Positions 1-64,000 of a stretch of DNA of 64,000 nt are shown in pieces. Under the pieces are notes generated by a model that had not been told where the DNA came from, searched no databases, and saw nothing but the letters and a program-made list of their open reading frames with translations. The position numbers were made by a program, and so were the translations under genes. The DNA is from Haloferula rosea (lineage in GTDB: Bacteria; Verrucomicrobiota; Verrucomicrobiia; Verrucomicrobiales; Akkermansiaceae), in the NCBI RefSeq assembly GCF_016595525.1, contig NZ_JAENII010000001.1, positions 62,001 through 126,000 on the forward strand. Direction: 5' to 3'. The stretch's first letter is position 1. Each line of letters opens with the position of its first letter.

Positions 1-1
1 G

Positions 2-379
2 GAGGTGAAACTGCTTCTTGATCGCGCCCGCAGCCTGGAGCTTGAGGAGGTCGATCGATGGGGTGTCACGGTGAAGACCAGCTTTCTCGAGCACTACTGG
101 GAGAAACGCCTGCGGCTCTCCCGGGCGGTCTGGGATGAAGCGATGGTGTGTGCGACGATTCGGTTCATCGTGGGAGAGCTGGGGTTGCGCAGGGTGTTCT
201 TCCACACTCCGGAAAGTGGCAGGACCTACAAGGACTACGGGTATTCAGAGCCTCCAAGGTCGGTCTATACCGATCTGCCGAAGAAGTTCTGCTTCAAGCG
301 GGTGGCCGAGATGCCTGAGTTCCTGCGCCGTCGCTTCAAGAAGCGTCCGCAGGTCGACTTCCAGCTGCTTGAGTTCTAA
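2..379 (+). CDS. Unrecognised protein, 3' end of a gene entering from the left edge
   Basis: The frame is open back to the left edge, so this is probably the C-terminal 125 or so residues of a longer protein. The GTG at 5 directly abuts a ggagg with no spacing, so it is a poor start. The visible part is basic, contains WEKRLRLSRAVWDEAM and GLRRVFFHTPESG, and ends FQLLEF. I do not recognise a family and assign no function. A short hairpin and then menD follow on the same strand. Confidence 0.55.
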   Translation, partial: EVKLLLDRARSLELEEVDRWGVTVKTSFLEHYWEKRLRLSRAVWDEAMVCATIRFIVGELGLRRVFFHTPESGRTYKDYGYSEPPRSVYTDLPKKFCFKRVAEMPEFLRRRFKKRPQVDFQLLEF

Positions 380-393
380 CAGTGCGTCGCTAT

Positions 394-411
394 CGGGCAT
401 GATGATGCCCG
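394..411 (+). terminator. Short perfect hairpin after the first gene
   Basis: CGGGCAT and ATGCCCG form a 7-bp perfect stem around a GATG loop, 15 bases after the stop codon at 379. There is no U-tract, so a Rho-independent terminator is only a weak possibility; it could equally be a 3'-end stabilising stem. Confidence 0.3.
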
Positions 412-499
412 GCAGCGTCCGTTTCGTGGCTGGGATTGATCCGGTGGGGCGGGTGTCGTCCCCCTTGCGGTTGTCGAGGTGGTGGGCTAGAACCGCGCT

Positions 500-2062
500 G
501 TGACGGCATGGCAAGCAGCGGAGGACACCATCAGGCAGTGTTTGGAGCAGGGGATCCGCGAGTTCGTGGTGTGTGCGGGTGCGCGCAATGCGGTGCTCGT
601 GGAGGTCCTTGTACAAGCGGAGAGCGCCGGGCATGTCACCTTGCGGCGTCATTTCGAGGAGCGCTCGGCGGGGTTTTTCGCGCTGGGTCGGACGATGGCC
701 AGCGGTGAGCCGTGTGCGGTGGTGACCACGAGTGGAACGGCGGTGGCGGAATTGCTGCCGGCGATGGTCGAGGCCCGCTATCAAGGGCGGCCATTGGTTG
801 CCTTGACGGCGGATCGCCCTGCCTCCTTCCGGGGTAGCGGGGCACCGCAGTCGATGAATCAGGTGGGGATTTTCGGCGAGCATGCGGGCAGCGGGGATCT
901 TTCCGGCTGGGACCGACGTTCGCCTTGGCATGTGAATGTGGAACTCGAGGAGGCCTTCGAGCCGGGTGTGCTGGAGCTCGGGGGTGCGATCGTATCGCGA
1001 AGTGAGGCGGACTGGCCGCGGCTGGCGGTGGCTGGCCTGGCGCGCTGGATGAAGGATGATCTGTATCGTGGCCTCGTGGTGATGATCGGTGGCCTTGAGC
1101 CCGAGGACCGGGAGGACGTATTTCATTTTCTGCATGAACTCGGTGCGCCGGTGGTGGCCGAGGCGACGAGCGGTTTGCGTGAGGCGCTTGCGGGCCTCGT
1201 GCTTCCGGATCCGGATCGGATGCTCAAGGCGATGCCTCCGGGAAAGGTGTTGCGTCTCGGATCCGTGCCGAGCGGCCGGTTCTGGCGGGATCTCGAGGAC
1301 TTGCCGGATGTGGAGGTCTGGAATGTCAGCCGGAGTGGCTTTCCCGGGCTGGCACGTGAGTCCTTCACCATCACCGGTGAGGTGGGTCGCGTCGTGCGGG
1401 CGCTCGGCGAAGCGGAGGAGGCGGGCGATGCGCTCGACTACCTTCCTCGTAGTTCACGCCGGTTTGCGGAGATCGACGAGTTGTTGGAGGCCTATCCGGA
1501 CAGCGAGCCGGGCCTGCTGAGGACGCTGTCGCACTATGCGGCGCTGGGGTCCGGTGTGTTTCTCGGGAACAGCCTGCCAATCCGCGAATGGAACCTGTTT
1601 GCCCAGCGCGATCGCCCGGTGCCGGAAGTGAAGGCCAATCGGGGCATGAACGGGATCGATGGTCAGGTTTCAACTTGGTTCGGCGTGAGTGCCGCGCGCG
1701 AAGACGCGTGGTGTATCGTGGGTGACCTGACGGCGCTCTACGACCTGTCCGCGCCGGCCATGCTGGGTCAGGTGGTGACCAAGGGTCGGGTCCTCGTGGT
1801 GATCAACAATGGGGGAGGTGCGATTTTCGGACGGGTCCCTCGACTTCAGGCGATGGGGCCGCGGGGAAAGGAATTGATGATGAACCCTCACGCGGTGTCC
1901 CTGGAAGGCTGGGCGGCGATGTGGGGGATGCGTCACGTGCGGATCGCGACCGTCGAGGACTTCGATCTGCTCGAGACCGATGACGGCATGCTGCTGGTCG
2001 AGGTCGTACCTTCGGCGTCAGAAACCGAGCATTTCTGGCGCAAGTGGGACGAGATGTCCTGA
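500..2062 (+). CDS. menD: 2-succinyl-5-enolpyruvyl-6-hydroxy-3-cyclohexene-1-carboxylate synthase (MenD)
   Basis: MenD is a thiamine-diphosphate enzyme that joins isochorismate and 2-oxoglutarate in the classical menaquinone pathway, in the cytoplasm. The 520-residue length is near the family norm. Family marks seen: HFEERSAGFFALG near residues 51-63 (cofactor-activating Glu), TSGTAVAELLPA, the LTADRPASFRGSGAPQ segment, NRGMNGIDGQVST near the start of the C-terminal domain, and the GDLTALYDLS...NNGGGAIF pair that binds Mg-ThDP. The usual SPGSRS near the N-terminus is CAGARN here, a divergence but not a loss of the ThDP site. GTG start; no other men gene lies in the window. Confidence 0.93.
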   Translation: MTAWQAAEDTIRQCLEQGIREFVVCAGARNAVLVEVLVQAESAGHVTLRRHFEERSAGFFALGRTMASGEPCAVVTTSGTAVAELLPAMVEARYQGRPLVALTADRPASFRGSGAPQSMNQVGIFGEHAGSGDLSGWDRRSPWHVNVELEEAFEPGVLELGGAIVSRSEADWPRLAVAGLARWMKDDLYRGLVVMIGGLEPEDREDVFHFLHELGAPVVAEATSGLREALAGLVLPDPDRMLKAMPPGKVLRLGSVPSGRFWRDLEDLPDVEVWNVSRSGFPGLARESFTITGEVGRVVRALGEAEEAGDALDYLPRSSRRFAEIDELLEAYPDSEPGLLRTLSHYAALGSGVFLGNSLPIREWNLFAQRDRPVPEVKANRGMNGIDGQVSTWFGVSAAREDAWCIVGDLTALYDLSAPAMLGQVVTKGRVLVVINNGGGAIFGRVPRLQAMGPRGKELMMNPHAVSLEGWAAMWGMRHVRIATVEDFDLLETDDGMLLVEVVPSASETEHFWRKWDEMS

Positions 2063-2161
2063 GTTGGCTCCAGCTGAGGGTGGTGGCTTCGCGGGACGGG
2101 TTGCGTTGACGGCTCGGCTGTTTGCTTGAGTTCGGTTCGTTCGAATGCGATCAATGGGACC

Positions 2162-2335
2162 ATGAGAGCGATTCTTCTTCTGCCGGTTCTGATCTTTTGT
2201 TCATGCGCGACTTCCGGCCCGAGCCCCGATGGCAAGGTCCGCTACGTGTGCCATTGCGGACCGGACTGCGACTGCAAAACGGTGTCCGACGAGCCGGGCA
2301 AATGTGAGTGCGGTGAGTACCTCGTGCCCGAGTGA
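2162..2335 (+). CDS. Small Cys-rich secreted lipoprotein
   Basis: A 57-residue protein starting MRAILLLPVLIFCSCATSG, a lipoprotein-type signal with Cys near residues 13-15. The mature part packs six Cys and one His into YVCHCGPDCDCKT and KCECGEYL, a compact arrangement that suggests a metal site. An upstream in-frame ATG at 2126 exists, but 2162 puts the hydrophobic segment at the N-terminus. It is a stand-alone gene, convergent with the photolyase-like gene ending at 2350. The function is unknown; metal binding is inference from composition. Confidence 0.65.
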   Translation: MRAILLLPVLIFCSCATSGPSPDGKVRYVCHCGPDCDCKTVSDEPGKCECGEYLVPE

Positions 2336-2349
2336 CGGACGCGATTCGG

Positions 2350-3582
2350 TCAGTCACGGGAAGCCTGGAATTTCTTCCAGAAATTGAAGAACCCACCCGT
2401 GGCGAGTGGTCGGAGGTCCAGGTCCTCCGGTCGGTCGACCAATCGGAGTGACACGTCGAGCTCGCGGAGTTTCGTCCGAAGGTCCGGGAGTTGATCATGA
2501 AGAGGGCCGACCTCGGGGCGGAGGGCGACGATCTGGCCTCCGCGATGGTCGTTTGCCCATTGGGTGAGCGATTCTGCGAGCGGTCTGCGGGTGTCGACTT
2601 CGGCTGAGGTTTCGAAATGTTCCTCCGAGCGCCGGGCACCATCCTGGATGGCTCGTTCGAGCCACTCGATCTTTCCCGGCGCGAACCGGTGTTCCTTCCA
2701 CCCCGCCCGATTTCCTGCCGCGATGATGTGATGGGGTTTGAGCGAGGAGAGCGGACCTTGTTCGGTGAGCAGGTCTTCTTCATGGAGCCACAGGGCGATC
2801 GGTCCGTCGGATGGCGCGTCGGAGTCTTCGAGCGATGGACGGGTCACAGCAGGCTTGGTGACGGCCTCGGGCTGCTGTGGAGTCGGTTTTTCAAGCAGCT
2901 CCAGTCCCTCGGCATGCTTCTCGAGCACTTCGGGTGTGAGGTATTTCTCGAGGTTACTTCTCCTCGGGAGATAGGTCTTGCCGGGAGTTTGCAGCCCGGC
3001 GACCCATCGCCACGACAGCGTGTTCGATGCCGGGTCGCCATCCAACAGGTGGCGGAAGAAGAAGTCGGCACCGAGCTGCCACGGCAGACGCTCGATGTGG
3101 ATCCACCATCCGGCGAACCACATCCTCGCATGATTGTGGAGGTAGCCGGTTTTGATCAACTCGTTGGCGAAATGATTCATGATGGCGATCCGGCTTCGCC
3201 CCTCCTCGCAGGCGTTGGCGCGCTCGAGGGTTTCGTGATCGGTGCGCCAGTGTTCCAGCTCCTCGAGGTAGGAAGTCCAGACTTGAGGGCGGAGCGACAG
3301 CCATGCCTTCCAGTACCGTCGCCAGTAGATCTCTTGGGTGAATTTCTCCACGGTGGAGGCAGCGTATCGTGTTCGCGGCGCCTCGGCGCACTCCGATTCA
3401 AGGAGCAGCCGGTGGCGGATGGCGGGGGAAAGCCGCGAGACGTTGGTGTGCCCGGGCACGACGTGATTGCGGTCGCGGCCGTATTTGGAAGCCCGTGGTA
3501 TGAAGGCCTCGAGCTGTTTCAGGGAGCTGCGCCGGGTGTCGGCGAAGGTGAGATCGGGAGGTGGGATGAGCTCGGCGGTCAT
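2350..3582 (-). CDS. Photolyase/cryptochrome-like FAD protein with the antenna-like domain at the C-terminus
   Basis: The N-terminal half (about residues 45-240) is a photolyase FAD-binding domain: SRLSP, YWRRYWKAWL, HNHARMWFAGWWIH, LPWQLGADFFFRHLLDGDPASNTLSWRWVAG and a late RSNLEKYL are hallmark strings. The usual N-terminal alpha/beta antenna domain is missing. Instead residues about 255-410 follow the FAD domain and resemble that antenna, including PIALWLHEEDLL and a terminal GGFFNFWKKF that looks like the end of a canonical antenna domain. The start is an ATG one base after the upstream gene's stop, giving 410 residues and translational coupling. Light-driven DNA repair or blue-light sensing is likely; which one cannot be read from sequence. 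Confidence 0.82.
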   Translation of the reverse strand: MTAELIPPPDLTFADTRRSSLKQLEAFIPRASKYGRDRNHVVPGHTNVSRLSPAIRHRLLLESECAEAPRTRYAASTVEKFTQEIYWRRYWKAWLSLRPQVWTSYLEELEHWRTDHETLERANACEEGRSRIAIMNHFANELIKTGYLHNHARMWFAGWWIHIERLPWQLGADFFFRHLLDGDPASNTLSWRWVAGLQTPGKTYLPRRSNLEKYLTPEVLEKHAEGLELLEKPTPQQPEAVTKPAVTRPSLEDSDAPSDGPIALWLHEEDLLTEQGPLSSLKPHHIIAAGNRAGWKEHRFAPGKIEWLERAIQDGARRSEEHFETSAEVDTRRPLAESLTQWANDHRGGQIVALRPEVGPLHDQLPDLRTKLRELDVSLRLVDRPEDLDLRPLATGGFFNFWKKFQASRD

Positions 3583-3583
3583 G

Positions 3584-4549
3584 TCAGCACGAGGGCGAAG
3601 GTTGAAGGGCTTGGAGACCGGTGGTCCATCGTTCACTGACGCCGTGGACGGCACCCAGGAGAGCGCCGACGACCGCTCCGCGGTGGCAGTTGTCACCGCC
3701 GACCATCGCATTGGCGATGATGCCGGCGTCGAAATCATCATGGTATTTCCACGCGAGATAGATGGCGGCGGGAAATGCCTGATCGATGTAGCAAGCGGGG
3801 CTGAAAATCGGTCCGATCACTTCTTCATCCGGACGGTTTTCCCATCGTTCGGCCTTTCGGCTTGAGAACCAGTCACCGGCATCCCGCGCGATGGCCTCGC
3901 GGAGGGCTTGGCCGGTCTGGATTCCGCGGAGCAGGCGACCGAGGCAATCTGCCGCTCGACGCACGTTGCTGTGCCTGTGGGTGAGGGCCAGGTGTTCGTA
4001 GATGGTTTCACGAGGGTCGACGTCTTCGGGCAGGGCGGCGAGCAGGGCGGGGATCTGGGCGAGTCCGCCGATGTGCTTGTCGGAGATCCCGCAGCGAGTG
4101 ATCGATTTCCCTTGGGCGTAGCGGGTGAAGAATCCGCGATGGTATTCCTCCAGATAGGTATCGCGGTGCCAGCCGGGGGTGAGCATGCATTCGATGTAGC
4201 GGCCTGCCCAGCGTTCGGCGTCGTAGCCACCATGATCCTGGACCTGCTGGTGAAGCTCCCGGGCGAGTCGGAAGTTGATGGTATTCTCACCGGCCTCGAG
4301 GAGCTGGTGGTAGTGGATGCCGCGCTGGCCCCAGAAGCGTGCTTGTTCGCGGAGGATGTCCCCCTTCTCGTTCAGTGGTGTGTATTCCGAGCGCCAGAGG
4401 ATGCTGCCGGGATGCGGGTTCTTCGGAGCTTGGTAGTGGTCCAGCGTTCCGTAGTCGCGGCGCAGCGCCTCGCGGTCGTAGTACCAGTGCCCCGGCATGG
4501 CGAGGGCGTCGGCGACGAGCGAGCCGAGGTAGGCTTGTTGAAGGATCAT
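3584..4549 (-). CDS. ADP-ribosylglycohydrolase-like protein
   Basis: A 321-residue protein with the ADP-ribosylglycohydrolase (DraG/ARH) layout: an N-terminal GSLVADALAMPGHW segment matching the first metal-binding loop, a helical middle, and a C-terminal GGDNCHRGAVVGALLGA matching the GGDTD..AAI.GAI.GA signature. The second Asp of the usual D-x-D is replaced (D-N-C), so metal binding may differ and activity on ADP-ribose is not assured. It is the first gene of a two-gene leftward operon with the photolyase-like gene, one base apart, which hints at a shared role in photodamage or in hydrolysing a related nucleoside bond (inference). No signal peptide is seen. Confidence 0.8.
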   Translation of the reverse strand: MILQQAYLGSLVADALAMPGHWYYDREALRRDYGTLDHYQAPKNPHPGSILWRSEYTPLNEKGDILREQARFWGQRGIHYHQLLEAGENTINFRLARELHQQVQDHGGYDAERWAGRYIECMLTPGWHRDTYLEEYHRGFFTRYAQGKSITRCGISDKHIGGLAQIPALLAALPEDVDPRETIYEHLALTHRHSNVRRAADCLGRLLRGIQTGQALREAIARDAGDWFSSRKAERWENRPDEEVIGPIFSPACYIDQAFPAAIYLAWKYHDDFDAGIIANAMVGGDNCHRGAVVGALLGAVHGVSERWTTGLQALQPSPSC

Positions 4550-4646
4550 CTCGGGTCAGGGTAGTTCGAAAGGCGTGGTGCGCCACCAGAGCTTTGATTC
4601 ACGGATCGGGGCTTGCGAATGCGGAGAGATGGCCAAGTGTCGACCC

Positions 4647-5705
4647 ATGAAGGAGATTGCGATCATCGGAGGTGGGCTCGCCGGGTTGAGTGCGGCGTGG
4701 TCCTTGACCAGGCAGGGTCGTGATCCGGTGGTATTCGAGAAAAGCCGCGGGCTGTCCGGTCGTGCGGCGTCTCGCAGCCGCGGGGACGTGCGTTTCGATC
4801 ACGGGGCGAATTTCTTCAAACTGGATGATCCGGTGGTGGACGAATTGGTTCGAACCAAGCTGTCGACGAAAGATCTGGTAGAGATCCCGGGGGACGTCTG
4901 GACATTCGACGGATCGGGTTCGATCTCGGAAGGGGATCAGGAGCAGAACGCCGAGCCGAAGTGGACGTATCGGCAGGGCATCAGCCAGCTCGGCAAATTG
5001 TTGGTCGCGGCCTCGGGGGTGGAGGTGAAACGCCAGACCCGGGTGGCACGAATGGAGCTGGCGGATGGCAAGTGGACCTTATGGGACACCGATGGCGGTG
5101 AGCTGGGCAATTTCAAGCAGGTCCTGCTGGCCGCACCGGGTCCGCAGTGCCGCGAGATCATCGAAGCCAGCGCGATGGATGCGTCCGTGAAAGCCGGGTT
5201 GCTCGAAGGTCTGGGTCACTCGCAGTTTCATCGGCAGTATTCCTTCATCCTCGGGTATGAACGGGCGCTTGATCGTAGCCGACCGTTTCATGCCCTGGTC
5301 AGCAGTCAGAGGGATCACCCGGTGGCGTGGTTGAGCTTCGAGGAGGACAAACCGGGACACCTGCCGGAAGGACAAGGGGCGCTCGTGGTGCAGATGTCGT
5401 CCGACTGGACGGACTTGCGGTTGGAGGTGGATCGGGAGGCCCTGTTGGAGGAGGTCCTTCACGAGGTCGGTCTACTGTTGGGAGATGAGTTCCGCAGGCC
5501 CGACTGGTGGGACAGCCAGCGATGGATGCTGGCGCTTCCAGCGGCACCTGCTGATGCGGTGGCGCTTCGTGTGGGGCAGGGCTCCAACCTGTTCTTTGCC
5601 GGGGACTCGCTGGTCGGGCGTGGCCGGGTTCCATTGGCGATGGCCAGTGGCTTGGAAGCGGCGGAGTGCATGCTCCGCCAGCAGAATCCGATGTCGGCAG
5701 GATGA
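4647..5705 (+). CDS. Renalase-like NAD(P)/FAD-dependent amine oxidase family protein
   Basis: The N-terminus IAIIGGGLAGLSAAWSL is a Rossmann dinucleotide-binding GxGxxG motif, followed by VFEKSRGLSGRAAS and FDHGANFF, typical of the renalase/amine-oxidase group. A C-terminal FAD contact is visible in LFFAGDSLVGRGRVPLAMASGLEAA. Length 352 residues. The start at 4647 is chosen because it places the Rossmann motif at the N-terminus; in-frame ATGs at 4629 and 4575 add a non-conserved tail. The stop overlaps the next gene's ATG (ATGA), so both are co-translated. In other bacteria such genes often neighbour photolyases; the substrate is unknown. Confidence 0.85.
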   Translation: MKEIAIIGGGLAGLSAAWSLTRQGRDPVVFEKSRGLSGRAASRSRGDVRFDHGANFFKLDDPVVDELVRTKLSTKDLVEIPGDVWTFDGSGSISEGDQEQNAEPKWTYRQGISQLGKLLVAASGVEVKRQTRVARMELADGKWTLWDTDGGELGNFKQVLLAAPGPQCREIIEASAMDASVKAGLLEGLGHSQFHRQYSFILGYERALDRSRPFHALVSSQRDHPVAWLSFEEDKPGHLPEGQGALVVQMSSDWTDLRLEVDREALLEEVLHEVGLLLGDEFRRPDWWDSQRWMLALPAAPADAVALRVGQGSNLFFAGDSLVGRGRVPLAMASGLEAAECMLRQQNPMSAG

Positions 5706-7273
5706 AGGAGGTGAGACATCTGGTGGTGGTCCTTGGTGACCAGCTTGATCCCGATTCGGCGGCCTTCGATGGCTTCGATGCGCACAAGGACGTCATCTGG
5801 ATGGCGGAAGTGGCGGATGAATCGACGCATGTGTGGACGCACAAGCAGCGCATCGTCCTCTTCCTTTCCGCCATGCGGCATTTTGCTGCCGAGCTGAAGG
5901 ATCGGGGTTGGCGGGTCGACTACCGCGCTCTGGACCAGAAGGCGCGGAGTGAATCACTGGGTGATGAGCTGCGGAAGGCGATCGAGGAGGGTCAACCAAG
6001 CAAGGTGATCCTGGTCGAGCCGGGTGAGTGGCGGGTGAGGGATGGCTTGGAGAAAGTGTGCGATCGATCAGGTGTCGAAATCGAGATTCGCGGGGACCGG
6101 CACTTTCTGTCGTCGGTCGACGATTTCAGGAATCATGCCGAAGGTCGGAAAGAACTACGGATGGAGTATTTCTACCGCGAGCTTCGCAAGAAGACCGGGG
6201 TGCTGATGGATGATGGCAAGCCAGCCGGTGGAGCATGGAACTTCGACAAGGAGAACCGGAAGTCATTCGGGAAGGAGGGACCGCAGGAGGTGCCGTCCTA
6301 CCGGGCATCCCCACCGGATGAGATCACCACGGCGGTGATCGAGCTGGTGGAAGATCGCTTCGGGGATCACCCGGGGAGTCTCGATCGGTTCCTGTGGTCG
6401 GTGACCCGGGCCCAGGCGAAGCGTTCGCTGAAGCGGTTCATCGATGAAATCCTTCCGCGTTTCGGGGACCATCAGGATGCACTATGGACCGACGAACCCT
6501 TCCTGTTTCACTCACTGATCTCGTCTTCACTCAACCTGAAGTTGCTGAATCCCCGCGAGGTGATCGAGGCGGCGGAGGGGGCCTATCGGGATGGGAAGGC
6601 TCCCATTGCTGCGGTGGAAGGGTTCATCCGCCAGATCCTCGGATGGAGGGAATACGTCCGCGGAGTCTATTGGCTTCACATGCCCGACTACGTCGATCGC
6701 AATGGTCTGAAAGCGGATCAGGACCTGCCAGAGTTCTTCTGGACGGGGGAGACGCCGCTTCCCTGCCTGCGTCAGACAATCGGGCAGACGCTTGAGTTCG
6801 GCTATGCGCATCACATCCAGCGGCTGATGGTGACCGGGCTGTACAGCCTGCTGCTCGGGGTGCGGCCGAAAGAAGTCCACGAGTGGTATCTGGCGGTGTA
6901 TGTCGATGCGGTGGAGTGGGTCGAGCTGCCGAACACGCTTGGGATGTCGCAGTATGCGGACGGCGGTGTCATGGCGTCCAAACCCTACTGTGCGAGCGGC
7001 AAGTACATCGACCGGATGAGCAACTACTGCAAGGGCTGCCCATGCAAACCGGGGGATGCGACCGGCGATCGCGCTTGTCCTTTCACCACGCTCTACTGGG
7101 ATTTTCTCCTGCGGAACGAGGAAGAGCTCTCGGGCAATCATCGGATGGGCATGCAGTTGCGGAATCTCAAGCGCCTCGACGAAGAGCGCCGGGAGGCCAT
7201 TCGCGGGCGTGCGGAGCAGATCCGTGAGGACCCTTCGTGCAAGACGCTGGTTGAGCAAGCGGGCCTGCTCTGA
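5702..7273 (+). CDS. Iron-sulfur bacterial cryptochrome/(6-4) photolyase family protein
   Basis: This 523-residue protein matches the FeS-BCP (PhrB) branch of photolyases, which repair (6-4) photoproducts using FAD and a 4Fe-4S cluster. The start VRHLVVVLGDQLD is the typical antenna-domain opening. Four cluster-type cysteines are visible at about C355, C443, C446 and C459, each offset by five from the PhrB cysteines as I recall them (350, 438, 441, 454). The FAD-domain segments LGWREYVRGVYW, FGYAHHIQRLMVTGLYSLL and NTLGMSQYADGG are characteristic. It starts within the stop of the renalase-like gene. With the gene at 2350 it gives the locus two different photolyase-family proteins. Confidence 0.93.
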   Translation: MKEVRHLVVVLGDQLDPDSAAFDGFDAHKDVIWMAEVADESTHVWTHKQRIVLFLSAMRHFAAELKDRGWRVDYRALDQKARSESLGDELRKAIEEGQPSKVILVEPGEWRVRDGLEKVCDRSGVEIEIRGDRHFLSSVDDFRNHAEGRKELRMEYFYRELRKKTGVLMDDGKPAGGAWNFDKENRKSFGKEGPQEVPSYRASPPDEITTAVIELVEDRFGDHPGSLDRFLWSVTRAQAKRSLKRFIDEILPRFGDHQDALWTDEPFLFHSLISSSLNLKLLNPREVIEAAEGAYRDGKAPIAAVEGFIRQILGWREYVRGVYWLHMPDYVDRNGLKADQDLPEFFWTGETPLPCLRQTIGQTLEFGYAHHIQRLMVTGLYSLLLGVRPKEVHEWYLAVYVDAVEWVELPNTLGMSQYADGGVMASKPYCASGKYIDRMSNYCKGCPCKPGDATGDRACPFTTLYWDFLLRNEEELSGNHRMGMQLRNLKRLDEERREAIRGRAEQIREDPSCKTLVEQAGLL

Positions 7274-7350
7274 GCGCTGGCTGCCGGGGCAGGTGAGCCT
7301 AGGGGCTTTTTCCAGTTGCTTCCCTCCGTGGCGGCTCTCAAGTAAGTGGC

Positions 7351-8895
7351 GTGCCGGTGGATCTGAAAGCCAAGCTGCGGGAGGTCCCGCACAAGCCCGG
7401 GGTGTATCTGATGAAGGATCGCCTGGGCTCGATCATCTATGTGGGAAAGGCGCGCGATCTTCGGAAGCGGATGTCATCGTACTTCATGGCATCGAAGAAA
7501 ACCCGCGCGGATCTGAAGACCCGGGCGCTCATCGATACGATCGCGGACTTCGAGTTTCACGAAGTGCGAAATGAGACCGAGGCCCTGCTGCTGGAGGGGA
7601 AGCTGATCAAGGACTACCGACCGCGCTACAACATCCAGTTTCGCGACGACAAACGCTTCCTGCTCGTCAAAGTGAAGCTGAGCGACCCGTGGCCGCGGTT
7701 CCAGATGACGCGGATGAAGAAGGACGATGGTTCGCGCTACTTCGGTCCATTCGCGCATTCCGGTGCGCTCAAGACGACCTTGGAGTGGCTGAACCGGCGA
7801 TTGGGTCTGCGCACCTGCCGTCCGCGGGTTCCCGGCGAGACGGAATACAAGCACTGCCACGCCGATGTGATCCGCAACTGTTCGGCTCCCTGTGTCGACC
7901 GGATCAGCAAAGAGGAGTACTTGGAGAAGGTCGAAGAGGCATGCCGGATTCTGGAAGGGAAAGGGCGTCGGGAAATCTTCGATGAGCTGGAGACCGAAAT
8001 GCAGAAGGCGGCCGGGAAGCTGAATTTCGAGAGGGCGGCCCTGCTCCGGGATGTGGTGGAGAATCTGCGGAAAACCTTGAGCCCGACCCGTCAGTTCACG
8101 CGTGGGAGGGGGGTGCCGACGACGGTCAAGCCGCTCGAGGACCTGGCGGATCTGGGGGAAGCTCTGGGTCTTGAGGGGCCACCCAAGGTGATGGAATGCT
8201 TCGACATCTCGAATGTCTCATCGAATCACATCGTCGCTTCGATGGTCCGCTTCACGGAAGGCCGACCGGACAATCAGAACTACCGGCGCTACCGGATCCG
8301 GACGGTGGAGGGACAGGATGACTTTGCCTCGATGGCCGAGGTGGTGCGACGTCGTTACTCACGCATTCTGTTGGAGAACGCCGGGGCGGTGCCGGAGGCG
8401 GATGAAAGCCAGGAGGACGTCATCGAGATCCAGCGCCGGCTTGCCAAGGAAGGTCGGGCGAGGATCGTGTTGCCTGATCTGGTGATCGTGGATGGCGGCA
8501 AGGGGCAGCTGTCTTCCGCCTTCAAGGAACTGAAGCGCATCGGCCTGCACGACCTGCCGGTGATCGGTCTGGCCAAACAGCACGAAGAGATCTTCAGACC
8601 CGGTCGGAGCGAGCCGCTGCTGATTCCTCATGACCGGGGTGCGCTCAAGTTGCTCCAACGCATCCGCGACGAAGCCCACCGATTCGCGAATGGCTACAAT
8701 GAGCTGCTCTATCGAAGGCGGATGAAGGAGAGCCTATTGGATGACTGCCCTGCCATTTCACCGAAGAAGAAACAGCTTCTGTTGTCGAAGTTCGGCAGCG
8801 TGGCACGGATCAGGAAAGCGACGGCAGAAGAACTCTCGGCCATCCCGGGCATCTCGGAGAAGGGGGCGGAGGCCATCCTCGAATGGTTGGGGTGA
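7351..8895 (+). CDS. uvrC: Excinuclease ABC subunit UvrC
   Basis: UvrC makes both incisions of nucleotide-excision repair with UvrA and UvrB. Domains in order: GIY-YIG nuclease (residues about 12-95, GVYLMKD...IIYVGKARDLRKR), a Cys-bearing middle segment, UVR motif that binds UvrB (about 205-240, LNFERAALLRD), the RNase H-like nuclease (ECFDISN near 280 through VDGGKGQL), and C-terminal helix-hairpin-helix (ISEKGAEAILEWL). The 514-residue length is on the short side of the usual 550-620. GTG start. It lies 77 bases after the FeS photolyase gene on the same strand, completing a repair-themed cluster. Confidence 0.95.
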   Translation: MPVDLKAKLREVPHKPGVYLMKDRLGSIIYVGKARDLRKRMSSYFMASKKTRADLKTRALIDTIADFEFHEVRNETEALLLEGKLIKDYRPRYNIQFRDDKRFLLVKVKLSDPWPRFQMTRMKKDDGSRYFGPFAHSGALKTTLEWLNRRLGLRTCRPRVPGETEYKHCHADVIRNCSAPCVDRISKEEYLEKVEEACRILEGKGRREIFDELETEMQKAAGKLNFERAALLRDVVENLRKTLSPTRQFTRGRGVPTTVKPLEDLADLGEALGLEGPPKVMECFDISNVSSNHIVASMVRFTEGRPDNQNYRRYRIRTVEGQDDFASMAEVVRRRYSRILLENAGAVPEADESQEDVIEIQRRLAKEGRARIVLPDLVIVDGGKGQLSSAFKELKRIGLHDLPVIGLAKQHEEIFRPGRSEPLLIPHDRGALKLLQRIRDEAHRFANGYNELLYRRRMKESLLDDCPAISPKKKQLLLSKFGSVARIRKATAEELSAIPGISEKGAEAILEWLG

Positions 8896-9000
8896 ATCCT
8901 TGTGGGATCTCGACACGGAATCCTCACACAATCGCTTCGAACTGCCCGCTCTCTGCGAGGCCGACCAATCGCGATCCCTGTTCCATGGGTGACGCAATCC

Positions 9001-9294
9001 CCCAAGGCATCCATCACCTTGATCTGTCACCCATGTCCCCGGTCAACATGACCCCTCGGTCCCTGACCCCTTGGAGGGAATCGACGGTGGAGTCGGCATG
9101 CACGGGAGAGACTCTCGGGGTAGTCAGGTATCACGGCCCTTCAGGCCGTTTTGTTCCGGCGCTGATTTACCCAAGGCTGCGCCTTGGGCTGAGGGATGTC
9201 GGCCCGTTGGGCCTGGTTTCCGCCTTTCGCTGGCATCGCTTGGCCCCTGATCCCTCAGTCCCTGATCCCTTGGGTGGAATGGGCTGGAGTCGCT
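9001..9294. repeat. Array of short hairpins flanked by an imperfect direct repeat
   Basis: This fills most of the 456-base gap 8896-9351, which holds no convincing gene. Three perfect hairpins lie in series: 9133-9149 (ACGGCC/GGCCGT), 9170-9188 (CCCAAGGC-TGC-GCCTTGGG) and 9201-9213 (GGCCC-GTT-GGGCC). They are flanked by an imperfect direct repeat of about 36 bases beginning GTCCCTGAYCCCTTGG at 9059 and 9258. CCCTGATCCCT also occurs twice at 9245 and 9260. The layout resembles dispersed intergenic hairpin elements known in many bacteria; whether it recurs in this genome cannot be seen here. Confidence 0.6.
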
Positions 9295-9351
9295 CCTTGG
9301 TTGGGGGTCGGGGGTCTTGGCTGGTCAGGCCGGATGGCCTGATCGAGCGGG

Positions 9352-11031
9352 CTATTCGTCGTGGTCCTTGTCCTTGGAAGGGGGGGCGGAGACTGTCTTG
9401 GCGATGTGCCGGGCAAAGAAGAAGAGCCGGGACATGATCTCGAGCACGCGGCTTTCGAGGCGGTAGGTTTCGGCCCGGTCGGGATCGTTGCTGAGGAGGC
9501 GGATGGAAAGGTGCTTGGAGAAGTCCTCGATCTCCTTGCGCAATTCCTTCTTCTGTTTGATCACGCTTCGGGCCTTTTTGTAATCGCGGTCCCTGCAGGC
9601 GGTGATGGCATCCCTGAGTGCGCTCTGAACCTTCTTCTCGAGGCGGTCGAATCGCTCGCCGGTTTCGGCACTCACGATCAGTTGGCGGGATTCCCATTCG
9701 TGAAGGAACGAACTGAGGTTGTTGCCCAGGGTGTCGGCGACGGCGCGGAGCTGGTTGACGACATCCAGGATCCGGTGAAGGCGGGCACCATCGGCATCGG
9801 TGAGGGCCTTGGAAGAGAGTCGGCGCCCGTAGTCGAGGATTTCGACGACCAGCAGGTCGACTTCACGGGCACGCTTGTCGATCTTGGAGACGTCGGGGGG
9901 ATTCTCCCGTCCGGTGCCGGATCCTGAGGCGTTGACCATGTCGAGGACGAGCTCTCCGAGGTGCCCGGTCTCGAGTTCGACGCGGTCGACCGCGAGGGCG
10001 GGGGTGTCGAGCAATCCGGCATCGAGGAAGATTGGCTGGGCGGCCTTCGGCAGGGGGATGGCTTTTTGCGGGATGATCTTGGTGACGAGCTTGGCGAAGA
10101 GCCGGTCGAACCAGATGAAGACGAGGGTATTGGCGACATTGAACACGGTGTGGGCGTTCGCGATTTGGCGGGGGACTTCGCGGGCGAGGCGGGCGTCTCC
10201 GGTCAGTTCGGAGTGCTGCGGGGAGATCTGACGGATGAAATCGGCGAGATGATCGATGAATGGCAGCCAGACGAGCACGCCGATGACGTTGAAGAGCACG
10301 TGCACGGCGGCGGCGCGACGGGCGTCGGTGGGTTTGCCGAGTCCGGCGAGCACGGCGGTGACGCAGGTTCCGACATTGGCCCCGAAGGCGATGGCGATGC
10401 CTGCTTCAAGTGTGATGAAGCCCTGGGTCGCGAGCACGATGACGATGCCGGTGGTGGCGGCGGAACTCTGTACGAGGGCGGTGAACACGAGGCCGGCGAG
10501 GATGCCCAACAGGGGGTGGGCCATGTTGCGCATGATCGCGATGAACGGGGGATAGTCGCGAAGCGGGCTGGTGGCATCGCTCATCAGGCCCATGCCGAAG
10601 AAGATCAACCCGAGTCCCATGATGGCGGTGCCGAGTTGCTTGAGCTTCTCGCGCTTGCCGAGAAACATCAGGCTGAAGCCGACGATGACGATGATCAGGG
10701 CGTAGTCGGTGATCTTGAAGGCAACGAGCTGGGCTGTGACCGTGGAGCCGATGTTGGCACCCATGATGATGCCGATCGACTGGGTCAGGGACATCAACCC
10801 TGCGGAGATGAAGCCGACGACGAGGACGGTGGTGACCGATGAAGACTGGACGAGGGCGGTGATGACGGCTCCGCTGAAGGTGGCGGACAGGCGGTTGCGC
10901 GTCATGTCGCCGAGCATCTTCCTCATCCCGTTGCCAGCGATGGCCTTGAGGGCGCTCGACATCTGGTCGAGCCCGAAGAGGAAAAAGGCCAAGCCTCCGA
11001 GGAGGAGCACCGTCATTGCAAACCAGTCCAT
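9352..11031 (-). CDS. Na+/phosphate cotransporter family protein with C-terminal PhoU-like domain
   Basis: A 559-residue inner-membrane transporter of the NptA/NptB (SLC34-like) type. Two inverted repeats each carry the QSS signature: ALVQSSSVTT near residue 60 and ALVQSSAATT near residue 190, with GANIGST and GANVGTC following them. About eight to ten membrane segments span residues 5-330. Residues about 350-545 form a helical PhoU-like cytoplasmic region. Expected role is sodium-coupled phosphate uptake or export. The gene is transcribed leftward and stands alone, divergent from the gene at 11225. Confidence 0.92.
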   Translation of the reverse strand: MDWFAMTVLLLGGLAFFLFGLDQMSSALKAIAGNGMRKMLGDMTRNRLSATFSGAVITALVQSSSVTTVLVVGFISAGLMSLTQSIGIIMGANIGSTVTAQLVAFKITDYALIIVIVGFSLMFLGKREKLKQLGTAIMGLGLIFFGMGLMSDATSPLRDYPPFIAIMRNMAHPLLGILAGLVFTALVQSSAATTGIVIVLATQGFITLEAGIAIAFGANVGTCVTAVLAGLGKPTDARRAAAVHVLFNVIGVLVWLPFIDHLADFIRQISPQHSELTGDARLAREVPRQIANAHTVFNVANTLVFIWFDRLFAKLVTKIIPQKAIPLPKAAQPIFLDAGLLDTPALAVDRVELETGHLGELVLDMVNASGSGTGRENPPDVSKIDKRAREVDLLVVEILDYGRRLSSKALTDADGARLHRILDVVNQLRAVADTLGNNLSSFLHEWESRQLIVSAETGERFDRLEKKVQSALRDAITACRDRDYKKARSVIKQKKELRKEIEDFSKHLSIRLLSNDPDRAETYRLESRVLEIMSRLFFFARHIAKTVSAPPSKDKDHDE

Positions 11032-11224
11032 GAATTCGCAGGCACGCTAGAGCCCAATGCCTCTGCCTGAAAGCTTCAAGAAAGGCGGGTGGCCCCGAAT
11101 TCACGATGGCTCGTTTTTCAGGGCCTCGGTTCATCTGCTGGAACCAAGGAAGGGAAAGGGTGCGTAGCGGCTTGATCTCCAACAGGATTGACGGAGGGGG
11201 GATGGATTGTGGAGGATCCGGACC

Positions 11225-12346
11225 GTGGCCCTCAGGATCGAGAAAGCGGTGCTCCGCGGTGAGATCGACAACACTGTCGAGGGCACGACGACGGGAATGA
11301 TCTGGGTGGTGGATCGTGAGGACCCGATTGTTCTGAATCTGGTCGGCGATTGCTGGCGGGATCTGGCCGGAGCAAAGCTGAGTTTCTCGAATCTGAAGCT
11401 GACCGATGTGCGGGCGGATGACCTGGCCGTGATGCAGACCGGGGTGGTCGGGGACATCACGGCCAGTCGGAAGGCGCGGGTGCCGACTTGTGATCTCGAG
11501 GAGATGGTGGCCTTGCAGGCAGCGGGGAAAGAGGTGCCCACGGTGTGGAAGAATGTGCTTTATCTGGAGTGGTTTTCCGAGGCGAATGGCCGGGTCGTCA
11601 TTGAAACCACGGACTTCGAGTTGTCGCTTTCCGAGAGCTTGTGGTCGATGGATGGCGATGCGGAGGAAGCCCAGAAGATGGCCAACATGCAGGCGATGAG
11701 GGATTTCCTGGAGGGGCTGATCGCGCGGCGCCCGGGCAAATCGACGAGTTCCAGCGAGGACGACGAGTTTGAGTGGGAGCGGCGATTGCGCGACAGCGAT
11801 CGGATGACCGATGCCTATCAGGAGGTGCTGGAAAAGTACATGGACGACCCGAATGCCCAGCAGAAGGAGGCATTCGTCATGGGTTGGGATGGACTTCTCG
11901 GTGCCATGGCCGATGCGGACGATGGGAAGGGCGCCTTGCCCGTGGAAGAGAGAGAATGGACCGAGGAGGATGAGGATGAAATGTTCCGTCCCCACCCCTT
12001 GCAGGAGGAGGCTCAGGAGTTGGCGATCCGTGCCTACGACCTGATGCATCGGGAACCGGAGGCAAGTGGCTACGAGGATACGCTGGTGGTCACGGGAACC
12101 CTGACGGAGGTCGCCGGCAAGTTGGCGGGGGCCCTGAACGGGACCTACGAGCGGGAGACCGGATACGTGCTCGCCATTCTGAAGCGCTGCCTGGCCCGTC
12201 AGAATGAGGCGCTTTCAGCCTGCCGGAGGATTCTTGAGGTGACGGAAGATTTGGATGAATCCCGTGCGATCGAAGCATTCAGGGATGAAATTTTTGCACT
12301 GCGGACGAAACTGACCGACATGCGGCAAGAGCTTAAGAGATCTTGA
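11225..12346 (+). CDS. Conserved-looking cytoplasmic protein of unknown function
   Basis: A 373-residue acidic protein without signal peptide or membrane segment. The N-terminal part (LRIEKAVLRGEIDNTVEGTTTGMIW, then WRDLAGAKLSFSN) looks like a beta-rich domain; the C-terminal third is helical. I chose the GTG at 11225 because GGAGG lies nine bases upstream; an in-frame TTG at 11207 with its own upstream GGAGG is the alternative. I do not recognise a family. It is divergent from the phosphate transporter and followed by a small lipoprotein gene. Confidence 0.75.
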   Translation: MALRIEKAVLRGEIDNTVEGTTTGMIWVVDREDPIVLNLVGDCWRDLAGAKLSFSNLKLTDVRADDLAVMQTGVVGDITASRKARVPTCDLEEMVALQAAGKEVPTVWKNVLYLEWFSEANGRVVIETTDFELSLSESLWSMDGDAEEAQKMANMQAMRDFLEGLIARRPGKSTSSSEDDEFEWERRLRDSDRMTDAYQEVLEKYMDDPNAQQKEAFVMGWDGLLGAMADADDGKGALPVEEREWTEEDEDEMFRPHPLQEEAQELAIRAYDLMHREPEASGYEDTLVVTGTLTEVAGKLAGALNGTYERETGYVLAILKRCLARQNEALSACRRILEVTEDLDESRAIEAFRDEIFALRTKLTDMRQELKRS

Positions 12347-12390
12347 TTTTCTGGATTGCCTTGCTTTCTTTCGTGGATATGAGTTTGGCC

Positions 12391-12570
12391 ATGAAGCGCT
12401 TGATCATTGTCCTACTGGCAGCGGTGACCCTGAGTTCGTGCAACACGATGATTGGAATCGGGCGGGATTTCCGTCAACTGGGCGAAGGGATGGAGAACAA
12501 GGCCCAGGGGCGAAGTTTTGATGGCAGTACGCCAGAAAGCCAGCAGAACGGCAATTTGCCGACCTACTGA
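12391..12570 (+). CDS. Entericidin-like small lipoprotein
   Basis: A 59-residue protein, MKRLIIVLLAAVTLSSC followed by NTMIGIGRDFRQLGEGMENKA. The lipobox LSSC and the CNT..G.GRD..Q.G pattern match the entericidin EcnA/EcnB family of tiny outer-membrane lipoproteins. The start at 12391 gives a standard lipoprotein signal; in-frame starts at 12343 and 12379 would only add a hydrophobic tail. Convergent with the next lipoprotein gene. Confidence 0.78.
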   Translation: MKRLIIVLLAAVTLSSCNTMIGIGRDFRQLGEGMENKAQGRSFDGSTPESQQNGNLPTY

Positions 12571-12603
12571 GCTTTCGGAGAGGGGGAGTGGCGCGGAGGG
12601 CGG

Positions 12604-12888
12604 CTACTTGCTGCTGCCGCCGCCGTGCTTGTAGGGATTCTTGTATCCCTCGGTGTAACCCCAGATGTATTCCTTCCGGTAGGCGGATGGCAGGGTTTCG
12701 GCGTCGTTGATGTGCGGATTGTGCGCACGACCCGCGAGGCGATCGGAGCTCCCGTCTGAGAATCCACGATCATAGGCGTCCCGTTCGCTGTAGCCAGCGC
12801 CGGGGACGTTGTATTCCGTCGGTCCGATGCAGGATGGGAGGGTTCCTGCTAGGACGACGAGTGCAAGGGCGTAGAAGGGTGATTTCAT
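12604..12888 (-). CDS. Small lipoprotein of unknown function
   Basis: A 94-residue protein starting MKSPFYALALVVLAGTLPSC, with an LPSC lipobox giving a lipidated Cys at residue 20. The mature part is polar and contains YDRGFSDGSSDRLAGR and AYRKEYIWGYTEGY, a duplicated Y.(R/E)G(F/Y) pattern. The family is not recognised. It is divergent from the S9 peptidase, with only eight bases between the two start codons, so the two promoters must overlap or lie inside genes. Confidence 0.7.
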   Translation of the reverse strand: MKSPFYALALVVLAGTLPSCIGPTEYNVPGAGYSERDAYDRGFSDGSSDRLAGRAHNPHINDAETLPSAYRKEYIWGYTEGYKNPYKHGGGSSK

Positions 12889-12896
12889 TGCGCATC

Positions 12897-15053
12897 ATGG
12901 TTAACTTTTTTAAATTAATTCGTCCAGCCCCGGTTGTTGCAGTTTTTTCGGTGCTGGTTTTGAGAGCTGAGCATGGCGGCCTGCGGTCGTTCGAGGAACT
13001 GACGGGTAAATGGTATGGGGTGGCCCGTACTCCGGTGCTCAATGAGCAGGTGGAGGTGTCATTTTCGCCGGATGGAACGGGCATGGTGTATGAGCTGGAA
13101 ACGGGGCGGGGTCGGGTTCTGGTCCCGGTCGACCTTGAAACCGGGGAGCAGGGGAAACCGATCCAGCCACCGCTGGACTGGAAGAGCTTCCGGGTCGGAG
13201 CGGAGGGGGGCTTGAAGCTGGAGACCGATGAGGGTTGGCGTCAGCTGGACGACGGGAGCTGGCGGGAGGTGGCCGCGCCGGAGAAGGAAAAGAGCGCGAG
13301 ATCCGGTCGGCGTGACCATCGTGGGTGGCAGTCGAAGGACAAGAAGTTCGAGGTGGTCGTGAGGAAGGGGGCGGTGGCGATCAAGGGCAGCGATGGCGAG
13401 GAACGGGTGGTGATCAAGGCGGAGGAGGGACAGGTTTTCCGGGATGAGCCGATTTGGTCGCCGGACGGTTCAAGATTTGCGATCTGGCGGACCCGTGACG
13501 TGCCGGAGAGGACGGTGCAGCTCGTGGAGTCGTCACCGAAGGATCAGCTGCAGCCGAAGCGGTCGACCTACCGCTACCCGAAGCCTGGGGATGAGATCGA
13601 CACCAAGGCTCCGTGGATCTGTTTCGTGGACGGACGGGAGGCGATTCGTCCGGATCCTGCCCTGATCGAGAACCCCTTCAGTTGCGGCCGCTTCGCATGG
13701 AGAGGGGATGGCCAGCGGGGGACGTATGAGTATGTGGAGCGCGGCTTCGGGAAGCATCGTGTGATCGAGGTTAACAGCCAGTCCGGGCAGCATCGGGTGC
13801 TGATCGGGGAGGAGAGCGATGCGTTCATCTTTGTCAGTGGGAACTCCTACCGCCGTGACCTGAAGGACGGCGAGGAGATCATCTGGATGTCGGAGCGTGA
13901 CGGCTGGAAGCACTTGTATCTCATCGACGGCCGGGATGGCTCGGTGATCCGCCAGCTCACCAAGGGAGAGTGGGTGGTCCGCAAGGTGGTGGAGGTCGAC
14001 GAGGAGAATCGTGAGCTTCTCATCGAGGCGGGTGGATTCCATCCGGGGCAGGATCCGTATTTGATCCATTACCTCCGTGTCGGGCTGGACGACGGCGAGG
14101 TGGTGGCCTTGACGGAATCCGATGGCACCCATGACCGGTTCGAGAGATCCGGATGCGGCAAATACTACAGCTGTCGTTGGTCGCGGGTGGATCATCCGCC
14201 GGTGACCGAACTCCGCAGGTGGGAGGATGGATCGCTGGTGCGGGTGCTGGCGGAAGCGGATGCGAGGAAGCTGGAGGGAACGGGGTGGCCGCTGCCCCAG
14301 CCCTTCGTATCGAAGGATCGTGAGGGGAAATTCGACATTCACGGAGTGGTCATCCTGCCGCCGGATTTCGATCCGTCGAAGAAGTACCCGGTGGTGGAGA
14401 ACATCTATGCGGGACCGCACGGTGCCTTTGTTCCGAAATCATGGCGTCCTTGGCGGATGCCGATGCATGAAGTGGCGGTCCATGGGTTCATCGTGGTGAA
14501 GATCGATGGTCGGGGGACCAACCATCGGAGCCGGGAGTTCCACCAGTTCGCCTACAAGAACCTGAAGGATGCGGGGTTCCCCGATCGAATCGCGTGGATG
14601 AAGGCGGCGCAGAAGAAGTATCCGCAGATGGACCTGGAGCGGGTGGGGATCTTCGGGGGCTCGGCTGGCGGGCAGAATGCGATGGCGGCGTTGCTCTTCC
14701 ACGGTGACTTCTACAAGGCCGCCGCGGCGGACTGTGGCTGTCACGACAACAGGATGGACAAGATCTGGTGGAACGAGCAGTGGATGGATTGGCCGGTCGG
14801 GCCGCACTACGCGGAGAACTCCAACGTGGTCCACGCCGACAAACTGCAGGGTGCCCTGATGCTCAGTGTGGGTGAACTTGACCGGAATGTGGATCCTTCC
14901 TCCACCTATCAGGTCGTCGATGCGCTCATGAAGGCGGACAAGGATTTCGAGTTCCTGATGATGACGGGCAAGGGGCACGGAGCGGGAGAGAGCCGCTATG
15001 CCCAGCGTCGGAGGGTCGATTTCTTCAGGCGCCACCTCGGTGGGCCCGAGTAG
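12897..15053 (+). CDS. S9 family peptidase (prolyl oligopeptidase / dipeptidyl-peptidase IV type)
   Basis: A 718-residue exported serine peptidase. A hydrophobic N-terminus ([12 protein letters not shown]) acts as signal. Residues about 150-480 form the DPP-IV-like beta-propeller, and the C-terminal third is an alpha/beta-hydrolase. The catalytic triad is readable: Ser589 in FGGSAGGQ, Asp662 in GELDRN and His694 in GKGHGAG. The nucleophile elbow is GGSAGG rather than the common GWSYGG. The ATG at 12897 is preferred over 12834 because it puts the signal at the N-terminus. Likely cleaves peptides after Pro or Ala in the periplasm. Confidence 0.9.
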
Positions 15054-15056
15054 GAT

Positions 15057-15812
15057 TCAACGGGCGGGATTCCACCAGCCGTTGTCGTTGCTCGGGCCGG
15101 CGAAACCGATGGCGTGTTCGTCGTTACTTCCTCCGTAGTAGTTGAGATCGCTGCCCTCGGTCATCGGGACGGCGGAGACGGAACCATCGCACCACGCCAC
15201 GAGGGCCTTGCCGCTGAAGCGGAAGTGCATGCTTGGCTGGAGGCTGCCGCCGGGGTTGCCGTTGGGGTCGATCCACTGACGGGGTTCGGCGAAGGGGTAT
15301 TCCTGGAGTCCGCCGGATTTCGCCAGGGCGGTGGTGGCGAACATCAGCGTTTGAGAGGGGTTTCTCACATTGGCCGGTACGTTGGGCCGGTAGGGGTCCC
15401 GGGGCGTGCCTCCGAGGTAGACGGCGTTGTAGCCATATCCGCCGGAGCCGCTTTCCCAGGAATCGGGATCGCTGATCATGTCGCGGAGGCGCGGGCAGAA
15501 TCCGACCTGCCGGCTGTTGCCGAGGTAGGGAGAGAGGAATCCCTCGGTCGGGTCGAAGGCTCCCTTGCGATGGCTTCGGCCGCCATGCCAGCGTTTGAGG
15601 TTCCGCGGATCCATCGCGGGTGCGTAGGTCCGGTGGTCGGAAACATGGCCGGCATTGGCGGAGGCCAGCTGCCTGAGGTTCGAGCTCGACTCTGCAATCT
15701 GGGCGGTGCTGACGGCCCGTCTGCCTACGGTCCAGACCGCGCCGGCGAGCATCGTGATGATGACGATGCCTACCAGTAACTCCATCAGGGTGAATCCACG
15801 CGGGTTTCTCAT
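15057..15812 (-). CDS. Pseudopilin-like protein with prepilin-type N-terminus
   Basis: A 251-residue protein beginning MRNPRGFTLMELLVGIVIIT: a prepilin peptidase site between Gly6 and Phe7, Glu at mature position 5, then a membrane helix. The C-terminal domain has the look of PVC DUF1559/H-X9-DG type pseudopilins (SNLRQLASANAGHV early, WCDGSV late). Its ATG overlaps the stop of the upstream gene by four bases, so it is the third gene of the riboswitch-headed leftward operon. A part in surface display or type II secretion is possible; its link to cobalamin is inference from position only. Confidence 0.85.
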   Translation of the reverse strand: MRNPRGFTLMELLVGIVIITMLAGAVWTVGRRAVSTAQIAESSSNLRQLASANAGHVSDHRTYAPAMDPRNLKRWHGGRSHRKGAFDPTEGFLSPYLGNSRQVGFCPRLRDMISDPDSWESGSGGYGYNAVYLGGTPRDPYRPNVPANVRNPSQTLMFATTALAKSGGLQEYPFAEPRQWIDPNGNPGGSLQPSMHFRFSGKALVAWCDGSVSAVPMTEGSDLNYYGGSNDEHAIGFAGPSNDNGWWNPAR

Positions 15813-16912
15813 CGTTCGGCTTTCAGACGGAAGAAGGTGTAGTTGGCGGTCACGGATGCTGTCACGAGCGAATCCTGAGCGGTCTCCGAGACGGCGACTC
15901 CGAGGATCAATCCGGAGGTCGCTGCGGAATCGGTGGAGGACGCGAGGTCGGTCCAGTCGACAAGGTTGGATGAGCCTTGGAGAATCAGGGTCACGCCGGT
16001 GCGGTTGTTGGCCTTCCTCCAGGTGAGCTGCGGAGATGGTCCGCTGTAGGCGAACTGCAGGGGGGGACCCGACGGGTGGACGGGGTCACCGGCGGTGGCG
16101 TATTCGAGCAGGTTGGGAATCCGGTCGCCGTCGGGGTCTTCCTCGTCGCCCGTGGCCCCACCTGTCGGGAAATGGTGAGTGGTCCAGGCGGGGAGGTTGG
16201 TGGGTGCCGCCTGCATGGCGCCGACGGCATCCAGATCGAAGCCGCCGGTGGCGAAGTTCGTTTTGAAGGGGTCGTTGATGGGATTGCCGAGGCTGTCGGT
16301 GGTGCCGAGATTCGGGTCAATGCTGCCGACGACATCGATGACCCGGACGTGGGTGACATGGCTGACGTCAAGTCGCGGGTCGACCCCGCGTAGCTCGGCA
16401 AGGTCGAAGGGCGTTCCGATCCCTGCTTCGTATTTTCCAGCAAGGTTGTGGAGATCGGTCGGGTCGATTCCGTTGAAGGCGAAAGTTCCGATCTGGGTGT
16501 CGGTCTGGGTCTGTGAGATGGATGGAAAACGGACGAAGTGAATCCCATCGGAACTGACTTCGACGTGGGCGAGTTCGAGAAATGCGCTGCTGAACCCATT
16601 TTCGAACACCGCAAGATCGGCGCCGGAGCCGTCGGCAACAGGAACGCTGAGGCGAAGGGTGGCGGCTCCTCCATCCCCCAGCGAGACCACGCCAACCGTG
16701 GGGTCGTCACTCGCATCCGAGGCGCCGATGGCATCGGCCGGCGAGCCATGGCTGGTGGTCGCTCCGTCCGGCACGGTGGCATCCACCGGACCCCGGTCCA
16801 CGGCCGCGGAGGACGCCCAGATCCCGGGAGTGTCTTCGGCAATCCCATCGTCATCGGGGAAGGAGCCAGCGAGGGTCAGCCCGGGAAGGATGGCGAGAAG
16901 ATGGTATTTCAT
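15809..16912 (-). CDS. Secreted surface protein, second gene of the cobalamin-riboswitch operon
   Basis: A 367-residue protein with signal MKYHLLAILPGLTLAG. Residues about 60-235 contain VSLGDGGAATLRL, DLAVFENGF, FLELAHVEVSSDGIHFVRFP, NLAGKY, GTPFDLAEL, VTHVRVIDVVG and TGGFDLDAVGAM. I recall this pattern from Bacteroidetes surface proteins found beside cobalamin-uptake genes, but cannot verify that here. A linker with LLEYATAGDP leads to a C-terminal beta module ending NYTFFRLKAER, which resembles the tails of several other secreted proteins in this window. It follows the DUF4465 gene and overlaps the pseudopilin gene by four bases. Confidence 0.8.
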   Translation of the reverse strand: MKYHLLAILPGLTLAGSFPDDDGIAEDTPGIWASSAAVDRGPVDATVPDGATTSHGSPADAIGASDASDDPTVGVVSLGDGGAATLRLSVPVADGSGADLAVFENGFSSAFLELAHVEVSSDGIHFVRFPSISQTQTDTQIGTFAFNGIDPTDLHNLAGKYEAGIGTPFDLAELRGVDPRLDVSHVTHVRVIDVVGSIDPNLGTTDSLGNPINDPFKTNFATGGFDLDAVGAMQAAPTNLPAWTTHHFPTGGATGDEEDPDGDRIPNLLEYATAGDPVHPSGPPLQFAYSGPSPQLTWRKANNRTGVTLILQGSSNLVDWTDLASSTDSAATSGLILGVAVSETAQDSLVTASVTANYTFFRLKAER

Positions 16913-16922
16913 GGTGGGAGTC

Positions 16923-16948
16923 CCGACCCTGCCGGTCGGCAGGGTCGG
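16923..16948 (-). promoter_or_regulatory. Intercistronic hairpin
   Basis: CCGACCCTGCC and GGCAGGGTCGG form an 11-bp perfect stem with a four-base loop in the 49-base gap between the DUF4465 gene and the next operon gene. No U-tract follows on the transcribed (minus) strand, so an mRNA-processing or stability element, or partial attenuation, is more likely than full termination. Confidence 0.55.
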
Positions 16949-16961
16949 AAGATGGGAGGTT

Positions 16962-17762
16962 TCAGCCCCGGCGCCTGCGGAGGACGAGTCCGGCGGACAG
17001 CGCGATCAAGCTGAGAGAGGTTGGCTCGGGGATGGTCAGGTTATCCATGGCGAAGTAGGCCGGAGTATTCATCCCAGAACTCCCTGTATCGGAGGAGCTC
17101 AGGCTGAAGCGAAGGCGGTCGACTTCGCCCAAGCTGCTGAAATCCACGAAGGTCCATCCGTCGACGATGTAGTCCTCGCTGTTGTCGGAGAAGCGGAAGT
17201 CGGCGAGGTAGAACTCGATGATGCCTGTCGAGCTCACCCCATCGAAGCCCTCGATGGTGAGCAGGAACCAGTCTTCGTCGTCGCCTGTGGCGCCACCGAA
17301 TTGCTTGGCGAATCCGTCGCCATCCCTCATCGACAAAGCGGCATAGGTCGTGTTGGTCAGCCAGGCTCCTCCGCCTGCGCCGAGGTCGATGGTTCCGCCG
17401 AACTCAGCGGTGGGTGCGCCACCCCCGAGGAAGTTGCTGGTGTATCCCACGGCGTAATTCGAGGAACCGGCGACCCCGCTTCCGGGAAACGCGGCGTATT
17501 GGTTGCCGAAGCCCGGCGTGGTGGTGTCACTGACGCTGGAGGCGGCGAAGCCTTCCCAATAGGGGCCGAAGGTGTCGTCGTAGGCATTGCTGAAATCCAC
17601 GCCGGAGCTGGTGAATTTCCCACTTCCGTCGGACCCGTTGTAGAAGCCGCCGGGTGGGACGGTGACATCCTCGAAGTTGATCACCACGGTGGAGGCCACG
17701 GATTGGGCTACGTTGGCAGCTGCGATCAACCCGATGAAGACGGGTTGTATCTTGTTGGTCAT
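16962..17762 (-). CDS. DUF4465 domain protein with PEP-CTERM anchor
   Basis: A 266-residue exported protein. The N-terminal signal MTNKIQPVFIGLIAAANVAQSVAS is followed by a DUF4465-type beta-sandwich: VINFEDV, NGSDGSGKFTSSGVDFSNAYDDTFGPYW, GFGNQYAAFPGSG, ISTTYAALSM-like and SSTGIIEFYLADFRF segments. The last 23 residues are a PEP-CTERM sorting signal, IPEPTSLSLIALSAG plus a hydrophobic stretch and a basic RRRR end, so an exosortase should anchor it at the outer surface. The ATG at 17762 is chosen for the signal peptide. It is the first gene downstream of the cobalamin riboswitch, about 150 bases from the B12 box. Confidence 0.88.
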   Translation of the reverse strand: MTNKIQPVFIGLIAAANVAQSVASTVVINFEDVTVPPGGFYNGSDGSGKFTSSGVDFSNAYDDTFGPYWEGFAASSVSDTTTPGFGNQYAAFPGSGVAGSSNYAVGYTSNFLGGGAPTAEFGGTIDLGAGGGAWLTNTTYAALSMRDGDGFAKQFGGATGDDEDWFLLTIEGFDGVSSTGIIEFYLADFRFSDNSEDYIVDGWTFVDFSSLGEVDRLRFSLSSSDTGSSGMNTPAYFAMDNLTIPEPTSLSLIALSAGLVLRRRRG

Positions 17763-17838
17763 ATGTATGTTCTTGCTTGGTATGAGCGCGAACGGTTCTG
17801 AGCCGATCGGATTCAAAGTCCCGTCGGTCTTTCCCGCC

Positions 17839-17860
17839 GACCCTTGAATCGCGAAGGGTC
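17839..17860 (-). promoter_or_regulatory. Hairpin in the leader between riboswitch and DUF4465 gene
   Basis: GACCCTT and AAGGGTC form a 7-bp perfect stem with an eight-base loop about 80 bases upstream of the start codon. It could belong to the riboswitch expression platform. No poly-U follows, so control at translation or through Rho would be needed. Confidence 0.35.
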
Positions 17861-17904
17861 GTATGTCTCCGTCGATGGATCCTTTCCCATCGGCCGGAGG
17901 ACGA

Positions 17905-18060
17905 GATGCAGTGAGGACAAGTATTCGGACTCCCGGCTTTGAACCTCCTCCCCGCCTTCACCCGTGCCGAAACACGGATTGGCTGTTGGGGATTTGTAAC
18001 CGGATACCGCAGCGCGACTGTTCCGGGGTCTCACCGGATTCCATGCACCTCTCTGCAAAT
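17905..18060 (-). promoter_or_regulatory. Cobalamin riboswitch
   Basis: Read on the minus strand, this carries the conserved cobalamin aptamer elements in order: GGAATCCGGTGAGACC-CCGGAA (18021-18042), the core CAGTCGCGCTGCGGT (about 18006-18020), a hairpin CCGTG-N6-CACGG (17962-17977), and a B12-box region AAAGCCGGGAGTCCGAATAC (about 17921-17940). It fills most of the 404-base gap 17763-18166, which holds no gene. The outer closing helix is not clear by eye, so the limits are approximate. Binding of cobalamin normally lowers expression of the downstream genes, here the DUF4465 operon on the same strand. Confidence 0.88.
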
Positions 18061-18166
18061 AGCCACCGCCCGGGTAGCGATCCGCACCCGTTCAGTCAAG
18101 GCGCAAGGGGGACGACCATCCGCGATCGGCAGGCAGGCACCAGCGGACCTTCCGGGATTCGCCGGA

Positions 18167-20101
18167 TCACACGACGGTGATGGTGCAGGTCGCGGTCGCG
18201 TCGGCCTCGGCGGGCAGTCGGGCAATGATCGGGACCGCCTCTACTCCGGGGACCATGTTGAAGACCCGCCCCTTTTTGGTCGGCTTGATGCTCAAGGGTA
18301 CATTCGCCTCGATCACGACCTTGCCCACGGGCTTCATGATCTCGATGCGGGTAGGGGACACCTGAACCACCTTCTCGCCTGTTGGAGAGATGACGGGCAG
18401 CACGAGGGATATATCGGATGAAGTCGCCGCTCCCTTGGCTGAGATCGTGGTCTGTCCGTCGGTGAATCCATAACCGAGTTCGAAGTTCCCATCATTTCCC
18501 GGAAGGGGTTGGTAGTCCTCGTTGTGGAGGGTGGTCTTGATGGAGAAGTTGATTTTCCCGTCGGTCGTCTCGTGGGTGACCTGCGCCTTGAGGTCGTAGA
18601 GGTTGGTGAACCACTTTCCTTCCTGTGTGGTCTCGACGCGCGGTGTGAGGACGAACCCATCTTCCGGGTTCTCCTGTTGGTTGAGGGGTTCGACTTCGAG
18701 GTACTTCGGCATGCTGCCGGCGAGGAGGAGTCCTGCCTTCTGGTGGTGGAGTAGGGCGAGCGAACCACCCGTGGCATGCAGGATGTGGTCGGGTTCGGTC
18801 TTGGTCCGGTAGATGGAGTCGTAGGCGGAGACGGTGGCCCGCCACGGGCCTTGGGCAGCGAGGGAGACGGCGATGTCGGGGAAATCCCTCACTCCCTTGG
18901 CCAGTTCCCTCGGAAGCGGTGTCGAGTCGTCGACCGGGGGCAGCGACTTCCTGTTGTCCTGGACAAAGGCGAGCACCTTGGCGTGGGTGAAGGTGTGGTG
19001 GATGCAGGGTTTGATGCCGTGGGTGACGTAGTGGGGGCCACCGTGGATCAGTCCGTCGGCGGTGCAGCGGGCGAGCACTTCGGTATTGCGGTAGGCGGCG
19101 GTCCCGAAGGCGGGGTTGCGTCCGGCCATCATCGAGAAGGCCGGCTGGCACCCGTCGGAGGTACGACTTCCCCAGTAGGTCCACTTGAACTGGCGGGTTC
19201 CCCAGCTGTTGTCCCAGCCGCCGTCGGGAAGCATGAACTCGAGGTGGGCTTCGAGCGACTGCTGGAGCAGGTCGAGCAGTGCTTCGTCCTTTTCGTGCAG
19301 GGCGTAGAGGACGACGCCATTGAGGGATTCCTCGACGTTGTAGCCCAGGTCGACCGGGAGGAGACCGCGGGCGCTCTTGTGGTTGTAGGGTTTTCCTTCG
19401 CCGAAGAGCAGCTTGCTGGGTTCGGTGAAGAAGCGGGGGATCTCCTTGGCGAACTGATGGCTGCGCTCGATGTATCGTGGTTCATCGAGCACGCGACCGA
19501 TCAGGTTGAAGCCGTGGATGGCGGTGAAACCGTAGTTGACGTTGGTGAAGTCAATGGTGGCGAACTGCTTCCACAGGTAGCCGCTGGCGGCCTCGCCGAG
19601 ACGCTTCTTCCAGGCGCTCCGTTGCTCGTTTGTCAGCAGGTCTCGGTGGTATTTGATCGCCTCGGCCAAGGCGATGGCCCCGAAGATGGATGTGCCGTGC
19701 CAGGAGCCGGGCCTCAGGTCGTTGGTCCACCTTCCGTCCTTGCCGCTCACATTCTTCGACCAGTCGAAGAGGCGGATGCCGGCGGTAAGGTACTTCTTCT
19801 CGCCGGTGACCTTGGCCAGATGGAGGAATGGATAGACCGCTTCCCAACAACGGCCGTGGATGAAATCGCACGACGGGCAGGCGAGGGCGCCGTCCCGAAC
19901 CGGGTCTTCGGGATCGTTGATCTGATGGGCGAGCATGCCGTCGCACCAGTTCCTCAGCAGGTTCGCGGTGAGGGTATCGAAGTCGGGCTTGCCGGCCTCC
20001 GCGGCGAAGCTGCGCGAGTGGGCGAGGAAGCCCCCGGTGGTGAGGGAGAGTCCGGCGGTGCCCAATGACATCGCTTGGAGGAATGATCGGCGGTCCTGCA
20101 T
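18167..20101 (-). CDS. Tat-exported (alpha/alpha) barrel enzyme candidate
   Basis: A 644-residue protein. The N-terminus QDRRSFLQAMSLGTAGLSLTTGG is a twin-arginine signal. Residues about 40-400 are helical with repeated W/G-rich turns (CPSCDFIHGRCWEAVYPFLHLAK, GSWHGTSIFGAIALAEA, GYNVEESLNGVVLYALHE), as in the (alpha/alpha) toroids of heparinase-type lyases and unsaturated-uronyl hydrolases; residues about 430-640 are beta-rich. I do not recognise the exact family. It lies at the edge of the polysaccharide island, 114 bases downstream of the response-regulator gene on the same strand, so co-expression is possible. Action on a glycan is inference. Confidence 0.7.
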   Translation of the reverse strand: MQDRRSFLQAMSLGTAGLSLTTGGFLAHSRSFAAEAGKPDFDTLTANLLRNWCDGMLAHQINDPEDPVRDGALACPSCDFIHGRCWEAVYPFLHLAKVTGEKKYLTAGIRLFDWSKNVSGKDGRWTNDLRPGSWHGTSIFGAIALAEAIKYHRDLLTNEQRSAWKKRLGEAASGYLWKQFATIDFTNVNYGFTAIHGFNLIGRVLDEPRYIERSHQFAKEIPRFFTEPSKLLFGEGKPYNHKSARGLLPVDLGYNVEESLNGVVLYALHEKDEALLDLLQQSLEAHLEFMLPDGGWDNSWGTRQFKWTYWGSRTSDGCQPAFSMMAGRNPAFGTAAYRNTEVLARCTADGLIHGGPHYVTHGIKPCIHHTFTHAKVLAFVQDNRKSLPPVDDSTPLPRELAKGVRDFPDIAVSLAAQGPWRATVSAYDSIYRTKTEPDHILHATGGSLALLHHQKAGLLLAGSMPKYLEVEPLNQQENPEDGFVLTPRVETTQEGKWFTNLYDLKAQVTHETTDGKINFSIKTTLHNEDYQPLPGNDGNFELGYGFTDGQTTISAKGAATSSDISLVLPVISPTGEKVVQVSPTRIEIMKPVGKVVIEANVPLSIKPTKKGRVFNMVPGVEAVPIIARLPAEADATATCTITVV

Positions 20102-20215
20102 GATGGGTGGATTGGGAAGGTGTGGGCCCTGCCGGGGAGGCCAGCAAAGGAGTTTCCCGACGCCTCGGTGTGGGCATGAGGAAAGGACAGACGCCTGTCG
20201 TTTCGCTTGAGGAGG

Positions 20216-20890
20216 CTACGATGGGCGCTGGAGCACGCTGGGCTTCATCTGCACGTAAAGGGCTGCGGCTTGGGCACGGGAACGCACGTGGAGTTTCTCG
20301 TAGATTCGCCGGCGATAGGTGTCGACCGTGTGGGTGCTGATTCCGAGTTCGGCGGAGATCTCCTTGCAGAGGAATCCCCGGGCGAGGAGTTCGAGCACTT
20401 CTTCCTCCCGCTTGGAAAGTTGGCTCAACTCGTTCGTTTCGTCTTCCGGTTGGCTCTTGCGGAAGCACTGCACGACTTTGCGGGCAATCCCGCTGCTCAT
20501 CGGGGAGCCGCCGTTGTAGACTTCCTGAAGTGAGGAGAGGAGCTTTTCGCGAGGTGTCTGCTTCAGCAGGTAGCCGGTCGCTCCCGCCTCAAGCGCCCTG
20601 AAGATGCGGTTCGAGTCTTCGTAGACGGTGATCATCACGAACTGGATGTGCGGGAGTTCCAGTTTCAGTTTACGGACGCACTCGACGCCGTTCATGCCGG
20701 GGAGATTGATGTCGGAAAGCACCACATCGGGTTCGTCTCCCGGGATGCCGTTGAGCGCTTCCTTCCCATCTTCATACTGGCTGACCAAGCGGAAGCCTTC
20801 CGCGTTCTCGATCCAGTCAGCGTAGATGGTGCGCAGGGCCTCGTCGTCCTCGACGATGGAGACTGCGATGTCGTTTGCAGGAGCACTCAC
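20216..20890 (-). CDS. NarL/FixJ-type two-component response regulator
   Basis: A 224-residue regulator. The receiver domain (residues about 8-125) has acidic EDD at 14-16, phospho-acceptor Asp60 in VLSDINLPGMNG, and Lys110 in GYLLKQTPREKLL. The C-terminal LuxR-type helix-turn-helix (about 157-213) reads LSKREEEVLELLARGFLCKEISAELGIS and THTVDTYRRRIYEKL. GTG start. It follows the propeller sensor kinase with a 78-base gap that contains a palindrome also found before degradation operons, so it may be autoregulated and is the best candidate to bind those sites (inference). Confidence 0.94.
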   Translation of the reverse strand: MSAPANDIAVSIVEDDEALRTIYADWIENAEGFRLVSQYEDGKEALNGIPGDEPDVVLSDINLPGMNGVECVRKLKLELPHIQFVMITVYEDSNRIFRALEAGATGYLLKQTPREKLLSSLQEVYNGGSPMSSGIARKVVQCFRKSQPEDETNELSQLSKREEEVLELLARGFLCKEISAELGISTHTVDTYRRRIYEKLHVRSRAQAAALYVQMKPSVLQRPS

Positions 20891-20924
20891 TGGGATCAGA
20901 CTAGTCGAAATCGGGGGTAATGGG

Positions 20925-20946
20925 TTGTCACTAAATTGGGGGACAA
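20925..20946 (-). promoter_or_regulatory. 22-bp palindrome before the response-regulator gene (site C)
   Basis: TTGTCAC-N8-GGGACAA, 35 bases upstream of the GTG start. It has the same 7-8-7 geometry as sites at 37076 and 50562, with one half-site base changed. Candidate operator for autoregulation. Confidence 0.6.
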
Positions 20947-20968
20947 AAGGGGTGCGGCATGGCGGAAA

Positions 20969-23938
20969 TCAGAAGGGAACGCTGAATTCCACGCTTGTTC
21001 CACGATCCGGGGAGCTCTCCACGATACAGGTCCCTCCGATCTCGTCCATCCTGTTCGTCATATTGTTCAAACCACTGCCGGAGTTCGAGCGTGAGGGGTC
21101 TGCGGGGGCATTGGGGTCGATCCCCTGGCCGTCGTCTTCCACGCGCAGGGAGAAGCGGTCATCCTCGGCTTCCAGGGTGATCCTGACCTCGCTGGCATTG
21201 GCGTATTTCACGACGTTGTTGAGGGCCTCCTTGAAGGCGAGGAAAAGATTGTGGCGCAGCTGGGATGACAAGGGACGTTCCGGAACGGCGATCGGTACCT
21301 CAAGGCGGCAACGGATATTGGCGACGCTGAGAAACTCCTGGGCGTAGCTGCTGATGTAGTTGACCAGATCATCGAAGGAGTCGTGTTCCGGGTCGATGGC
21401 CCAGACGACCTCGTCCATCGAGCGCATGAGGTGCCGTGCCGTGGACTGGATCTGGCTGAGGACGGATTCACTCGGAGTGACCGACGACGATTGGCTGAGC
21501 AGGCTGATGCGGGTGAGGCTGGCGCCGAGGTCATCGTGGATGTCGCGGGCAATCCGGCTGCGCTCCATTTCCAAGGCCCGTTTGGCGGCCATCTTCCGGA
21601 GCTGGCTGTGATGTTTCCTCCGTAGCCCGAGGAAGACGATGCCGCCGGCGGCCAGAGCGGTGAACAAACCACCCCCGATTCGGAACCACCATGTTTCCCA
21701 GAAGAAGGGCTCGACGATGATGTCGAGAGACGCGCCGACTTCGTTCCAGACTCCCCGGCTGTTGCATGCGGTGACCTGGAACTTGTATTTTCCCGCAGGA
21801 AGGCGGGTGAAGGTGGTGCTGTGCTGGCTGTCGGATTCCTCCCAATTGCTGTCGAGTGGCGATAGGCGATAGCGGACGCCGGTGTTTTCAGGTGAGGCCA
21901 GCCCGAGAGCAGAAAAGGTGATGGTGATTTTGTCGTGATCGGGCGGGATGGTGATGGCTGGGTCGTCCTTGCTGAGGTCGATGGTTTGCTTGTCAGCACC
22001 GGGCATGAGCATGGATCTGGCCTGATAGAGGGCGGCCAGTTCATTGTTGACGGTGACTTTCTCCAGTACGACCGGCGGGGATTGCGAATCCTGGCGGGTG
22101 AGGTGGGGGTGAGCTTCGATGAGACCGTTGCTGGTTGCGAAATACAGCTGGTTGTCCGGGCCGCGGGACGAGCTCGGGCAGTAGTCGCGGCTGGGCTGGA
22201 AGCTGGGCAATCCGTCGCTGCGACCGAAGACCCGGCACCTGAGCTTGGTGCGGCTGGCGGGCGAATGGTTGAGGAGATCATCGAGCCCGACGTGAAACAG
22301 CCCACGGTTCGAGGCGATCCAAAGGGAGCCCTGACCGTCGTCCTGGATCTGGGAAATGTAGTCGTCGTAAAGCCCTTCTTCCGTGGTGAAGCGGGTGTAG
22401 CGTCCATCCTTCAGGTGGCCGAGGCCTTCGCCGGCGTAGCCGATCCAAAGGCTGCCGTCCGGGGTGGTCTGCAGGGTGCGGATGGATGGCATCTCCTCCG
22501 CCCCCTCCTCCTTGATGAGTTGGTCGCCTCCCACCCGGAACAGGTGGCCGTCCGAGGTCCCGGCCCAGATGGTTCCGTCTGCTCCCTCCGCAAAGGCCCG
22601 GATGGCCTTGAACTTGCCCCCGTCGCGGAGCGCGGTGATCTTGCCGTCTCGGAGGCGGTGGAGCCGGAAGGGGTTGTCCGTCGCAATCCAGAGGTCGCCA
22701 TTCTTCGCGGCGAAGACCGATCGAACGAAGAGTGAGGCGAGTCCGTCTGCCCTGACGAACCGCTTGATGCTGTTTTCGTGGATTCTCAGCAAGCCATGCT
22801 CTTGAGTGCCGAGCCAGGTTCGGCCATTGGCGTGGGCCAGCACGCAGTTGAACCGTTCGTTGCCGCTCTTGGTCTGGAAACGTTGCCATTCACCGGACTC
22901 ACGAAATGCGAGCCGACCTCCCTGGCTCACGGCCCAGATCCTCCCATCCGGGCCGGTACTGGTGGATCGCACGGTGCTGAAAGGGAAGCCGTTGGACTTG
23001 TTTTGAAGGCTGACGGTGCGGCGTTTGATCAGGTTCAGCCCGCCACCGATGGTGCCCGCCCAGATGTATCCGTTCCGATCCTCGGTGATGCACTGCACCC
23101 ACGGGTGGGAAGTAGGAACCCGTTCCCACCTGCCATCGCTGACCCGAATGAGACCGGACAGTTGAGTGCCGATCCAAACCGAGCGTTCTTGATCGGCGAA
23201 GAGGGTATTGATCGTGATATTGGCCGGCAGGGTGGTCACTGACTGGAACTCTTCATCCGGTCCCATGTGCAGGAGTTCGGAGCCTGCGACAATCCAGAGG
23301 CCGGAATCGATGGATGGGGTGATGCTGAGTCCGACCTCGCCGAAGTTGCGTATTGGTTCGAATCCCTCGGGGTTCAGGCGTCCGAGTTGGCCGCCCTTTG
23401 CCAGCCATACCTGACCTTCTTGATCACAGGTAATACCGGAGTTGATGCCGCTGGGGATACTCTCGGGTTTGCTGACCCGATCGCCTTCGATCATGAAGAC
23501 TTGGTGCGAAAAGCCGACCCACAGTCGGCCTTGCGGATCTTCGACCATGAAGCGAGCCACCCCCTCGAAGCCATGATCATCACGGTCGAACGCGCGGAAG
23601 CTGGATTCGCCGATCCGAATCACCGGGCCACGCTCGAGGGCGAGCCAGAGGGAGCCCTTGCGATCGACGATCATGCTCCGAATCTGCCGACTTGGCAGAC
23701 GCGGAACGTTGTGAAGCGGAATCGGGCTGAACTCGCGACCGTTGAACCGCATGGCCCCACCGTTGGTTCCAACCCAGAGGTATCCGTCAGGGGTCTGCGC
23801 CAGACCCGATACGGTGTTATCCGGGAGGCCGTCCTCGGTCTGCCAAGCTCTGTAGAACCAGTCCGAGCCGCCGGTCTCCGCCCATGCGCTGCCAATCGCA
23901 AGCAGGATCGACATGAGGATGAACGGGCGGATTCGCAT
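20969..23938 (-). CDS. Propeller sensor histidine kinase (two-component regulator propeller, Y_Y_Y, HisKA_3)
   Basis: A 989-residue membrane sensor. A signal-like N-terminus (MRIRPFILMSILLAIGSAWA) precedes about 14 regulator-propeller repeats (WVGTNGGAMRF, LWIGYAGEGL, SLWIASNRGLF and others) over residues 30-640, a Y_Y_Y domain near 680-765 ending GKYKFQVTACNSRG, a membrane helix near 775-795, then a HisKA_3 helix with phospho-acceptor His801 in RDIHDDLGASLTRISLL and an HATPase domain (NNVVKYANAS, DDGQGI). This is the architecture of glycan-sensing hybrid systems in Bacteroidetes, but without fused receiver or DNA-binding domain; those are supplied by the next gene. Confidence 0.94.
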   Translation of the reverse strand: MRIRPFILMSILLAIGSAWAETGGSDWFYRAWQTEDGLPDNTVSGLAQTPDGYLWVGTNGGAMRFNGREFSPIPLHNVPRLPSRQIRSMIVDRKGSLWLALERGPVIRIGESSFRAFDRDDHGFEGVARFMVEDPQGRLWVGFSHQVFMIEGDRVSKPESIPSGINSGITCDQEGQVWLAKGGQLGRLNPEGFEPIRNFGEVGLSITPSIDSGLWIVAGSELLHMGPDEEFQSVTTLPANITINTLFADQERSVWIGTQLSGLIRVSDGRWERVPTSHPWVQCITEDRNGYIWAGTIGGGLNLIKRRTVSLQNKSNGFPFSTVRSTSTGPDGRIWAVSQGGRLAFRESGEWQRFQTKSGNERFNCVLAHANGRTWLGTQEHGLLRIHENSIKRFVRADGLASLFVRSVFAAKNGDLWIATDNPFRLHRLRDGKITALRDGGKFKAIRAFAEGADGTIWAGTSDGHLFRVGGDQLIKEEGAEEMPSIRTLQTTPDGSLWIGYAGEGLGHLKDGRYTRFTTEEGLYDDYISQIQDDGQGSLWIASNRGLFHVGLDDLLNHSPASRTKLRCRVFGRSDGLPSFQPSRDYCPSSSRGPDNQLYFATSNGLIEAHPHLTRQDSQSPPVVLEKVTVNNELAALYQARSMLMPGADKQTIDLSKDDPAITIPPDHDKITITFSALGLASPENTGVRYRLSPLDSNWEESDSQHSTTFTRLPAGKYKFQVTACNSRGVWNEVGASLDIIVEPFFWETWWFRIGGGLFTALAAGGIVFLGLRRKHHSQLRKMAAKRALEMERSRIARDIHDDLGASLTRISLLSQSSSVTPSESVLSQIQSTARHLMRSMDEVVWAIDPEHDSFDDLVNYISSYAQEFLSVANIRCRLEVPIAVPERPLSSQLRHNLFLAFKEALNNVVKYANASEVRITLEAEDDRFSLRVEDDGQGIDPNAPADPSRSNSGSGLNNMTNRMDEIGGTCIVESSPDRGTSVEFSVPF

Positions 23939-24264
23939 GGGTTGTGGAGGGACGCTATACGGCGAGTCAAGTGATCCCAATTTCAAAGTCCGACGAGAAA
24001 CTTGTGGGACTCGGTTGGGGGCATTTCAGAGCATCTTCAAGGCACCAAAATGAGCGCATTGGGAAGGCAGATCGGGAAAATGAAGACACATGGAGAATCG
24101 ATTCTTATTTACTCCCAGTGCAGTGCCCGCGTAAGCATGGCGCTCTCGCAAACGGCGGGGAATTGCCAAATCATGTAAAGACATTGTCTGCATTAGGAAG
24201 CGATTCTTTATTGATTCCAGACCGATTGCTGTCATACACCTTTCCCCTTGAACCCAAAGAATCC
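23939..24264. other. Divergent intergenic region
   Basis: This 326-base gap separates the sensor kinase (leftward) from the pseudopilin-like gene (rightward) and should hold both promoters. It is visibly more AT-rich than its neighbours. It contains a perfect 10-bp palindrome GAATCGATTC at 24095-24104 and a related CGATTCTTTATTGATTC at about 24201. No clear promoter hexamers or gene were found. Confidence 0.4.
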
Positions 24265-27200
24265 ATGAACCGACCTCAAGTATCCCGCGTGTCGCAGCGA
24301 GGCTTCGCATTGATCATCACGATCAGCATGATGGTGTTACTCGTGTTGATGTCGGTGGGGCTGCTTAGTTTGAGTTCGGTTTCCCTGCGGGCCTCCAGCC
24401 AATCAGCCGCTCAATCGGTTGCCAGAGCGAATGCTCATCTGGCGCTGGTCATGGCGATCGGAGATCTCCAAAAGTACGCGGGGCCTGATACTCGCGTGAC
24501 CGCTCGAGCGGACATTCTGGACGAAAGCAATCCGCCGGTGCTGGGGGTGTGGCGGAGTTGGGAAGGGGAGGATCATGAACAGGACGGGCAGGCGATCGGC
24601 CGGCCGGTCGCACCGGACTACGACAGCAAGGACGACCGACTTCTTTCGTGGATGGTTTCGGGTGGCGGACAGCAGCTCCCGGCTACCTCGCCATCGCCGA
24701 ACCGGGTGACCTTGTTAGGAGAAGGTTCCGTGGGGTCGGGTGGTGATCGGGATGATCTCCAGATTCATCTCGACCCGATTGAGATCGAGGACGGCAAGGC
24801 ATCGAACGGTGCGTTCGCGTGGTGGGTCAGTGGAGAAAACCAGAAGGCCCGCATTCCGAATCCTGTCGAGATGGACAAGGACACGAATGGTCAGTGGGCG
24901 GCTCGAATGAAGTCTCACTCCGTCGCGGATCCGGAGGTGTTCCGGATGGGTCGGGTTTTCGCCGACAAGTCGCTCGCGGCAAAAACGACAACGCTGGGCC
25001 AGGGCGACTTTTTCGCGGAGTCGGGTGCGCTCCCGGTTTCCCAGGAATTCTATCATGACCTGTCCGCCTCCTCAGTCGGTCTGCAGACGAATGTGGCGAC
25101 CGGAGGTTGGAAGAAAGACCTCTCGCTGTTCACCGAGAGTTCCTCGGTGGGTTCGCGCAGTCTGCCTCTTTTCCGGGTGGCTCCTGGCGAGGATCTCATG
25201 GCGAGGATGCCGACGAGTGGCAGCCCTTCGGCTTCCAAGTCGATCTTCTATCCGTGGGCTTCTTATCGGGGAAATGCATCGAGCATTCCGATCTATCAGC
25301 ATGGACCGGTGACCAGTTGGGCCAACCTCATCGACTACGCGACCGCCTACAAGCGGGTCAATGTGTCGAGTTCGGGGCGGGCGACGATCCGGCCCGCTTC
25401 CGAACAGATCCGGGGCAATGCGTACAATTTCCTGCACAAGGTGAGGATGCTGCCCGTGATTGCGCGGATCCAGTGGGTGTTCTCGCATTCGGCGGCGCCT
25501 TCCTCTCAGCGAGGTGCGCGTCCCGGTGACCTGGAGGGGCGGTTGTTGATGACGCCCGTCGTCACGATGTGGAATCCCTACAACGTGGAGATGACCTTCA
25601 GTTCCGTGCCTCTGAGGTTTGCCCTGCGCAAGCCCTTGCCTGTGGCGTTTCGCTACAAGGTGAATGGAACGGCGCCGTCGGCCTTCAACAGCCTGATCGC
25701 CGGGAATACGAATCATAATCCTCCGTTGGCAGCGGATGACCGGTTGCAGTATGTGGTGCGCCAGCGTTTCACCCTGATGCCCGGAGAGACCAAGCTCTTC
25801 AGTCCTGCCTCGAACACTGCGGTGGAAGCAAGCATGGCGGACCTGGAGCTCCGGCCCGGCTACCGGGCGAGGGGCGGTCACTACTTTGAGATCAAAAACG
25901 GAAGGCGGCCGTTGTCCGGTCCGCCTTCGACGACGATCCAGGCGGATGCCAGGTTCGACACCGTCTATCAGGACCGGGAAACGGGGGTGGGGATCTACCT
26001 CAACATGAACTTCCAGGGTGGTGACCATCTCGTCTACCGGATGGTGTATACCCCCGAGGTGGCGCGGCAGGTTTATCCCGAATTGACCGGGATGGGGGCC
26101 AGCACGCTTGGCGAAGCAATGGCCAGCCCCCGACCGTTCATGACCACCGTGTTTGGTGCCCGCATGGCCAGTCGGACCCACCTTTCGGCGAAGGGGTTTG
26201 TCCAATCGAGTCCGCTGGTGAACTACACGGCGATGGGCGGAAAGGACCGCGTGGAAAGCACGATCAGCCGTCACTATGGCGGCACCGATCATCCGGTGAA
26301 TTCACCCTTTGACTACAGTTTCCAGCAGGTTTCCCAGAATGACAGTCTGCTGCCGAATGAGAGTGATGCGAGCAACCGCGGATACATTGTCACCGGATTC
26401 ACCAAGGCCGACGGGTTGTCCCGTTGCGTGATCGCCGAGATCCCGACACGTCCACTGCAGTCGCTGGGTGAGCTGCAGCACTGGGATCTTCGATATGAGA
26501 ATCCGATTCCTCCGTTTGCGTTCAATCTGATCGGCAACAGTGATGCCAGTCCGCTGCTGCCGCCCGATGCCGTGGTCAACCAGGCGGATGCCGGTTTGTC
26601 CGTCAATCTGCAGCATGATGATTCCTACTGCGCGAACCATCTGCTGTTTGACGACTGGTTCTTCTCGTCGATTGCCCCGGACCCGGACAGCTTCGGCACC
26701 AACGGTCGATCCCAGAAGGACGTCTTCACGGACCTCGTTCAGGGGAATGCCCCGCTTCCCAACGTGGCGTACAAGCCCATCCAGGAGGATGTAGCGTTGG
26801 CATCCGGATCCTCATCCGAGGCAACCAAACTCTATCAGGAGGAAGTGGATGGCAGGAACAGCTGGAAGACCATTGCTTCCCGACTGGAAGTGGAAGGGAT
26901 GTTCAATGTGAACTCCACCTCGGTGACGGCATGGCGCGCCCTTCTGCGTCACGCACGTGATCAGGAGATTCCCTACATCGAGGAGTCCGCGGGAGGCTGG
27001 AATGTGGACCTTTCGTCTCCGACGGACCATGCGTTCTCGCGTTTCAGTGTGGCGGGCGATGTCGAGGCGACCGAACAGGGATCGTCGGGAGCCTTCCCCG
27101 AGGCGGCGGAGTTTGCGGGCTACCGCAAGTTCGATGAGGAAATGCTGGATCGACTGGCTGAGGAAATCGTTGAGCAGGTCCGTCGTCGCGGACCGTTCCT

Positions 27201-27705
27201 CTCACTTTCGGAATTCGTGAACCGTCAGCTTTCATCGGGGGACCTGGCTTTGGCCGGTGCCGTCCAATCGGCCCTCAACGAGCTGGCCAACGATTCATCC
27301 TCGAGCCCCTATGGTGTGATCGAGAGCGTGATTTCGAGACCCTCGGTATCGAACCCACCCGGTGCGAACAATGCGGAGTATCAATTCCCTGATGCTGCCG
27401 TGGGTCAAAGCACCTATGGTCTCCCGGGGTGGACGAGGCAGGCGGATGTCCTGCGTGCCCTCGCTCCGACCATCACGGCGCGTGATGACACCTTTACCGT
27501 TCGCGCCTACGGAGAGGCACGCGACGCGGCGGGCAGAATCACCGCCACCTCCGTGTGCGAGGCGGTCGTGCAGCGGACTCGAGACTACGTGGACCCATCG
27601 GATGAAGCCGACATCGAAGAGCTTCCGGATTCCGAGGTGAACCGGCGGTTCGGTCGGAGGATGAAGCTTGTCTCCTTCCGCTGGCTGAATGCCTCCGAAG
27701 TTTGA
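24265..27705 (+). CDS. Very large pseudopilin-like protein (Verru_Chthon cassette protein A / GspK-like)
   Basis: An 1146-residue protein. Its N-terminus SQRGFALIITISMMVLLVLMSVG is prepilin-like: cleavage expected between Gly13 and Phe14, followed by one membrane helix, without Glu at mature position 5 as in GspK minor pseudopilins. The rest is a large extracytoplasmic region that I place with the Verru_Chthon cassette A proteins by size, start and the terminal NRRFGRRMKLVSFRWL. The usual cassette partners B, C and D are not adjacent; only a small secreted protein follows. The start at 24265 is chosen over upstream in-frame starts because it puts the signal at the N-terminus. Confidence 0.75.
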   Translation: MNRPQVSRVSQRGFALIITISMMVLLVLMSVGLLSLSSVSLRASSQSAAQSVARANAHLALVMAIGDLQKYAGPDTRVTARADILDESNPPVLGVWRSWEGEDHEQDGQAIGRPVAPDYDSKDDRLLSWMVSGGGQQLPATSPSPNRVTLLGEGSVGSGGDRDDLQIHLDPIEIEDGKASNGAFAWWVSGENQKARIPNPVEMDKDTNGQWAARMKSHSVADPEVFRMGRVFADKSLAAKTTTLGQGDFFAESGALPVSQEFYHDLSASSVGLQTNVATGGWKKDLSLFTESSSVGSRSLPLFRVAPGEDLMARMPTSGSPSASKSIFYPWASYRGNASSIPIYQHGPVTSWANLIDYATAYKRVNVSSSGRATIRPASEQIRGNAYNFLHKVRMLPVIARIQWVFSHSAAPSSQRGARPGDLEGRLLMTPVVTMWNPYNVEMTFSSVPLRFALRKPLPVAFRYKVNGTAPSAFNSLIAGNTNHNPPLAADDRLQYVVRQRFTLMPGETKLFSPASNTAVEASMADLELRPGYRARGGHYFEIKNGRRPLSGPPSTTIQADARFDTVYQDRETGVGIYLNMNFQGGDHLVYRMVYTPEVARQVYPELTGMGASTLGEAMASPRPFMTTVFGARMASRTHLSAKGFVQSSPLVNYTAMGGKDRVESTISRHYGGTDHPVNSPFDYSFQQVSQNDSLLPNESDASNRGYIVTGFTKADGLSRCVIAEIPTRPLQSLGELQHWDLRYENPIPPFAFNLIGNSDASPLLPPDAVVNQADAGLSVNLQHDDSYCANHLLFDDWFFSSIAPDPDSFGTNGRSQKDVFTDLVQGNAPLPNVAYKPIQEDVALASGSSSEATKLYQEEVDGRNSWKTIASRLEVEGMFNVNSTSVTAWRALLRHARDQEIPYIEESAGGWNVDLSSPTDHAFSRFSVAGDVEATEQGSSGAFPEAAEFAGYRKFDEEMLDRLAEEIVEQVRRRGPFLSLSEFVNRQLSSGDLALAGAVQSALNELANDSSSSPYGVIESVISRPSVSNPPGANNAEYQFPDAAVGQSTYGLPGWTRQADVLRALAPTITARDDTFTVRAYGEARDAAGRITATSVCEAVVQRTRDYVDPSDEADIEELPDSEVNRRFGRRMKLVSFRWLNASEV

Positions 27706-27735
27706 GGGGTCCGTGAATCGTTCCAAACATCGCTT

Positions 27736-28437
27736 ATGAGATTGCTCGTCTTCGTTTCCCTTCTTCTTTCTTGGTCTGCCCTGGCTGCCGAGAAAGGGAG
27801 TCATACTTGTCGCATCCTGTTCCTGAATGCTCCAACGGATGCCCCGGAAAAGCTCTTCTTGTTCGACGGGAAGGTTTCCCAGGAGGTCCAGCTTCCACGG
27901 ATGAATTTTTCTCCGGTCTATCGCCTTGCGGCGGGGGACCTGACCCTGGTGATGTCGGAGAAGTCCTACATGGCGCCCGAGGAAGTGGATCCCAAGGCGC
28001 CGCGGGTGAAGGTTCCTGCTGCGGTAAAGGACTTCTATCTGCTGGTCGCTTCGGATCCGAAGAACACGGTCGCACCTGTCAGTTTGAAGGTGGTGCCGAT
28101 TGACTCATCCACCTTCAAAAGGGGTGAAATGATGTGGTTCAACCTCACTGGAAACTCCGTCGGCGGCAAGGTCGGTCGGCAGGATCTGGCGATGAAGGCA
28201 AACTCAAGGACCTTGCTCAAGGCTCCCGCCGTAGGGAACGAGGACTATCATGTGAATCTGGCCTATCGCATCCCCGGCAAGAAACATCTCTATCCGCTTT
28301 GTGAGACGAAGTGGGTTCATGATCCCAACTCGAGAATGGTGGTCTTCGTCATGACCCAGAACGGGAGTCGCACTCCCCGGGTCATGGGTTTTGCCGACTT
28401 CCGGAACGACGGCAAGGAAGGCAAGCCGGCGGAGTAG
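27736..28437 (+). CDS. Secreted protein of unknown function
   Basis: A 233-residue protein with signal MRLLVFVSLLLSWSALAAEKG. The mature part is mainly beta (CRILFLNAPTDAPEKLFLFDG, EVQLPRMNFSPVYRLAAG, FNLTGNSVGGKVG). It starts 30 bases after the pseudopilin-like gene on the same strand, and probably shares its transcript. I do not recognise a named domain; a role tied to the pseudopilin is inference. Convergent with the sulfatase gene that ends at 28466. Confidence 0.75.
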   Translation: MRLLVFVSLLLSWSALAAEKGSHTCRILFLNAPTDAPEKLFLFDGKVSQEVQLPRMNFSPVYRLAAGDLTLVMSEKSYMAPEEVDPKAPRVKVPAAVKDFYLLVASDPKNTVAPVSLKVVPIDSSTFKRGEMMWFNLTGNSVGGKVGRQDLAMKANSRTLLKAPAVGNEDYHVNLAYRIPGKKHLYPLCETKWVHDPNSRMVVFVMTQNGSRTPRVMGFADFRNDGKEGKPAE

Positions 28438-28465
28438 ACATGCGCGGCAAGGGTCGCACCCCTGA

Positions 28466-29947
<1,482 letters not shown>

Positions 29948-30002
29948 TGCAAAAACGGAGCAAGGGATCAGCGCGTGCCCCACTGGCATCATGCAAGCTC
30001 AT

Positions 30003-30024
30003 CTTGAACCCCATACGGTTCAAG
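30003..30024. promoter_or_regulatory. Perfect 8-6-8 inverted repeat
   Basis: CTTGAACC-N6-GGTTCAAG lies in the divergent region between the sulfatase and DUF1080 genes, 56 bases upstream of the sulfatase start. Likely an operator for an unidentified dimeric regulator. Confidence 0.45.
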
Positions 30025-30036
30025 GTTCATCGCCCT

Positions 30037-30058
30037 GTGTCACTGGAATGCGTGACAT
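30037..30058. promoter_or_regulatory. Weaker copy of the 7-8-7 palindrome (site D)
   Basis: GTGTCAC-N8-GTGACAT, a 6-8-6 perfect inverted repeat with the same spacing as sites A-C and the half-site TGTC(A/C)C. It lies between the divergent sulfatase (start 29947) and DUF1080 (start 30216) genes. The outermost base pair does not match the consensus. Confidence 0.42.
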
Positions 30059-30215
30059 GCGAGCTGATGTTCCATCGGCTAGTTTGAAAAGTGACGGGGT
30101 GGAGGAGGGATCCAGGCTCGCCTGCGTTCGCCATGTCCGCGGACGTTCCCTCCGACCGACTGGGGCCACGTTCAGGTTTGCTCCGCCTTGTCCAACTGAT
30201 CGACACAACACAGCA

Positions 30216-30986
30216 ATGAGTAAAACACGAATGAATTGGATGGTGGCGCGGGCCTTGATGGTTTCGATGGCCGGAGTCATGGCGGCCCCTGCAGGAACGC
30301 TGGATTCCAGCCAAGCGGATTGGTATGAGCGCTACAAGAAACAGGAGAACGCTCCGAAGCCAGCTGAGATGCAACTCAACGAGGAGGCCGAGCCGTCCTT
30401 GGAGGAGGGCTTCTCCGAGTTGTTCAATGGCAAGGATCTGACAGGTTGGACTGCCAAGGGCGGCAAGGCGAAGTTCGAGGTGAAGGATGGCGCCATCGTC
30501 GGCACGGTGGTTCCGGATACTCCCAGCACATACCTTTGCACGACGAAAGATGATTTCGGCGACTTCATCTTCACTGCTGAGCTGAAATGGGCGGTGAATC
30601 TGAATTCCGGAGTGATGTTCCGGGCTTCCTCGCGTCAAAAAGGAAAGCAGGAGGAAGTCTTCGGTCCCCAAGCGGAGATGGAAGGCATCACGGGTGACCG
30701 GCGCTGGTCAGGTGGTGTCTACGGGCAGTCGTGTGGAGGCTACTTTTATCCGCTTTGGCTCGAAGAGCATGAAGCCGTGCGCTCGGCCATGAAACCGAAG
30801 GACTGGAACCGGATTACGATTTTAGCCAAGGGAAACGTGGTGAAGACCTGGCTCAATGGAGTGCCCGCGGCACACTGGGTGGGAGATGGTACGTATGCCA
30901 AGGGATTCTTCGGGTTGCAGGTCCACAAAGCGAAGGCGGGCCAGGTGATGTTCCGAAACATCCGGGTTAAGGAACTGGATGAGTAG
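30216..30986 (+). CDS. DUF1080 family protein (3-keto-disaccharide hydrolase-like)
   Basis: A 256-residue exported protein. A signal (VARALMVSMAGVMAAPA) precedes a single DUF1080 beta-jelly-roll domain over residues about 65-254: FSELFNGKDLTGW, FEVKDGAIVGT, DFIFTAELKWAVNLNSGVMFR, and LNGVPAAHWVG...KGFFGLQVHKAKAGQVMFRNIRVKEL. Some characterised members cleave 3-keto-glycosides; substrate here is unknown. The start at 30216 puts the signal first. It is divergent from a sulfatase and upstream of the sigma factor gene. Confidence 0.88.
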   Translation: MSKTRMNWMVARALMVSMAGVMAAPAGTLDSSQADWYERYKKQENAPKPAEMQLNEEAEPSLEEGFSELFNGKDLTGWTAKGGKAKFEVKDGAIVGTVVPDTPSTYLCTTKDDFGDFIFTAELKWAVNLNSGVMFRASSRQKGKQEEVFGPQAEMEGITGDRRWSGGVYGQSCGGYFYPLWLEEHEAVRSAMKPKDWNRITILAKGNVVKTWLNGVPAAHWVGDGTYAKGFFGLQVHKAKAGQVMFRNIRVKELDE

Positions 30987-31220
30987 GCGCTTCAACCGAC
31001 ACGTGAATGCTTCCCTGCGGGCGAATCGAGCACGGATCTGGCACCGGGTGTCAGACGAGAATGGCGCTGCTTTGGGAGGGAGACGGTCATACCTCTGGCA
31101 GGTGGGCCGGACGTGGTCCTGAAGGCGGTGCCATTCGGGTCAGATGAGATTTTTGTGCCCTTTGGGGAACTTCGTTCGTTCGGGTAGCTGAGAGGGCGAG
31201 AAGGCACCGTCCATGTTGAA

Positions 31221-31742
31221 ATGACCAAGGATGAACTAGGAGAGCTGGTTGAAGCGCATCAGGCGGAGTTGTTCCGTTACCTGAGGTTCATCGGTGCCGA
31301 CTTCGCGACCGCGGAGGACCTGGTGCAGGAGTCGTTCATCCGGGCGTTCAGGGCCAAAGTGGCTCCGGACCTCGGAATGCATTCGGCCCGGCGAGCCTGG
31401 TTGCGTCGGATTGCCCACAACTTGTTCATCGACCATTGCCGGCGCCGCAGCCGTTCCCCCGTGAGCTTCAACAGTGAGGCGGCGGAAACGGCCGAAGATT
31501 TCTGGCACAAGGAGTTCTACCAGCATGACGAGGGTTTCGGCTGCCTCGAAGCGCTCGAGCTTTGCATGAAACGCCTGTCCGACAGGCAGCGTGAATTGAT
31601 CGAGGCATTCTATGCTGCTCGTCGTTCGCGTGAAGACATCGCGGAGTCGTTTGGGATCACCCCGAGTGGGGTGAAGGCATCCCTGCGTCGCATCCGTGCC
31701 TCGCTTGGCGAGTGCATCCACCATCGACTCGCCCAAGCATGA
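31221..31742 (+). CDS. Sigma-70 family RNA polymerase sigma factor (ECF-like)
   Basis: A 173-residue sigma factor with region 2 at about 12-80 (YLRFIGADFATAEDLVQESFIRAF, then WLRRIAHNLFIDHCRRR) and region 4 at about 115-165 (RLSDRQRELIEAFYAARRSREDIAESFGITPSGVKASLRRIR). Its stop overlaps the ATG of the FecR-domain gene by four bases, the usual sigma/anti-sigma-like pairing. A GGAAC at 31166-31170 might be the -35 of a self-recognised promoter, but no clear -10 was seen. The 234 bases upstream hold no gene. Likely controls the coupled BNR-protein gene. Confidence 0.93.
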   Translation: MTKDELGELVEAHQAELFRYLRFIGADFATAEDLVQESFIRAFRAKVAPDLGMHSARRAWLRRIAHNLFIDHCRRRSRSPVSFNSEAAETAEDFWHKEFYQHDEGFGCLEALELCMKRLSDRQRELIEAFYAARRSREDIAESFGITPSGVKASLRRIRASLGECIHHRLAQA

Positions 31743-32872
31743 AACCCGAAGAGCTCCGAGATCGATTGGTGGATCTGCTGCTTTCGGAGTCCGTCGGCAA
31801 GCAGTCGCCTCCGGATGTGAGGGAGCGGGTGCTGCAGGCGGTCAATGCCTTGCCCGAGCCCTCGACGGTCGACTTCTTGTCGAGACCGGCGCCCGTCCCG
31901 CTGCAGTCCGCGAAGCGTTCCAGAGTGCCGGCTTTGGCCATCGCAGCACTGCTCGTGCTCTTGCTGGGCGGCGGCGTCTTTCTCCAAGCCCATCGGGTCA
32001 AGATGGCCCGGACTCCGATGCTCGTCGAGGCTTCGGGAAAGGTGGATCGAGTGGGCGGTGCCCTCGGGCCGGGTGAGAGCCTGACGACAGGCCCCGGGTC
32101 CGCTGCGACGCTCCGCTATCAGGATGGCACGGTCGTCATGGTGGCTGCGGATACCCGCGTGATGGTGATGGAGGGGACGACGTGGGATCGCTCGAAACGC
32201 ATCCGGGTGATGTCCGGTCAGGTGTCCGCGGATGTGATGCCTCAACCGGATGATCATCCGCTGAGCTTCGTCTCGACCGATGCCCGATGCGAGGTGGTCG
32301 GAACTTTACTGTCCTTTCAAGTGGCCCCCGAGCGGAGTCGACTCGAAGTCCAGGAGGGATCGGTTCGCTTCATTGGTGAGGGAGGAGGCAGCCGGGTTCT
32401 GGTGGACGAGGGGTGCTTTGCCGAGGCGGGGCGATCTGGTTTCAAACATGGCCGAATCCCGGCTCCTGCGAGGGTGGGGATCGTCGGATTCACCCTCATG
32501 AATGCGGAGACCGACATGCCGATCCGTGACGAGCCCCTGGTGAGTGGCGAGGTGATCTCGCTCTCTTCGCTGCCAACGAAGAAGATCAACATCCGTGCGG
32601 ACTTCGAGGGGGAGCCTCCGGTTTCCGTGAGGATCGATCTGAGGCGTCGCCATGGCCACCCGACCGGGCTGCCGCCCCATTCGACCGATCTTCACATGCA
32701 TCCCCCGTACTTCGTCGCCGGGGATCACTGGGGAGACGGCAGGCCTGAGGACTGTGCGGAGTGGACGCCGCCCCTTGGATTCTACGAGCTGTCCGCAGAG
32801 GCGATCTACGCGGACGCCGAAAAAAGCGAGGCCTCCAGACCAATGGAACTTGAATTTCAGATCAGCAGATAG
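31739..32872 (+). CDS. FecR-domain membrane protein, probable partner of the sigma factor
   Basis: A 377-residue protein. Residues 1-60 are a cytoplasmic part that could touch the sigma factor, residues about 63-83 one membrane helix (VPALAIAALLVLLLGGGVFL), and residues about 100-250 a FecR domain (GESLTTGPGSAATLRYQDGT, IRVMSGQVSADV, FVSTDARCEVVGTLLSF, LEVQEGSVRF). The C-terminal 120 residues are unassigned. It overlaps the sigma gene and precedes the BNR gene by eight bases, so the three form one operon. Expected to relay a periplasmic signal to the sigma factor. Confidence 0.88.
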   Translation: MKPEELRDRLVDLLLSESVGKQSPPDVRERVLQAVNALPEPSTVDFLSRPAPVPLQSAKRSRVPALAIAALLVLLLGGGVFLQAHRVKMARTPMLVEASGKVDRVGGALGPGESLTTGPGSAATLRYQDGTVVMVAADTRVMVMEGTTWDRSKRIRVMSGQVSADVMPQPDDHPLSFVSTDARCEVVGTLLSFQVAPERSRLEVQEGSVRFIGEGGGSRVLVDEGCFAEAGRSGFKHGRIPAPARVGIVGFTLMNAETDMPIRDEPLVSGEVISLSSLPTKKINIRADFEGEPPVSVRIDLRRRHGHPTGLPPHSTDLHMHPPYFVAGDHWGDGRPEDCAEWTPPLGFYELSAEAIYADAEKSEASRPMELEFQISR

Positions 32873-32880
32873 ACATCACC

Positions 32881-35800
32881 GTGAAAAGAAATAGCTCTTT
32901 CATCCGTTTTGCGGCCGTCGTCCTGGCGGCCTTCTTGTCGGCTCAGTTTCAGCTTCGTGCCGCCGAACTCAACGTGCTTGAGTTGACCGAGGTGGATTCG
33001 GCGGCCCTGAATTTCTCGAGTTCCGCCGCAAACTTCAGCCAGAATGTCAACGGCAGGACTTACCAACGTTCACCGGTCAGCAGCTTCAAGGGGTATCAGT
33101 ATGCGACCTATTACGACGGCAACCGGAACGTCTGCCTTGGTCGGCGCAAGCTGCCTTCCGGTCCCTGGGAAGTGATCCGGTTTCCGGACTACTCCATCAC
33201 GAGCCATGATTCCCACAACATCACCGCGCTCGGGATCTGTGCCGGCGACGGCACGATTCACCTGGCGTTCGACCATCACAAGCATCCCCTGAACTACCGG
33301 GTCTCGTCGGTGGGGGTGGCGACGAATCCGGATGCGGTCAGCTGGTCGGCCTCGCTCTTCGGGAGTGTCACGGATGAGCTTGGATCGGTCGGGCGTCTTA
33401 CGGACGTGACGTATCCTTCATTCTTCCAAGCCCCGAATGGTAACCTGATGCTCTTTTATCGGTTCGGAGGATCGGGGAATGGAGATGGGATGATCTACGA
33501 ATACGATGGAAGTAGTAGCGATTGGAGTCCGGGGATGGGGAAGTTCATCTCCCGCTCGGGAACCTACAATGGGGCGGTGTCGAGCAACAGCACGAGCCGG
33601 AACCCCTACATCAACGGGATTTCCTACGGAGGTGATCGTTTGCACGCGTCGTGGGGATGGCGCGAGAGCAGCGGGGGTTCGCAATTCAATCATGATCTGA
33701 ACTACGCCTACAGCGACGACGACGGGCGCACCTGGAGGAACTCGGCAGGAACGCAGATCGGGGTCACTGGGTCGTCCTTCATCTCGATCCATTCATCGGA
33801 TCTGATCGTTGCGCCGATTCCCCAGAACATCGGCCTTTCGAACCAGTACACCCACTATGCCTATCCCGACGGGAGTTGTCATGTCGTCGTCGCCCACAGG
33901 GAGGGGGGGACGGGTTCGGTGCGCTACCATCACTACTGGAGGAATGCCGCTGGAACGTGGTCGAGCGAGGTGCTTCCCCTATCCGGGTCGCGCCCGAAGC
34001 TGGTGGGTGACGAAAATCGCGAGCTGTTCCTGGTTTATGTGTCCGGCAACACGCTGAGGGTGGCGAAGGGGACGCCGAATGCTTCGGAGACTGCTTGGAG
34101 TTGGTCGAGCATCCATTCACAGAGCGACAGGAGCGAGGGTGGAGAAGGTCAGATTGACGTGGCCCGATGGGAGGCTGATCGGATTCTCTCGGTTTATGGT
34201 CAGGAGGATCCTCCGAGCAACGGGTCTTCGACCGCGCTTCATGTGCTGGACTACCAGGTGTCGGCCAAGGCCATTCTTCCTCTCCCGGCGCATGAACAGT
34301 CGGACGTGGACATCGCCATCTCGCTCGAGTGGACCGGGGGGATCGATGCGGACATGCATCGGGTCTATCTGGGAACCGATCGGGCTGCCGTCGAAGCGGC
34401 GGATCCTTCCTCTCCTGAGTTTCAGGGTGAGCAGGTTGCCGCGAGCTTCACCCCCACCGGCCCTCTGGCCAAGGATACGACCTACTACTGGCGTGTCGAC
34501 GAAGTGGACTCGGAATCAAACGTCCATTCCGGGTTGATCTGGAGCTTCACCACCAGCCCGGATTTCCTTCCGGGTGATGTGGCCGACGCCAGCGTGAAGG
34601 AGGATCCCAGCGTGACGGATGTTTCCAGCCAGACGACCCTGCTCGGGGCGGGAGGTAGCAGTCCCTGGGTGGACCGCTGTACGGTGTATGTGTTTCAACT
34701 GCCGGACCTCGGGGCGGTGGCGGATCCGTTTCTCACGGCGAGCTTCCGCTTCAACATGGAGTCCAAGCAGGGCAGCCTGATGGACAATGATCTGTATGGC
34801 TTGGGGAGGAGGAGTTCTCCCGAGGTTCTCGCCAGCGACTACTATGGGCAGACGTCGACCGGTGATCCGACGGATGCCACCAGGTTGGAGGCCGGCATTC
34901 TCACCGACGCAACGCCGCTCGGTGCGATCCGCACTTCGGCGGGTGGCGACAGCGCCCTGTTGGACTACCTCAATGAACAGTATGATTCGGGGGCGGGCAT
35001 TGGTGAGTATGTCTTTCTGCGCCTGAATACTGCGGAGCCGAAAGCGGGCATCAACCGCGCCACGCTCACCATGGCTGAAAGCGGCGATGAGGGAAGTCGG
35101 CCACGGATCGTCTACTCCTCCAGCTCGGGTCCCACCGTGACGATGGTGGTGCTGGGAAGTCCGGAAGACCTGACGGATGGAGCCACCTGGTCGGATGGCC
35201 TGCCTGCGCACCCTGGATCGCATTATGTAGTTCCTGATACGGGAAATCTTCGAGGTGAGGCGGGGAGCTCCACTTTCCCGGGAATCTCTCTAACCGTGGA
35301 GAAAGGCGGCAGGTTCCAGGTCAGGAGCAAGGAGGACTTGGGGGAGTTGACGACGGTCGATCAACTGATCTTGAGCGGGGGCTCGAGCTATGCTTCCGGC
35401 AACTTTGTCGAACTCACCGCGGGAACCGGATCGATGGTGACCAATGTGCTCGATGGAGTCATCACGAACTCAGGCTTCAGCCGTTTCCTGAGCTACGGTG
35501 TTTCGGGGGGAAGCAACCTCGAGCGCAATCTGAAGGTGCATTCGCGGATTGATGGATCGGGGCGAATTCAGGCAAGGGAGGGTTCAGCGGCGGGCCTGAG
35601 TTCGGTGATCATCACCCATCCCGCCAATGGTTTCTCCGGGACATGGGAAGTGGCGGAGGGAAGTGCGCTGATCTTTGAGAATGCGGGTGCCGTGGGCACC
35701 GCGGATATCGAAGTGGCGGCAGACGCCCGTCTTGAGATTCAAGGTCACTGGACAGTGGGAGGTTCCCTGAGCGTGGCGGACACCGCGGCGACGGAAGTCG

Positions 35801-37020
35801 ATCTCGGGAGTTTCGGATGGGTCGTCGAGCAGTTGACCTTCGGATCCCTGATGATTCCAAGCGGCACCTATGGCACGGCCGAGCTCAATGCTTTCGGAAG
35901 CAACGCGGTGTTCACGGGAAGTGGAGCGCTGACGGTGATCGTCAGCGGGGAAGGTGGTCCGGTGGCCCGCTGGGCGCTTGACGAGGGGAATGGTATCCTT
36001 GCGAGCGATTCTTCGGGCAATGGGCAATCGGGTGAGCTTCTGCATGGCGCGACGTGGGGATCGGATGCAACCCGGGATTCATTTGTCGTGCTCGATGGGG
36101 TGGACGATCGGATCACGACGCCATTCGCCTATGCGCTTTCTGCCGGCGATGACTTCACCTGGGCATGGTGGGCGAATCGGGCGGCAGGCAATCACAGCGG
36201 TGCGATCATGGTGGGCAATCGTTTTCCTGAGGGACCCCCCGGGGAGAGATTCGAATTCATCAAGTTCACGGCGGTTGAAGCGCAGTTTGCCGATGTCGAG
36301 GAGGCAGGCTCGATTGCGAAGCATCCCTACGCAGAGGTTTCCGAAGGAGAGTGGCATCACTATGCCATGGTCAAGACCGGCACGAGCTACCAGTGGTATG
36401 TGGATGGCGTGCCACAGGGAGCGCCTCTGACTCATGCTTACAGTGAGTCTTCGCCGATTCCCTTCCAGATCGGTGGGGACGACAATGATGGGACGCCGGG
36501 TGGCAAGGAGAACGAGCACTTCGAGGGAATGCTCGACGATGTGGTCCTCTACGATCGGGCCCTCACCGCTGTCGAGCTCGGGAGCGTCATGGGGGGGGGC
36601 TACGCGGACCTGCCCCAAACCTGGCAGGAGAACTGGCGTCAGGCGCATTTCGGAACGAGGGAGAACTCAGGCATTGCCGCTGACGACTTCGACGCGAACT
36701 CCGATGGGGAAGACAACCTGCTCGAGTTCGCCACGGGTCAGGATCCGTTTGCAGCGACCTTGGCATCGACGCCCATGGTAGTGGGCGGGGAGAATATCGA
36801 GTTCCGCTACCGTCGAAGCAAGGCAGCCCTCGCCGATGGCGTAGCGTTTCAGGTCGAGTGGAGTGACACGATGACGGGTGGATCCTGGAGCACCGACGAC
36901 ACCGTCGATGAATCGGATCCGGAGAATCCTGACACGGCTGAGCTCGAGTTCCGGAGGGTCCTGCTCCCTGGTGGTTCGGCCGGTCGACGGTTCTGCAGGT
37001 TGAGGGTCACCGCCCCATGA
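32881..37020 (+). CDS. Multidomain secreted BNR_4 protein, ulvan-lyase-like
   Basis: A 1379-residue exported protein with GTG start and signal to about residue 28. Residues about 40-470 form a BNR_4 propeller: HDSHNITALGICAGDG, IHLAFDHHKHPLNYR and an Asp-box SDDDGRTW near 279. His112, His132, Tyr178 and Arg194 match in spacing the catalytic residues I recall for PL25 ulvan lyase (His123, His143, Tyr188, Arg204). Then a fibronectin-like domain (about 478-560), a module shared with the next two proteins (about 560-750), a beta-helix-like stretch (about 755-1020), a LamG domain (about 1023-1235) and a C-terminal module ending RRFCRLRVTAP. It is coupled to the sigma/FecR genes. Ulvan as substrate is inference. 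Confidence 0.82.
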   Translation: MKRNSSFIRFAAVVLAAFLSAQFQLRAAELNVLELTEVDSAALNFSSSAANFSQNVNGRTYQRSPVSSFKGYQYATYYDGNRNVCLGRRKLPSGPWEVIRFPDYSITSHDSHNITALGICAGDGTIHLAFDHHKHPLNYRVSSVGVATNPDAVSWSASLFGSVTDELGSVGRLTDVTYPSFFQAPNGNLMLFYRFGGSGNGDGMIYEYDGSSSDWSPGMGKFISRSGTYNGAVSSNSTSRNPYINGISYGGDRLHASWGWRESSGGSQFNHDLNYAYSDDDGRTWRNSAGTQIGVTGSSFISIHSSDLIVAPIPQNIGLSNQYTHYAYPDGSCHVVVAHREGGTGSVRYHHYWRNAAGTWSSEVLPLSGSRPKLVGDENRELFLVYVSGNTLRVAKGTPNASETAWSWSSIHSQSDRSEGGEGQIDVARWEADRILSVYGQEDPPSNGSSTALHVLDYQVSAKAILPLPAHEQSDVDIAISLEWTGGIDADMHRVYLGTDRAAVEAADPSSPEFQGEQVAASFTPTGPLAKDTTYYWRVDEVDSESNVHSGLIWSFTTSPDFLPGDVADASVKEDPSVTDVSSQTTLLGAGGSSPWVDRCTVYVFQLPDLGAVADPFLTASFRFNMESKQGSLMDNDLYGLGRRSSPEVLASDYYGQTSTGDPTDATRLEAGILTDATPLGAIRTSAGGDSALLDYLNEQYDSGAGIGEYVFLRLNTAEPKAGINRATLTMAESGDEGSRPRIVYSSSSGPTVTMVVLGSPEDLTDGATWSDGLPAHPGSHYVVPDTGNLRGEAGSSTFPGISLTVEKGGRFQVRSKEDLGELTTVDQLILSGGSSYASGNFVELTAGTGSMVTNVLDGVITNSGFSRFLSYGVSGGSNLERNLKVHSRIDGSGRIQAREGSAAGLSSVIITHPANGFSGTWEVAEGSALIFENAGAVGTADIEVAADARLEIQGHWTVGGSLSVADTAATEVDLGSFGWVVEQLTFGSLMIPSGTYGTAELNAFGSNAVFTGSGALTVIVSGEGGPVARWALDEGNGILASDSSGNGQSGELLHGATWGSDATRDSFVVLDGVDDRITTPFAYALSAGDDFTWAWWANRAAGNHSGAIMVGNRFPEGPPGERFEFIKFTAVEAQFADVEEAGSIAKHPYAEVSEGEWHHYAMVKTGTSYQWYVDGVPQGAPLTHAYSESSPIPFQIGGDDNDGTPGGKENEHFEGMLDDVVLYDRALTAVELGSVMGGGYADLPQTWQENWRQAHFGTRENSGIAADDFDANSDGEDNLLEFATGQDPFAATLASTPMVVGGENIEFRYRRSKAALADGVAFQVEWSDTMTGGSWSTDDTVDESDPENPDTAELEFRRVLLPGGSAGRRFCRLRVTAP

Positions 37021-37075
37021 TGGTGTTTCGGGAAGCCCCCTGGTTTGGACACCTCCATCCATCCTGATCATGATC

Positions 37076-37097
37076 TTGTCCCGAAAACAGGGGACAA
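37076..37097 (+). promoter_or_regulatory. 22-bp palindrome upstream of the two-gene secreted-protein operon (site A)
   Basis: TTGTCCC-N8-GGGACAA with spacer GAAAACAG, 161 bases upstream of the ATG at 37259 and 55 bases after the previous stop. A run of five T follows, so a terminator for the BNR gene is the alternative, but the same spacing and near-identical spacer recur at 50562 without a T-run. Confidence 0.6.
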
Positions 37098-37258
37098 TTT
37101 TTGGTGTGCTCTTTGAGTGAAACAATTCGTTAGTTCCTGCACAAAGCCGAGAATCCTTTGTTGCGGACTAGAATCGTGGTTTCGAGCTGTCGGAGCCCCG
37201 TGAGCGACAGGCCAAGTTCTCCGATGCGAACGATTCAGATCCAGAGTTTGCCCAAGTC

Positions 37259-40200
37259 ATGGTGAATAACCCTACACTCATCCGATTTCTTGCCGCCGTG
37301 CTTCTGGTGACGCAGATCTCTGCCTACGAGGTCTGGATCGGCACCCATCTGATGCGGAGTGCTGATGCCAATGACCTTCCGTCCTGGTCGCTCACGGCTT
37401 CGCAGGTCGACGGATTCAACGTCAACCGGGCTCCCCACGATACCGATCCAGCCTCGAATCAAGAGTATCGGACCATCTTCCAGCAGTTTACCAATGCGGA
37501 AAGTGCGATTACCGAGTTCGCCCGTTCTCAGGCGACGCGTGATCCAGAGAAGGTCGACGAGCTCGCATTCCCTTCCATTGCGCAGCGGCTTGAGGACATA
37601 TTCAGTCTGGAAAGAAACTTCGGCTACGAACTGACGGCCATCATGTTCTACGACGAGCGGGGGACCTTTCAGGGGACGGAATACCTCTACGAATGGACGG
37701 ATACTGAGATCCAGTATTTGCGGGACTGGCTGGACGACAATGGCCACTCGGACATCGAGTTGAAATGGAATGTCCGCAACAACAGCGTGCGAAACCAGCA
37801 GATCGCCGCGAAACCAATCGTTGATTCGGTCGAGATCGAGGCAAGCACGACCGCCCTGCTTAACAATACGAACAACCAGATCACCTTCTTCACGTGGTAT
37901 TGGAACAATCCCGCTACCGCGAACAAGCCGATCGCCCTGCAGATCCCAAGAACGCTGAATTCGCTCAACCAGTTCAAGGGAACGCGGCGGGTGGCCGAGA
38001 AAATCGGAGGGATCATCGGATATGGCGATGACGGTATGCGTAGTGATCGCCTCATCTTTCTGCCCGTTACCTATAACGACAACTACGACTATCTTCCCGA
38101 GACGGTTTCCAACGGCGCGAACTACACCAACACGCTGACCAGCATCGCGCTTTCCCTGATTGAGCAGCGAACCCTGTTCGAGGGGCGTGTCCGCGTTCCC
38201 ACGATCGCCGATGCGGACAGCACCACCCGGCTGTTTCCGCCGACGGTTGATCCGATCGCCGACCAGATCGTGCCATCCGGGACTTCGACCGGACCTCTGG
38301 CATTCTCCGTTGGCGATGATGCGACCCCGGCATCCGATCTAACGATCTCGAAGAGTTCATCGAATACCAGTCTAGTATCGGAGGCGAATATCGTGTTCGG
38401 GGGTAGCGGTGCGAACCGAACAGTGGAAATTACGCCGGAGCCCGGCCAGAGTGGTAGCGCCGAGATCGAACTCTGGGTGGGGGATGGCACGCTTGGCACT
38501 CCGGTGAGTTTTACCGTTACCGTGCTTCCGCCGGGACTGATCCCGGAGACGCTGTATAGCCTGGCTCCCGATTGTTCGATCAAGGAGAATCTGGAGCTCG
38601 AGAAGCAATCCTCCGCGACGGTGGATGTGGGTTCCCGGGGGTCGGGGTCGGGGGTGGAGCGGTGTACCGTCTATGTGTTCCAACTGCCGGACCTGGGGGT
38701 GACAGCGAATCCGTTTCAAGAGGCCAACTTCACATTCAACTACGTGGCCAAGAGCTCGACCTTGAGAGGTCATGATCTCTACGGGCTGGGTCGACGGAGT
38801 AGTCCTACACCTGTGCCGGGAGACTACTATGCCGAGACGACCACAGCGGACCCGACGGATGCCACGCGACTTCAGCAGGCGATCATGAACAACAGTACGC
38901 CGCTGGGTCTGGTGACCACCACCGCCGGAGGCAGTGCCAATCTGGCGGCTTACCTCAACGCCCAGTACGCCGGTGGGGCGGGGGCGGGTGAATATGTCTT
39001 CCTCCGGATCAACACCCGGGACACGGGATCCGGGGTCAACTACGCGACCCTGACCATGTCGGAGGGCGGTGCATCCGGTCCGGTCGACACCCGGCCACGA
39101 ATCCGCTACACGGCGACGAACCCGGTTCCGACCATCACCTCCATTCCCAGTCAGACCTTGGGCTTGGGTGAGTCATCAGACGGGCTATCGTTTGCGATCG
39201 GTGATGACGGCACTCCGGCGGGTTCGCTCGCTCTAAGCGGATTGTCCAGCGACACCACATTGGTTCCTAACAGCAACATCGTCTTTGGAGGCAGTGGAGC
39301 GAACCGCACGGTGACCGTCACTCCCGCCCCTGGACTCCTTGGTTCGGTGGACATCACCATTCAGGTCAGCGATGGAACTTTCACTGCGGAAACCAATTTC
39401 ACGGTTACGGTGGAGGGGACTCAACAAGTGATGGCGGGCTGGGATTTCTGGAGCAGCGATACGGCTCCTGATGCGAATGTGACCGCGGCCGGAATCATAG
39501 CGAGCGCGAGTGCATCGACTGCTACGGGGAACTGGAGCAGGACCGATGATGGAGGTAGTGGTCGTGGATCCAGTGGAGATCAGACCTGGGGCTCCTTCGG
39601 TGGGAACGGTGTCTTGGCGAGCGCGGTGACCTCAGGCTCCAGCTCGAATCTGACCGCCTTGAACGGGGTGACCGACGCGGAGCTCACCCTGACCGTCACC
39701 AACAACGGTCCCACCGATTGGGAACTCGACGCCTTCCACATGGATGTGATCGCTTTCCGTCCCAACGCGCCCCGAACCTACGAGTTGGAGGTGGTCAGTG
39801 GTGACGTCACCCAAGGGGTGGTTTTCACCTCGGCGGACGACGAGATCAGTGAGCTCGGAGGAAGTCTTTCGGGATCCAACGACGATCACGACGAGGTCGA
39901 CATCGATCTTTCGGGGCTTGCCGACTCGACTCTCGAGACAGGCGGCAGCGCGGTGTTCCGGATCACCTTTTCAAGTGGGACCGGATCAGGCGGTGGTCAT
40001 CACCTGTTCCTCGACAACGTCGCGGTGTCTGGAGCGACAGTTCCACTGTCGGAGCGTGAGAACTGGCGCTTTCGGTATTTCGGAACGATCGAGAACTCCG
40101 GAGTGGCCGCGGATGGATTTGATGTGAACGACGACGGCGAAAGCAACCTTCTTGAGTTTGCCACCGGCCAGGATCCCCATGCTGCGACCCGTGCGGTAAC

Positions 40201-40450
40201 GACTTTGGACCTCGCTGGAGGCGGAACGACCTTCCGCTATGCCCGGAGCAAGGCGGCGCTTGCCGACGGGTTCATCTTTCAACCGATGTGGAGTGATTCG
40301 CTCGCTGCGGGTTCATGGAGCACCGTGGACCTCGTGGATGGACCGGATCCGCGAAATCCAGATACCGCCGACCTGGAGTTCCGGCGCGCCACGATGCCTC
40401 TCAGTCAAGAGGGGCGCCGATTCTTCCGCCTAGAGATTTTAGAACCATGA
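37259..40450 (+). CDS. Multidomain secreted protein with an unrecognised N-terminal domain
   Basis: A 1063-residue exported protein (signal to about residue 22). Residues about 23-320 form an unrecognised domain, possibly a barrel, with YEVWIGTHLMRSAD, LTAIMFYDERGTFQGTEYLYEW, IELKWNVRNN and FFTWYWNN. Two Ig/cadherin-like repeats (about 327-427 and 621-720) share VFGGSGANRTV(E/T)(I/V)TP. Between them, about 429-620, is the VYVFQLPDLG...DLYGLGRRSSP module also present in the BNR protein and the next protein. Residues about 724-928 hold an AGWD-type module shared with the next protein. The C-terminus ends RRFFRLEILEP. Its stop overlaps the next ATG by four bases. Confidence 0.75.
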   Translation: MVNNPTLIRFLAAVLLVTQISAYEVWIGTHLMRSADANDLPSWSLTASQVDGFNVNRAPHDTDPASNQEYRTIFQQFTNAESAITEFARSQATRDPEKVDELAFPSIAQRLEDIFSLERNFGYELTAIMFYDERGTFQGTEYLYEWTDTEIQYLRDWLDDNGHSDIELKWNVRNNSVRNQQIAAKPIVDSVEIEASTTALLNNTNNQITFFTWYWNNPATANKPIALQIPRTLNSLNQFKGTRRVAEKIGGIIGYGDDGMRSDRLIFLPVTYNDNYDYLPETVSNGANYTNTLTSIALSLIEQRTLFEGRVRVPTIADADSTTRLFPPTVDPIADQIVPSGTSTGPLAFSVGDDATPASDLTISKSSSNTSLVSEANIVFGGSGANRTVEITPEPGQSGSAEIELWVGDGTLGTPVSFTVTVLPPGLIPETLYSLAPDCSIKENLELEKQSSATVDVGSRGSGSGVERCTVYVFQLPDLGVTANPFQEANFTFNYVAKSSTLRGHDLYGLGRRSSPTPVPGDYYAETTTADPTDATRLQQAIMNNSTPLGLVTTTAGGSANLAAYLNAQYAGGAGAGEYVFLRINTRDTGSGVNYATLTMSEGGASGPVDTRPRIRYTATNPVPTITSIPSQTLGLGESSDGLSFAIGDDGTPAGSLALSGLSSDTTLVPNSNIVFGGSGANRTVTVTPAPGLLGSVDITIQVSDGTFTAETNFTVTVEGTQQVMAGWDFWSSDTAPDANVTAAGIIASASASTATGNWSRTDDGGSGRGSSGDQTWGSFGGNGVLASAVTSGSSSNLTALNGVTDAELTLTVTNNGPTDWELDAFHMDVIAFRPNAPRTYELEVVSGDVTQGVVFTSADDEISELGGSLSGSNDDHDEVDIDLSGLADSTLETGGSAVFRITFSSGTGSGGGHHLFLDNVAVSGATVPLSERENWRFRYFGTIENSGVAADGFDVNDDGESNLLEFATGQDPHAATRAVTTLDLAGGGTTFRYARSKAALADGFIFQPMWSDSLAAGSWSTVDLVDGPDPRNPDTADLEFRRATMPLSQEGRRFFRLEILEP

Positions 40451-43400
40451 AACCCAGACGACCATTTTTTATGAAGCGCTTTGTTGTCACGCTGCTATCC
40501 ACAGCTGCCATCGCATCGGCCCAAGTTTACAACGAGTCGGGCGGCCTGGTGGTGATGGAGATCGAGAACACCGCATCGCCTCTGGGGTTGTGGCAGGAGC
40601 AGAGTTCCCTGTCCGGCTACAGCGGGGACGGCTATCTGCAGTTCCTCGGCAACAGCTACGAGACGGGTCCTGCGACTTCGCCTCTTGAGTTCAACTTCAC
40701 CATTAATCAGTCCGGGCTCTACTACCTGCACCTGCATTGCGCCAAGGAAACCCACGATGGGCGGACGGATGTGGCCAATGACTGCTACGTGCGCGTCGAA
40801 GGCGACTACAACGCGGGGCCGGGACCGCACGATGGTCACGGCGACAATGCCTCACTCTCCGTGCTGAAGAACAATACGAAGTACTTCGGTGGGGCGACGA
40901 ACAGCTGGAAGTGGGAGAACGGCCAGAACTCCTCCGGTGGTGCCGGGAATCTTGACCCGGGTGGACACGCCAACAAGCGGGTCGCTGTCTATGATTTCAA
41001 GGCGGGCGAAACCTACAAGCTCGTGGTCTCCGGCCGCTCCAAGTTCTTCCGCATCAACCGCATCGTCTTCCGTCACACCTCGACGTCGCAGAGTGTGGCG
41101 CAGAACCTGAGCACGCCCGAATCGGACACGACCGGGGGGGGAGAGACGTGCTACGTTTACGATGCGACTTCCGATTTTCCGGACATCACCTCCGGAGATG
41201 TGGACTACTATGCCGACAACGGCAATGACGCGCTGGCGATCGCGGCCAACATCGTGGAGAATCGAACCGGATTCGCCCGCGCCTCGCGCGCCTTCGACGG
41301 TCCTACGGGAACCTACGACGTGACCATCACGACGATGACCGAGGAGGATGGGGAGTCGACCTATCATCTGCTGGTGAATGGCGTGCAGGTGGCCACCTAC
41401 ACCAACCCTTATGTTTTCGTCGAGCAGGGCAATTCCCCCCTCGACCTCCAGCCGCACACCCACACTTGGAGCGGGATCTCGATCCCGAATGGAGCGACGA
41501 TCGCGATCGAGTCGAATGCCGACACCAACGGCGAAATCCCGGAGAACGGAGGAACCGCCTGGGCGCGCGGCCGCTGGCAGCAGATTGAGATTTGTTCCAG
41601 CACCTCGCTGGTCCGTCCGCCGGCCGGCCGGATCGCCTATGTCGCCGACGGCAACTCGCCGGATCCGGATGACATCGGCGCCAACGCGGTGGTCTTCGGG
41701 CTCCTTGATGGCGCGGGATTGCAGGATCGGCTGGTCCACTTCTCGCATTCGTGCGACCTCAATCCCCTCGCCACCGGCGGAAGCCAGAGTATCGACGCTT
41801 CCAATGAGCAGCGCCGCCAGAACTACCTGCATCAAACCGCCGGAGAGGGGATCGCGCACTTCGGGCCGTTCCCGAACCTGACGGACTACTACAACTGCCG
41901 CAGCGAGCAATCCGCAGCCGTCAACGACCTGCGCGACGCCATCAACGCGTCTTCGGCCGGCGATCCGCTTTGGATCATCGAAGCCGGAGAGCCCGACATC
42001 ATCGGCTACGCCCTTGATGCCGCCACCCCGTCCAAGCGGCAATTCGTTCATGCGATCTCCCATCATCCGGCCAACGACAACAGCGGCGACTTCTACACCT
42101 GGGCGCAAATCCTTGCCTTCGGCGTGACCGAACACCAGATCGGCGACCAGAACGTCGGCCTGCAGGTGCAGATCAGCTCAGGGCTCTGGGACTGGGCCGA
42201 GGGTCACAGCGACCCGGCGATGGTCTGGATTCTCGACCAGCTCAAGTATGCGGAAGCGGACGGGGTTGTTGGCTTTCAAGACAACAAGTATGACTGTTCC
42301 GACGCGGGGATGATCTACTGGTGGATCACCGGTGCCAATGCGGGCGGCAACCGCAACTCGACTCCGGTCGAGATCAAGGACATGCTTCTCTACGAAGGAG
42401 CCCCGGGGCCGGTCGATCCGCTTCGTCCGGTGGGCCATTGGAAGTTGGACGAAGGCACGGGCACGGCGGCCGTGGATTCTTCCGATTTCGGCAATGATGG
42501 AACGCTGCTCAACGGCGTGAGCTGGGGAAGCGATGGCACCCGCGGCACCTATGCCCAGTTCGACGGGAGCGACGACCGCATTGCCACGCCGTTCCGCTAC
42601 GCGCTCTCTTCGAGCGACGACTTCACCTGGGCCTGGTGGGCGAAGGTGGAGCCCGGCAACTCGACCGGAGCGATCATGGTTGGCAACCGCTACGGCGGCA
42701 CGGGTTCGGAGAACCTCGAGTTCATCAAGCTGATGCAGCACGAGGCGCAGTTAGCCAATTCGGACAGTGCCGGATCGATTGAGAAGTACAACTATGCCGA
42801 CCTTCCCACCGACCAGTGGCACCACTATGCGATGGTCAAGTCGGGAACGAGTTATCAATGGTATGTCGATGGTGTGGCGCAAGGGGCACCCCAGACCTTC
42901 AGCTACAGCGAGAGCTCGTCCATCCCATTCCTGATCGGTGGCGATGATGATGGCAGTGGGACGAAGGTGAACGAGCACTTCGAGGGATGCATCGACGATG
43001 TGGTGCTTTATCGACGGGCTCTGACCCCTGCCGAACTTGTGGATGTCCAGAACGGGATCTATTTTCCGGCCCCACCCTCGATCGAGATTCTCGCGGGATG
43101 GGATTCATGGGATAGCGACTCGGCTCCAAGTGCCACTGTGACGGCGGCGGGAGTGAGTGCTTCGGCCACGGCCTCGGCGGAAAGCGGCGCTAGCAGCTGG
43201 AGCACTAGCGACAGTTCGGGCGACCCTGGTCGCGGATCGAGTGATGACGGAACCTGGGGAGGCTTCGACGAGGATGTGTCGGCCAGCACGGTGACCAATG
43301 TCCATGGATCCAACATGACTCTGACCAACGCCAAGACAGACGGTGAGATCACCCTTACCATTACCAATAATGGTGCGTCGGATATTGAACTGAATGGGTT

Positions 43401-46400
43401 TCACTTCGACGCCGTGGCCTTCCGACCAAAGGCAGCCAGGGCCTACGCGCTGAGCGTGCTGGCCGGCAGCGACATTTCCGTCGGCAACGTTTTCACCTCG
43501 GCCGACGATGTGATCACCGATCTCGAGGGAGGCCTGAGCGGTCATAATCAGCATGATCAGATCGACCTCGATCTGTCCGGTCTGGCGGACGCGACACTGG
43601 AGGTTGGTGGAACGGCGGTTCTCCAACTCACATTTTCGAGTGGGGCGGGCGACGGATCCGGCGGGCACCATTTGTTCGTCGACAATGTCGCCATCACCCA
43701 TGCGGTGGCCTCAACTCCGGTCAATGCGCCGCAGGTCAATGCCGGTTCGGATGTGTCTGTCACCCTTCCCGTCAACCAAGCGAACCTGGTCGGCACGGCG
43801 ACGGACAATGGCACGGTCGTCTCGACCGTCTGGACTCAGGAGTCGGGTCCCGGAACGGCGACGCTCAGCGGCGAGAACTCGCTCAACCTGACCGCGTCCG
43901 ATTTGGTTCAAGGAAGCTATGTTTTCCGCCTGACCGCGACGGATGATGAGAGCAACAGTTCATTCGATGAGGTCACGGTGAACGTGCTGCCGGTCGGTGG
44001 TGGCACGGCCGCGATTACGGGTGAGTTGAAGAAGTGGCATAAGGTGACCTTCTCCTGGAATGGACCGAGCAGCAGTGAAACGGCTGGAACTAACCCCTTC
44101 AGCGACTACCGGCTCAACGTGACCTTCAGCCATGCCGGCAGCGGGAAGAGCTACACCGTGCCGGGCTACTTCGCCGCCGATGGCAACGCCGCCGAGACCT
44201 CGGCCGACTCGGGGAATGTCTGGAGGGCGCATTTCGCGCCGGACGAGGAAGGGGAATGGAGTTATTCCGCATCCTTCCGCACTGGATCTGACGTGGCGGT
44301 CAGTTCGGCGATCGGGGCGGGATCTTCAGCCGGTTTCTTTGACGGCGATGGCGGACTGTTCACCATCGGTGGGACCGACAAGACCGGCCGCGACCTGCGT
44401 GGCAAGGGCAGGCTCCAGTACGTCGGCAAGCACCACCTTCAGTTTGCCGAAACCGGCGAGTATTTCCTCAAGGCCGGACCGGACGCACCGGAAAACTTCC
44501 TGGCCTACGATGACTTCGACGACACCCCGAATGATCAGGACAACCAGCCGAACAACCGCAAGTCATGGGGTCCTCATGCCGGAGACTACGATGCTGCTTC
44601 CGCGTCGCCATTCACCTGGCAGTCGGGCAAGGGCACCGAGATCCTGGGAGCGGTTCGCTATCTGGCTGAGAAGGGTCTGAACTCCTTCTCGTTCCTGACC
44701 TTCAATGTAGATGGAGACGACGACAACGTTTTCCCGCATCGTCTGAGGTCCACCGTGTCGGCCTACGAAGGTGTGGCGGATAACGCCCGCTGGGCAAATG
44801 CCAATGGAGTGTTCCACGACCGCTTCGACGTCTCGAAGATGGCGCAATGGGAGCGGGTCTTCGAGTACGGCACCCAGCAGGGGATGTATCTCCATTTCAA
44901 AACCCAGGAAACCGAGAATGACGACCGGATGGATGGTGGGGGACTTGGGCGGGAACGTACGCTCTACTACCGCGAGTTGGTGGCCCGCTTCGGCCATCAT
45001 CTGGCCCTCAATTGGAATCTCGGGGAGGAGAACACCAATACCACGGCACAACAGCAGGATTTCGCTCAGTGGTTCCACGACAACGACCCCTACCAACACA
45101 ACGTGGTGCTCCACACCTACCCCTGGCAGAAGGACGCGGTTTACACTCCGCTGTTGGGAACCGCTTCCAAGCTCACGGGGCTGTCGCTTCAAACGAATCA
45201 GGCCGATTTTACCAATGTCTTTCCGGATACCCTCGCGTGGGTGAAGAACTCCGCGGGGGCGGGCGTACCGTGGGTGGTCGCCTGCGACGAACCGGGCGAC
45301 GCGCAGCACGCGCTGCGTCCGGCGGGCGACGCCGGAAGTAGCTGGACCGACGGCCGCAAGAACGCCCTTTGGGGCAACGTGATGGCGGGTGGTGCCGGGG
45401 TGGAGTTCTACTTCGGTTACCAGCATGCCAACTCTGACCTCACCTGTCAGGACTATGCGTCCCGCGACGGCTTCTGGGACTATTGCCGCTACATGATCGA
45501 GTTCTTCGAGAACAACGAGGTTCCCTTCCAGGACATGGCCAACGAGGATGCGCTGGTTTCGAACTCCGGGGCTTGGTGCTTGCGCAAGACCGGAACCGAC
45601 TACGTGATCTATCTGAAGAACGGAGGCACCACCAATCTCGATCTGAGTGCCGCATCGGGCGACTTCGATGTCCGCTGGTATGATCCGCGCAACGGCGGCG
45701 TGTTGCAGCAGGGCTCGGTCGTCAGCGTGAACGGTGGCGGGGCCGTGAGTCTTGGCACCGCGCCTTCCGCGAATACCTCGGATTGGGTCGTGCTGGTCAG
45801 CAATGGTGCCGGCGGCGGGAACACGCTGAACGGTGAGATGCCAGGACTCGAGGAGGATGCCGATGTCCGCAATGACTCGGTGGTCGTGAATCTTGGAGCG
45901 GACTCGCTGGTGCCCGGGAAATCCGGAGGGGGAGGTGGATTCGACCGCGCCACGATTTTTGTCTTCCAACTCCCCGACCTCGGGATGATCGATGACCCCT
46001 TCCTCGCCGCAACGCTGAGTTTCAATGTGGTGGACGTCAGCACATCTCCGCCTGGGGTGGATCTTTATGGTCTGGGAAGGAGGGTGCTGCCTGACGTGCT
46101 TGCCGGCGATTACTACGGGGAGAACGGGACGCCTGATCCAACGGATGCGGATCTGATCCAAAGCAACATCCTTACCAGTAGCACCGGCACAGGGGCGGTT
46201 AGTTCGAGTGCAAGCAGCGCCCTGGCCGCCTACTTGAATGCCCAGTACGACGGCGGCAATGGAGTGGGTAAGTATGTGTTCCTGCGCTTGAGCACGAACG
46301 GGGTGATCAGCGGACTGCAGCGGCATTTCGTCACATCGGCAGATGCCCCGGGCGGCGCGGGTCCTCGTATTTCGTTCAGCGCTATTGAGGAATCGGACTC

Positions 46401-46800
46401 GGCCGTGTCGCAGGACTTTAGCGACTGGCTTGCTGGATTCAGCTTCCCGCCCGGTGCGGATCTGAACCCGGACGGGGATCCCGACCTGGACGGCCGGACC
46501 ACGGAGTTCGAATACCTTTTTGGACTGGATCCTTCGGACGGAGCTTCAACCCACCCCTTCGTCAGTTTTCCGGAGCCGATCGGCGGCACCTTCCGCTACA
46601 CCCGCAGGAATCCGGCTCTTACCGGCGTGACGGACTATCAGGTATGGATGTCAAATGACTTGTCCGGATGGAGTCGTGACGCCACTGCGACCCAGACGGT
46701 GGTGGTCGATGCCGATGTGCAGGAAGTGGAAGTGACGCTGTCCGGACCCAAACCACTTGCGGCCCCCAGGTTGTTCGCCCAGATCCGGGTCGGTGAGTAG
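40447..46800 (+). CDS. Giant secreted protein: nucleoside-hydrolase-like, LamG, DUF5060 and glycosidase-like domains
   Basis: A 2117-residue exported protein; signal MKRFVVTLLSTAAIASA follows a short basic leader (40471 is an alternative start). Order: two carbohydrate-binding-like beta domains (about 25-390); a nucleoside-hydrolase-like domain (about 394-655) with YVADGNSPDPDDIGANAV; LamG (about 660-873); AGWD module (about 882-1088); PKD-like repeat (about 1090-1185); DUF5060 (about 1187-1310); a barrel-like glycosidase candidate (about 1318-1705) with LALNWNLGEENTNT; a collagen-binding-like domain (about 1705-1790, RWYDPRNGGVL); the shared VFQLPDLG module (about 1795-1980); and a C-terminal module ending FAQIRVGE. 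Probably a cell-surface or secreted glycan-degrading protein; no single substrate can be named. Confidence 0.78.
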   Translation: MKPRRPFFMKRFVVTLLSTAAIASAQVYNESGGLVVMEIENTASPLGLWQEQSSLSGYSGDGYLQFLGNSYETGPATSPLEFNFTINQSGLYYLHLHCAKETHDGRTDVANDCYVRVEGDYNAGPGPHDGHGDNASLSVLKNNTKYFGGATNSWKWENGQNSSGGAGNLDPGGHANKRVAVYDFKAGETYKLVVSGRSKFFRINRIVFRHTSTSQSVAQNLSTPESDTTGGGETCYVYDATSDFPDITSGDVDYYADNGNDALAIAANIVENRTGFARASRAFDGPTGTYDVTITTMTEEDGESTYHLLVNGVQVATYTNPYVFVEQGNSPLDLQPHTHTWSGISIPNGATIAIESNADTNGEIPENGGTAWARGRWQQIEICSSTSLVRPPAGRIAYVADGNSPDPDDIGANAVVFGLLDGAGLQDRLVHFSHSCDLNPLATGGSQSIDASNEQRRQNYLHQTAGEGIAHFGPFPNLTDYYNCRSEQSAAVNDLRDAINASSAGDPLWIIEAGEPDIIGYALDAATPSKRQFVHAISHHPANDNSGDFYTWAQILAFGVTEHQIGDQNVGLQVQISSGLWDWAEGHSDPAMVWILDQLKYAEADGVVGFQDNKYDCSDAGMIYWWITGANAGGNRNSTPVEIKDMLLYEGAPGPVDPLRPVGHWKLDEGTGTAAVDSSDFGNDGTLLNGVSWGSDGTRGTYAQFDGSDDRIATPFRYALSSSDDFTWAWWAKVEPGNSTGAIMVGNRYGGTGSENLEFIKLMQHEAQLANSDSAGSIEKYNYADLPTDQWHHYAMVKSGTSYQWYVDGVAQGAPQTFSYSESSSIPFLIGGDDDGSGTKVNEHFEGCIDDVVLYRRALTPAELVDVQNGIYFPAPPSIEILAGWDSWDSDSAPSATVTAAGVSASATASAESGASSWSTSDSSGDPGRGSSDDGTWGGFDEDVSASTVTNVHGSNMTLTNAKTDGEITLTITNNGASDIELNGFHFDAVAFRPKAARAYALSVLAGSDISVGNVFTSADDVITDLEGGLSGHNQHDQIDLDLSGLADATLEVGGTAVLQLTFSSGAGDGSGGHHLFVDNVAITHAVASTPVNAPQVNAGSDVSVTLPVNQANLVGTATDNGTVVSTVWTQESGPGTATLSGENSLNLTASDLVQGSYVFRLTATDDESNSSFDEVTVNVLPVGGGTAAITGELKKWHKVTFSWNGPSSSETAGTNPFSDYRLNVTFSHAGSGKSYTVPGYFAADGNAAETSADSGNVWRAHFAPDEEGEWSYSASFRTGSDVAVSSAIGAGSSAGFFDGDGGLFTIGGTDKTGRDLRGKGRLQYVGKHHLQFAETGEYFLKAGPDAPENFLAYDDFDDTPNDQDNQPNNRKSWGPHAGDYDAASASPFTWQSGKGTEILGAVRYLAEKGLNSFSFLTFNVDGDDDNVFPHRLRSTVSAYEGVADNARWANANGVFHDRFDVSKMAQWERVFEYGTQQGMYLHFKTQETENDDRMDGGGLGRERTLYYRELVARFGHHLALNWNLGEENTNTTAQQQDFAQWFHDNDPYQHNVVLHTYPWQKDAVYTPLLGTASKLTGLSLQTNQADFTNVFPDTLAWVKNSAGAGVPWVVACDEPGDAQHALRPAGDAGSSWTDGRKNALWGNVMAGGAGVEFYFGYQHANSDLTCQDYASRDGFWDYCRYMIEFFENNEVPFQDMANEDALVSNSGAWCLRKTGTDYVIYLKNGGTTNLDLSAASGDFDVRWYDPRNGGVLQQGSVVSVNGGGAVSLGTAPSANTSDWVVLVSNGAGGGNTLNGEMPGLEEDADVRNDSVVVNLGADSLVPGKSGGGGGFDRATIFVFQLPDLGMIDDPFLAATLSFNVVDVSTSPPGVDLYGLGRRVLPDVLAGDYYGENGTPDPTDADLIQSNILTSSTGTGAVSSSASSALAAYLNAQYDGGNGVGKYVFLRLSTNGVISGLQRHFVTSADAPGGAGPRISFSAIEESDSAVSQDFSDWLAGFSFPPGADLNPDGDPDLDGRTTEFEYLFGLDPSDGASTHPFVSFPEPIGGTFRYTRRNPALTGVTDYQVWMSNDLSGWSRDATATQTVVVDADVQEVEVTLSGPKPLAAPRLFAQIRVGE

Positions 46801-46809
46801 GGTGATGCT

Positions 46810-48225
46810 TCAGTCCTTGTACTGATCGAGCAGTTCGCTGAGCTCGCGATGCACTTCGGGGTGTTGGCCTGAGAGTTCCTCAGTTTCTCCAGGGTCGGTC
46901 CCGAGGTCGTAGAGTTCGACCGGGCCATCGACACCATAGCGAACGGCCTTCCACTTCCCTTTGCGGGCGGCTTGGAAGACTTCACCGACGATCCCGGAAT
47001 TCGGATCACCGGCCTGTTTGCCGAACTCCCAGTAGAGGATGCGTTCGGGGAGGGGATCGGGCTGGTCGTTGAGCAAGGGGGCGATGGATAGGCCATTGGT
47101 TTTCACACGTGGCACGGTGTTGAGGTTGACCCCGGAGAGATCCGCAAAGGTAGGCAGCACGTCGGCGAAGGCCCAGGGGGTGTCATCGGTCCGGCTCTTC
47201 TTGATTGCAGCAGGCCAGTGAAGAATCATGGGCACATGGATGCCTCCATCGTAGAGGTCGCGCTTCATGCCCTTGTAGGGGGCAGATGCCTGGAAGAACT
47301 CCGGGTCGGCACCTCCCTCATCGTGCGGTCCGTTGTCGGAGGTGAAGAAGATCAGTGTGTTGTCAGCGATGCCCTTGTCTTCAAGCACGTTGACGATTTC
47401 ACCGACATAGGAATCCAGCGCTGTAACCATGCCTGCCAGGGTGGCGTGGGGGTGGTCGACCGCTTCGGGGTAGTACCAGGCATACTTGTCCGAGGGGGAT
47501 CCGGTCGACATGCCGGTGTAGGGTTTCTTGGGGAGCTCACCATGATAGGGCGTCACGAACTTCTCGGGAGCGGCGAGTTCGGCGTGTGGAGAGGAGTAGG
47601 AAAGCATGACGAAGAACGGATTCTCACGGTCCTCCTTGATGTAATGGATTGCTTCGTCGGTGAAGAGCCGCTGTGCGTAGGCGCCCTTCTTTCCTCCTTC
47701 GTTCTCCTCGATCCTGAGTTTCTGTCCATCGCGCCAGAGAATCTGTGGATACTGGCGGTGCCCCTCGAGGATGGAGTACATTCCGAACCAGGTATCGAAT
47801 CCCATCGCGAGGGGGTCGGTGACGCCCATCTGGGATCCGATGGAGTATTTGCCGAACAGAGCGGTGTCGTAGCCCGCATGTTTGAGCACGTGTCCGAAGG
47901 TGACATCGAGTTTATCGAGCTCCACGGTGTTCGAGTTGTTCGTCATCAGGCGGCCGTCACGACCGGTGAAGAGAGATACGCGCGAAGGCGAGCAAACGGT
48001 GTTCCCCGAGTATGCCTGGGTGAAGAGGATGCCGTTCGCGGCGAGGCGATCGAGATTCGGTGTGCGGATCGGTGTGTCGCCGTAGGCACCGATCTGGTTG
48101 ATCCCGAGGTCATCCGTGAGGATGAACAGGATGTTGGGTTTTACGGCTGCCTGGCCATGAGTCGCAAGAGCGGTCAGGAGGAGCAATCCTGCGTGCAGAG
48201 TCGATCGGGTTTTCGAGGTGTTCAT
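46810..48225 (-). CDS. Secreted arylsulfatase-type sulfatase
   Basis: A 471-residue formylglycine sulfatase with signal STLHAGLLLLTALATHGQAA. NILFILTDDLGINQIGAYG provides metal ligands and CSPSR at Cys78 is the intact maturation motif. FFVMLSYSSPHAELAAPEKF, FFTSDNGPHDEGG, and FADVLPTFADLSG are standard arylsulfatase A-like segments. It is convergent with the giant glycosidase gene (ten-base gap) and divergent from the GH10 gene. It probably removes sulfate esters from the same polysaccharide as the neighbouring enzymes. Confidence 0.94.
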   Translation of the reverse strand: MNTSKTRSTLHAGLLLLTALATHGQAAVKPNILFILTDDLGINQIGAYGDTPIRTPNLDRLAANGILFTQAYSGNTVCSPSRVSLFTGRDGRLMTNNSNTVELDKLDVTFGHVLKHAGYDTALFGKYSIGSQMGVTDPLAMGFDTWFGMYSILEGHRQYPQILWRDGQKLRIEENEGGKKGAYAQRLFTDEAIHYIKEDRENPFFVMLSYSSPHAELAAPEKFVTPYHGELPKKPYTGMSTGSPSDKYAWYYPEAVDHPHATLAGMVTALDSYVGEIVNVLEDKGIADNTLIFFTSDNGPHDEGGADPEFFQASAPYKGMKRDLYDGGIHVPMILHWPAAIKKSRTDDTPWAFADVLPTFADLSGVNLNTVPRVKTNGLSIAPLLNDQPDPLPERILYWEFGKQAGDPNSGIVGEVFQAARKGKWKAVRYGVDGPVELYDLGTDPGETEELSGQHPEVHRELSELLDQYKD

Positions 48226-48315
48226 GATCTTCGCTTGAGGAATGGGGTAATGATTCAGTCCATCGAAATCCGGGCGGGAATCGAGGATTATCTTTCATCC
48301 CGAAGGGGGGATTCC

Positions 48316-48463
48316 GTCATCCTCGGGCGTCGGCTGAGGATGAGTCCTTCAACAAGAACGAGGATGACAGGCATGGGTCGGAATAATGATGCATTTCGAT
48401 CCAGATTTTCTGAGAATTTGCAGCAGAGCAATATCCTCCGAGTTAAGTTTTCCGTGAGGATGA
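48316..48463. promoter_or_regulatory. Repeated GAGGATGA motifs in a divergent promoter region
   Basis: The 251-base gap between the sulfatase and GH10 genes holds GAGGATGA at 48336, 48360 and 48456 and its reverse complement at 48317. The 48316 and 48359 copies extend to a perfect 10-bp inverted repeat, GTCATCCTCG and CGAGGATGAC. The offsets 24 and 96 are multiples of 24. A regulator-binding cluster is plausible; nothing else was recognised. Confidence 0.35.
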
Positions 48464-48476
48464 TGTAACGGTAGCC

Positions 48477-50447
48477 ATGTTCCGTTTCAGCGCTGGAACG
48501 CGATCACCGACTGAAGCGGAAATGATGAATCAGACAATGAATCAATGGAAGTGGCAAGCTGATGGGTCAGCGGGATTCCCTGGTTTCAGGAGGATCGCCA
48601 TGTTGGTGATGGCTCACCTGCTCGTGGCTGGACCATCCATTGGCGCAGAGCCCATTCAGCCACCAGAAGGAGGCAAGGAATCGGTTGCGTTCGGCCCAGC
48701 CGGCAAGCTCCGCGTCCATGAGAAAGAGGTTGGAGCCGAAGGCGATTGGAAGGCCATGGAGGATGCTCCTGTTGGGAAAGCATTTCACCTCACCTTCAAT
48801 AAAGGAAAGGTCAAGGAGGCGAAGGATGTGCAGCTGATGGTGCCTTTGAAGAGGGGGGTCAGGAAGGGCGACGTGATGTTGATTTCCTTCTGGATTCGAC
48901 GCCCGGGCGCTGGTGGTGAACCGGGTCCCGTCTCGCTGTATCTCCAGCAGGGAGGTGGCAGGAAGCGCCATGCTTACATGTTCTCAGCCTACCGGGCATG
49001 GCAGCAGCATGTGAAGGCGTTCGAGTCCCCATCCGATTTCGATCCGGGCAAGGGGAACGTCGGGTTTCATCTCGGAACGGCAGGGCCAGAGATCGAGATC
49101 GGGGACCTTCGTCTGATCAACTTTGGGACCGAGATGAAGGTGGAGGACCTGCCTGAGTCGGCCATCAGCTACCGGGGACGGGAAGTGGATGCGGACTGGA
49201 GGCAGAAGGCATTGGAGCGGATCGAGAGGATTCGCAAAGGGGATCTCACGATCAAGGTGCTCGATGTGGATGGGGAACCGGTCAAGGGGGCGAAGGTGAA
49301 GGTCGAGATGCAACGGCATGCCTTTCAGTTCGGCAATACGGTCCGATCCGCCATTCTCGGTGCGACCGAGGACAAGCTGCCCTTCACAAAGGATATCGAT
49401 GGGAATCAGGTCAGAGTTTCCTACGAAGACGTCGAGAAGTATCGCCAGATCGTCAAAGACTACTGCAGTGCAGTGACTTTCGAGAGCTCCCTGAGGCCGC
49501 ACGCGTGGAAGCTGGCCAATGGGAAGAATCCTGGCTGGCAGGAGCGCTTCCGGGTGTTCACTCAAGAGGCGGTTCCGTGGCTGCAGGAACAGGGGATCGA
49601 TATTCGTGGGCACTACATCGCCTGGGGAGCCATTGACTATAACCCGATGGAGAAACAGTTCGTCGGCGACCCCAAGGGGCACCGCAAGTGGCTGTGGGAG
49701 CACATGGCCGATGTGCTCCCTCGCACCAATGGGTTCGTGAATGAATGGGATACCCTCAATCACATCGTGGCGTGGGGCAAGCACACCTATGAGATCGAGT
49801 ATGGTGGATTGGACATCTATGTCGACGTGATGAAGGAAGCGCGGCGCCTCGCTCCGGATGCACGGCATGCAGTGAACGAGGGCAAGGTGCTTCCTGATGG
49901 CTACAAGCGTGAACCTTACAAGCGGATCATCCGGTATCTCAACGAGCATGGTCAGGCTCCGGATGTTGTAGGTTTCATGGCCCATTTTGATCAGACCTCG
50001 CTGACTCCCCCCGAGGAGTTGTTGCAGGTTTACGACGACTTTGCGGAAATCGCTCCTCGTCTTCAATTGAGCGAGTTCGATGTCGAAGTAGGTGACGATG
50101 AATCGCTGCAGGCGGACTATTATCGCGATGTGATGATTGCGAGCTTCAGTCATCCGAACTTCGTCGGGATCGTTCAGTGGGGTTTCTGGGAGAATGCTCA
50201 CTGGAAACCCCACGCCGCGCTGTGGCGGGCGGATTGGAGCCTGAAGCCGGTCGGGAAAGTATTCGTCGATCTGGTGAGGAATCAGTGGTGGACCCGTGAA
50301 TCGGCGACGACGAACGAGAGCGGAGAGTGTTCCATTCGGGGATTCCTCGGAAGCTATGAGATCACGGTGGATTACGATGATCAGGTGGCAACGGCTGAGC
50401 TTTCACTGACTCGCGACGGCTCCAGCCAAGTCATTCGCCTTAAGTAG
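48477..50447 (+). CDS. GH10 family endo-beta-1,4-xylanase-like protein with N-terminal carbohydrate-binding-like domain
   Basis: A protein of up to 656 residues. The acid/base Glu423 in FVNEWDTLNH and nucleophile Glu533 in LSEFDV mark a GH10 barrel over about 290-590, with HAWKLANG, RGHYIAWG and GIVQWGFWENAHW also typical. Residues about 60-235 look like a carbohydrate-binding jelly roll (ISFWIRRPGAG, LYLQQGG), and about 250-290 a small beta insert (LTIKVLDVDGEPVKGAKVKV). The signal is MLVMAHLLVAGPSIGA, so 48477 gives a long leader; ATGs at 48522 and 48525 are good alternatives. Divergent from a sulfatase. Likely cleaves xylose-containing glycan. Confidence 0.92.
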   Translation: MFRFSAGTRSPTEAEMMNQTMNQWKWQADGSAGFPGFRRIAMLVMAHLLVAGPSIGAEPIQPPEGGKESVAFGPAGKLRVHEKEVGAEGDWKAMEDAPVGKAFHLTFNKGKVKEAKDVQLMVPLKRGVRKGDVMLISFWIRRPGAGGEPGPVSLYLQQGGGRKRHAYMFSAYRAWQQHVKAFESPSDFDPGKGNVGFHLGTAGPEIEIGDLRLINFGTEMKVEDLPESAISYRGREVDADWRQKALERIERIRKGDLTIKVLDVDGEPVKGAKVKVEMQRHAFQFGNTVRSAILGATEDKLPFTKDIDGNQVRVSYEDVEKYRQIVKDYCSAVTFESSLRPHAWKLANGKNPGWQERFRVFTQEAVPWLQEQGIDIRGHYIAWGAIDYNPMEKQFVGDPKGHRKWLWEHMADVLPRTNGFVNEWDTLNHIVAWGKHTYEIEYGGLDIYVDVMKEARRLAPDARHAVNEGKVLPDGYKREPYKRIIRYLNEHGQAPDVVGFMAHFDQTSLTPPEELLQVYDDFAEIAPRLQLSEFDVEVGDDESLQADYYRDVMIASFSHPNFVGIVQWGFWENAHWKPHAALWRADWSLKPVGKVFVDLVRNQWWTRESATTNESGECSIRGFLGSYEITVDYDDQVATAELSLTRDGSSQVIRLK

Positions 50448-50561
50448 GCCGAAGGCTTGGAGCCGTATCGCGACCGGGGGATGTGGCAGGAGTCGTCATG
50501 TCGAGGTGGTCCGGATCGCCGATCAGGGATCTTGGGCAGAAGGCTCTCTTCGAGTCCGCTT

Positions 50562-50583
50562 TTGTCCCGCAAACAAGGGACAA
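50562..50583 (+). promoter_or_regulatory. 22-bp palindrome upstream of the DUF1080-cytochrome operon (site B)
   Basis: TTGTCCC-N8-GGGACAA with spacer GCAAACAA, almost identical to site A at 37076. It lies 73 bases upstream of the GTG at 50657 and just upstream of a promoter-like sequence, the position expected for an activator. Confidence 0.65.
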
Positions 50584-50595
50584 AAACGGGTTCTT

Positions 50596-50624
50596 TTGAC
50601 CGATGAGGCAACGGTTCTTGATAG
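50596..50624 (+). promoter_or_regulatory. Sigma-70-like promoter candidate
   Basis: TTGACC at 50596-50601 and TGATAG at 50619-50624 are separated by 17 bases. A start near 50631 would give a 26-base leader containing AGGAAG, six bases before the GTG. The palindrome centre would then be about 58 bases upstream of the start. Confidence 0.5.
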
Positions 50625-50656
50625 GATGAGGAACGTTTCTTAGTAGGAAGCGGCCT

Positions 50657-53600
50657 GTGAAAATTTCATCACTTTTTCTTCCTCTATTTTTCTCTGTCGT
50701 GACCTGGGTCGGGGCGGCGGAGAAGTCGCTCTTCAATGGTCGGGATCTCGAAGGATGGTCCGGGGATCCACGGCTTTGGACTGTTGAGAATGGGGTGATC
50801 ATCGGGCGCACGGATGAGCAGGACCGGGCCATCAAGGCGAACACCTTCTTGATCTACGATGGCGACGTGCCGGGTGATTTCGAGCTTCGCTACAAGGCCC
50901 GTGTGTCTGCCAGCAACTCGGGGGTGCAGTATCGCAGCAAGGTGATCGACAAGGCGGCGTGGCGAATGAGCGGCTACCAGATGGATCTGCACCCGAAAGG
51001 GGAGTTCCTCGGAATGGTCTATGAAGAAAAGGGCCGCGGGATTCTGTGTCGGCGAGGTGAGAAGGTCGTGGTTCCGGAAGGGGGGAAACCCAAGGTCACA
51101 GGCAAGTTGCCCGCGGCCGACGCTGATCTGAAACAATGGAATGACTATCGGATCGTCGCCCGCGGCAAGGTGCTCAGGCACTATGTGAATGGTGAGTTGG
51201 CCATCGAGTTGATCGACGAGGATGAGTCGAAGCGAAGCATGGACGGATTCCTCGGGCTGCAATTGCACAAGGGACCGCCCATGATTGCCGAGTTCAAGGA
51301 CATCGTGCTTTCGGATCTGCCTGCTGCGGAGGAGACGAGCAAGCGTTCGGACGATGACCGGAAGATGACCCAGGCCCAACCGGTGAGATGGATCTGGAGC
51401 AGTCGGAAAGCCCGGCCGAATGAGAAGGTGTTCTTTCGCAAGGAGTTCGTGCTTCCAGATGGATTCGAGGGGGCGGAGTTGATCGCGGTGTGCGACAACG
51501 CGCAGCGCACGTGGGTGAATGGTCACGACCTGGGCATGCAAATGGACTGGAGCAGGGTGGTGCGTCACGATGTGGTGGGTCACCTGAAACCGGGCCGCAA
51601 TGTGATTGCCGTGGAGGGGCGGAATGAAGGTGGAATCGCGGCGATGGCCTTGAAGCTCTCGATTGTGCTGGCTGGAGGGACTGAGGCGGAGCTCACCACG
51701 GATGATACGTGGATGGTTGCTTCGGAATCCGCCGACGGTTGGCTGGAGCCGGAGTTCTCCATGGAAGGATGGCGTCAGGCGACCGTGGTGAGAACGATGG
51801 GTGACGCTCCGTGGGGCGACCTCATGGGGAAGCCGGGCGATCGCGGCGCTGGAGAGAAGGGGGCGGAGGGCAGGCATCGTTTCGCGGTGCTTCCGGGCTT
51901 CCGGTTGGAGCAGGTTCGCAAGGTGCCAGCTTCCGAGGGGTCGTGGGTGGCGATTACGATCGCGCCTGACGGTCGGCTGATCTGCGGTGACCAGTATGGG
52001 AAGATCTATCAGCTTGATTCCGAGACGGGTGTGGTGAATCCGCTGCCGATCCCTCTTGATGGCATCCACGGACTCCTATGGTTCCAGGACTCCCTTTACG
52101 TCACGGTCAACGAAAGCAAGTCGGTCAAGAAGGGGGTGTACCGGGTCCGCTCTGAGGGGACCGGCAAGTTCGGCAAGCCGGAACTCCTCAAGGGGTTCAA
52201 AGGCAGTGGTGAGCATGGCCCTCACTCCTTGATTCCATCGCCGGACGGGCAATGGATTTATTTCTGTGCAGGCAACAAGACGGAGCTTCCCGAGATGGAT
52301 CGCTCATGGGTGCCCCGTGTGTGGGACGAGGACCACTTGCTGCCAAGGCGCCCGGATGCGCGGGGGCACGCAGCGCGGACGATGGCGCCCGGTGGTTGGA
52401 TCGCGCGCTTCAAGCCGGACGGGTCGGACTGGCAGTTGATGGGGATGGGACTCCGGAACGAGTACGATATTGCCTTCAATGCACACGGCGACCTTTTCAC
52501 CTACGACGCGGACATGGAGTGGGATCTCGGCATGCCATGGTATCGGCCCACCCGGATCAATCATGTCGTGTCGGGGGCCGACATGGGGTGGCGCAATGGC
52601 ACCGGCAAGTGGCCGAGCTACTCCGAGGACAGCATGCCCGAGGTGGTGAATATCGGCCCGGGGTCACCGACCGGATTGCTTTCCGGCAAAGGTGCGGCCT
52701 TTCCCGAGAAGTATCAGCGCGCGCTCTACGCACTCGATTGGACGTTCGGAACGATCCATGTCGTCCATCTTGAGAAGGATGGATCCACCTATCATGCAAA
52801 GACCGAGGAGTTGGTCGCGGGCGACGGGCTTCCGTTGACTGATGCCGCGATCGGCAAGGACGGCGCGATGTATTTCCTGACCGGTGGACGCCGGACCGAC
52901 TCGGCGGTCTGGAGGGTGACTTATGTCGGTGACGATCCGGTCAACCCGGTGGCGTATTCGGACAAGCTGGCCCCCGAACTGAACATGAGCCAGGCACTTG
53001 CCGGGCTCTCATCCTCGGACCGCACGCTCCGGCAGAAGTCCCGTCTCTACTTCGAGATTCATCCCAAGGAGATCCCCTCGAATCTGGGCAGGGTTCGGGG
53101 AAAGCCGTGGGAAACGATTCAGTCGGCGATCATTCAGGCGCGCCTCCACAAGGGAGCCCGGGCCAAGGAGATGTTGCCGTTCCTCACGGCTCTGGAGTTC
53201 GGCAATCTGGAACTCCAACAGCAGCTTGCATGGCTACGTGCGGCCGGGCTTGCCTTCATCCGTGGGGATGGAGCCACCGAGAAGGAGAGGATCAGTGTGT
53301 TGAAAACGATCGACGCCTCCTATCCGGCACGGAACGACGATCTCAATGCGGAGCTGGTGCGGATGCTGGCCTACCTGAATGCTCCGGGTGTGGTTGGCAG
53401 AACGCTTGCACTCATGGACACGGCGCCGCCTCCGGTCGCTCCCGATTGGCTGGCCATCGCCGAGCGGAATCAGCGCTACGGCTCCACGGTGAAGCAGATG
53501 CTTGAGGCTCAGCCTCCGGCACGGGTCATCCACTACGTGTATGCATTGCGGACCGTCCCTGGTCCATGGGACCGCAGTGAACGGGAACGTTTCTTCAACT

Positions 53601-54247
53601 GGTTGAAGCGTCTGGATTCGAAGAGTGGAGGAAAGTCCTATGATGGATTCCTGAAGGACCTCACGAAGCAAACCTTGCTCACCGCGACGCCGGAAGAGCG
53701 GGAGTGGTTGAAGGATTTCGTGCCAACGACGACCAAGGATCCGCTCGCTGACCTTCCCGTGGCGAAGGGGCCGGGCCGGGTGTGGACCGTCGAGGGTGTC
53801 GAAGAGCTTGCCCGCAAGGGGTTTGAGGGTGCGGACCCGGTTCATGGGGAGAAGATGTTCAAAGCGGCGCTCTGTGCGGCCTGTCACAGCTACGGGGGCC
53901 AAGGCGGTGCCGCCGGACCCGAGCTGTCGAACCTCGGAGGACGATTCACGGTGAAGGACCTTGCGGTCGCGTTGATCGAACCCAGCCAGGAAGTGTCCGA
54001 CCAGTATTCCTTCGACGTGCTGACCAAGAAGGACGGCACTCAGGTGGTGGGCCGGATCAAGGAGGAGAAGGATGACCGCTGGATCGTCGCAGTGAACCCG
54101 TTCAACTTCGATCAAACCGTGGAGGTCGAGCGGGGCGACGTGGTGAAGATGGAAGCGTCGCCGGTCTCTCCGATGCCGGGTGGTTTGATCAATCAGCTCA
54201 ACGAAGAGGAACTCCGGGACCTCCTCGCATACGTCTTGGGGAAATGA
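50657..54247 (+). CDS. DUF1080 / PVC-type propeller / cytochrome c fusion protein
   Basis: An 1196-residue exported protein (signal MKISSLFLPLFFSVVTWVGA). Residues about 23-215 are a DUF1080 domain (LFNGRDLEGW, DFELRYKARVSASNSGVQYR, MDGFLGLQLHKGP). Residues about 243-355 resemble a glycosidase-type sugar-binding domain (WVNGHDLG, NVIAVEGRNEGG). Residues about 408-770 are the PVC-specific propeller of the membrane-bound dehydrogenase type (IAPDGRLICGDQYGKIY, GEHGPHSLIPSPDGQWIYF, GMGLRNEYDIAFNAHGDLFTYDADMEWD), followed by helical repeats. A C-terminal cytochrome c domain has CAACH near residue 1073 and ends LLAYVLGK. First gene of a three-gene operon; the next gene overlaps by four bases. Sugar oxidation coupled to electron transfer is inference. 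Confidence 0.9.
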   Translation: MKISSLFLPLFFSVVTWVGAAEKSLFNGRDLEGWSGDPRLWTVENGVIIGRTDEQDRAIKANTFLIYDGDVPGDFELRYKARVSASNSGVQYRSKVIDKAAWRMSGYQMDLHPKGEFLGMVYEEKGRGILCRRGEKVVVPEGGKPKVTGKLPAADADLKQWNDYRIVARGKVLRHYVNGELAIELIDEDESKRSMDGFLGLQLHKGPPMIAEFKDIVLSDLPAAEETSKRSDDDRKMTQAQPVRWIWSSRKARPNEKVFFRKEFVLPDGFEGAELIAVCDNAQRTWVNGHDLGMQMDWSRVVRHDVVGHLKPGRNVIAVEGRNEGGIAAMALKLSIVLAGGTEAELTTDDTWMVASESADGWLEPEFSMEGWRQATVVRTMGDAPWGDLMGKPGDRGAGEKGAEGRHRFAVLPGFRLEQVRKVPASEGSWVAITIAPDGRLICGDQYGKIYQLDSETGVVNPLPIPLDGIHGLLWFQDSLYVTVNESKSVKKGVYRVRSEGTGKFGKPELLKGFKGSGEHGPHSLIPSPDGQWIYFCAGNKTELPEMDRSWVPRVWDEDHLLPRRPDARGHAARTMAPGGWIARFKPDGSDWQLMGMGLRNEYDIAFNAHGDLFTYDADMEWDLGMPWYRPTRINHVVSGADMGWRNGTGKWPSYSEDSMPEVVNIGPGSPTGLLSGKGAAFPEKYQRALYALDWTFGTIHVVHLEKDGSTYHAKTEELVAGDGLPLTDAAIGKDGAMYFLTGGRRTDSAVWRVTYVGDDPVNPVAYSDKLAPELNMSQALAGLSSSDRTLRQKSRLYFEIHPKEIPSNLGRVRGKPWETIQSAIIQARLHKGARAKEMLPFLTALEFGNLELQQQLAWLRAAGLAFIRGDGATEKERISVLKTIDASYPARNDDLNAELVRMLAYLNAPGVVGRTLALMDTAPPPVAPDWLAIAERNQRYGSTVKQMLEAQPPARVIHYVYALRTVPGPWDRSERERFFNWLKRLDSKSGGKSYDGFLKDLTKQTLLTATPEEREWLKDFVPTTTKDPLADLPVAKGPGRVWTVEGVEELARKGFEGADPVHGEKMFKAALCAACHSYGGQGGAAGPELSNLGGRFTVKDLAVALIEPSQEVSDQYSFDVLTKKDGTQVVGRIKEEKDDRWIVAVNPFNFDQTVEVERGDVVKMEASPVSPMPGGLINQLNEEELRDLLAYVLGK

Positions 54248-55803
54248 GGAAGTCTTCTGTCGATGGCAATGAAACGTTGGAGGGAAGCAATCTCGCCTCG
54301 ATCAGTTCCGCATCTGCGGTCGAGATGAATCGAAGCAGGCTGTCCTTTGTCCGCGGATGTGGGATGCTTGCGGTCATGCTGTTTCTGGCATGTCCGCTCT
54401 TTGCGGATTCCAGCGACAGGAAGAACGTGCTCATCTTCTTCATCGATGACCTGAGGCCGGAGCTCAACTGTTACGGGGCTGATTCCATCAAGAGTCCGGC
54501 CATCGACAAGTTGGCGAAGGAAGGGGTTCTCTTCGAGCGTGCCTACTGCCAGCAGGCGCTTTGTGCGCCCTCGCGCATCAGCATGATGACGGGGCAGTAT
54601 CCGGACAACACGGGGATTAGCGGGCTCTTCACTCCGTTGACGAAGGTTCAGCCAAAGGCGCTGACGCTTCCCGGCTATTTCAGAAAGAGGGGCTATGTCA
54701 CCTGCTCGTATGGCAAGGTCTATCATCATGGTCGTGACGATAGCGAGAGCTGGTCGGATCTGGTGACGAAGTCGGCCGTGAAGTATGCCAACCCGAAGAC
54801 GCTGGAGGCGATCAAACAGCGCGTCGCGGAGGGAAAGAAGAAGGGGCTGGGTGTTGATGAGATGCGGACGCTTGAAAAAGGTCCAGCCGTCGAGATGGCT
54901 GAAGTGGAGGATGAAGCGTATCCGGATGGTCAGGTTGCCAATCAGGCCATCGAGTCCCTGCGGAAGAACCGGGACCGCCCGTTCTTGATGTGTGTGGGCT
55001 TCGCCAAACCGCATCTGCCCTTCGCTGCTCCCAAGCGCTACTGGGACCTGTACGAGCGGGACCTGTTCGACGTGCCGGACCGCGGCTTGCCGGTGGGGGC
55101 ACCAAGCCTGGCATTCACGCCGTGGGGTGAACTTCGTGCCTACCTTGGCATGCCGGAGCAGGGCCCTCTGACCGACGATCAAACGAAGGAACTCAAACAT
55201 GGGTATGCGGCTTGCGTGAGCTATGCCGACGCCCAGGTAGGAAAGGTCATGGCCGAGCTGGAGCGGCTCGGGCTACGTGAGAAGACCATCGTCATTCTCT
55301 GGGGTGACCACGGCTACAAGCTGGGGGAGTTCGGTGCCTGGTGCAAACACACCAACTTTGAATTGGATACCCGTGTCCCGTTCATTGTTTCCGCGCCGGG
55401 TCGGCTACGAGGAGGGCGGTCGAAGTCCTTTGTCGAGATGGTCGATATCTTCCCGACGCTTGCCGAGTTGACCGGGGGAGAGGTTCCCGCCCGGCGGGAC
55501 GGTCTGAGTCTCGAACCGCTGCTCAGGGATCCCGGTCACGAACTCCGGTCGTATGCGCTGAGTCAGTATGCGCGGGGTTCGACCATGGGATACAGCCTGA
55601 GAGATGGTCGCTGGCGTTACACGGAGTGGATCCAGTCCGGAACGAAGAAGGTCGTTTTCCGCGAACTCTATGACCATCACGAAAGTCCGGTGCCCGCAGT
55701 GAATCTGGCAGATGATCCCGAGCGGGCGGAGTTGGTGACGCGGTTGTCGGAACAGTTGGATGCGGCCCGCAGGGTCGGGGACAGCAAGGTCTATCAGAAA
55801 TAG
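54244..55803 (+). CDS. Secreted sulfatase, iduronate-2-sulfatase-like
   Basis: A 519-residue formylglycine sulfatase. NVLIFFIDDLRPELNCYG supplies metal ligands, CAPSR at Cys107 is the maturation motif, and FAKPHLPFAAPKRYWDLYER, LWGDHGYKLGEFGAWCKHTNFE and RWRYTEWI fit iduronate-2-sulfatase-like members. The ATG overlaps the previous stop (ATGA), favouring 54244, but the signal peptide starts only near residue 30 (MNRSRLSFVRGCGMLAVMLFLAC), so 54325 is a fair alternative. Middle gene of the operon with the DUF1080-cytochrome fusion and the CotH protein. Confidence 0.93.
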   Translation: MRKSSVDGNETLEGSNLASISSASAVEMNRSRLSFVRGCGMLAVMLFLACPLFADSSDRKNVLIFFIDDLRPELNCYGADSIKSPAIDKLAKEGVLFERAYCQQALCAPSRISMMTGQYPDNTGISGLFTPLTKVQPKALTLPGYFRKRGYVTCSYGKVYHHGRDDSESWSDLVTKSAVKYANPKTLEAIKQRVAEGKKKGLGVDEMRTLEKGPAVEMAEVEDEAYPDGQVANQAIESLRKNRDRPFLMCVGFAKPHLPFAAPKRYWDLYERDLFDVPDRGLPVGAPSLAFTPWGELRAYLGMPEQGPLTDDQTKELKHGYAACVSYADAQVGKVMAELERLGLREKTIVILWGDHGYKLGEFGAWCKHTNFELDTRVPFIVSAPGRLRGGRSKSFVEMVDIFPTLAELTGGEVPARRDGLSLEPLLRDPGHELRSYALSQYARGSTMGYSLRDGRWRYTEWIQSGTKKVVFRELYDHHESPVPAVNLADDPERAELVTRLSEQLDAARRVGDSKVYQK

Positions 55804-55812
55804 TAATTCCCC

Positions 55813-58800
55813 ATGAAAACCCTGCTTGGAGTAATCCCTGCTTTCCTTCTCGTTGGCACGTTCGTCGACAGGAGTGAGGCCCAACTGCTGATCAATGAGA
55901 TCTCAGCCACGCATTCGGATCGATTGCTGGTGCGTGAATCCGGCGTGTATCCACGGGTCGGGAATACGGTACCGTGGCAGTCGGATGACTTCGACGACCG
56001 TGCATGGCTGACGGGGGATGGCCCGTTCGGCTTCGGAAGTTTGTCCGGAGTTGTCCTTGGCACCGATGTTTCCGGAGACGTGCAGGGAAGGACGCCGAGT
56101 CTGTACCTCAGGAAGACCTTCGGTGTGTCGATGAGCGAAGCTCAGAGTGGCACGACCCTCCAGCTGTCCGTGCGCTACAACGATGGCTTCATTGCGTTTC
56201 TCAATGGGGTTGAAATTGCCCGCCGCAACATGGGGTTGCCGGGCATGTTTGCCTACCGGGACCAACCGTCCCACCTTACCCATTCGAGTACGGCCCTCGA
56301 GACGATCAATCTGGGAGTTGCAAGCTCGTTGCTGGAGGAGGGGGACAATCTGCTCGCGATCCAGGTTCACAATCACTCAGTCTCCAATGGTGATCTTCTG
56401 ATGGACGCGGATCTCCGGCTTGCTGGAGGCTCGGTGCTCAGTGATGGCGAGACCGAATGGAAATACTTCGCCGGACTGGCAGAGCCATCGGGAGGATTGG
56501 TGGATCACAAGCAGGTTCGTGCGACTTCCGAGTCGGCACCGGACGTCGCATGGGCAACCAATTCATTCAATGACACCGGTTGGCCGACGGGTGTTGGACC
56601 GGTCGGGTTTGATGCTTCCAGTCCCCCGGACTATGCGGTGGGGGTCGATCTCGAGAGTGAGATGAGGAATGTCACCCCGTCGGTTTACCTCAGGCACTCG
56701 TTCTCGGTCACGCAGGCCGAGGCGGACTCGGCATTCCCTCTTTCCCTGGATGTCGACTTCGATGACGGAATGATTGTCTATCTCAATGGCAAGGAGGTTT
56801 TCCGGGGGAATGTCGGAATCGAGGGGGTGCCGACCGCTCATGACGTGTTGGCTGACAACAACCATCCGGCGACCGGGGATGGGGGCAATCCGCTGGATCG
56901 ATCGACCACGGTGGCCCTGGCCGAAGCTCGTGAGTTGCTCGTGGCGGGCGACAACATCATGGGCATCCAGTTGCACAATGCGTCCGTAGGAAGTTCGGAT
57001 GTCATCGCGCGAGCCACTCTGCGGACCACTGGCTCGAGCCCGCGCACACTGGTCGCGCCGGATGATGCGGTGAAGTACTTTCTTGGGGTGTCCGAGCCGG
57101 ATGGGATCCAGGATGATGATCCAGAAGATGATACCGGCACGATCGAGGATCCTCCCGATTCTGAGAATGATTGGATCGAGATCCGGAATACCGCTTCGGT
57201 GCCGATAGCACTGGATGGATGGTCGCTCAGTGATGAGGCAGACAAACCCGGAAAGTGGGATTTTCCCGCCGGGGCCGTGATCCCGGAGAATGGATACTAT
57301 GTGGTCATTGCAAGCGGGTTGGATCTGGATCCCGCGGATGGGGCGACCAGCTATGCGCATACGAACTTCAAGCTCTCGTCGTCCGGCGAACGCCTCATTC
57401 TGACCCGTCCCGATGGGCTGGTTGAGGATGAGTTCGTCACCGGGTATCCGGCGCAGACATGGCGATACACCTATGGGCGACAGAGCGACGGAGCTTTCGG
57501 TTTTCTGGAGATCGGTACTCCGGGCGCAGCCAACCAAGGCTTGGTATTGAATCCTGCGCCGGGGAAACCGCAGTTCAGCATCGAGGGGGGCTTTCATCCG
57601 TCACCGATCAGTGTTCAGCTTTCCAGTTCCACCCAGGGTGCGACGTTTCGCTACACTCTTGATGGCACGGACCCCTTGGATGGAGTGGTTTATACGGGAT
57701 CGATCCCTGTCAGCGAGAATACCGTGGTGCGGGCCCGTGCGTTCCTGGTGGGTTCGATCCCGTCCGAGACGGTAACGCATACGTATCTCGTCGGTCAGGG
57801 CTCGGTCTATCAGGGGCTTCCGGCCATGTGTCTTTCGGGGGATCCAGCGAAGACGTTCTACGGATCAAATGCTGCGGATGGTCCGGTCGATGGCGAAGGG
57901 ATCTTCGCGATCCATGGCGGGACCTATGTCAACGGGCAGTGGAACTCCAATGGAGAGACGACCGCATTCAATCATCCGACCGGCAGTGGGCGCTCGAGTG
58001 AGAAATACGGTGCGCTCGAGTATCTGCCTCTCGCCGGGGAACCATTGCGCACGGAGCTCGGCCTGCGGGTGGCGGGTAGTGGGCACACCAGGAAGCGCTA
58101 CACGATCACGGATCCAATGGATCAGCCCTTCACGTCGACTTCCACTTCGTCGACGAAGTTCCAGAAGCCGTCGATGAATGTCTTCTTCCGACCTGAGTTC
58201 GGGAATCGGCCTCTGGCTTACCCCTTCTTCGGAAGCAACACGGTGACGCAGTTCGACAGCCTTCGGGTCCGGGCGGGGAAGAACGACTGGTACAATCCCT
58301 TCATCAAGGATGAGTTGATGCGGCGGATCTTCATCAATACCGGTCAGATCGGCAGCTATGGGACGTTCCACACACTTTGGATCAACGGTGTCTACAAGGG
58401 CTATTACAATACTGCCGAGCGCATTCGTGAAGGTTTCATGCAGACCCACTACAACAGTGAGGCCTCCTGGGATGTCCAACAGGTAAACAGCTTCTCGAGT
58501 GGCGATCCTACCCACTGGAACAAGATGATTTCCTATTTGAGGACGGCGGATCTCACGACGACGTCGGGATATGCCGGGGTGCATGACTACCTCGATGTCG
58601 ACAACTACATCGACTACATCCTGGTCAATGCCTACGCGGCCATGGGTGATTGGCCTCACAACAACTGGATTGCGGCGCGTGAGCGCAGTTCGGTCGGGCG
58701 ATGGAGGTTCCATGTCTGGGATGCGGAGGGGGCATTCGGTTTCTCCGGGCGGAGCACATCGACGAATACCTTCACCGAGCATCTGACGATTGGGGATGCG

Positions 58801-61203
58801 CAGACCACGACGAGACTTTACGTGCCTGCCATCTACACGCTGCTGAAGCAGTCGCCCGAGTTCCGGCTTCGGATGGCCGATCGGGCACAGAAGCACCTGT
58901 TCAACGGAGGTGCCTTGGTGACGTCGGAGATCTCTGCGATCTACAACGAACTGAAGGACGAAGTCTCACCCATCATTCTAGAAACGACAGGAACGAGTTT
59001 CCGGACGTCCTGGTATACGGGATGGATCGCCAACCAGACGCGCTACAACGCGATGTTCTCACAACTGGCGGGTGAGGGGGCGTGGCCGTCCGTCAGTGCG
59101 CCCGGCATCAACCAGCATGGGGGTGAGATTTTGTCAGGATTCCAGATGGTGCTCAGCAATCCCAACAGCGGCGGCACGATCTATTTCACCACGGACGGGA
59201 GTGATCCGAGGGATCCTGGTGGTGGGGTGGTCGGGACCTCCTATCAGGGTCCGGTGAGTCTGACTGAGGACACGCGGGTGCGGGCCCGGGTGCTGGACGG
59301 AGGCAACTGGAGTCCTGAGATCGATGTGGAGTTCAACCTGCCCTTTGCGCATCCGACTTTCACTCCGTTGGTGAGTGCTGATTGGACCGAGAACGCAAAT
59401 TGGACGACCTCTCCCGGACCCTACCCGGATGGCGTCGGTGCGTCGGCGGTGATTCCTGGAGTGGCTGGGGCGAACCGGAATGTGGACCTCCGGAATCCGG
59501 TGACCGCGGGGAGAATCATCTTCGAGCTTGAGGACTCGACGAACCGCAGTCGGGTTCGTGACCGGAGCACCGGCAACACGCTGACCTTTGATCAAGGAGC
59601 AGAAGCTTCGGAGATCCGGGTTACCGGTTCGGGAGAAGGCTATGCCGAATTCGAAGTGGAAGCCGGGACGTTGCTGTCCGGTCCTCTGACGTTGACGGTG
59701 GATCATCTTGTCGGGGACGACGATCATGGGGCACTGCGACTCCGCGGCGGCTGGAGTGGCCCTGGCGGGATCATCAAGGATGGGTTGGGGGTCGCCTCCC
59801 TGACGGGCTTGGGAAAGAACTACACGGGAGTGACGCGGATTGAGCGTGGGGTGCTTCAGGTGTCTGAGCCTGCTGCCCCGGCGGCGAGCGCATTGATCAC
59901 CGTGCTTCCCGGTGGGCAGCTTCGGTTGACGTCCGGTTCTGATCCGGGAGAGTCCCCCCGGGACTACCTGTTTGGAGGCCCGTTGCATCTTTCCGGGTTT
60001 GGTCGGGGGGATGAACTCGCGGATGATTTGGGATACGGGAAGCGCGGAGCGCTCCGCTACGACCCCAAGAATTCCGACAACCATGCGGTGATCTCATCGG
60101 CTGTCGAGCTGGTCTCCTCCACGTCCATCCATGTCGATGGATCGTCGAACACGCTTGAGCTCGCCCTGCCGCTCGGCGGCCCTCATTCACTGACCAAGTC
60201 GGGTGGAGGGACCCTGGTGCTTGCGGCTGACCAAAGTGCTTATCTTGAACCGATACAAATCGATCAAGGAACACTGGCGATTCAGGGTCTGGTTGGATCG
60301 ACATTGCAGCTGTCTCCGACGGCCACGCTGACCGGGCATGGAAGCACCGGGGCGATCGGGGGTGAGGGAACGGTTGTTCTGAAGCAGACCTTGCTCGAGT
60401 CGCCGGCTTCCAGTGCCAGTCACTACGCGTTGGTCCTCGGAGATACGGGTGGTCCGGTTTTTGGAGACTCGGCCGCGGCAAGCAATGCGACGGCCATTCT
60501 CGAAAGTGCCCCGACCGGGGTGCTGGGTGTGGACTTTTATCTCAGAGGGGCGGCTGCGGGCCCGAATGCGGTGTCGCAGGGTGGGATCATGGTGCCTTTC
60601 CAAGAGGATCTCTACCGCTCTCTTGCTCAGGCATCCGTCCGGGTGTTCGTGCCCGACGGTGCGGGGCTCCATGAATTTGATGGAGAAAGGTGGAGCTTGG
60701 AGGATGACTTTTCGGTCGCCTCAGTGGCGGCGGACTTCGGCCTGGCTCCTCCATTCGAGCAAGTGCGAATTCTGGAGGTGACGCGCGGTGGATCTCTGCC
60801 CAGCACTTTTGCGGATTGGCAGCAGGTGACCTTCAATGCGGTGGAACTCGCGGATGCCACGATCTCGGGTGCGGCTTCGGCGCCGTTCGGTGATGGGGTC
60901 GAGAATCTGCTGCGCTATGCGTTTGGCGTGCCTGATGGTGAGAGCGCTTTGGCCTATATGCCGCGGATCATCCGCACCGGGACGGGGATGGGTCTTGAGT
61001 TTCCCTTTGAAACCCGGCGTCACGATCTTGTGGTGATTGTGGAATCAAGCGGGAATCTGGAAGACTGGTCGAACCCGACGGTGTTGTTCGATTCCTCGGC
61101 TGACTTTCCGCCGCCCCAGGATGAGTTCGGTCGAATCCGGATTCTCGATCCGGTGCCGCCTGATGGGCGCCGCTTCTATCGTGTGAACGTCACGTCGAAA
61201 TGA
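55813..61203 (+). CDS. Giant secreted CotH-kinase / lamin-tail / PATR protein
   Basis: A 1796-residue exported protein with signal MKTLLGVIPAFLLVGTFVDRSEA. Two beta domains with FNDGFIAFLNGVEIAR-like repeats (about 35-190 and 205-400); a lamin-tail domain (about 449-542, NDWIEIRNTASVPIALDGW); a chitobiase-type C-terminal beta domain (about 583-660, RYTLDGTDP); a CotH domain (about 745-1060, RVRAGKNDWYNPFIKDELMRR, WDAEGAFGF); a second chitobiase-type domain (about 1099-1174, IYFTTDGSDPRDPGG); autotransporter-associated strands (about 1182-1520, TGVTRIERGVLQVSEP); and a C-terminal module ending RRFYRVNVTSK. Follows the sulfatase by nine bases. CotH domains can phosphorylate proteins; its target here is unknown. 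Confidence 0.88.
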   Translation: MKTLLGVIPAFLLVGTFVDRSEAQLLINEISATHSDRLLVRESGVYPRVGNTVPWQSDDFDDRAWLTGDGPFGFGSLSGVVLGTDVSGDVQGRTPSLYLRKTFGVSMSEAQSGTTLQLSVRYNDGFIAFLNGVEIARRNMGLPGMFAYRDQPSHLTHSSTALETINLGVASSLLEEGDNLLAIQVHNHSVSNGDLLMDADLRLAGGSVLSDGETEWKYFAGLAEPSGGLVDHKQVRATSESAPDVAWATNSFNDTGWPTGVGPVGFDASSPPDYAVGVDLESEMRNVTPSVYLRHSFSVTQAEADSAFPLSLDVDFDDGMIVYLNGKEVFRGNVGIEGVPTAHDVLADNNHPATGDGGNPLDRSTTVALAEARELLVAGDNIMGIQLHNASVGSSDVIARATLRTTGSSPRTLVAPDDAVKYFLGVSEPDGIQDDDPEDDTGTIEDPPDSENDWIEIRNTASVPIALDGWSLSDEADKPGKWDFPAGAVIPENGYYVVIASGLDLDPADGATSYAHTNFKLSSSGERLILTRPDGLVEDEFVTGYPAQTWRYTYGRQSDGAFGFLEIGTPGAANQGLVLNPAPGKPQFSIEGGFHPSPISVQLSSSTQGATFRYTLDGTDPLDGVVYTGSIPVSENTVVRARAFLVGSIPSETVTHTYLVGQGSVYQGLPAMCLSGDPAKTFYGSNAADGPVDGEGIFAIHGGTYVNGQWNSNGETTAFNHPTGSGRSSEKYGALEYLPLAGEPLRTELGLRVAGSGHTRKRYTITDPMDQPFTSTSTSSTKFQKPSMNVFFRPEFGNRPLAYPFFGSNTVTQFDSLRVRAGKNDWYNPFIKDELMRRIFINTGQIGSYGTFHTLWINGVYKGYYNTAERIREGFMQTHYNSEASWDVQQVNSFSSGDPTHWNKMISYLRTADLTTTSGYAGVHDYLDVDNYIDYILVNAYAAMGDWPHNNWIAARERSSVGRWRFHVWDAEGAFGFSGRSTSTNTFTEHLTIGDAQTTTRLYVPAIYTLLKQSPEFRLRMADRAQKHLFNGGALVTSEISAIYNELKDEVSPIILETTGTSFRTSWYTGWIANQTRYNAMFSQLAGEGAWPSVSAPGINQHGGEILSGFQMVLSNPNSGGTIYFTTDGSDPRDPGGGVVGTSYQGPVSLTEDTRVRARVLDGGNWSPEIDVEFNLPFAHPTFTPLVSADWTENANWTTSPGPYPDGVGASAVIPGVAGANRNVDLRNPVTAGRIIFELEDSTNRSRVRDRSTGNTLTFDQGAEASEIRVTGSGEGYAEFEVEAGTLLSGPLTLTVDHLVGDDDHGALRLRGGWSGPGGIIKDGLGVASLTGLGKNYTGVTRIERGVLQVSEPAAPAASALITVLPGGQLRLTSGSDPGESPRDYLFGGPLHLSGFGRGDELADDLGYGKRGALRYDPKNSDNHAVISSAVELVSSTSIHVDGSSNTLELALPLGGPHSLTKSGGGTLVLAADQSAYLEPIQIDQGTLAIQGLVGSTLQLSPTATLTGHGSTGAIGGEGTVVLKQTLLESPASSASHYALVLGDTGGPVFGDSAAASNATAILESAPTGVLGVDFYLRGAAAGPNAVSQGGIMVPFQEDLYRSLAQASVRVFVPDGAGLHEFDGERWSLEDDFSVASVAADFGLAPPFEQVRILEVTRGGSLPSTFADWQQVTFNAVELADATISGAASAPFGDGVENLLRYAFGVPDGESALAYMPRIIRTGTGMGLEFPFETRRHDLVVIVESSGNLEDWSNPTVLFDSSADFPPPQDEFGRIRILDPVPPDGRRFYRVNVTSK

Positions 61204-61205
61204 GT

Positions 61206-62618
61206 TCAGCGTGTGTCCTTCGGGCGGAGCTCGATCTTCTTGAAGGTGAATGGGGCAAGCGGAAGCTGAAGGTGCAGGATCGAGGTGGAGCTTTCTGATG
61301 AGTCCCTGGTCCGGGTGGATCTCCAATCCGTCCAAGTAACCCGCTCACCCTGACCGGTGGCCTGGCGGTAGGTGATGTTTGATCCCGGGGCGAACGGAAC
61401 GGTCATCGAAATATCGATGGTTTCGCTTTGGTCGGCCTTCGGGTTGGCATTGTAGTTGGCAACCAAGAGGTTGTATTGGTTGGACTCTACGGCATGGGAG
61501 AATACGGCGTCCACCATGTTGCCGGGCTTCTTCGGTTTGCCGGATTTCGAGTGTTTGTAGTAGGTGTCACCACGCATCGAGAGGAATGCCTTCTCAGCGA
61601 CCTTGTCCGCTCCGCTGCCCCAGCGATAGACATCGGTCATGTCATGGGCATACATCATGGCCCCCAGCATCACGGTGAACGACTCTTGGTGGGGTTTCGG
61701 CGCATTCTCGAAGCTGTTGCCCTTCTTGCTCATGCTCGCGATGAGTGAGAACTCGTGGATCTCGAGCGCTGCCTGGTCATTCCACTCCGGGATGTCCTTG
61801 ATTGGTGCGAAATCGACCCGATAGACATGGTCGAGATCCACACGGTCCTTGCGATTGAAGAAGGGGTAGTATGAGACGCCGACGAAATCGTAGCGCACTC
61901 GGTGCCGGTGGCACCATTTGACGAAGTCGGGACCGAAGGAATTCTTCGAGGATGCCCAGAGGAAGTGGGTGCCGACCCTGGCCTCGGGCAGAACGGATCG
62001 GATGGCCTGTTCGGTGTTCCTGTAATGCTCGAAGAATTCGGCCATGGACCCACGCCAGTGCCCCTTGGTTCCGATTTCCCGTCCGATGCAGAACCGCCAC
62101 CGGCCGACCTTGGTGGGGCCGTAGGTGTCGACGAGTTCGGTCATCATCGCCTTGATGTAGTCTGACCAGGCTTTCGGGTCGCCGGGTGGCCATGCGTTGC
62201 CGTAGGTCTCCACCCGCTCGTCCTCCCTGATGCTGAGGCCCCTCTGGAATGCCCATGGGGGGTTGTCGATCATGACCTGGTAGACGGCGGCTCGCCTGAT
62301 GACCGAATCCAGCTGCTGCTTCAGTGGGCTCCAGTCGTACACATAGTTGGCTCCGTCCCACTTGCAGGTGTCTTCATGGATCAGCATCTTGCCGTCTTTC
62401 GATTTCCCACCGAGTGGTCGGACGATGTTGATGAAGGGGGGATCGCTGACGGGGATCTTGAACCCGCGGGTGGGGGAGATGCGGTTGCTGATGCCCCAGT
62501 GGTAGTGCATCGCGTTGCCACGGTTCTCAGGTGCCGAGAAATCACACTCGAGTCGGACCTGGCTGAACAAGGAAATCGTGGGGGTCAGAAAGACCGAAAG
62601 GAACAGTGCAAATCTCAA
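61206..62618 (-). CDS. Exported GH39-like (clan GH-A) glycosidase candidate
   Basis: A 470-residue protein with TTG start and signal MRFALFLSVFLTPTISLFS. The sequence has a GH-A barrel layout: MHYHWGISNRISPT, KWDGANYVYDW, YGPTKVGRWRFCIGREIGTKG with Glu181 as likely acid/base, GVSYYPFF, and ALEIHEFSL with Glu289 (or Glu286) as likely nucleophile. A C-terminal beta domain covers about 365-465. The residue before the acid/base is Arg where GH-A enzymes usually have Asn. GH39 includes beta-xylosidases and alpha-L-iduronidases, both of interest for ulvan-type glycans, but family and substrate are not certain. Convergent with the CotH gene. Confidence 0.7.
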   Translation of the reverse strand: MRFALFLSVFLTPTISLFSQVRLECDFSAPENRGNAMHYHWGISNRISPTRGFKIPVSDPPFINIVRPLGGKSKDGKMLIHEDTCKWDGANYVYDWSPLKQQLDSVIRRAAVYQVMIDNPPWAFQRGLSIREDERVETYGNAWPPGDPKAWSDYIKAMMTELVDTYGPTKVGRWRFCIGREIGTKGHWRGSMAEFFEHYRNTEQAIRSVLPEARVGTHFLWASSKNSFGPDFVKWCHRHRVRYDFVGVSYYPFFNRKDRVDLDHVYRVDFAPIKDIPEWNDQAALEIHEFSLIASMSKKGNSFENAPKPHQESFTVMLGAMMYAHDMTDVYRWGSGADKVAEKAFLSMRGDTYYKHSKSGKPKKPGNMVDAVFSHAVESNQYNLLVANYNANPKADQSETIDISMTVPFAPGSNITYRQATGQGERVTWTDWRSTRTRDSSESSTSILHLQLPLAPFTFKKIELRPKDTR

Positions 62619-63029
62619 GGCTGAAGGATGGGGATCGTGGGTAATAATCCAAGGGGGATAAGGGGAAGGGTCGAGGGATCTTTCACGGGCAGGTGGGGTG
62701 CCGAAGGTGGGATCGGTTTGTCGGCATGCCTAAGGTATCGGCATCCTTCCGGGGTTAGAAAGGATGAGGGAGTGGCATGGCGAGGATTCCCAGCGATGCG
62801 ACGAAGGAGTCGCACGTTCCAAGTTCCTGACGGTTGCCGCCTTGTGCGGATTGGCGTGGCATCACTCCGGAATTTGATTGCTTCTTGGTGCTACGATGCA
62901 GATAGTTCGGACAGCTTGATAGTTTCAGGTCAAAAATTTCCGCCAAGATGCGGACTGACGGAGGCCGGTGGCGGTCGGATACTTCGTCCCCTTGTAACCG
63001 CCGACTAAATACCACCCCCGATTTACCCG
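62619..63029. other. Divergent intergenic region before the PhoH gene
   Basis: This 411-base gap lies between the GH39-like gene (leftward) and the PhoH gene (rightward) and must carry both promoters. The only structure noted is an inverted repeat TGCGAC-N6-GTCGCA at 62797-62814. No gene, and no copy of the 7-8-7 palindrome, was found. Confidence 0.4.
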
Positions 63030-64000
63030 ATGATCCAGCGTGTCGAAGGCTCCCAGTCCAATCTGTTTGAGGAATCCAGTGACGGAAGCACGAAACGGGG
63101 GGCGGCGAGGAAGGACGGTAAGAAGAGGGCGAGTTCGAAGAAGGCCCAGGCCGTGGAGTTCGGACTCAAGGCACCCTCCCAGGTGGTGAAGAATTTCGTG
63201 CTGGATACGAATGTCCTGATTCATGATCCGGGCTGTTTGAATCGGTTCAAGGAGCACCACCTGTGCATCCCGGTGGATGTGCTTGCGGAGCTCGACCGAT
63301 TCAAGTCCGAGCAATCCGAGCGTGGAGCGAATGCGAGGCGGGTGCACCGTCAGCTGACGGAGTTGTTTTCCAGTTCGACGGCGATCACGGCGGGTGTGCC
63401 CACGGAAGGTGGCGGCACGGTACGGATGGTGATCTACGATCCCACGGCCTGTCCGAAGAACTCGGAGATGCTGAACCATTTCCACCGGGTGTTCCCGGAC
63501 CGGGAACGTGTCGACCACCGCATCATGGCGGCGACCCTGCTGCTGATGGAGCACAACGCGGCCCCCGTGATCCTGGTTACCAAGGACATCAATCTCCAAC
63601 TCAAGGCTCGTGCGGTCGGGATCGACTGTGAGGACTACCTGAACGACAAGGTGGACCCGCGTGAGGTGACGACGTACGACATTCGTCGTATCCCGGTGGA
63701 TCCGGCCGAGATGCAGCGCTTCGCCAGTTCCGGCGAACTGGTGCTGCCGCACGAGCGGCGTCAGGAGGTGGTGTTGAATCAATACGTGCTGCTCGAGGCT
63801 TCCGAGAAGCAGACGATGCCGGCGCGGCTTGCGAGCGAAGGCCGGTTGGTGAGGCTGCAAATTCCGGAGGCATTGAAGATTCCGGACGGGATCGCGCTGA
63901 AGCCGCTGAATCTGGGTCAGCGCTGCCTGATCGACGCCCTGCTGAATCCCGAGATTTCCCTGGTGACCTGCTACGGTCATGCGGGAACCGGCAAGACGCT
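63030..64000 (+). CDS. PhoH-like ATPase with N-terminal PIN domain, cut by the right edge
   Basis: The frame runs from the ATG at 63030 to the window edge without a stop (323 residues visible). After a basic, Lys-rich leader, residues about 55-200 are a PIN nuclease-like domain: FVLDTNVLIHDPG, VDVLAELDRFK, DHRIMAATLLLM, VILVTKDINLQLKARAVG, with the acidic residues in place. The PhoH ATPase begins near 290 (LNLGQRCLIDALLNPE) and reaches the Walker A motif GHAGTGKT just before the edge. PIN-PhoH proteins act on RNA in stress responses and toxin-antitoxin-like systems; here it is most likely the chromosomal PhoH. Confidence 0.92.
   Translation, partial: MIQRVEGSQSNLFEESSDGSTKRGAARKDGKKRASSKKAQAVEFGLKAPSQVVKNFVLDTNVLIHDPGCLNRFKEHHLCIPVDVLAELDRFKSEQSERGANARRVHRQLTELFSSSTAITAGVPTEGGGTVRMVIYDPTACPKNSEMLNHFHRVFPDRERVDHRIMAATLLLMEHNAAPVILVTKDINLQLKARAVGIDCEDYLNDKVDPREVTTYDIRRIPVDPAEMQRFASSGELVLPHERRQEVVLNQYVLLEASEKQTMPARLASEGRLVRLQIPEALKIPDGIALKPLNLGQRCLIDALLNPEISLVTCYGHAGTGKT

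Follow-up and report, generated by a model that had tools for sequence, protein, structure and literature searches.

The protein described here is related to β-propeller enzymes of the polysaccharide lyase families PL42, PL24 and PL25; PL28 has a different fold. Its nearest described relative, FoRham1 of Fusarium oxysporum (PL42; structures 7esk, 7esl and 7esn), is a BNR_4 propeller of 419 amino acids in its mature form, and according to three reports (PMC8377490, PMC10951650, PMC13169297) it acts by syn β-elimination, with His85 as base and acid, Asp83 and His105 helping, and Arg166 neutralizing the carboxylate. BT3686, BACCELL_00856 and BACINT_00347, formerly assigned to GH145 and now to PL42, have reported activity on rhamnose-capped arabinogalactans, and PMC8406133 describes the anterior site of Bacteroides relatives as a lyase site, active towards wine AGP but inactive towards gum arabic. 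The PL24 ulvan lyases LOR_107 and Uly1 share with the protein studied here the propeller and a His/His/Tyr/Arg set, and the PL25 ulvan lyase PLSV_3936 shares the propeller and Asp/His/His/Tyr/Arg. Literature searches joining BNR_4 and lyase with Verrucomicrobi, or BNR-4 and lyase with ulvan, returned no paper, which is not proof of absence from print, the spelling BNR-4 missing BNR_4.

Gene and domain organization

The window, a 64,000-nucleotide stretch of the Haloferula rosea genome, carries a BNR_4 gene (Table 1) which the initial annotation had placed at 32881–34290. The start holds, whereas 34290 is only the end of the catalytic domain, the frame continuing to 37020. The 1379-aa product, with a Pfam BNR_4 match at aa 72–362 (6.9e-71), is, judging from its sequence, most likely a PL42-type (former GH145) lyase that is secreted and built of several domains. 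In contrast to the short fungal enzyme, it carries a LamG domain and other C-terminal parts, which probably anchor the lyase to the glycan or to the cell surface, and its gene follows a sigma/FecR pair. The coupling to this pair was described correctly: the sigma factor stop codon and the FecR start codon overlap by 4 nt (ATGA), and 8 nt separate the FecR stop codon from the GTG of the lyase gene, whose expression the pair probably controls. A terminator-like site 3' of the lyase gene (37076–37097) carries no weight, since chance alone would give 5.1 sites of this sort in the scan that yielded seven.

Table 1. Features of the window and, in the last seven lines, counterparts of its genes on contig C7 of G240, another genus of the same family
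Feature	Position	Strand	Basis or remark
Sulfatase	28466–29992	-	Pfam 1.5e-44; best PDB match 6hhm, 2e-53
ECF-type sigma factor, 173 aa	31221–31742	+	Pfam Sigma70_r2 1.2e-14, Sigma70_r4_2 1.8e-9
FecR-like regulator	31739–32872	+	Pfam FecR 1.4e-11
Lyase gene, whole	32881–37020	+	open frame, GTG start, 1379 aa
Probable signal peptide, aa 1–28	32881–32964	+	by eye: basic start, hydrophobic stretch
Predicted catalytic BNR_4 β-propeller, ~aa 52–460	33034–34260	+	Pfam, PDB matches, fold model
Tyr61 (=Tyr26 FoRham1), putative rhamnose subsite	33061–33063	+	alignment
Asp110 (=Asp83 FoRham1) and putative base/acid His112 (=His85 FoRham1, His123 PL25)	33208–33216	+	alignment
His133, putative second catalytic histidine (=His105 FoRham1, His143 PL25)	33277–33279	+	His in 41/41 rows
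Tyr178 (=Tyr150 FoRham1, Tyr188 PL25)	33412–33414	+	41/41 rows
Arg194, putative carboxylate neutralizer (=Arg166 FoRham1, Arg204 PL25)	33460–33462	+	39/41 rows
Tyr243 and Arg261 (=Tyr202, Arg220 FoRham1), putative glucuronate side	33607–33663	+	alignment
Asn321–Gln322 (=Asn275–Gln276 FoRham1), putative rhamnose subsite	33841–33846	+	alignment
Arg371 (=Arg331 FoRham1), putative contact to rhamnose O2/O3	33991–33993	+	alignment
Glu422 (=Glu381 FoRham1), would hold the rhamnose arginine	34144–34146	+	alignment
LamG/concanavalin-like domain, aa 1072–1232	36094–36576	+	Pfam Laminin_G_3 1.4e-15
Following gene, 1063 aa, with unclassified N-terminal domain	37259–40450	+	no Pfam over cut-off
DUF5060/LamG/PKD large protein, probable glycoside hydrolase (inference)	40315–46800	+	Pfam
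Sulfatase	46810–48225	-	Pfam 9.2e-58
GH10 enzyme	48477–50447	+	Pfam 6.1e-23
Sulfatase	54244–55803	+	best PDB match P18_S1_7 (6hhm), E 1.5e-131
G240:C7, keto29820 homologue			58% over 285 aa
G240:C7, PL42-like gene			50%, of paralogue branch
G240:C7, CotH homologue			66% over 1800 aa
G240:C7, GH10 homologue			59% over 613 aa
G240:C7, counterpart of the 50657 3-keto hydrolase domain			45% over 203 aa
G240:C7, 37259 homologue			57% over 723 aa
G240:C7, start of 40315 homologue			70.6% over 445 aa, up to contig end

Similarity, fold and active site

The top PDB matches by sequence were FoRham1 (7esl, 2.2e-53) and then the GH145/PL42 enzymes of Bacteroides (1e-25 to 4e-24); PL24 entries matched far more weakly (1e-8 to 1e-6), and no PL25 chain was found by phmmer at E≤1. 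The same order is given by the fold. An AlphaFold2 model of the catalytic domain, built from six sequences (pLDDT 80.3, pTM 0.85), superposes on 7esl with a VIA Z of 45.2 (398 aligned residues, 2.2 Å), against 37.9–41.0 for GH145/PL42 entries, 32.9–34.6 for PL24, 29.5 for PL25, the lowest value among the lyases, and 22–25 for lectins; Foldseek ranks the matches likewise.

The anterior site of FoRham1 comprises Y26, D83, H85, H105, Y150, R166, S170, Y202, R220, N275, Q276, R331 and E381 (numbered with one fixed offset, under which all 14 positions taken from PMC8377490 and PMC10951650 give the expected letter), and 13 of these 13 residues are identical in the query. In the query, the predicted catalytic and glucuronate side is made up of D110, H112, H133, Y178, R194, S198, Y243 and R261, and the predicted rhamnose side of Y61, N321, Q322, R371 and E422. 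Neither FoRham1 nor the query has the posterior catalytic histidine of BT3686 (His48), the query having Phe69 in that column, in which 10 of the 41 BNR_4 sequences aligned have His. The three Bacteroides enzymes resemble the query in the propeller, the anterior His/His/Tyr/Arg set and the Asn-Gln pair, but their rows have Phe at position 61, where the query has Tyr, and are 27–28% identical to it in the structure alignment.

Leaving FoRham1 aside, the full set occurs in six of 40 rows (the query, L007, L008, L023, L025 and L030); PL42-type rows of Bacteroidota (B. finegoldii, Hymenobacter and 4irt, the last partial) keep 10–12 of the 13 residues, the four PL24 rows 6–7, the PL25 row 7 and the remaining rows 5–12. 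The protein is thus probably a PL42-type, rhamnose-releasing L-rhamnose-α-1,4-D-glucuronate lyase, as its sequence and the fold model suggest. Counting against this assignment, many other BNR_4 rows keep 10–12 residues, which makes the full set a matter of degree, the query and FoRham1 agree at only about 37% of 360 aligned positions, and the NCBIfam BT3686 model, with its cut-off of 700 bits, gives the query a much lower score of 156.5 bits.

As D110, H112, H133 and R194 are identical to their counterparts in FoRham1, the mechanism of that enzyme can be carried over to the query. The propeller would bind a terminal L-rhamnose α-1,4-linked to D-glucuronate, the carboxylate of which would be neutralized by Arg194 together with His133 and Tyr178. 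His112, held by Asp110, would take the C5 proton and then pass it to the leaving rhamnose oxygen in a syn β-elimination, so that the products would be free rhamnose and a 4,5-unsaturated glucuronate left on the glycan. Chemistry, exo mode and linkage would be those of FoRham1, exo action being predicted from the conserved rhamnose subsite. The substrate would be a complex plant or algal glycan, from which rhamnose would be clipped off glucuronic acid.

Comparison with ulvan lyases

The initial annotation had read the protein as a PL25-type ulvan lyase. Its structural basis, a BNR_4 β-propeller with a His/His/Tyr/Arg lyase apparatus, is upheld by Pfam, the fold model and the alignment; H112, H132, Y178 and R194 all occur just as it had described, as do the motifs HDSHN and FDHHKH, and the match in spacing to the PL25 catalytic residues is real, reflecting homology and not chance. 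The equivalences drawn for H112, Y178 and R194 also stand, but His143 of PL25 had been paired with H132, while it aligns with H133, owing to a one-residue insertion (GICAGDG). In the alignment of the H105F mutant chain 7esn, His105 of FoRham1 is the second H of FDHH and lies opposite H133 of the query. The H133 column has His in 41 of the 41 rows and the H132 column in 27, with Asn in row L025, which is 64% identical to the query.

Across the 41 rows, which include PL24 and PL42 sequences, H112, H133 and Y178 never vary and R194 is kept in 39; these counts describe the family and not independent events, the rows being related and chosen by similarity. A set common to nearly all the BNR_4 propellers compared gives no pointer to PL25; similarly, His123, Tyr188 and Arg204 of PL25 with the neighbouring His143, although present in the query, are found in PL24 and PL42 rows as well and are therefore not diagnostic. 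Other PL25 positions, listed in PMC13193363, separate the two proteins: the query has S111, I114 and S198 where PL25 has its substrate residues Asn122 and Lys125 and its zinc ligand His208, while in the region of the zinc ligands His264, Cys266 and His278 the alignment is broken by gaps.

An endo-acting ulvan lyase similar to those of PL25 or PL24, which would cut rhamnose-3-sulfate–GlcA/IdoA bonds within ulvan, has in its favour the shared His/His/Tyr/Arg apparatus. The PL25 assignment is not supported, in view of the three replaced marker residues, the lowest lyase Z and the lack of a phmmer match at E≤1, whereas pAlt76 RS20455, used as a query in the PDB search, finds the PL25 enzyme PLSV_3936 at 9e-252. 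Identity to the query is 18% for the PL25 row from pAlt76 and about 20–24% for the PL24 enzymes. In addition, the predicted contacts to rhamnose O2/O3 match those of FoRham1, whose bound rhamnose is unsulfated. On this evidence, and that of the tree and neighbourhood given below, ulvan-lyase activity of this type is unlikely, while ulvan is a possible natural substrate. As a possible model, the ulvan dehydratase P29_PDnc was rejected; PMC8511951 names Asp, Arg and Lys as the residues that this enzyme needs, and the words "propeller" and "BNR" do not occur in the main text of that paper.

Phylogeny and distribution

BNR_4 relatives of the query (E≤1e-30) were found in 13 of 387 genomes drawn from the phylum, that of H. 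rosea included, and none was found in viral contigs. Fourteen of the 20 phylum matches entered a tree of 41 BNR_4 domains; L022, L024, L035, L038 and L040 are copies (L024 and L008 were taken as one gene from their coordinates), and L032, with two internal stops, was left out. Of 14 plasmid records with matches, 7 were used (H1, H2, H3, H4, H6, H7 and H10), and the four PL24 rows and one PL25 row come from plasmids of Alteromonas sp. 76-1 and Catenovulum. RS20300, RS20305 and RS20455 were checked against the PDB as PL24, PL24 and PL25, respectively, the other two rows being PL24 by their place in the tree. The top PDB match of pAlt76 RS20240 (L012:23784–25307) is FoRham1 (9e-33).

The query belongs to a supported Verrucomicrobiota/Kiritimatiellota clade of ten rows (support 98/99), which come from its own family, from two further families within the phylum, and from records of Pontiellaceae, Pelagicoccus and Verrucomicrobiales; no characterized enzyme was met among the ten. 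Against the PL42 assignment, no supported node unites the clade with FoRham1 or with the Bacteroides enzymes, and the clade's sister group and the backbone lack resolution. In AU tests, joining the query clade to the four PL24 rows was rejected (p 0.007), to FoRham1 alone weakly rejected (p 0.043) and to PL25, a single very long branch, not rejected (p 0.19), the first result speaking against an ulvan lyase and the last for it. Tests with the query row alone (with PL24, p 0.001; PL25, p 0.030; FoRham1, p 0.0002) are superseded by those of the whole clade, since there are near relatives of this row in the tree. Long branches (PL25, own_L006, L008b and RS20240) and an unusual composition of four rows drew warnings from the tree program. 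On its own the tree leaves the family undecided, and the PL42 assignment consequently rests on similarity, fold and pocket.

Genomic neighbourhood

Pfam searches covered the larger likely genes of the window. They confirmed the sulfatases (three), the GH10 gene and the GH39-like gene previously described around the lyase gene, and added a CotH-like protein and two proteins with 3-keto-disaccharide hydrolase domains; one protein, at 50657–54247, combines such a domain with a C-terminal cytochrome c domain. The number of sulfatases does not exceed the genome background, however: the 4.68-Mb genome has 117 Pfam matches, including a few that are parts of a single gene or are cut off at contig ends, 1.6 are expected per 64 kb, and P(≥3) is 0.22 under a Poisson model that assumes an even spread, the actual spread being uneven. 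Sulfatase clustering was accordingly discarded, as statistically weak, as evidence for a sulfated glycan. Dense sulfatase runs occur on contig C11 of the genome (~174–290 kb).

The closest PDB entry to the sulfatase at 54244, 6hhm, is P18_S1_7, an endo-2-sulfo-xylose sulfatase for ulvan according to PMC9096561, and this likeness favours an ulvan lyase, as do the GH10 and GH39-like neighbour genes. The searches with the 54244 and 28466 sulfatases also list iduronate and choline sulfatases. A further point on that side is that the ulvan plasmid of Alteromonas sp. 76-1 (PMC6431674) carries a PL42-like BNR_4 gene (RS20240) with sulfatase and GH88 genes nearby.

Counterparts of the window genes are clustered in G240 on contig C7 (236865–258047; L056, L057), so that a cassette is shared between genera, as judged from sequence similarity. 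It does not clearly include the sulfatases, the nearest matches to those of the window being distant (21–33%), though the contig ends within the cassette. The GH10, GH39-like and P18_S1_7-like genes agree in part with the sulfated rhamnose/uronate/xylose glycan proposed earlier, but sulfatases are spread genome-wide, and those of the window are only distantly matched in the related cassette. A closer homologue of the lyase in G240 (61% over 710 aa) lies on contig C22, where the cassette neighbours are absent from the surrounding 20 kb apart from shared repeat parts.

The protein encoded at 37259–40450 has matches at 1e-10 in 3 of 387 phylum genomes, including that of H. rosea and one with a match of only 29%. 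Its homologue in L007 (61% over 1057 aa by tblastn) adjoins a PL42-like lyase gene, and its N-terminal domain is 76% identical in G240:C7. For this domain, about 300 aa, no Pfam match over the cut-off and no PDB match were found, and the first 434 aa had no PDB match at E≤1 (phmmer) and no plasmid match at 1e-3; the structure model of the domain, made from 2 sequences, has a pLDDT of 31.7.

Elsewhere in the H. rosea genome, a rhamnose isomerase gene and eight GH78 matches count for the PL42 assignment. Against it counts that one weak GH88-family match was found in the genome, on another contig (C68:48347–49006, L051), so that the step which usually follows for the unsaturated product is not apparent. 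This match adjoins a heparinase II/III-like gene. At C33:371.7–381.9 kb (L046), two tandem PL42-like genes precede a gene of the Alginate_lyase family (PF05426) and one for a GH106 rhamnosidase.

Leaving sugar and place of the clade

A propeller lyase of the same mechanism could release some other sugar from the uronate, for instance a rhamnose that bears sulfate or other substituents, or a different deoxy sugar. The PL42 enzymes of Bacteroides, whose anterior site differs little, discriminate between wine AGP and gum arabic (PMC8406133), and the natural glycan therefore cannot be read from the pocket alone; moreover, the query clade stands separate in the tree, and the Tyr61 position is His in five of its ten rows, though Tyr in the query. 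The rhamnose-subsite residues of the query are, however, identical to those of FoRham1, and a different leaving sugar is improbable. Least credible of all is hydrolysis at a posterior site like that of BT3686 (GH145), or a propeller that binds without catalysis, which would accord with the hydrolases among former GH145 members and with lectins as the lower fold matches, but conflicts with the phenylalanine at the His48 position and with the anterior catalytic residues, all of them kept and invariant in a six-sequence comparison.

The Verrucomicrobiota/Kiritimatiellota clade might be viewed as a lyase subfamily of its own, distinct from PL24, PL25 and classical PL42, with a conserved cassette (PL42-like lyase, GH10, DUF5060 enzyme, CotH-like protein, 3-keto-disaccharide hydrolases and the 37259 protein) and an undescribed rhamnose-capped glycan of glucurono-xylan type as its substrate, a proposal that is doubtful.

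For the family, the His/His/Tyr/Arg signature by itself cannot call an ulvan lyase. Tyr61, Asn321–Gln322, Arg371 and Glu422 are jointly suggested as markers to help distinguish FoRham1-like propellers from those of PL24 and PL25. The members of the Verrucomicrobiota/Kiritimatiellota clade, apparently uncharacterized, are within reach of a simple 235-nm assay.
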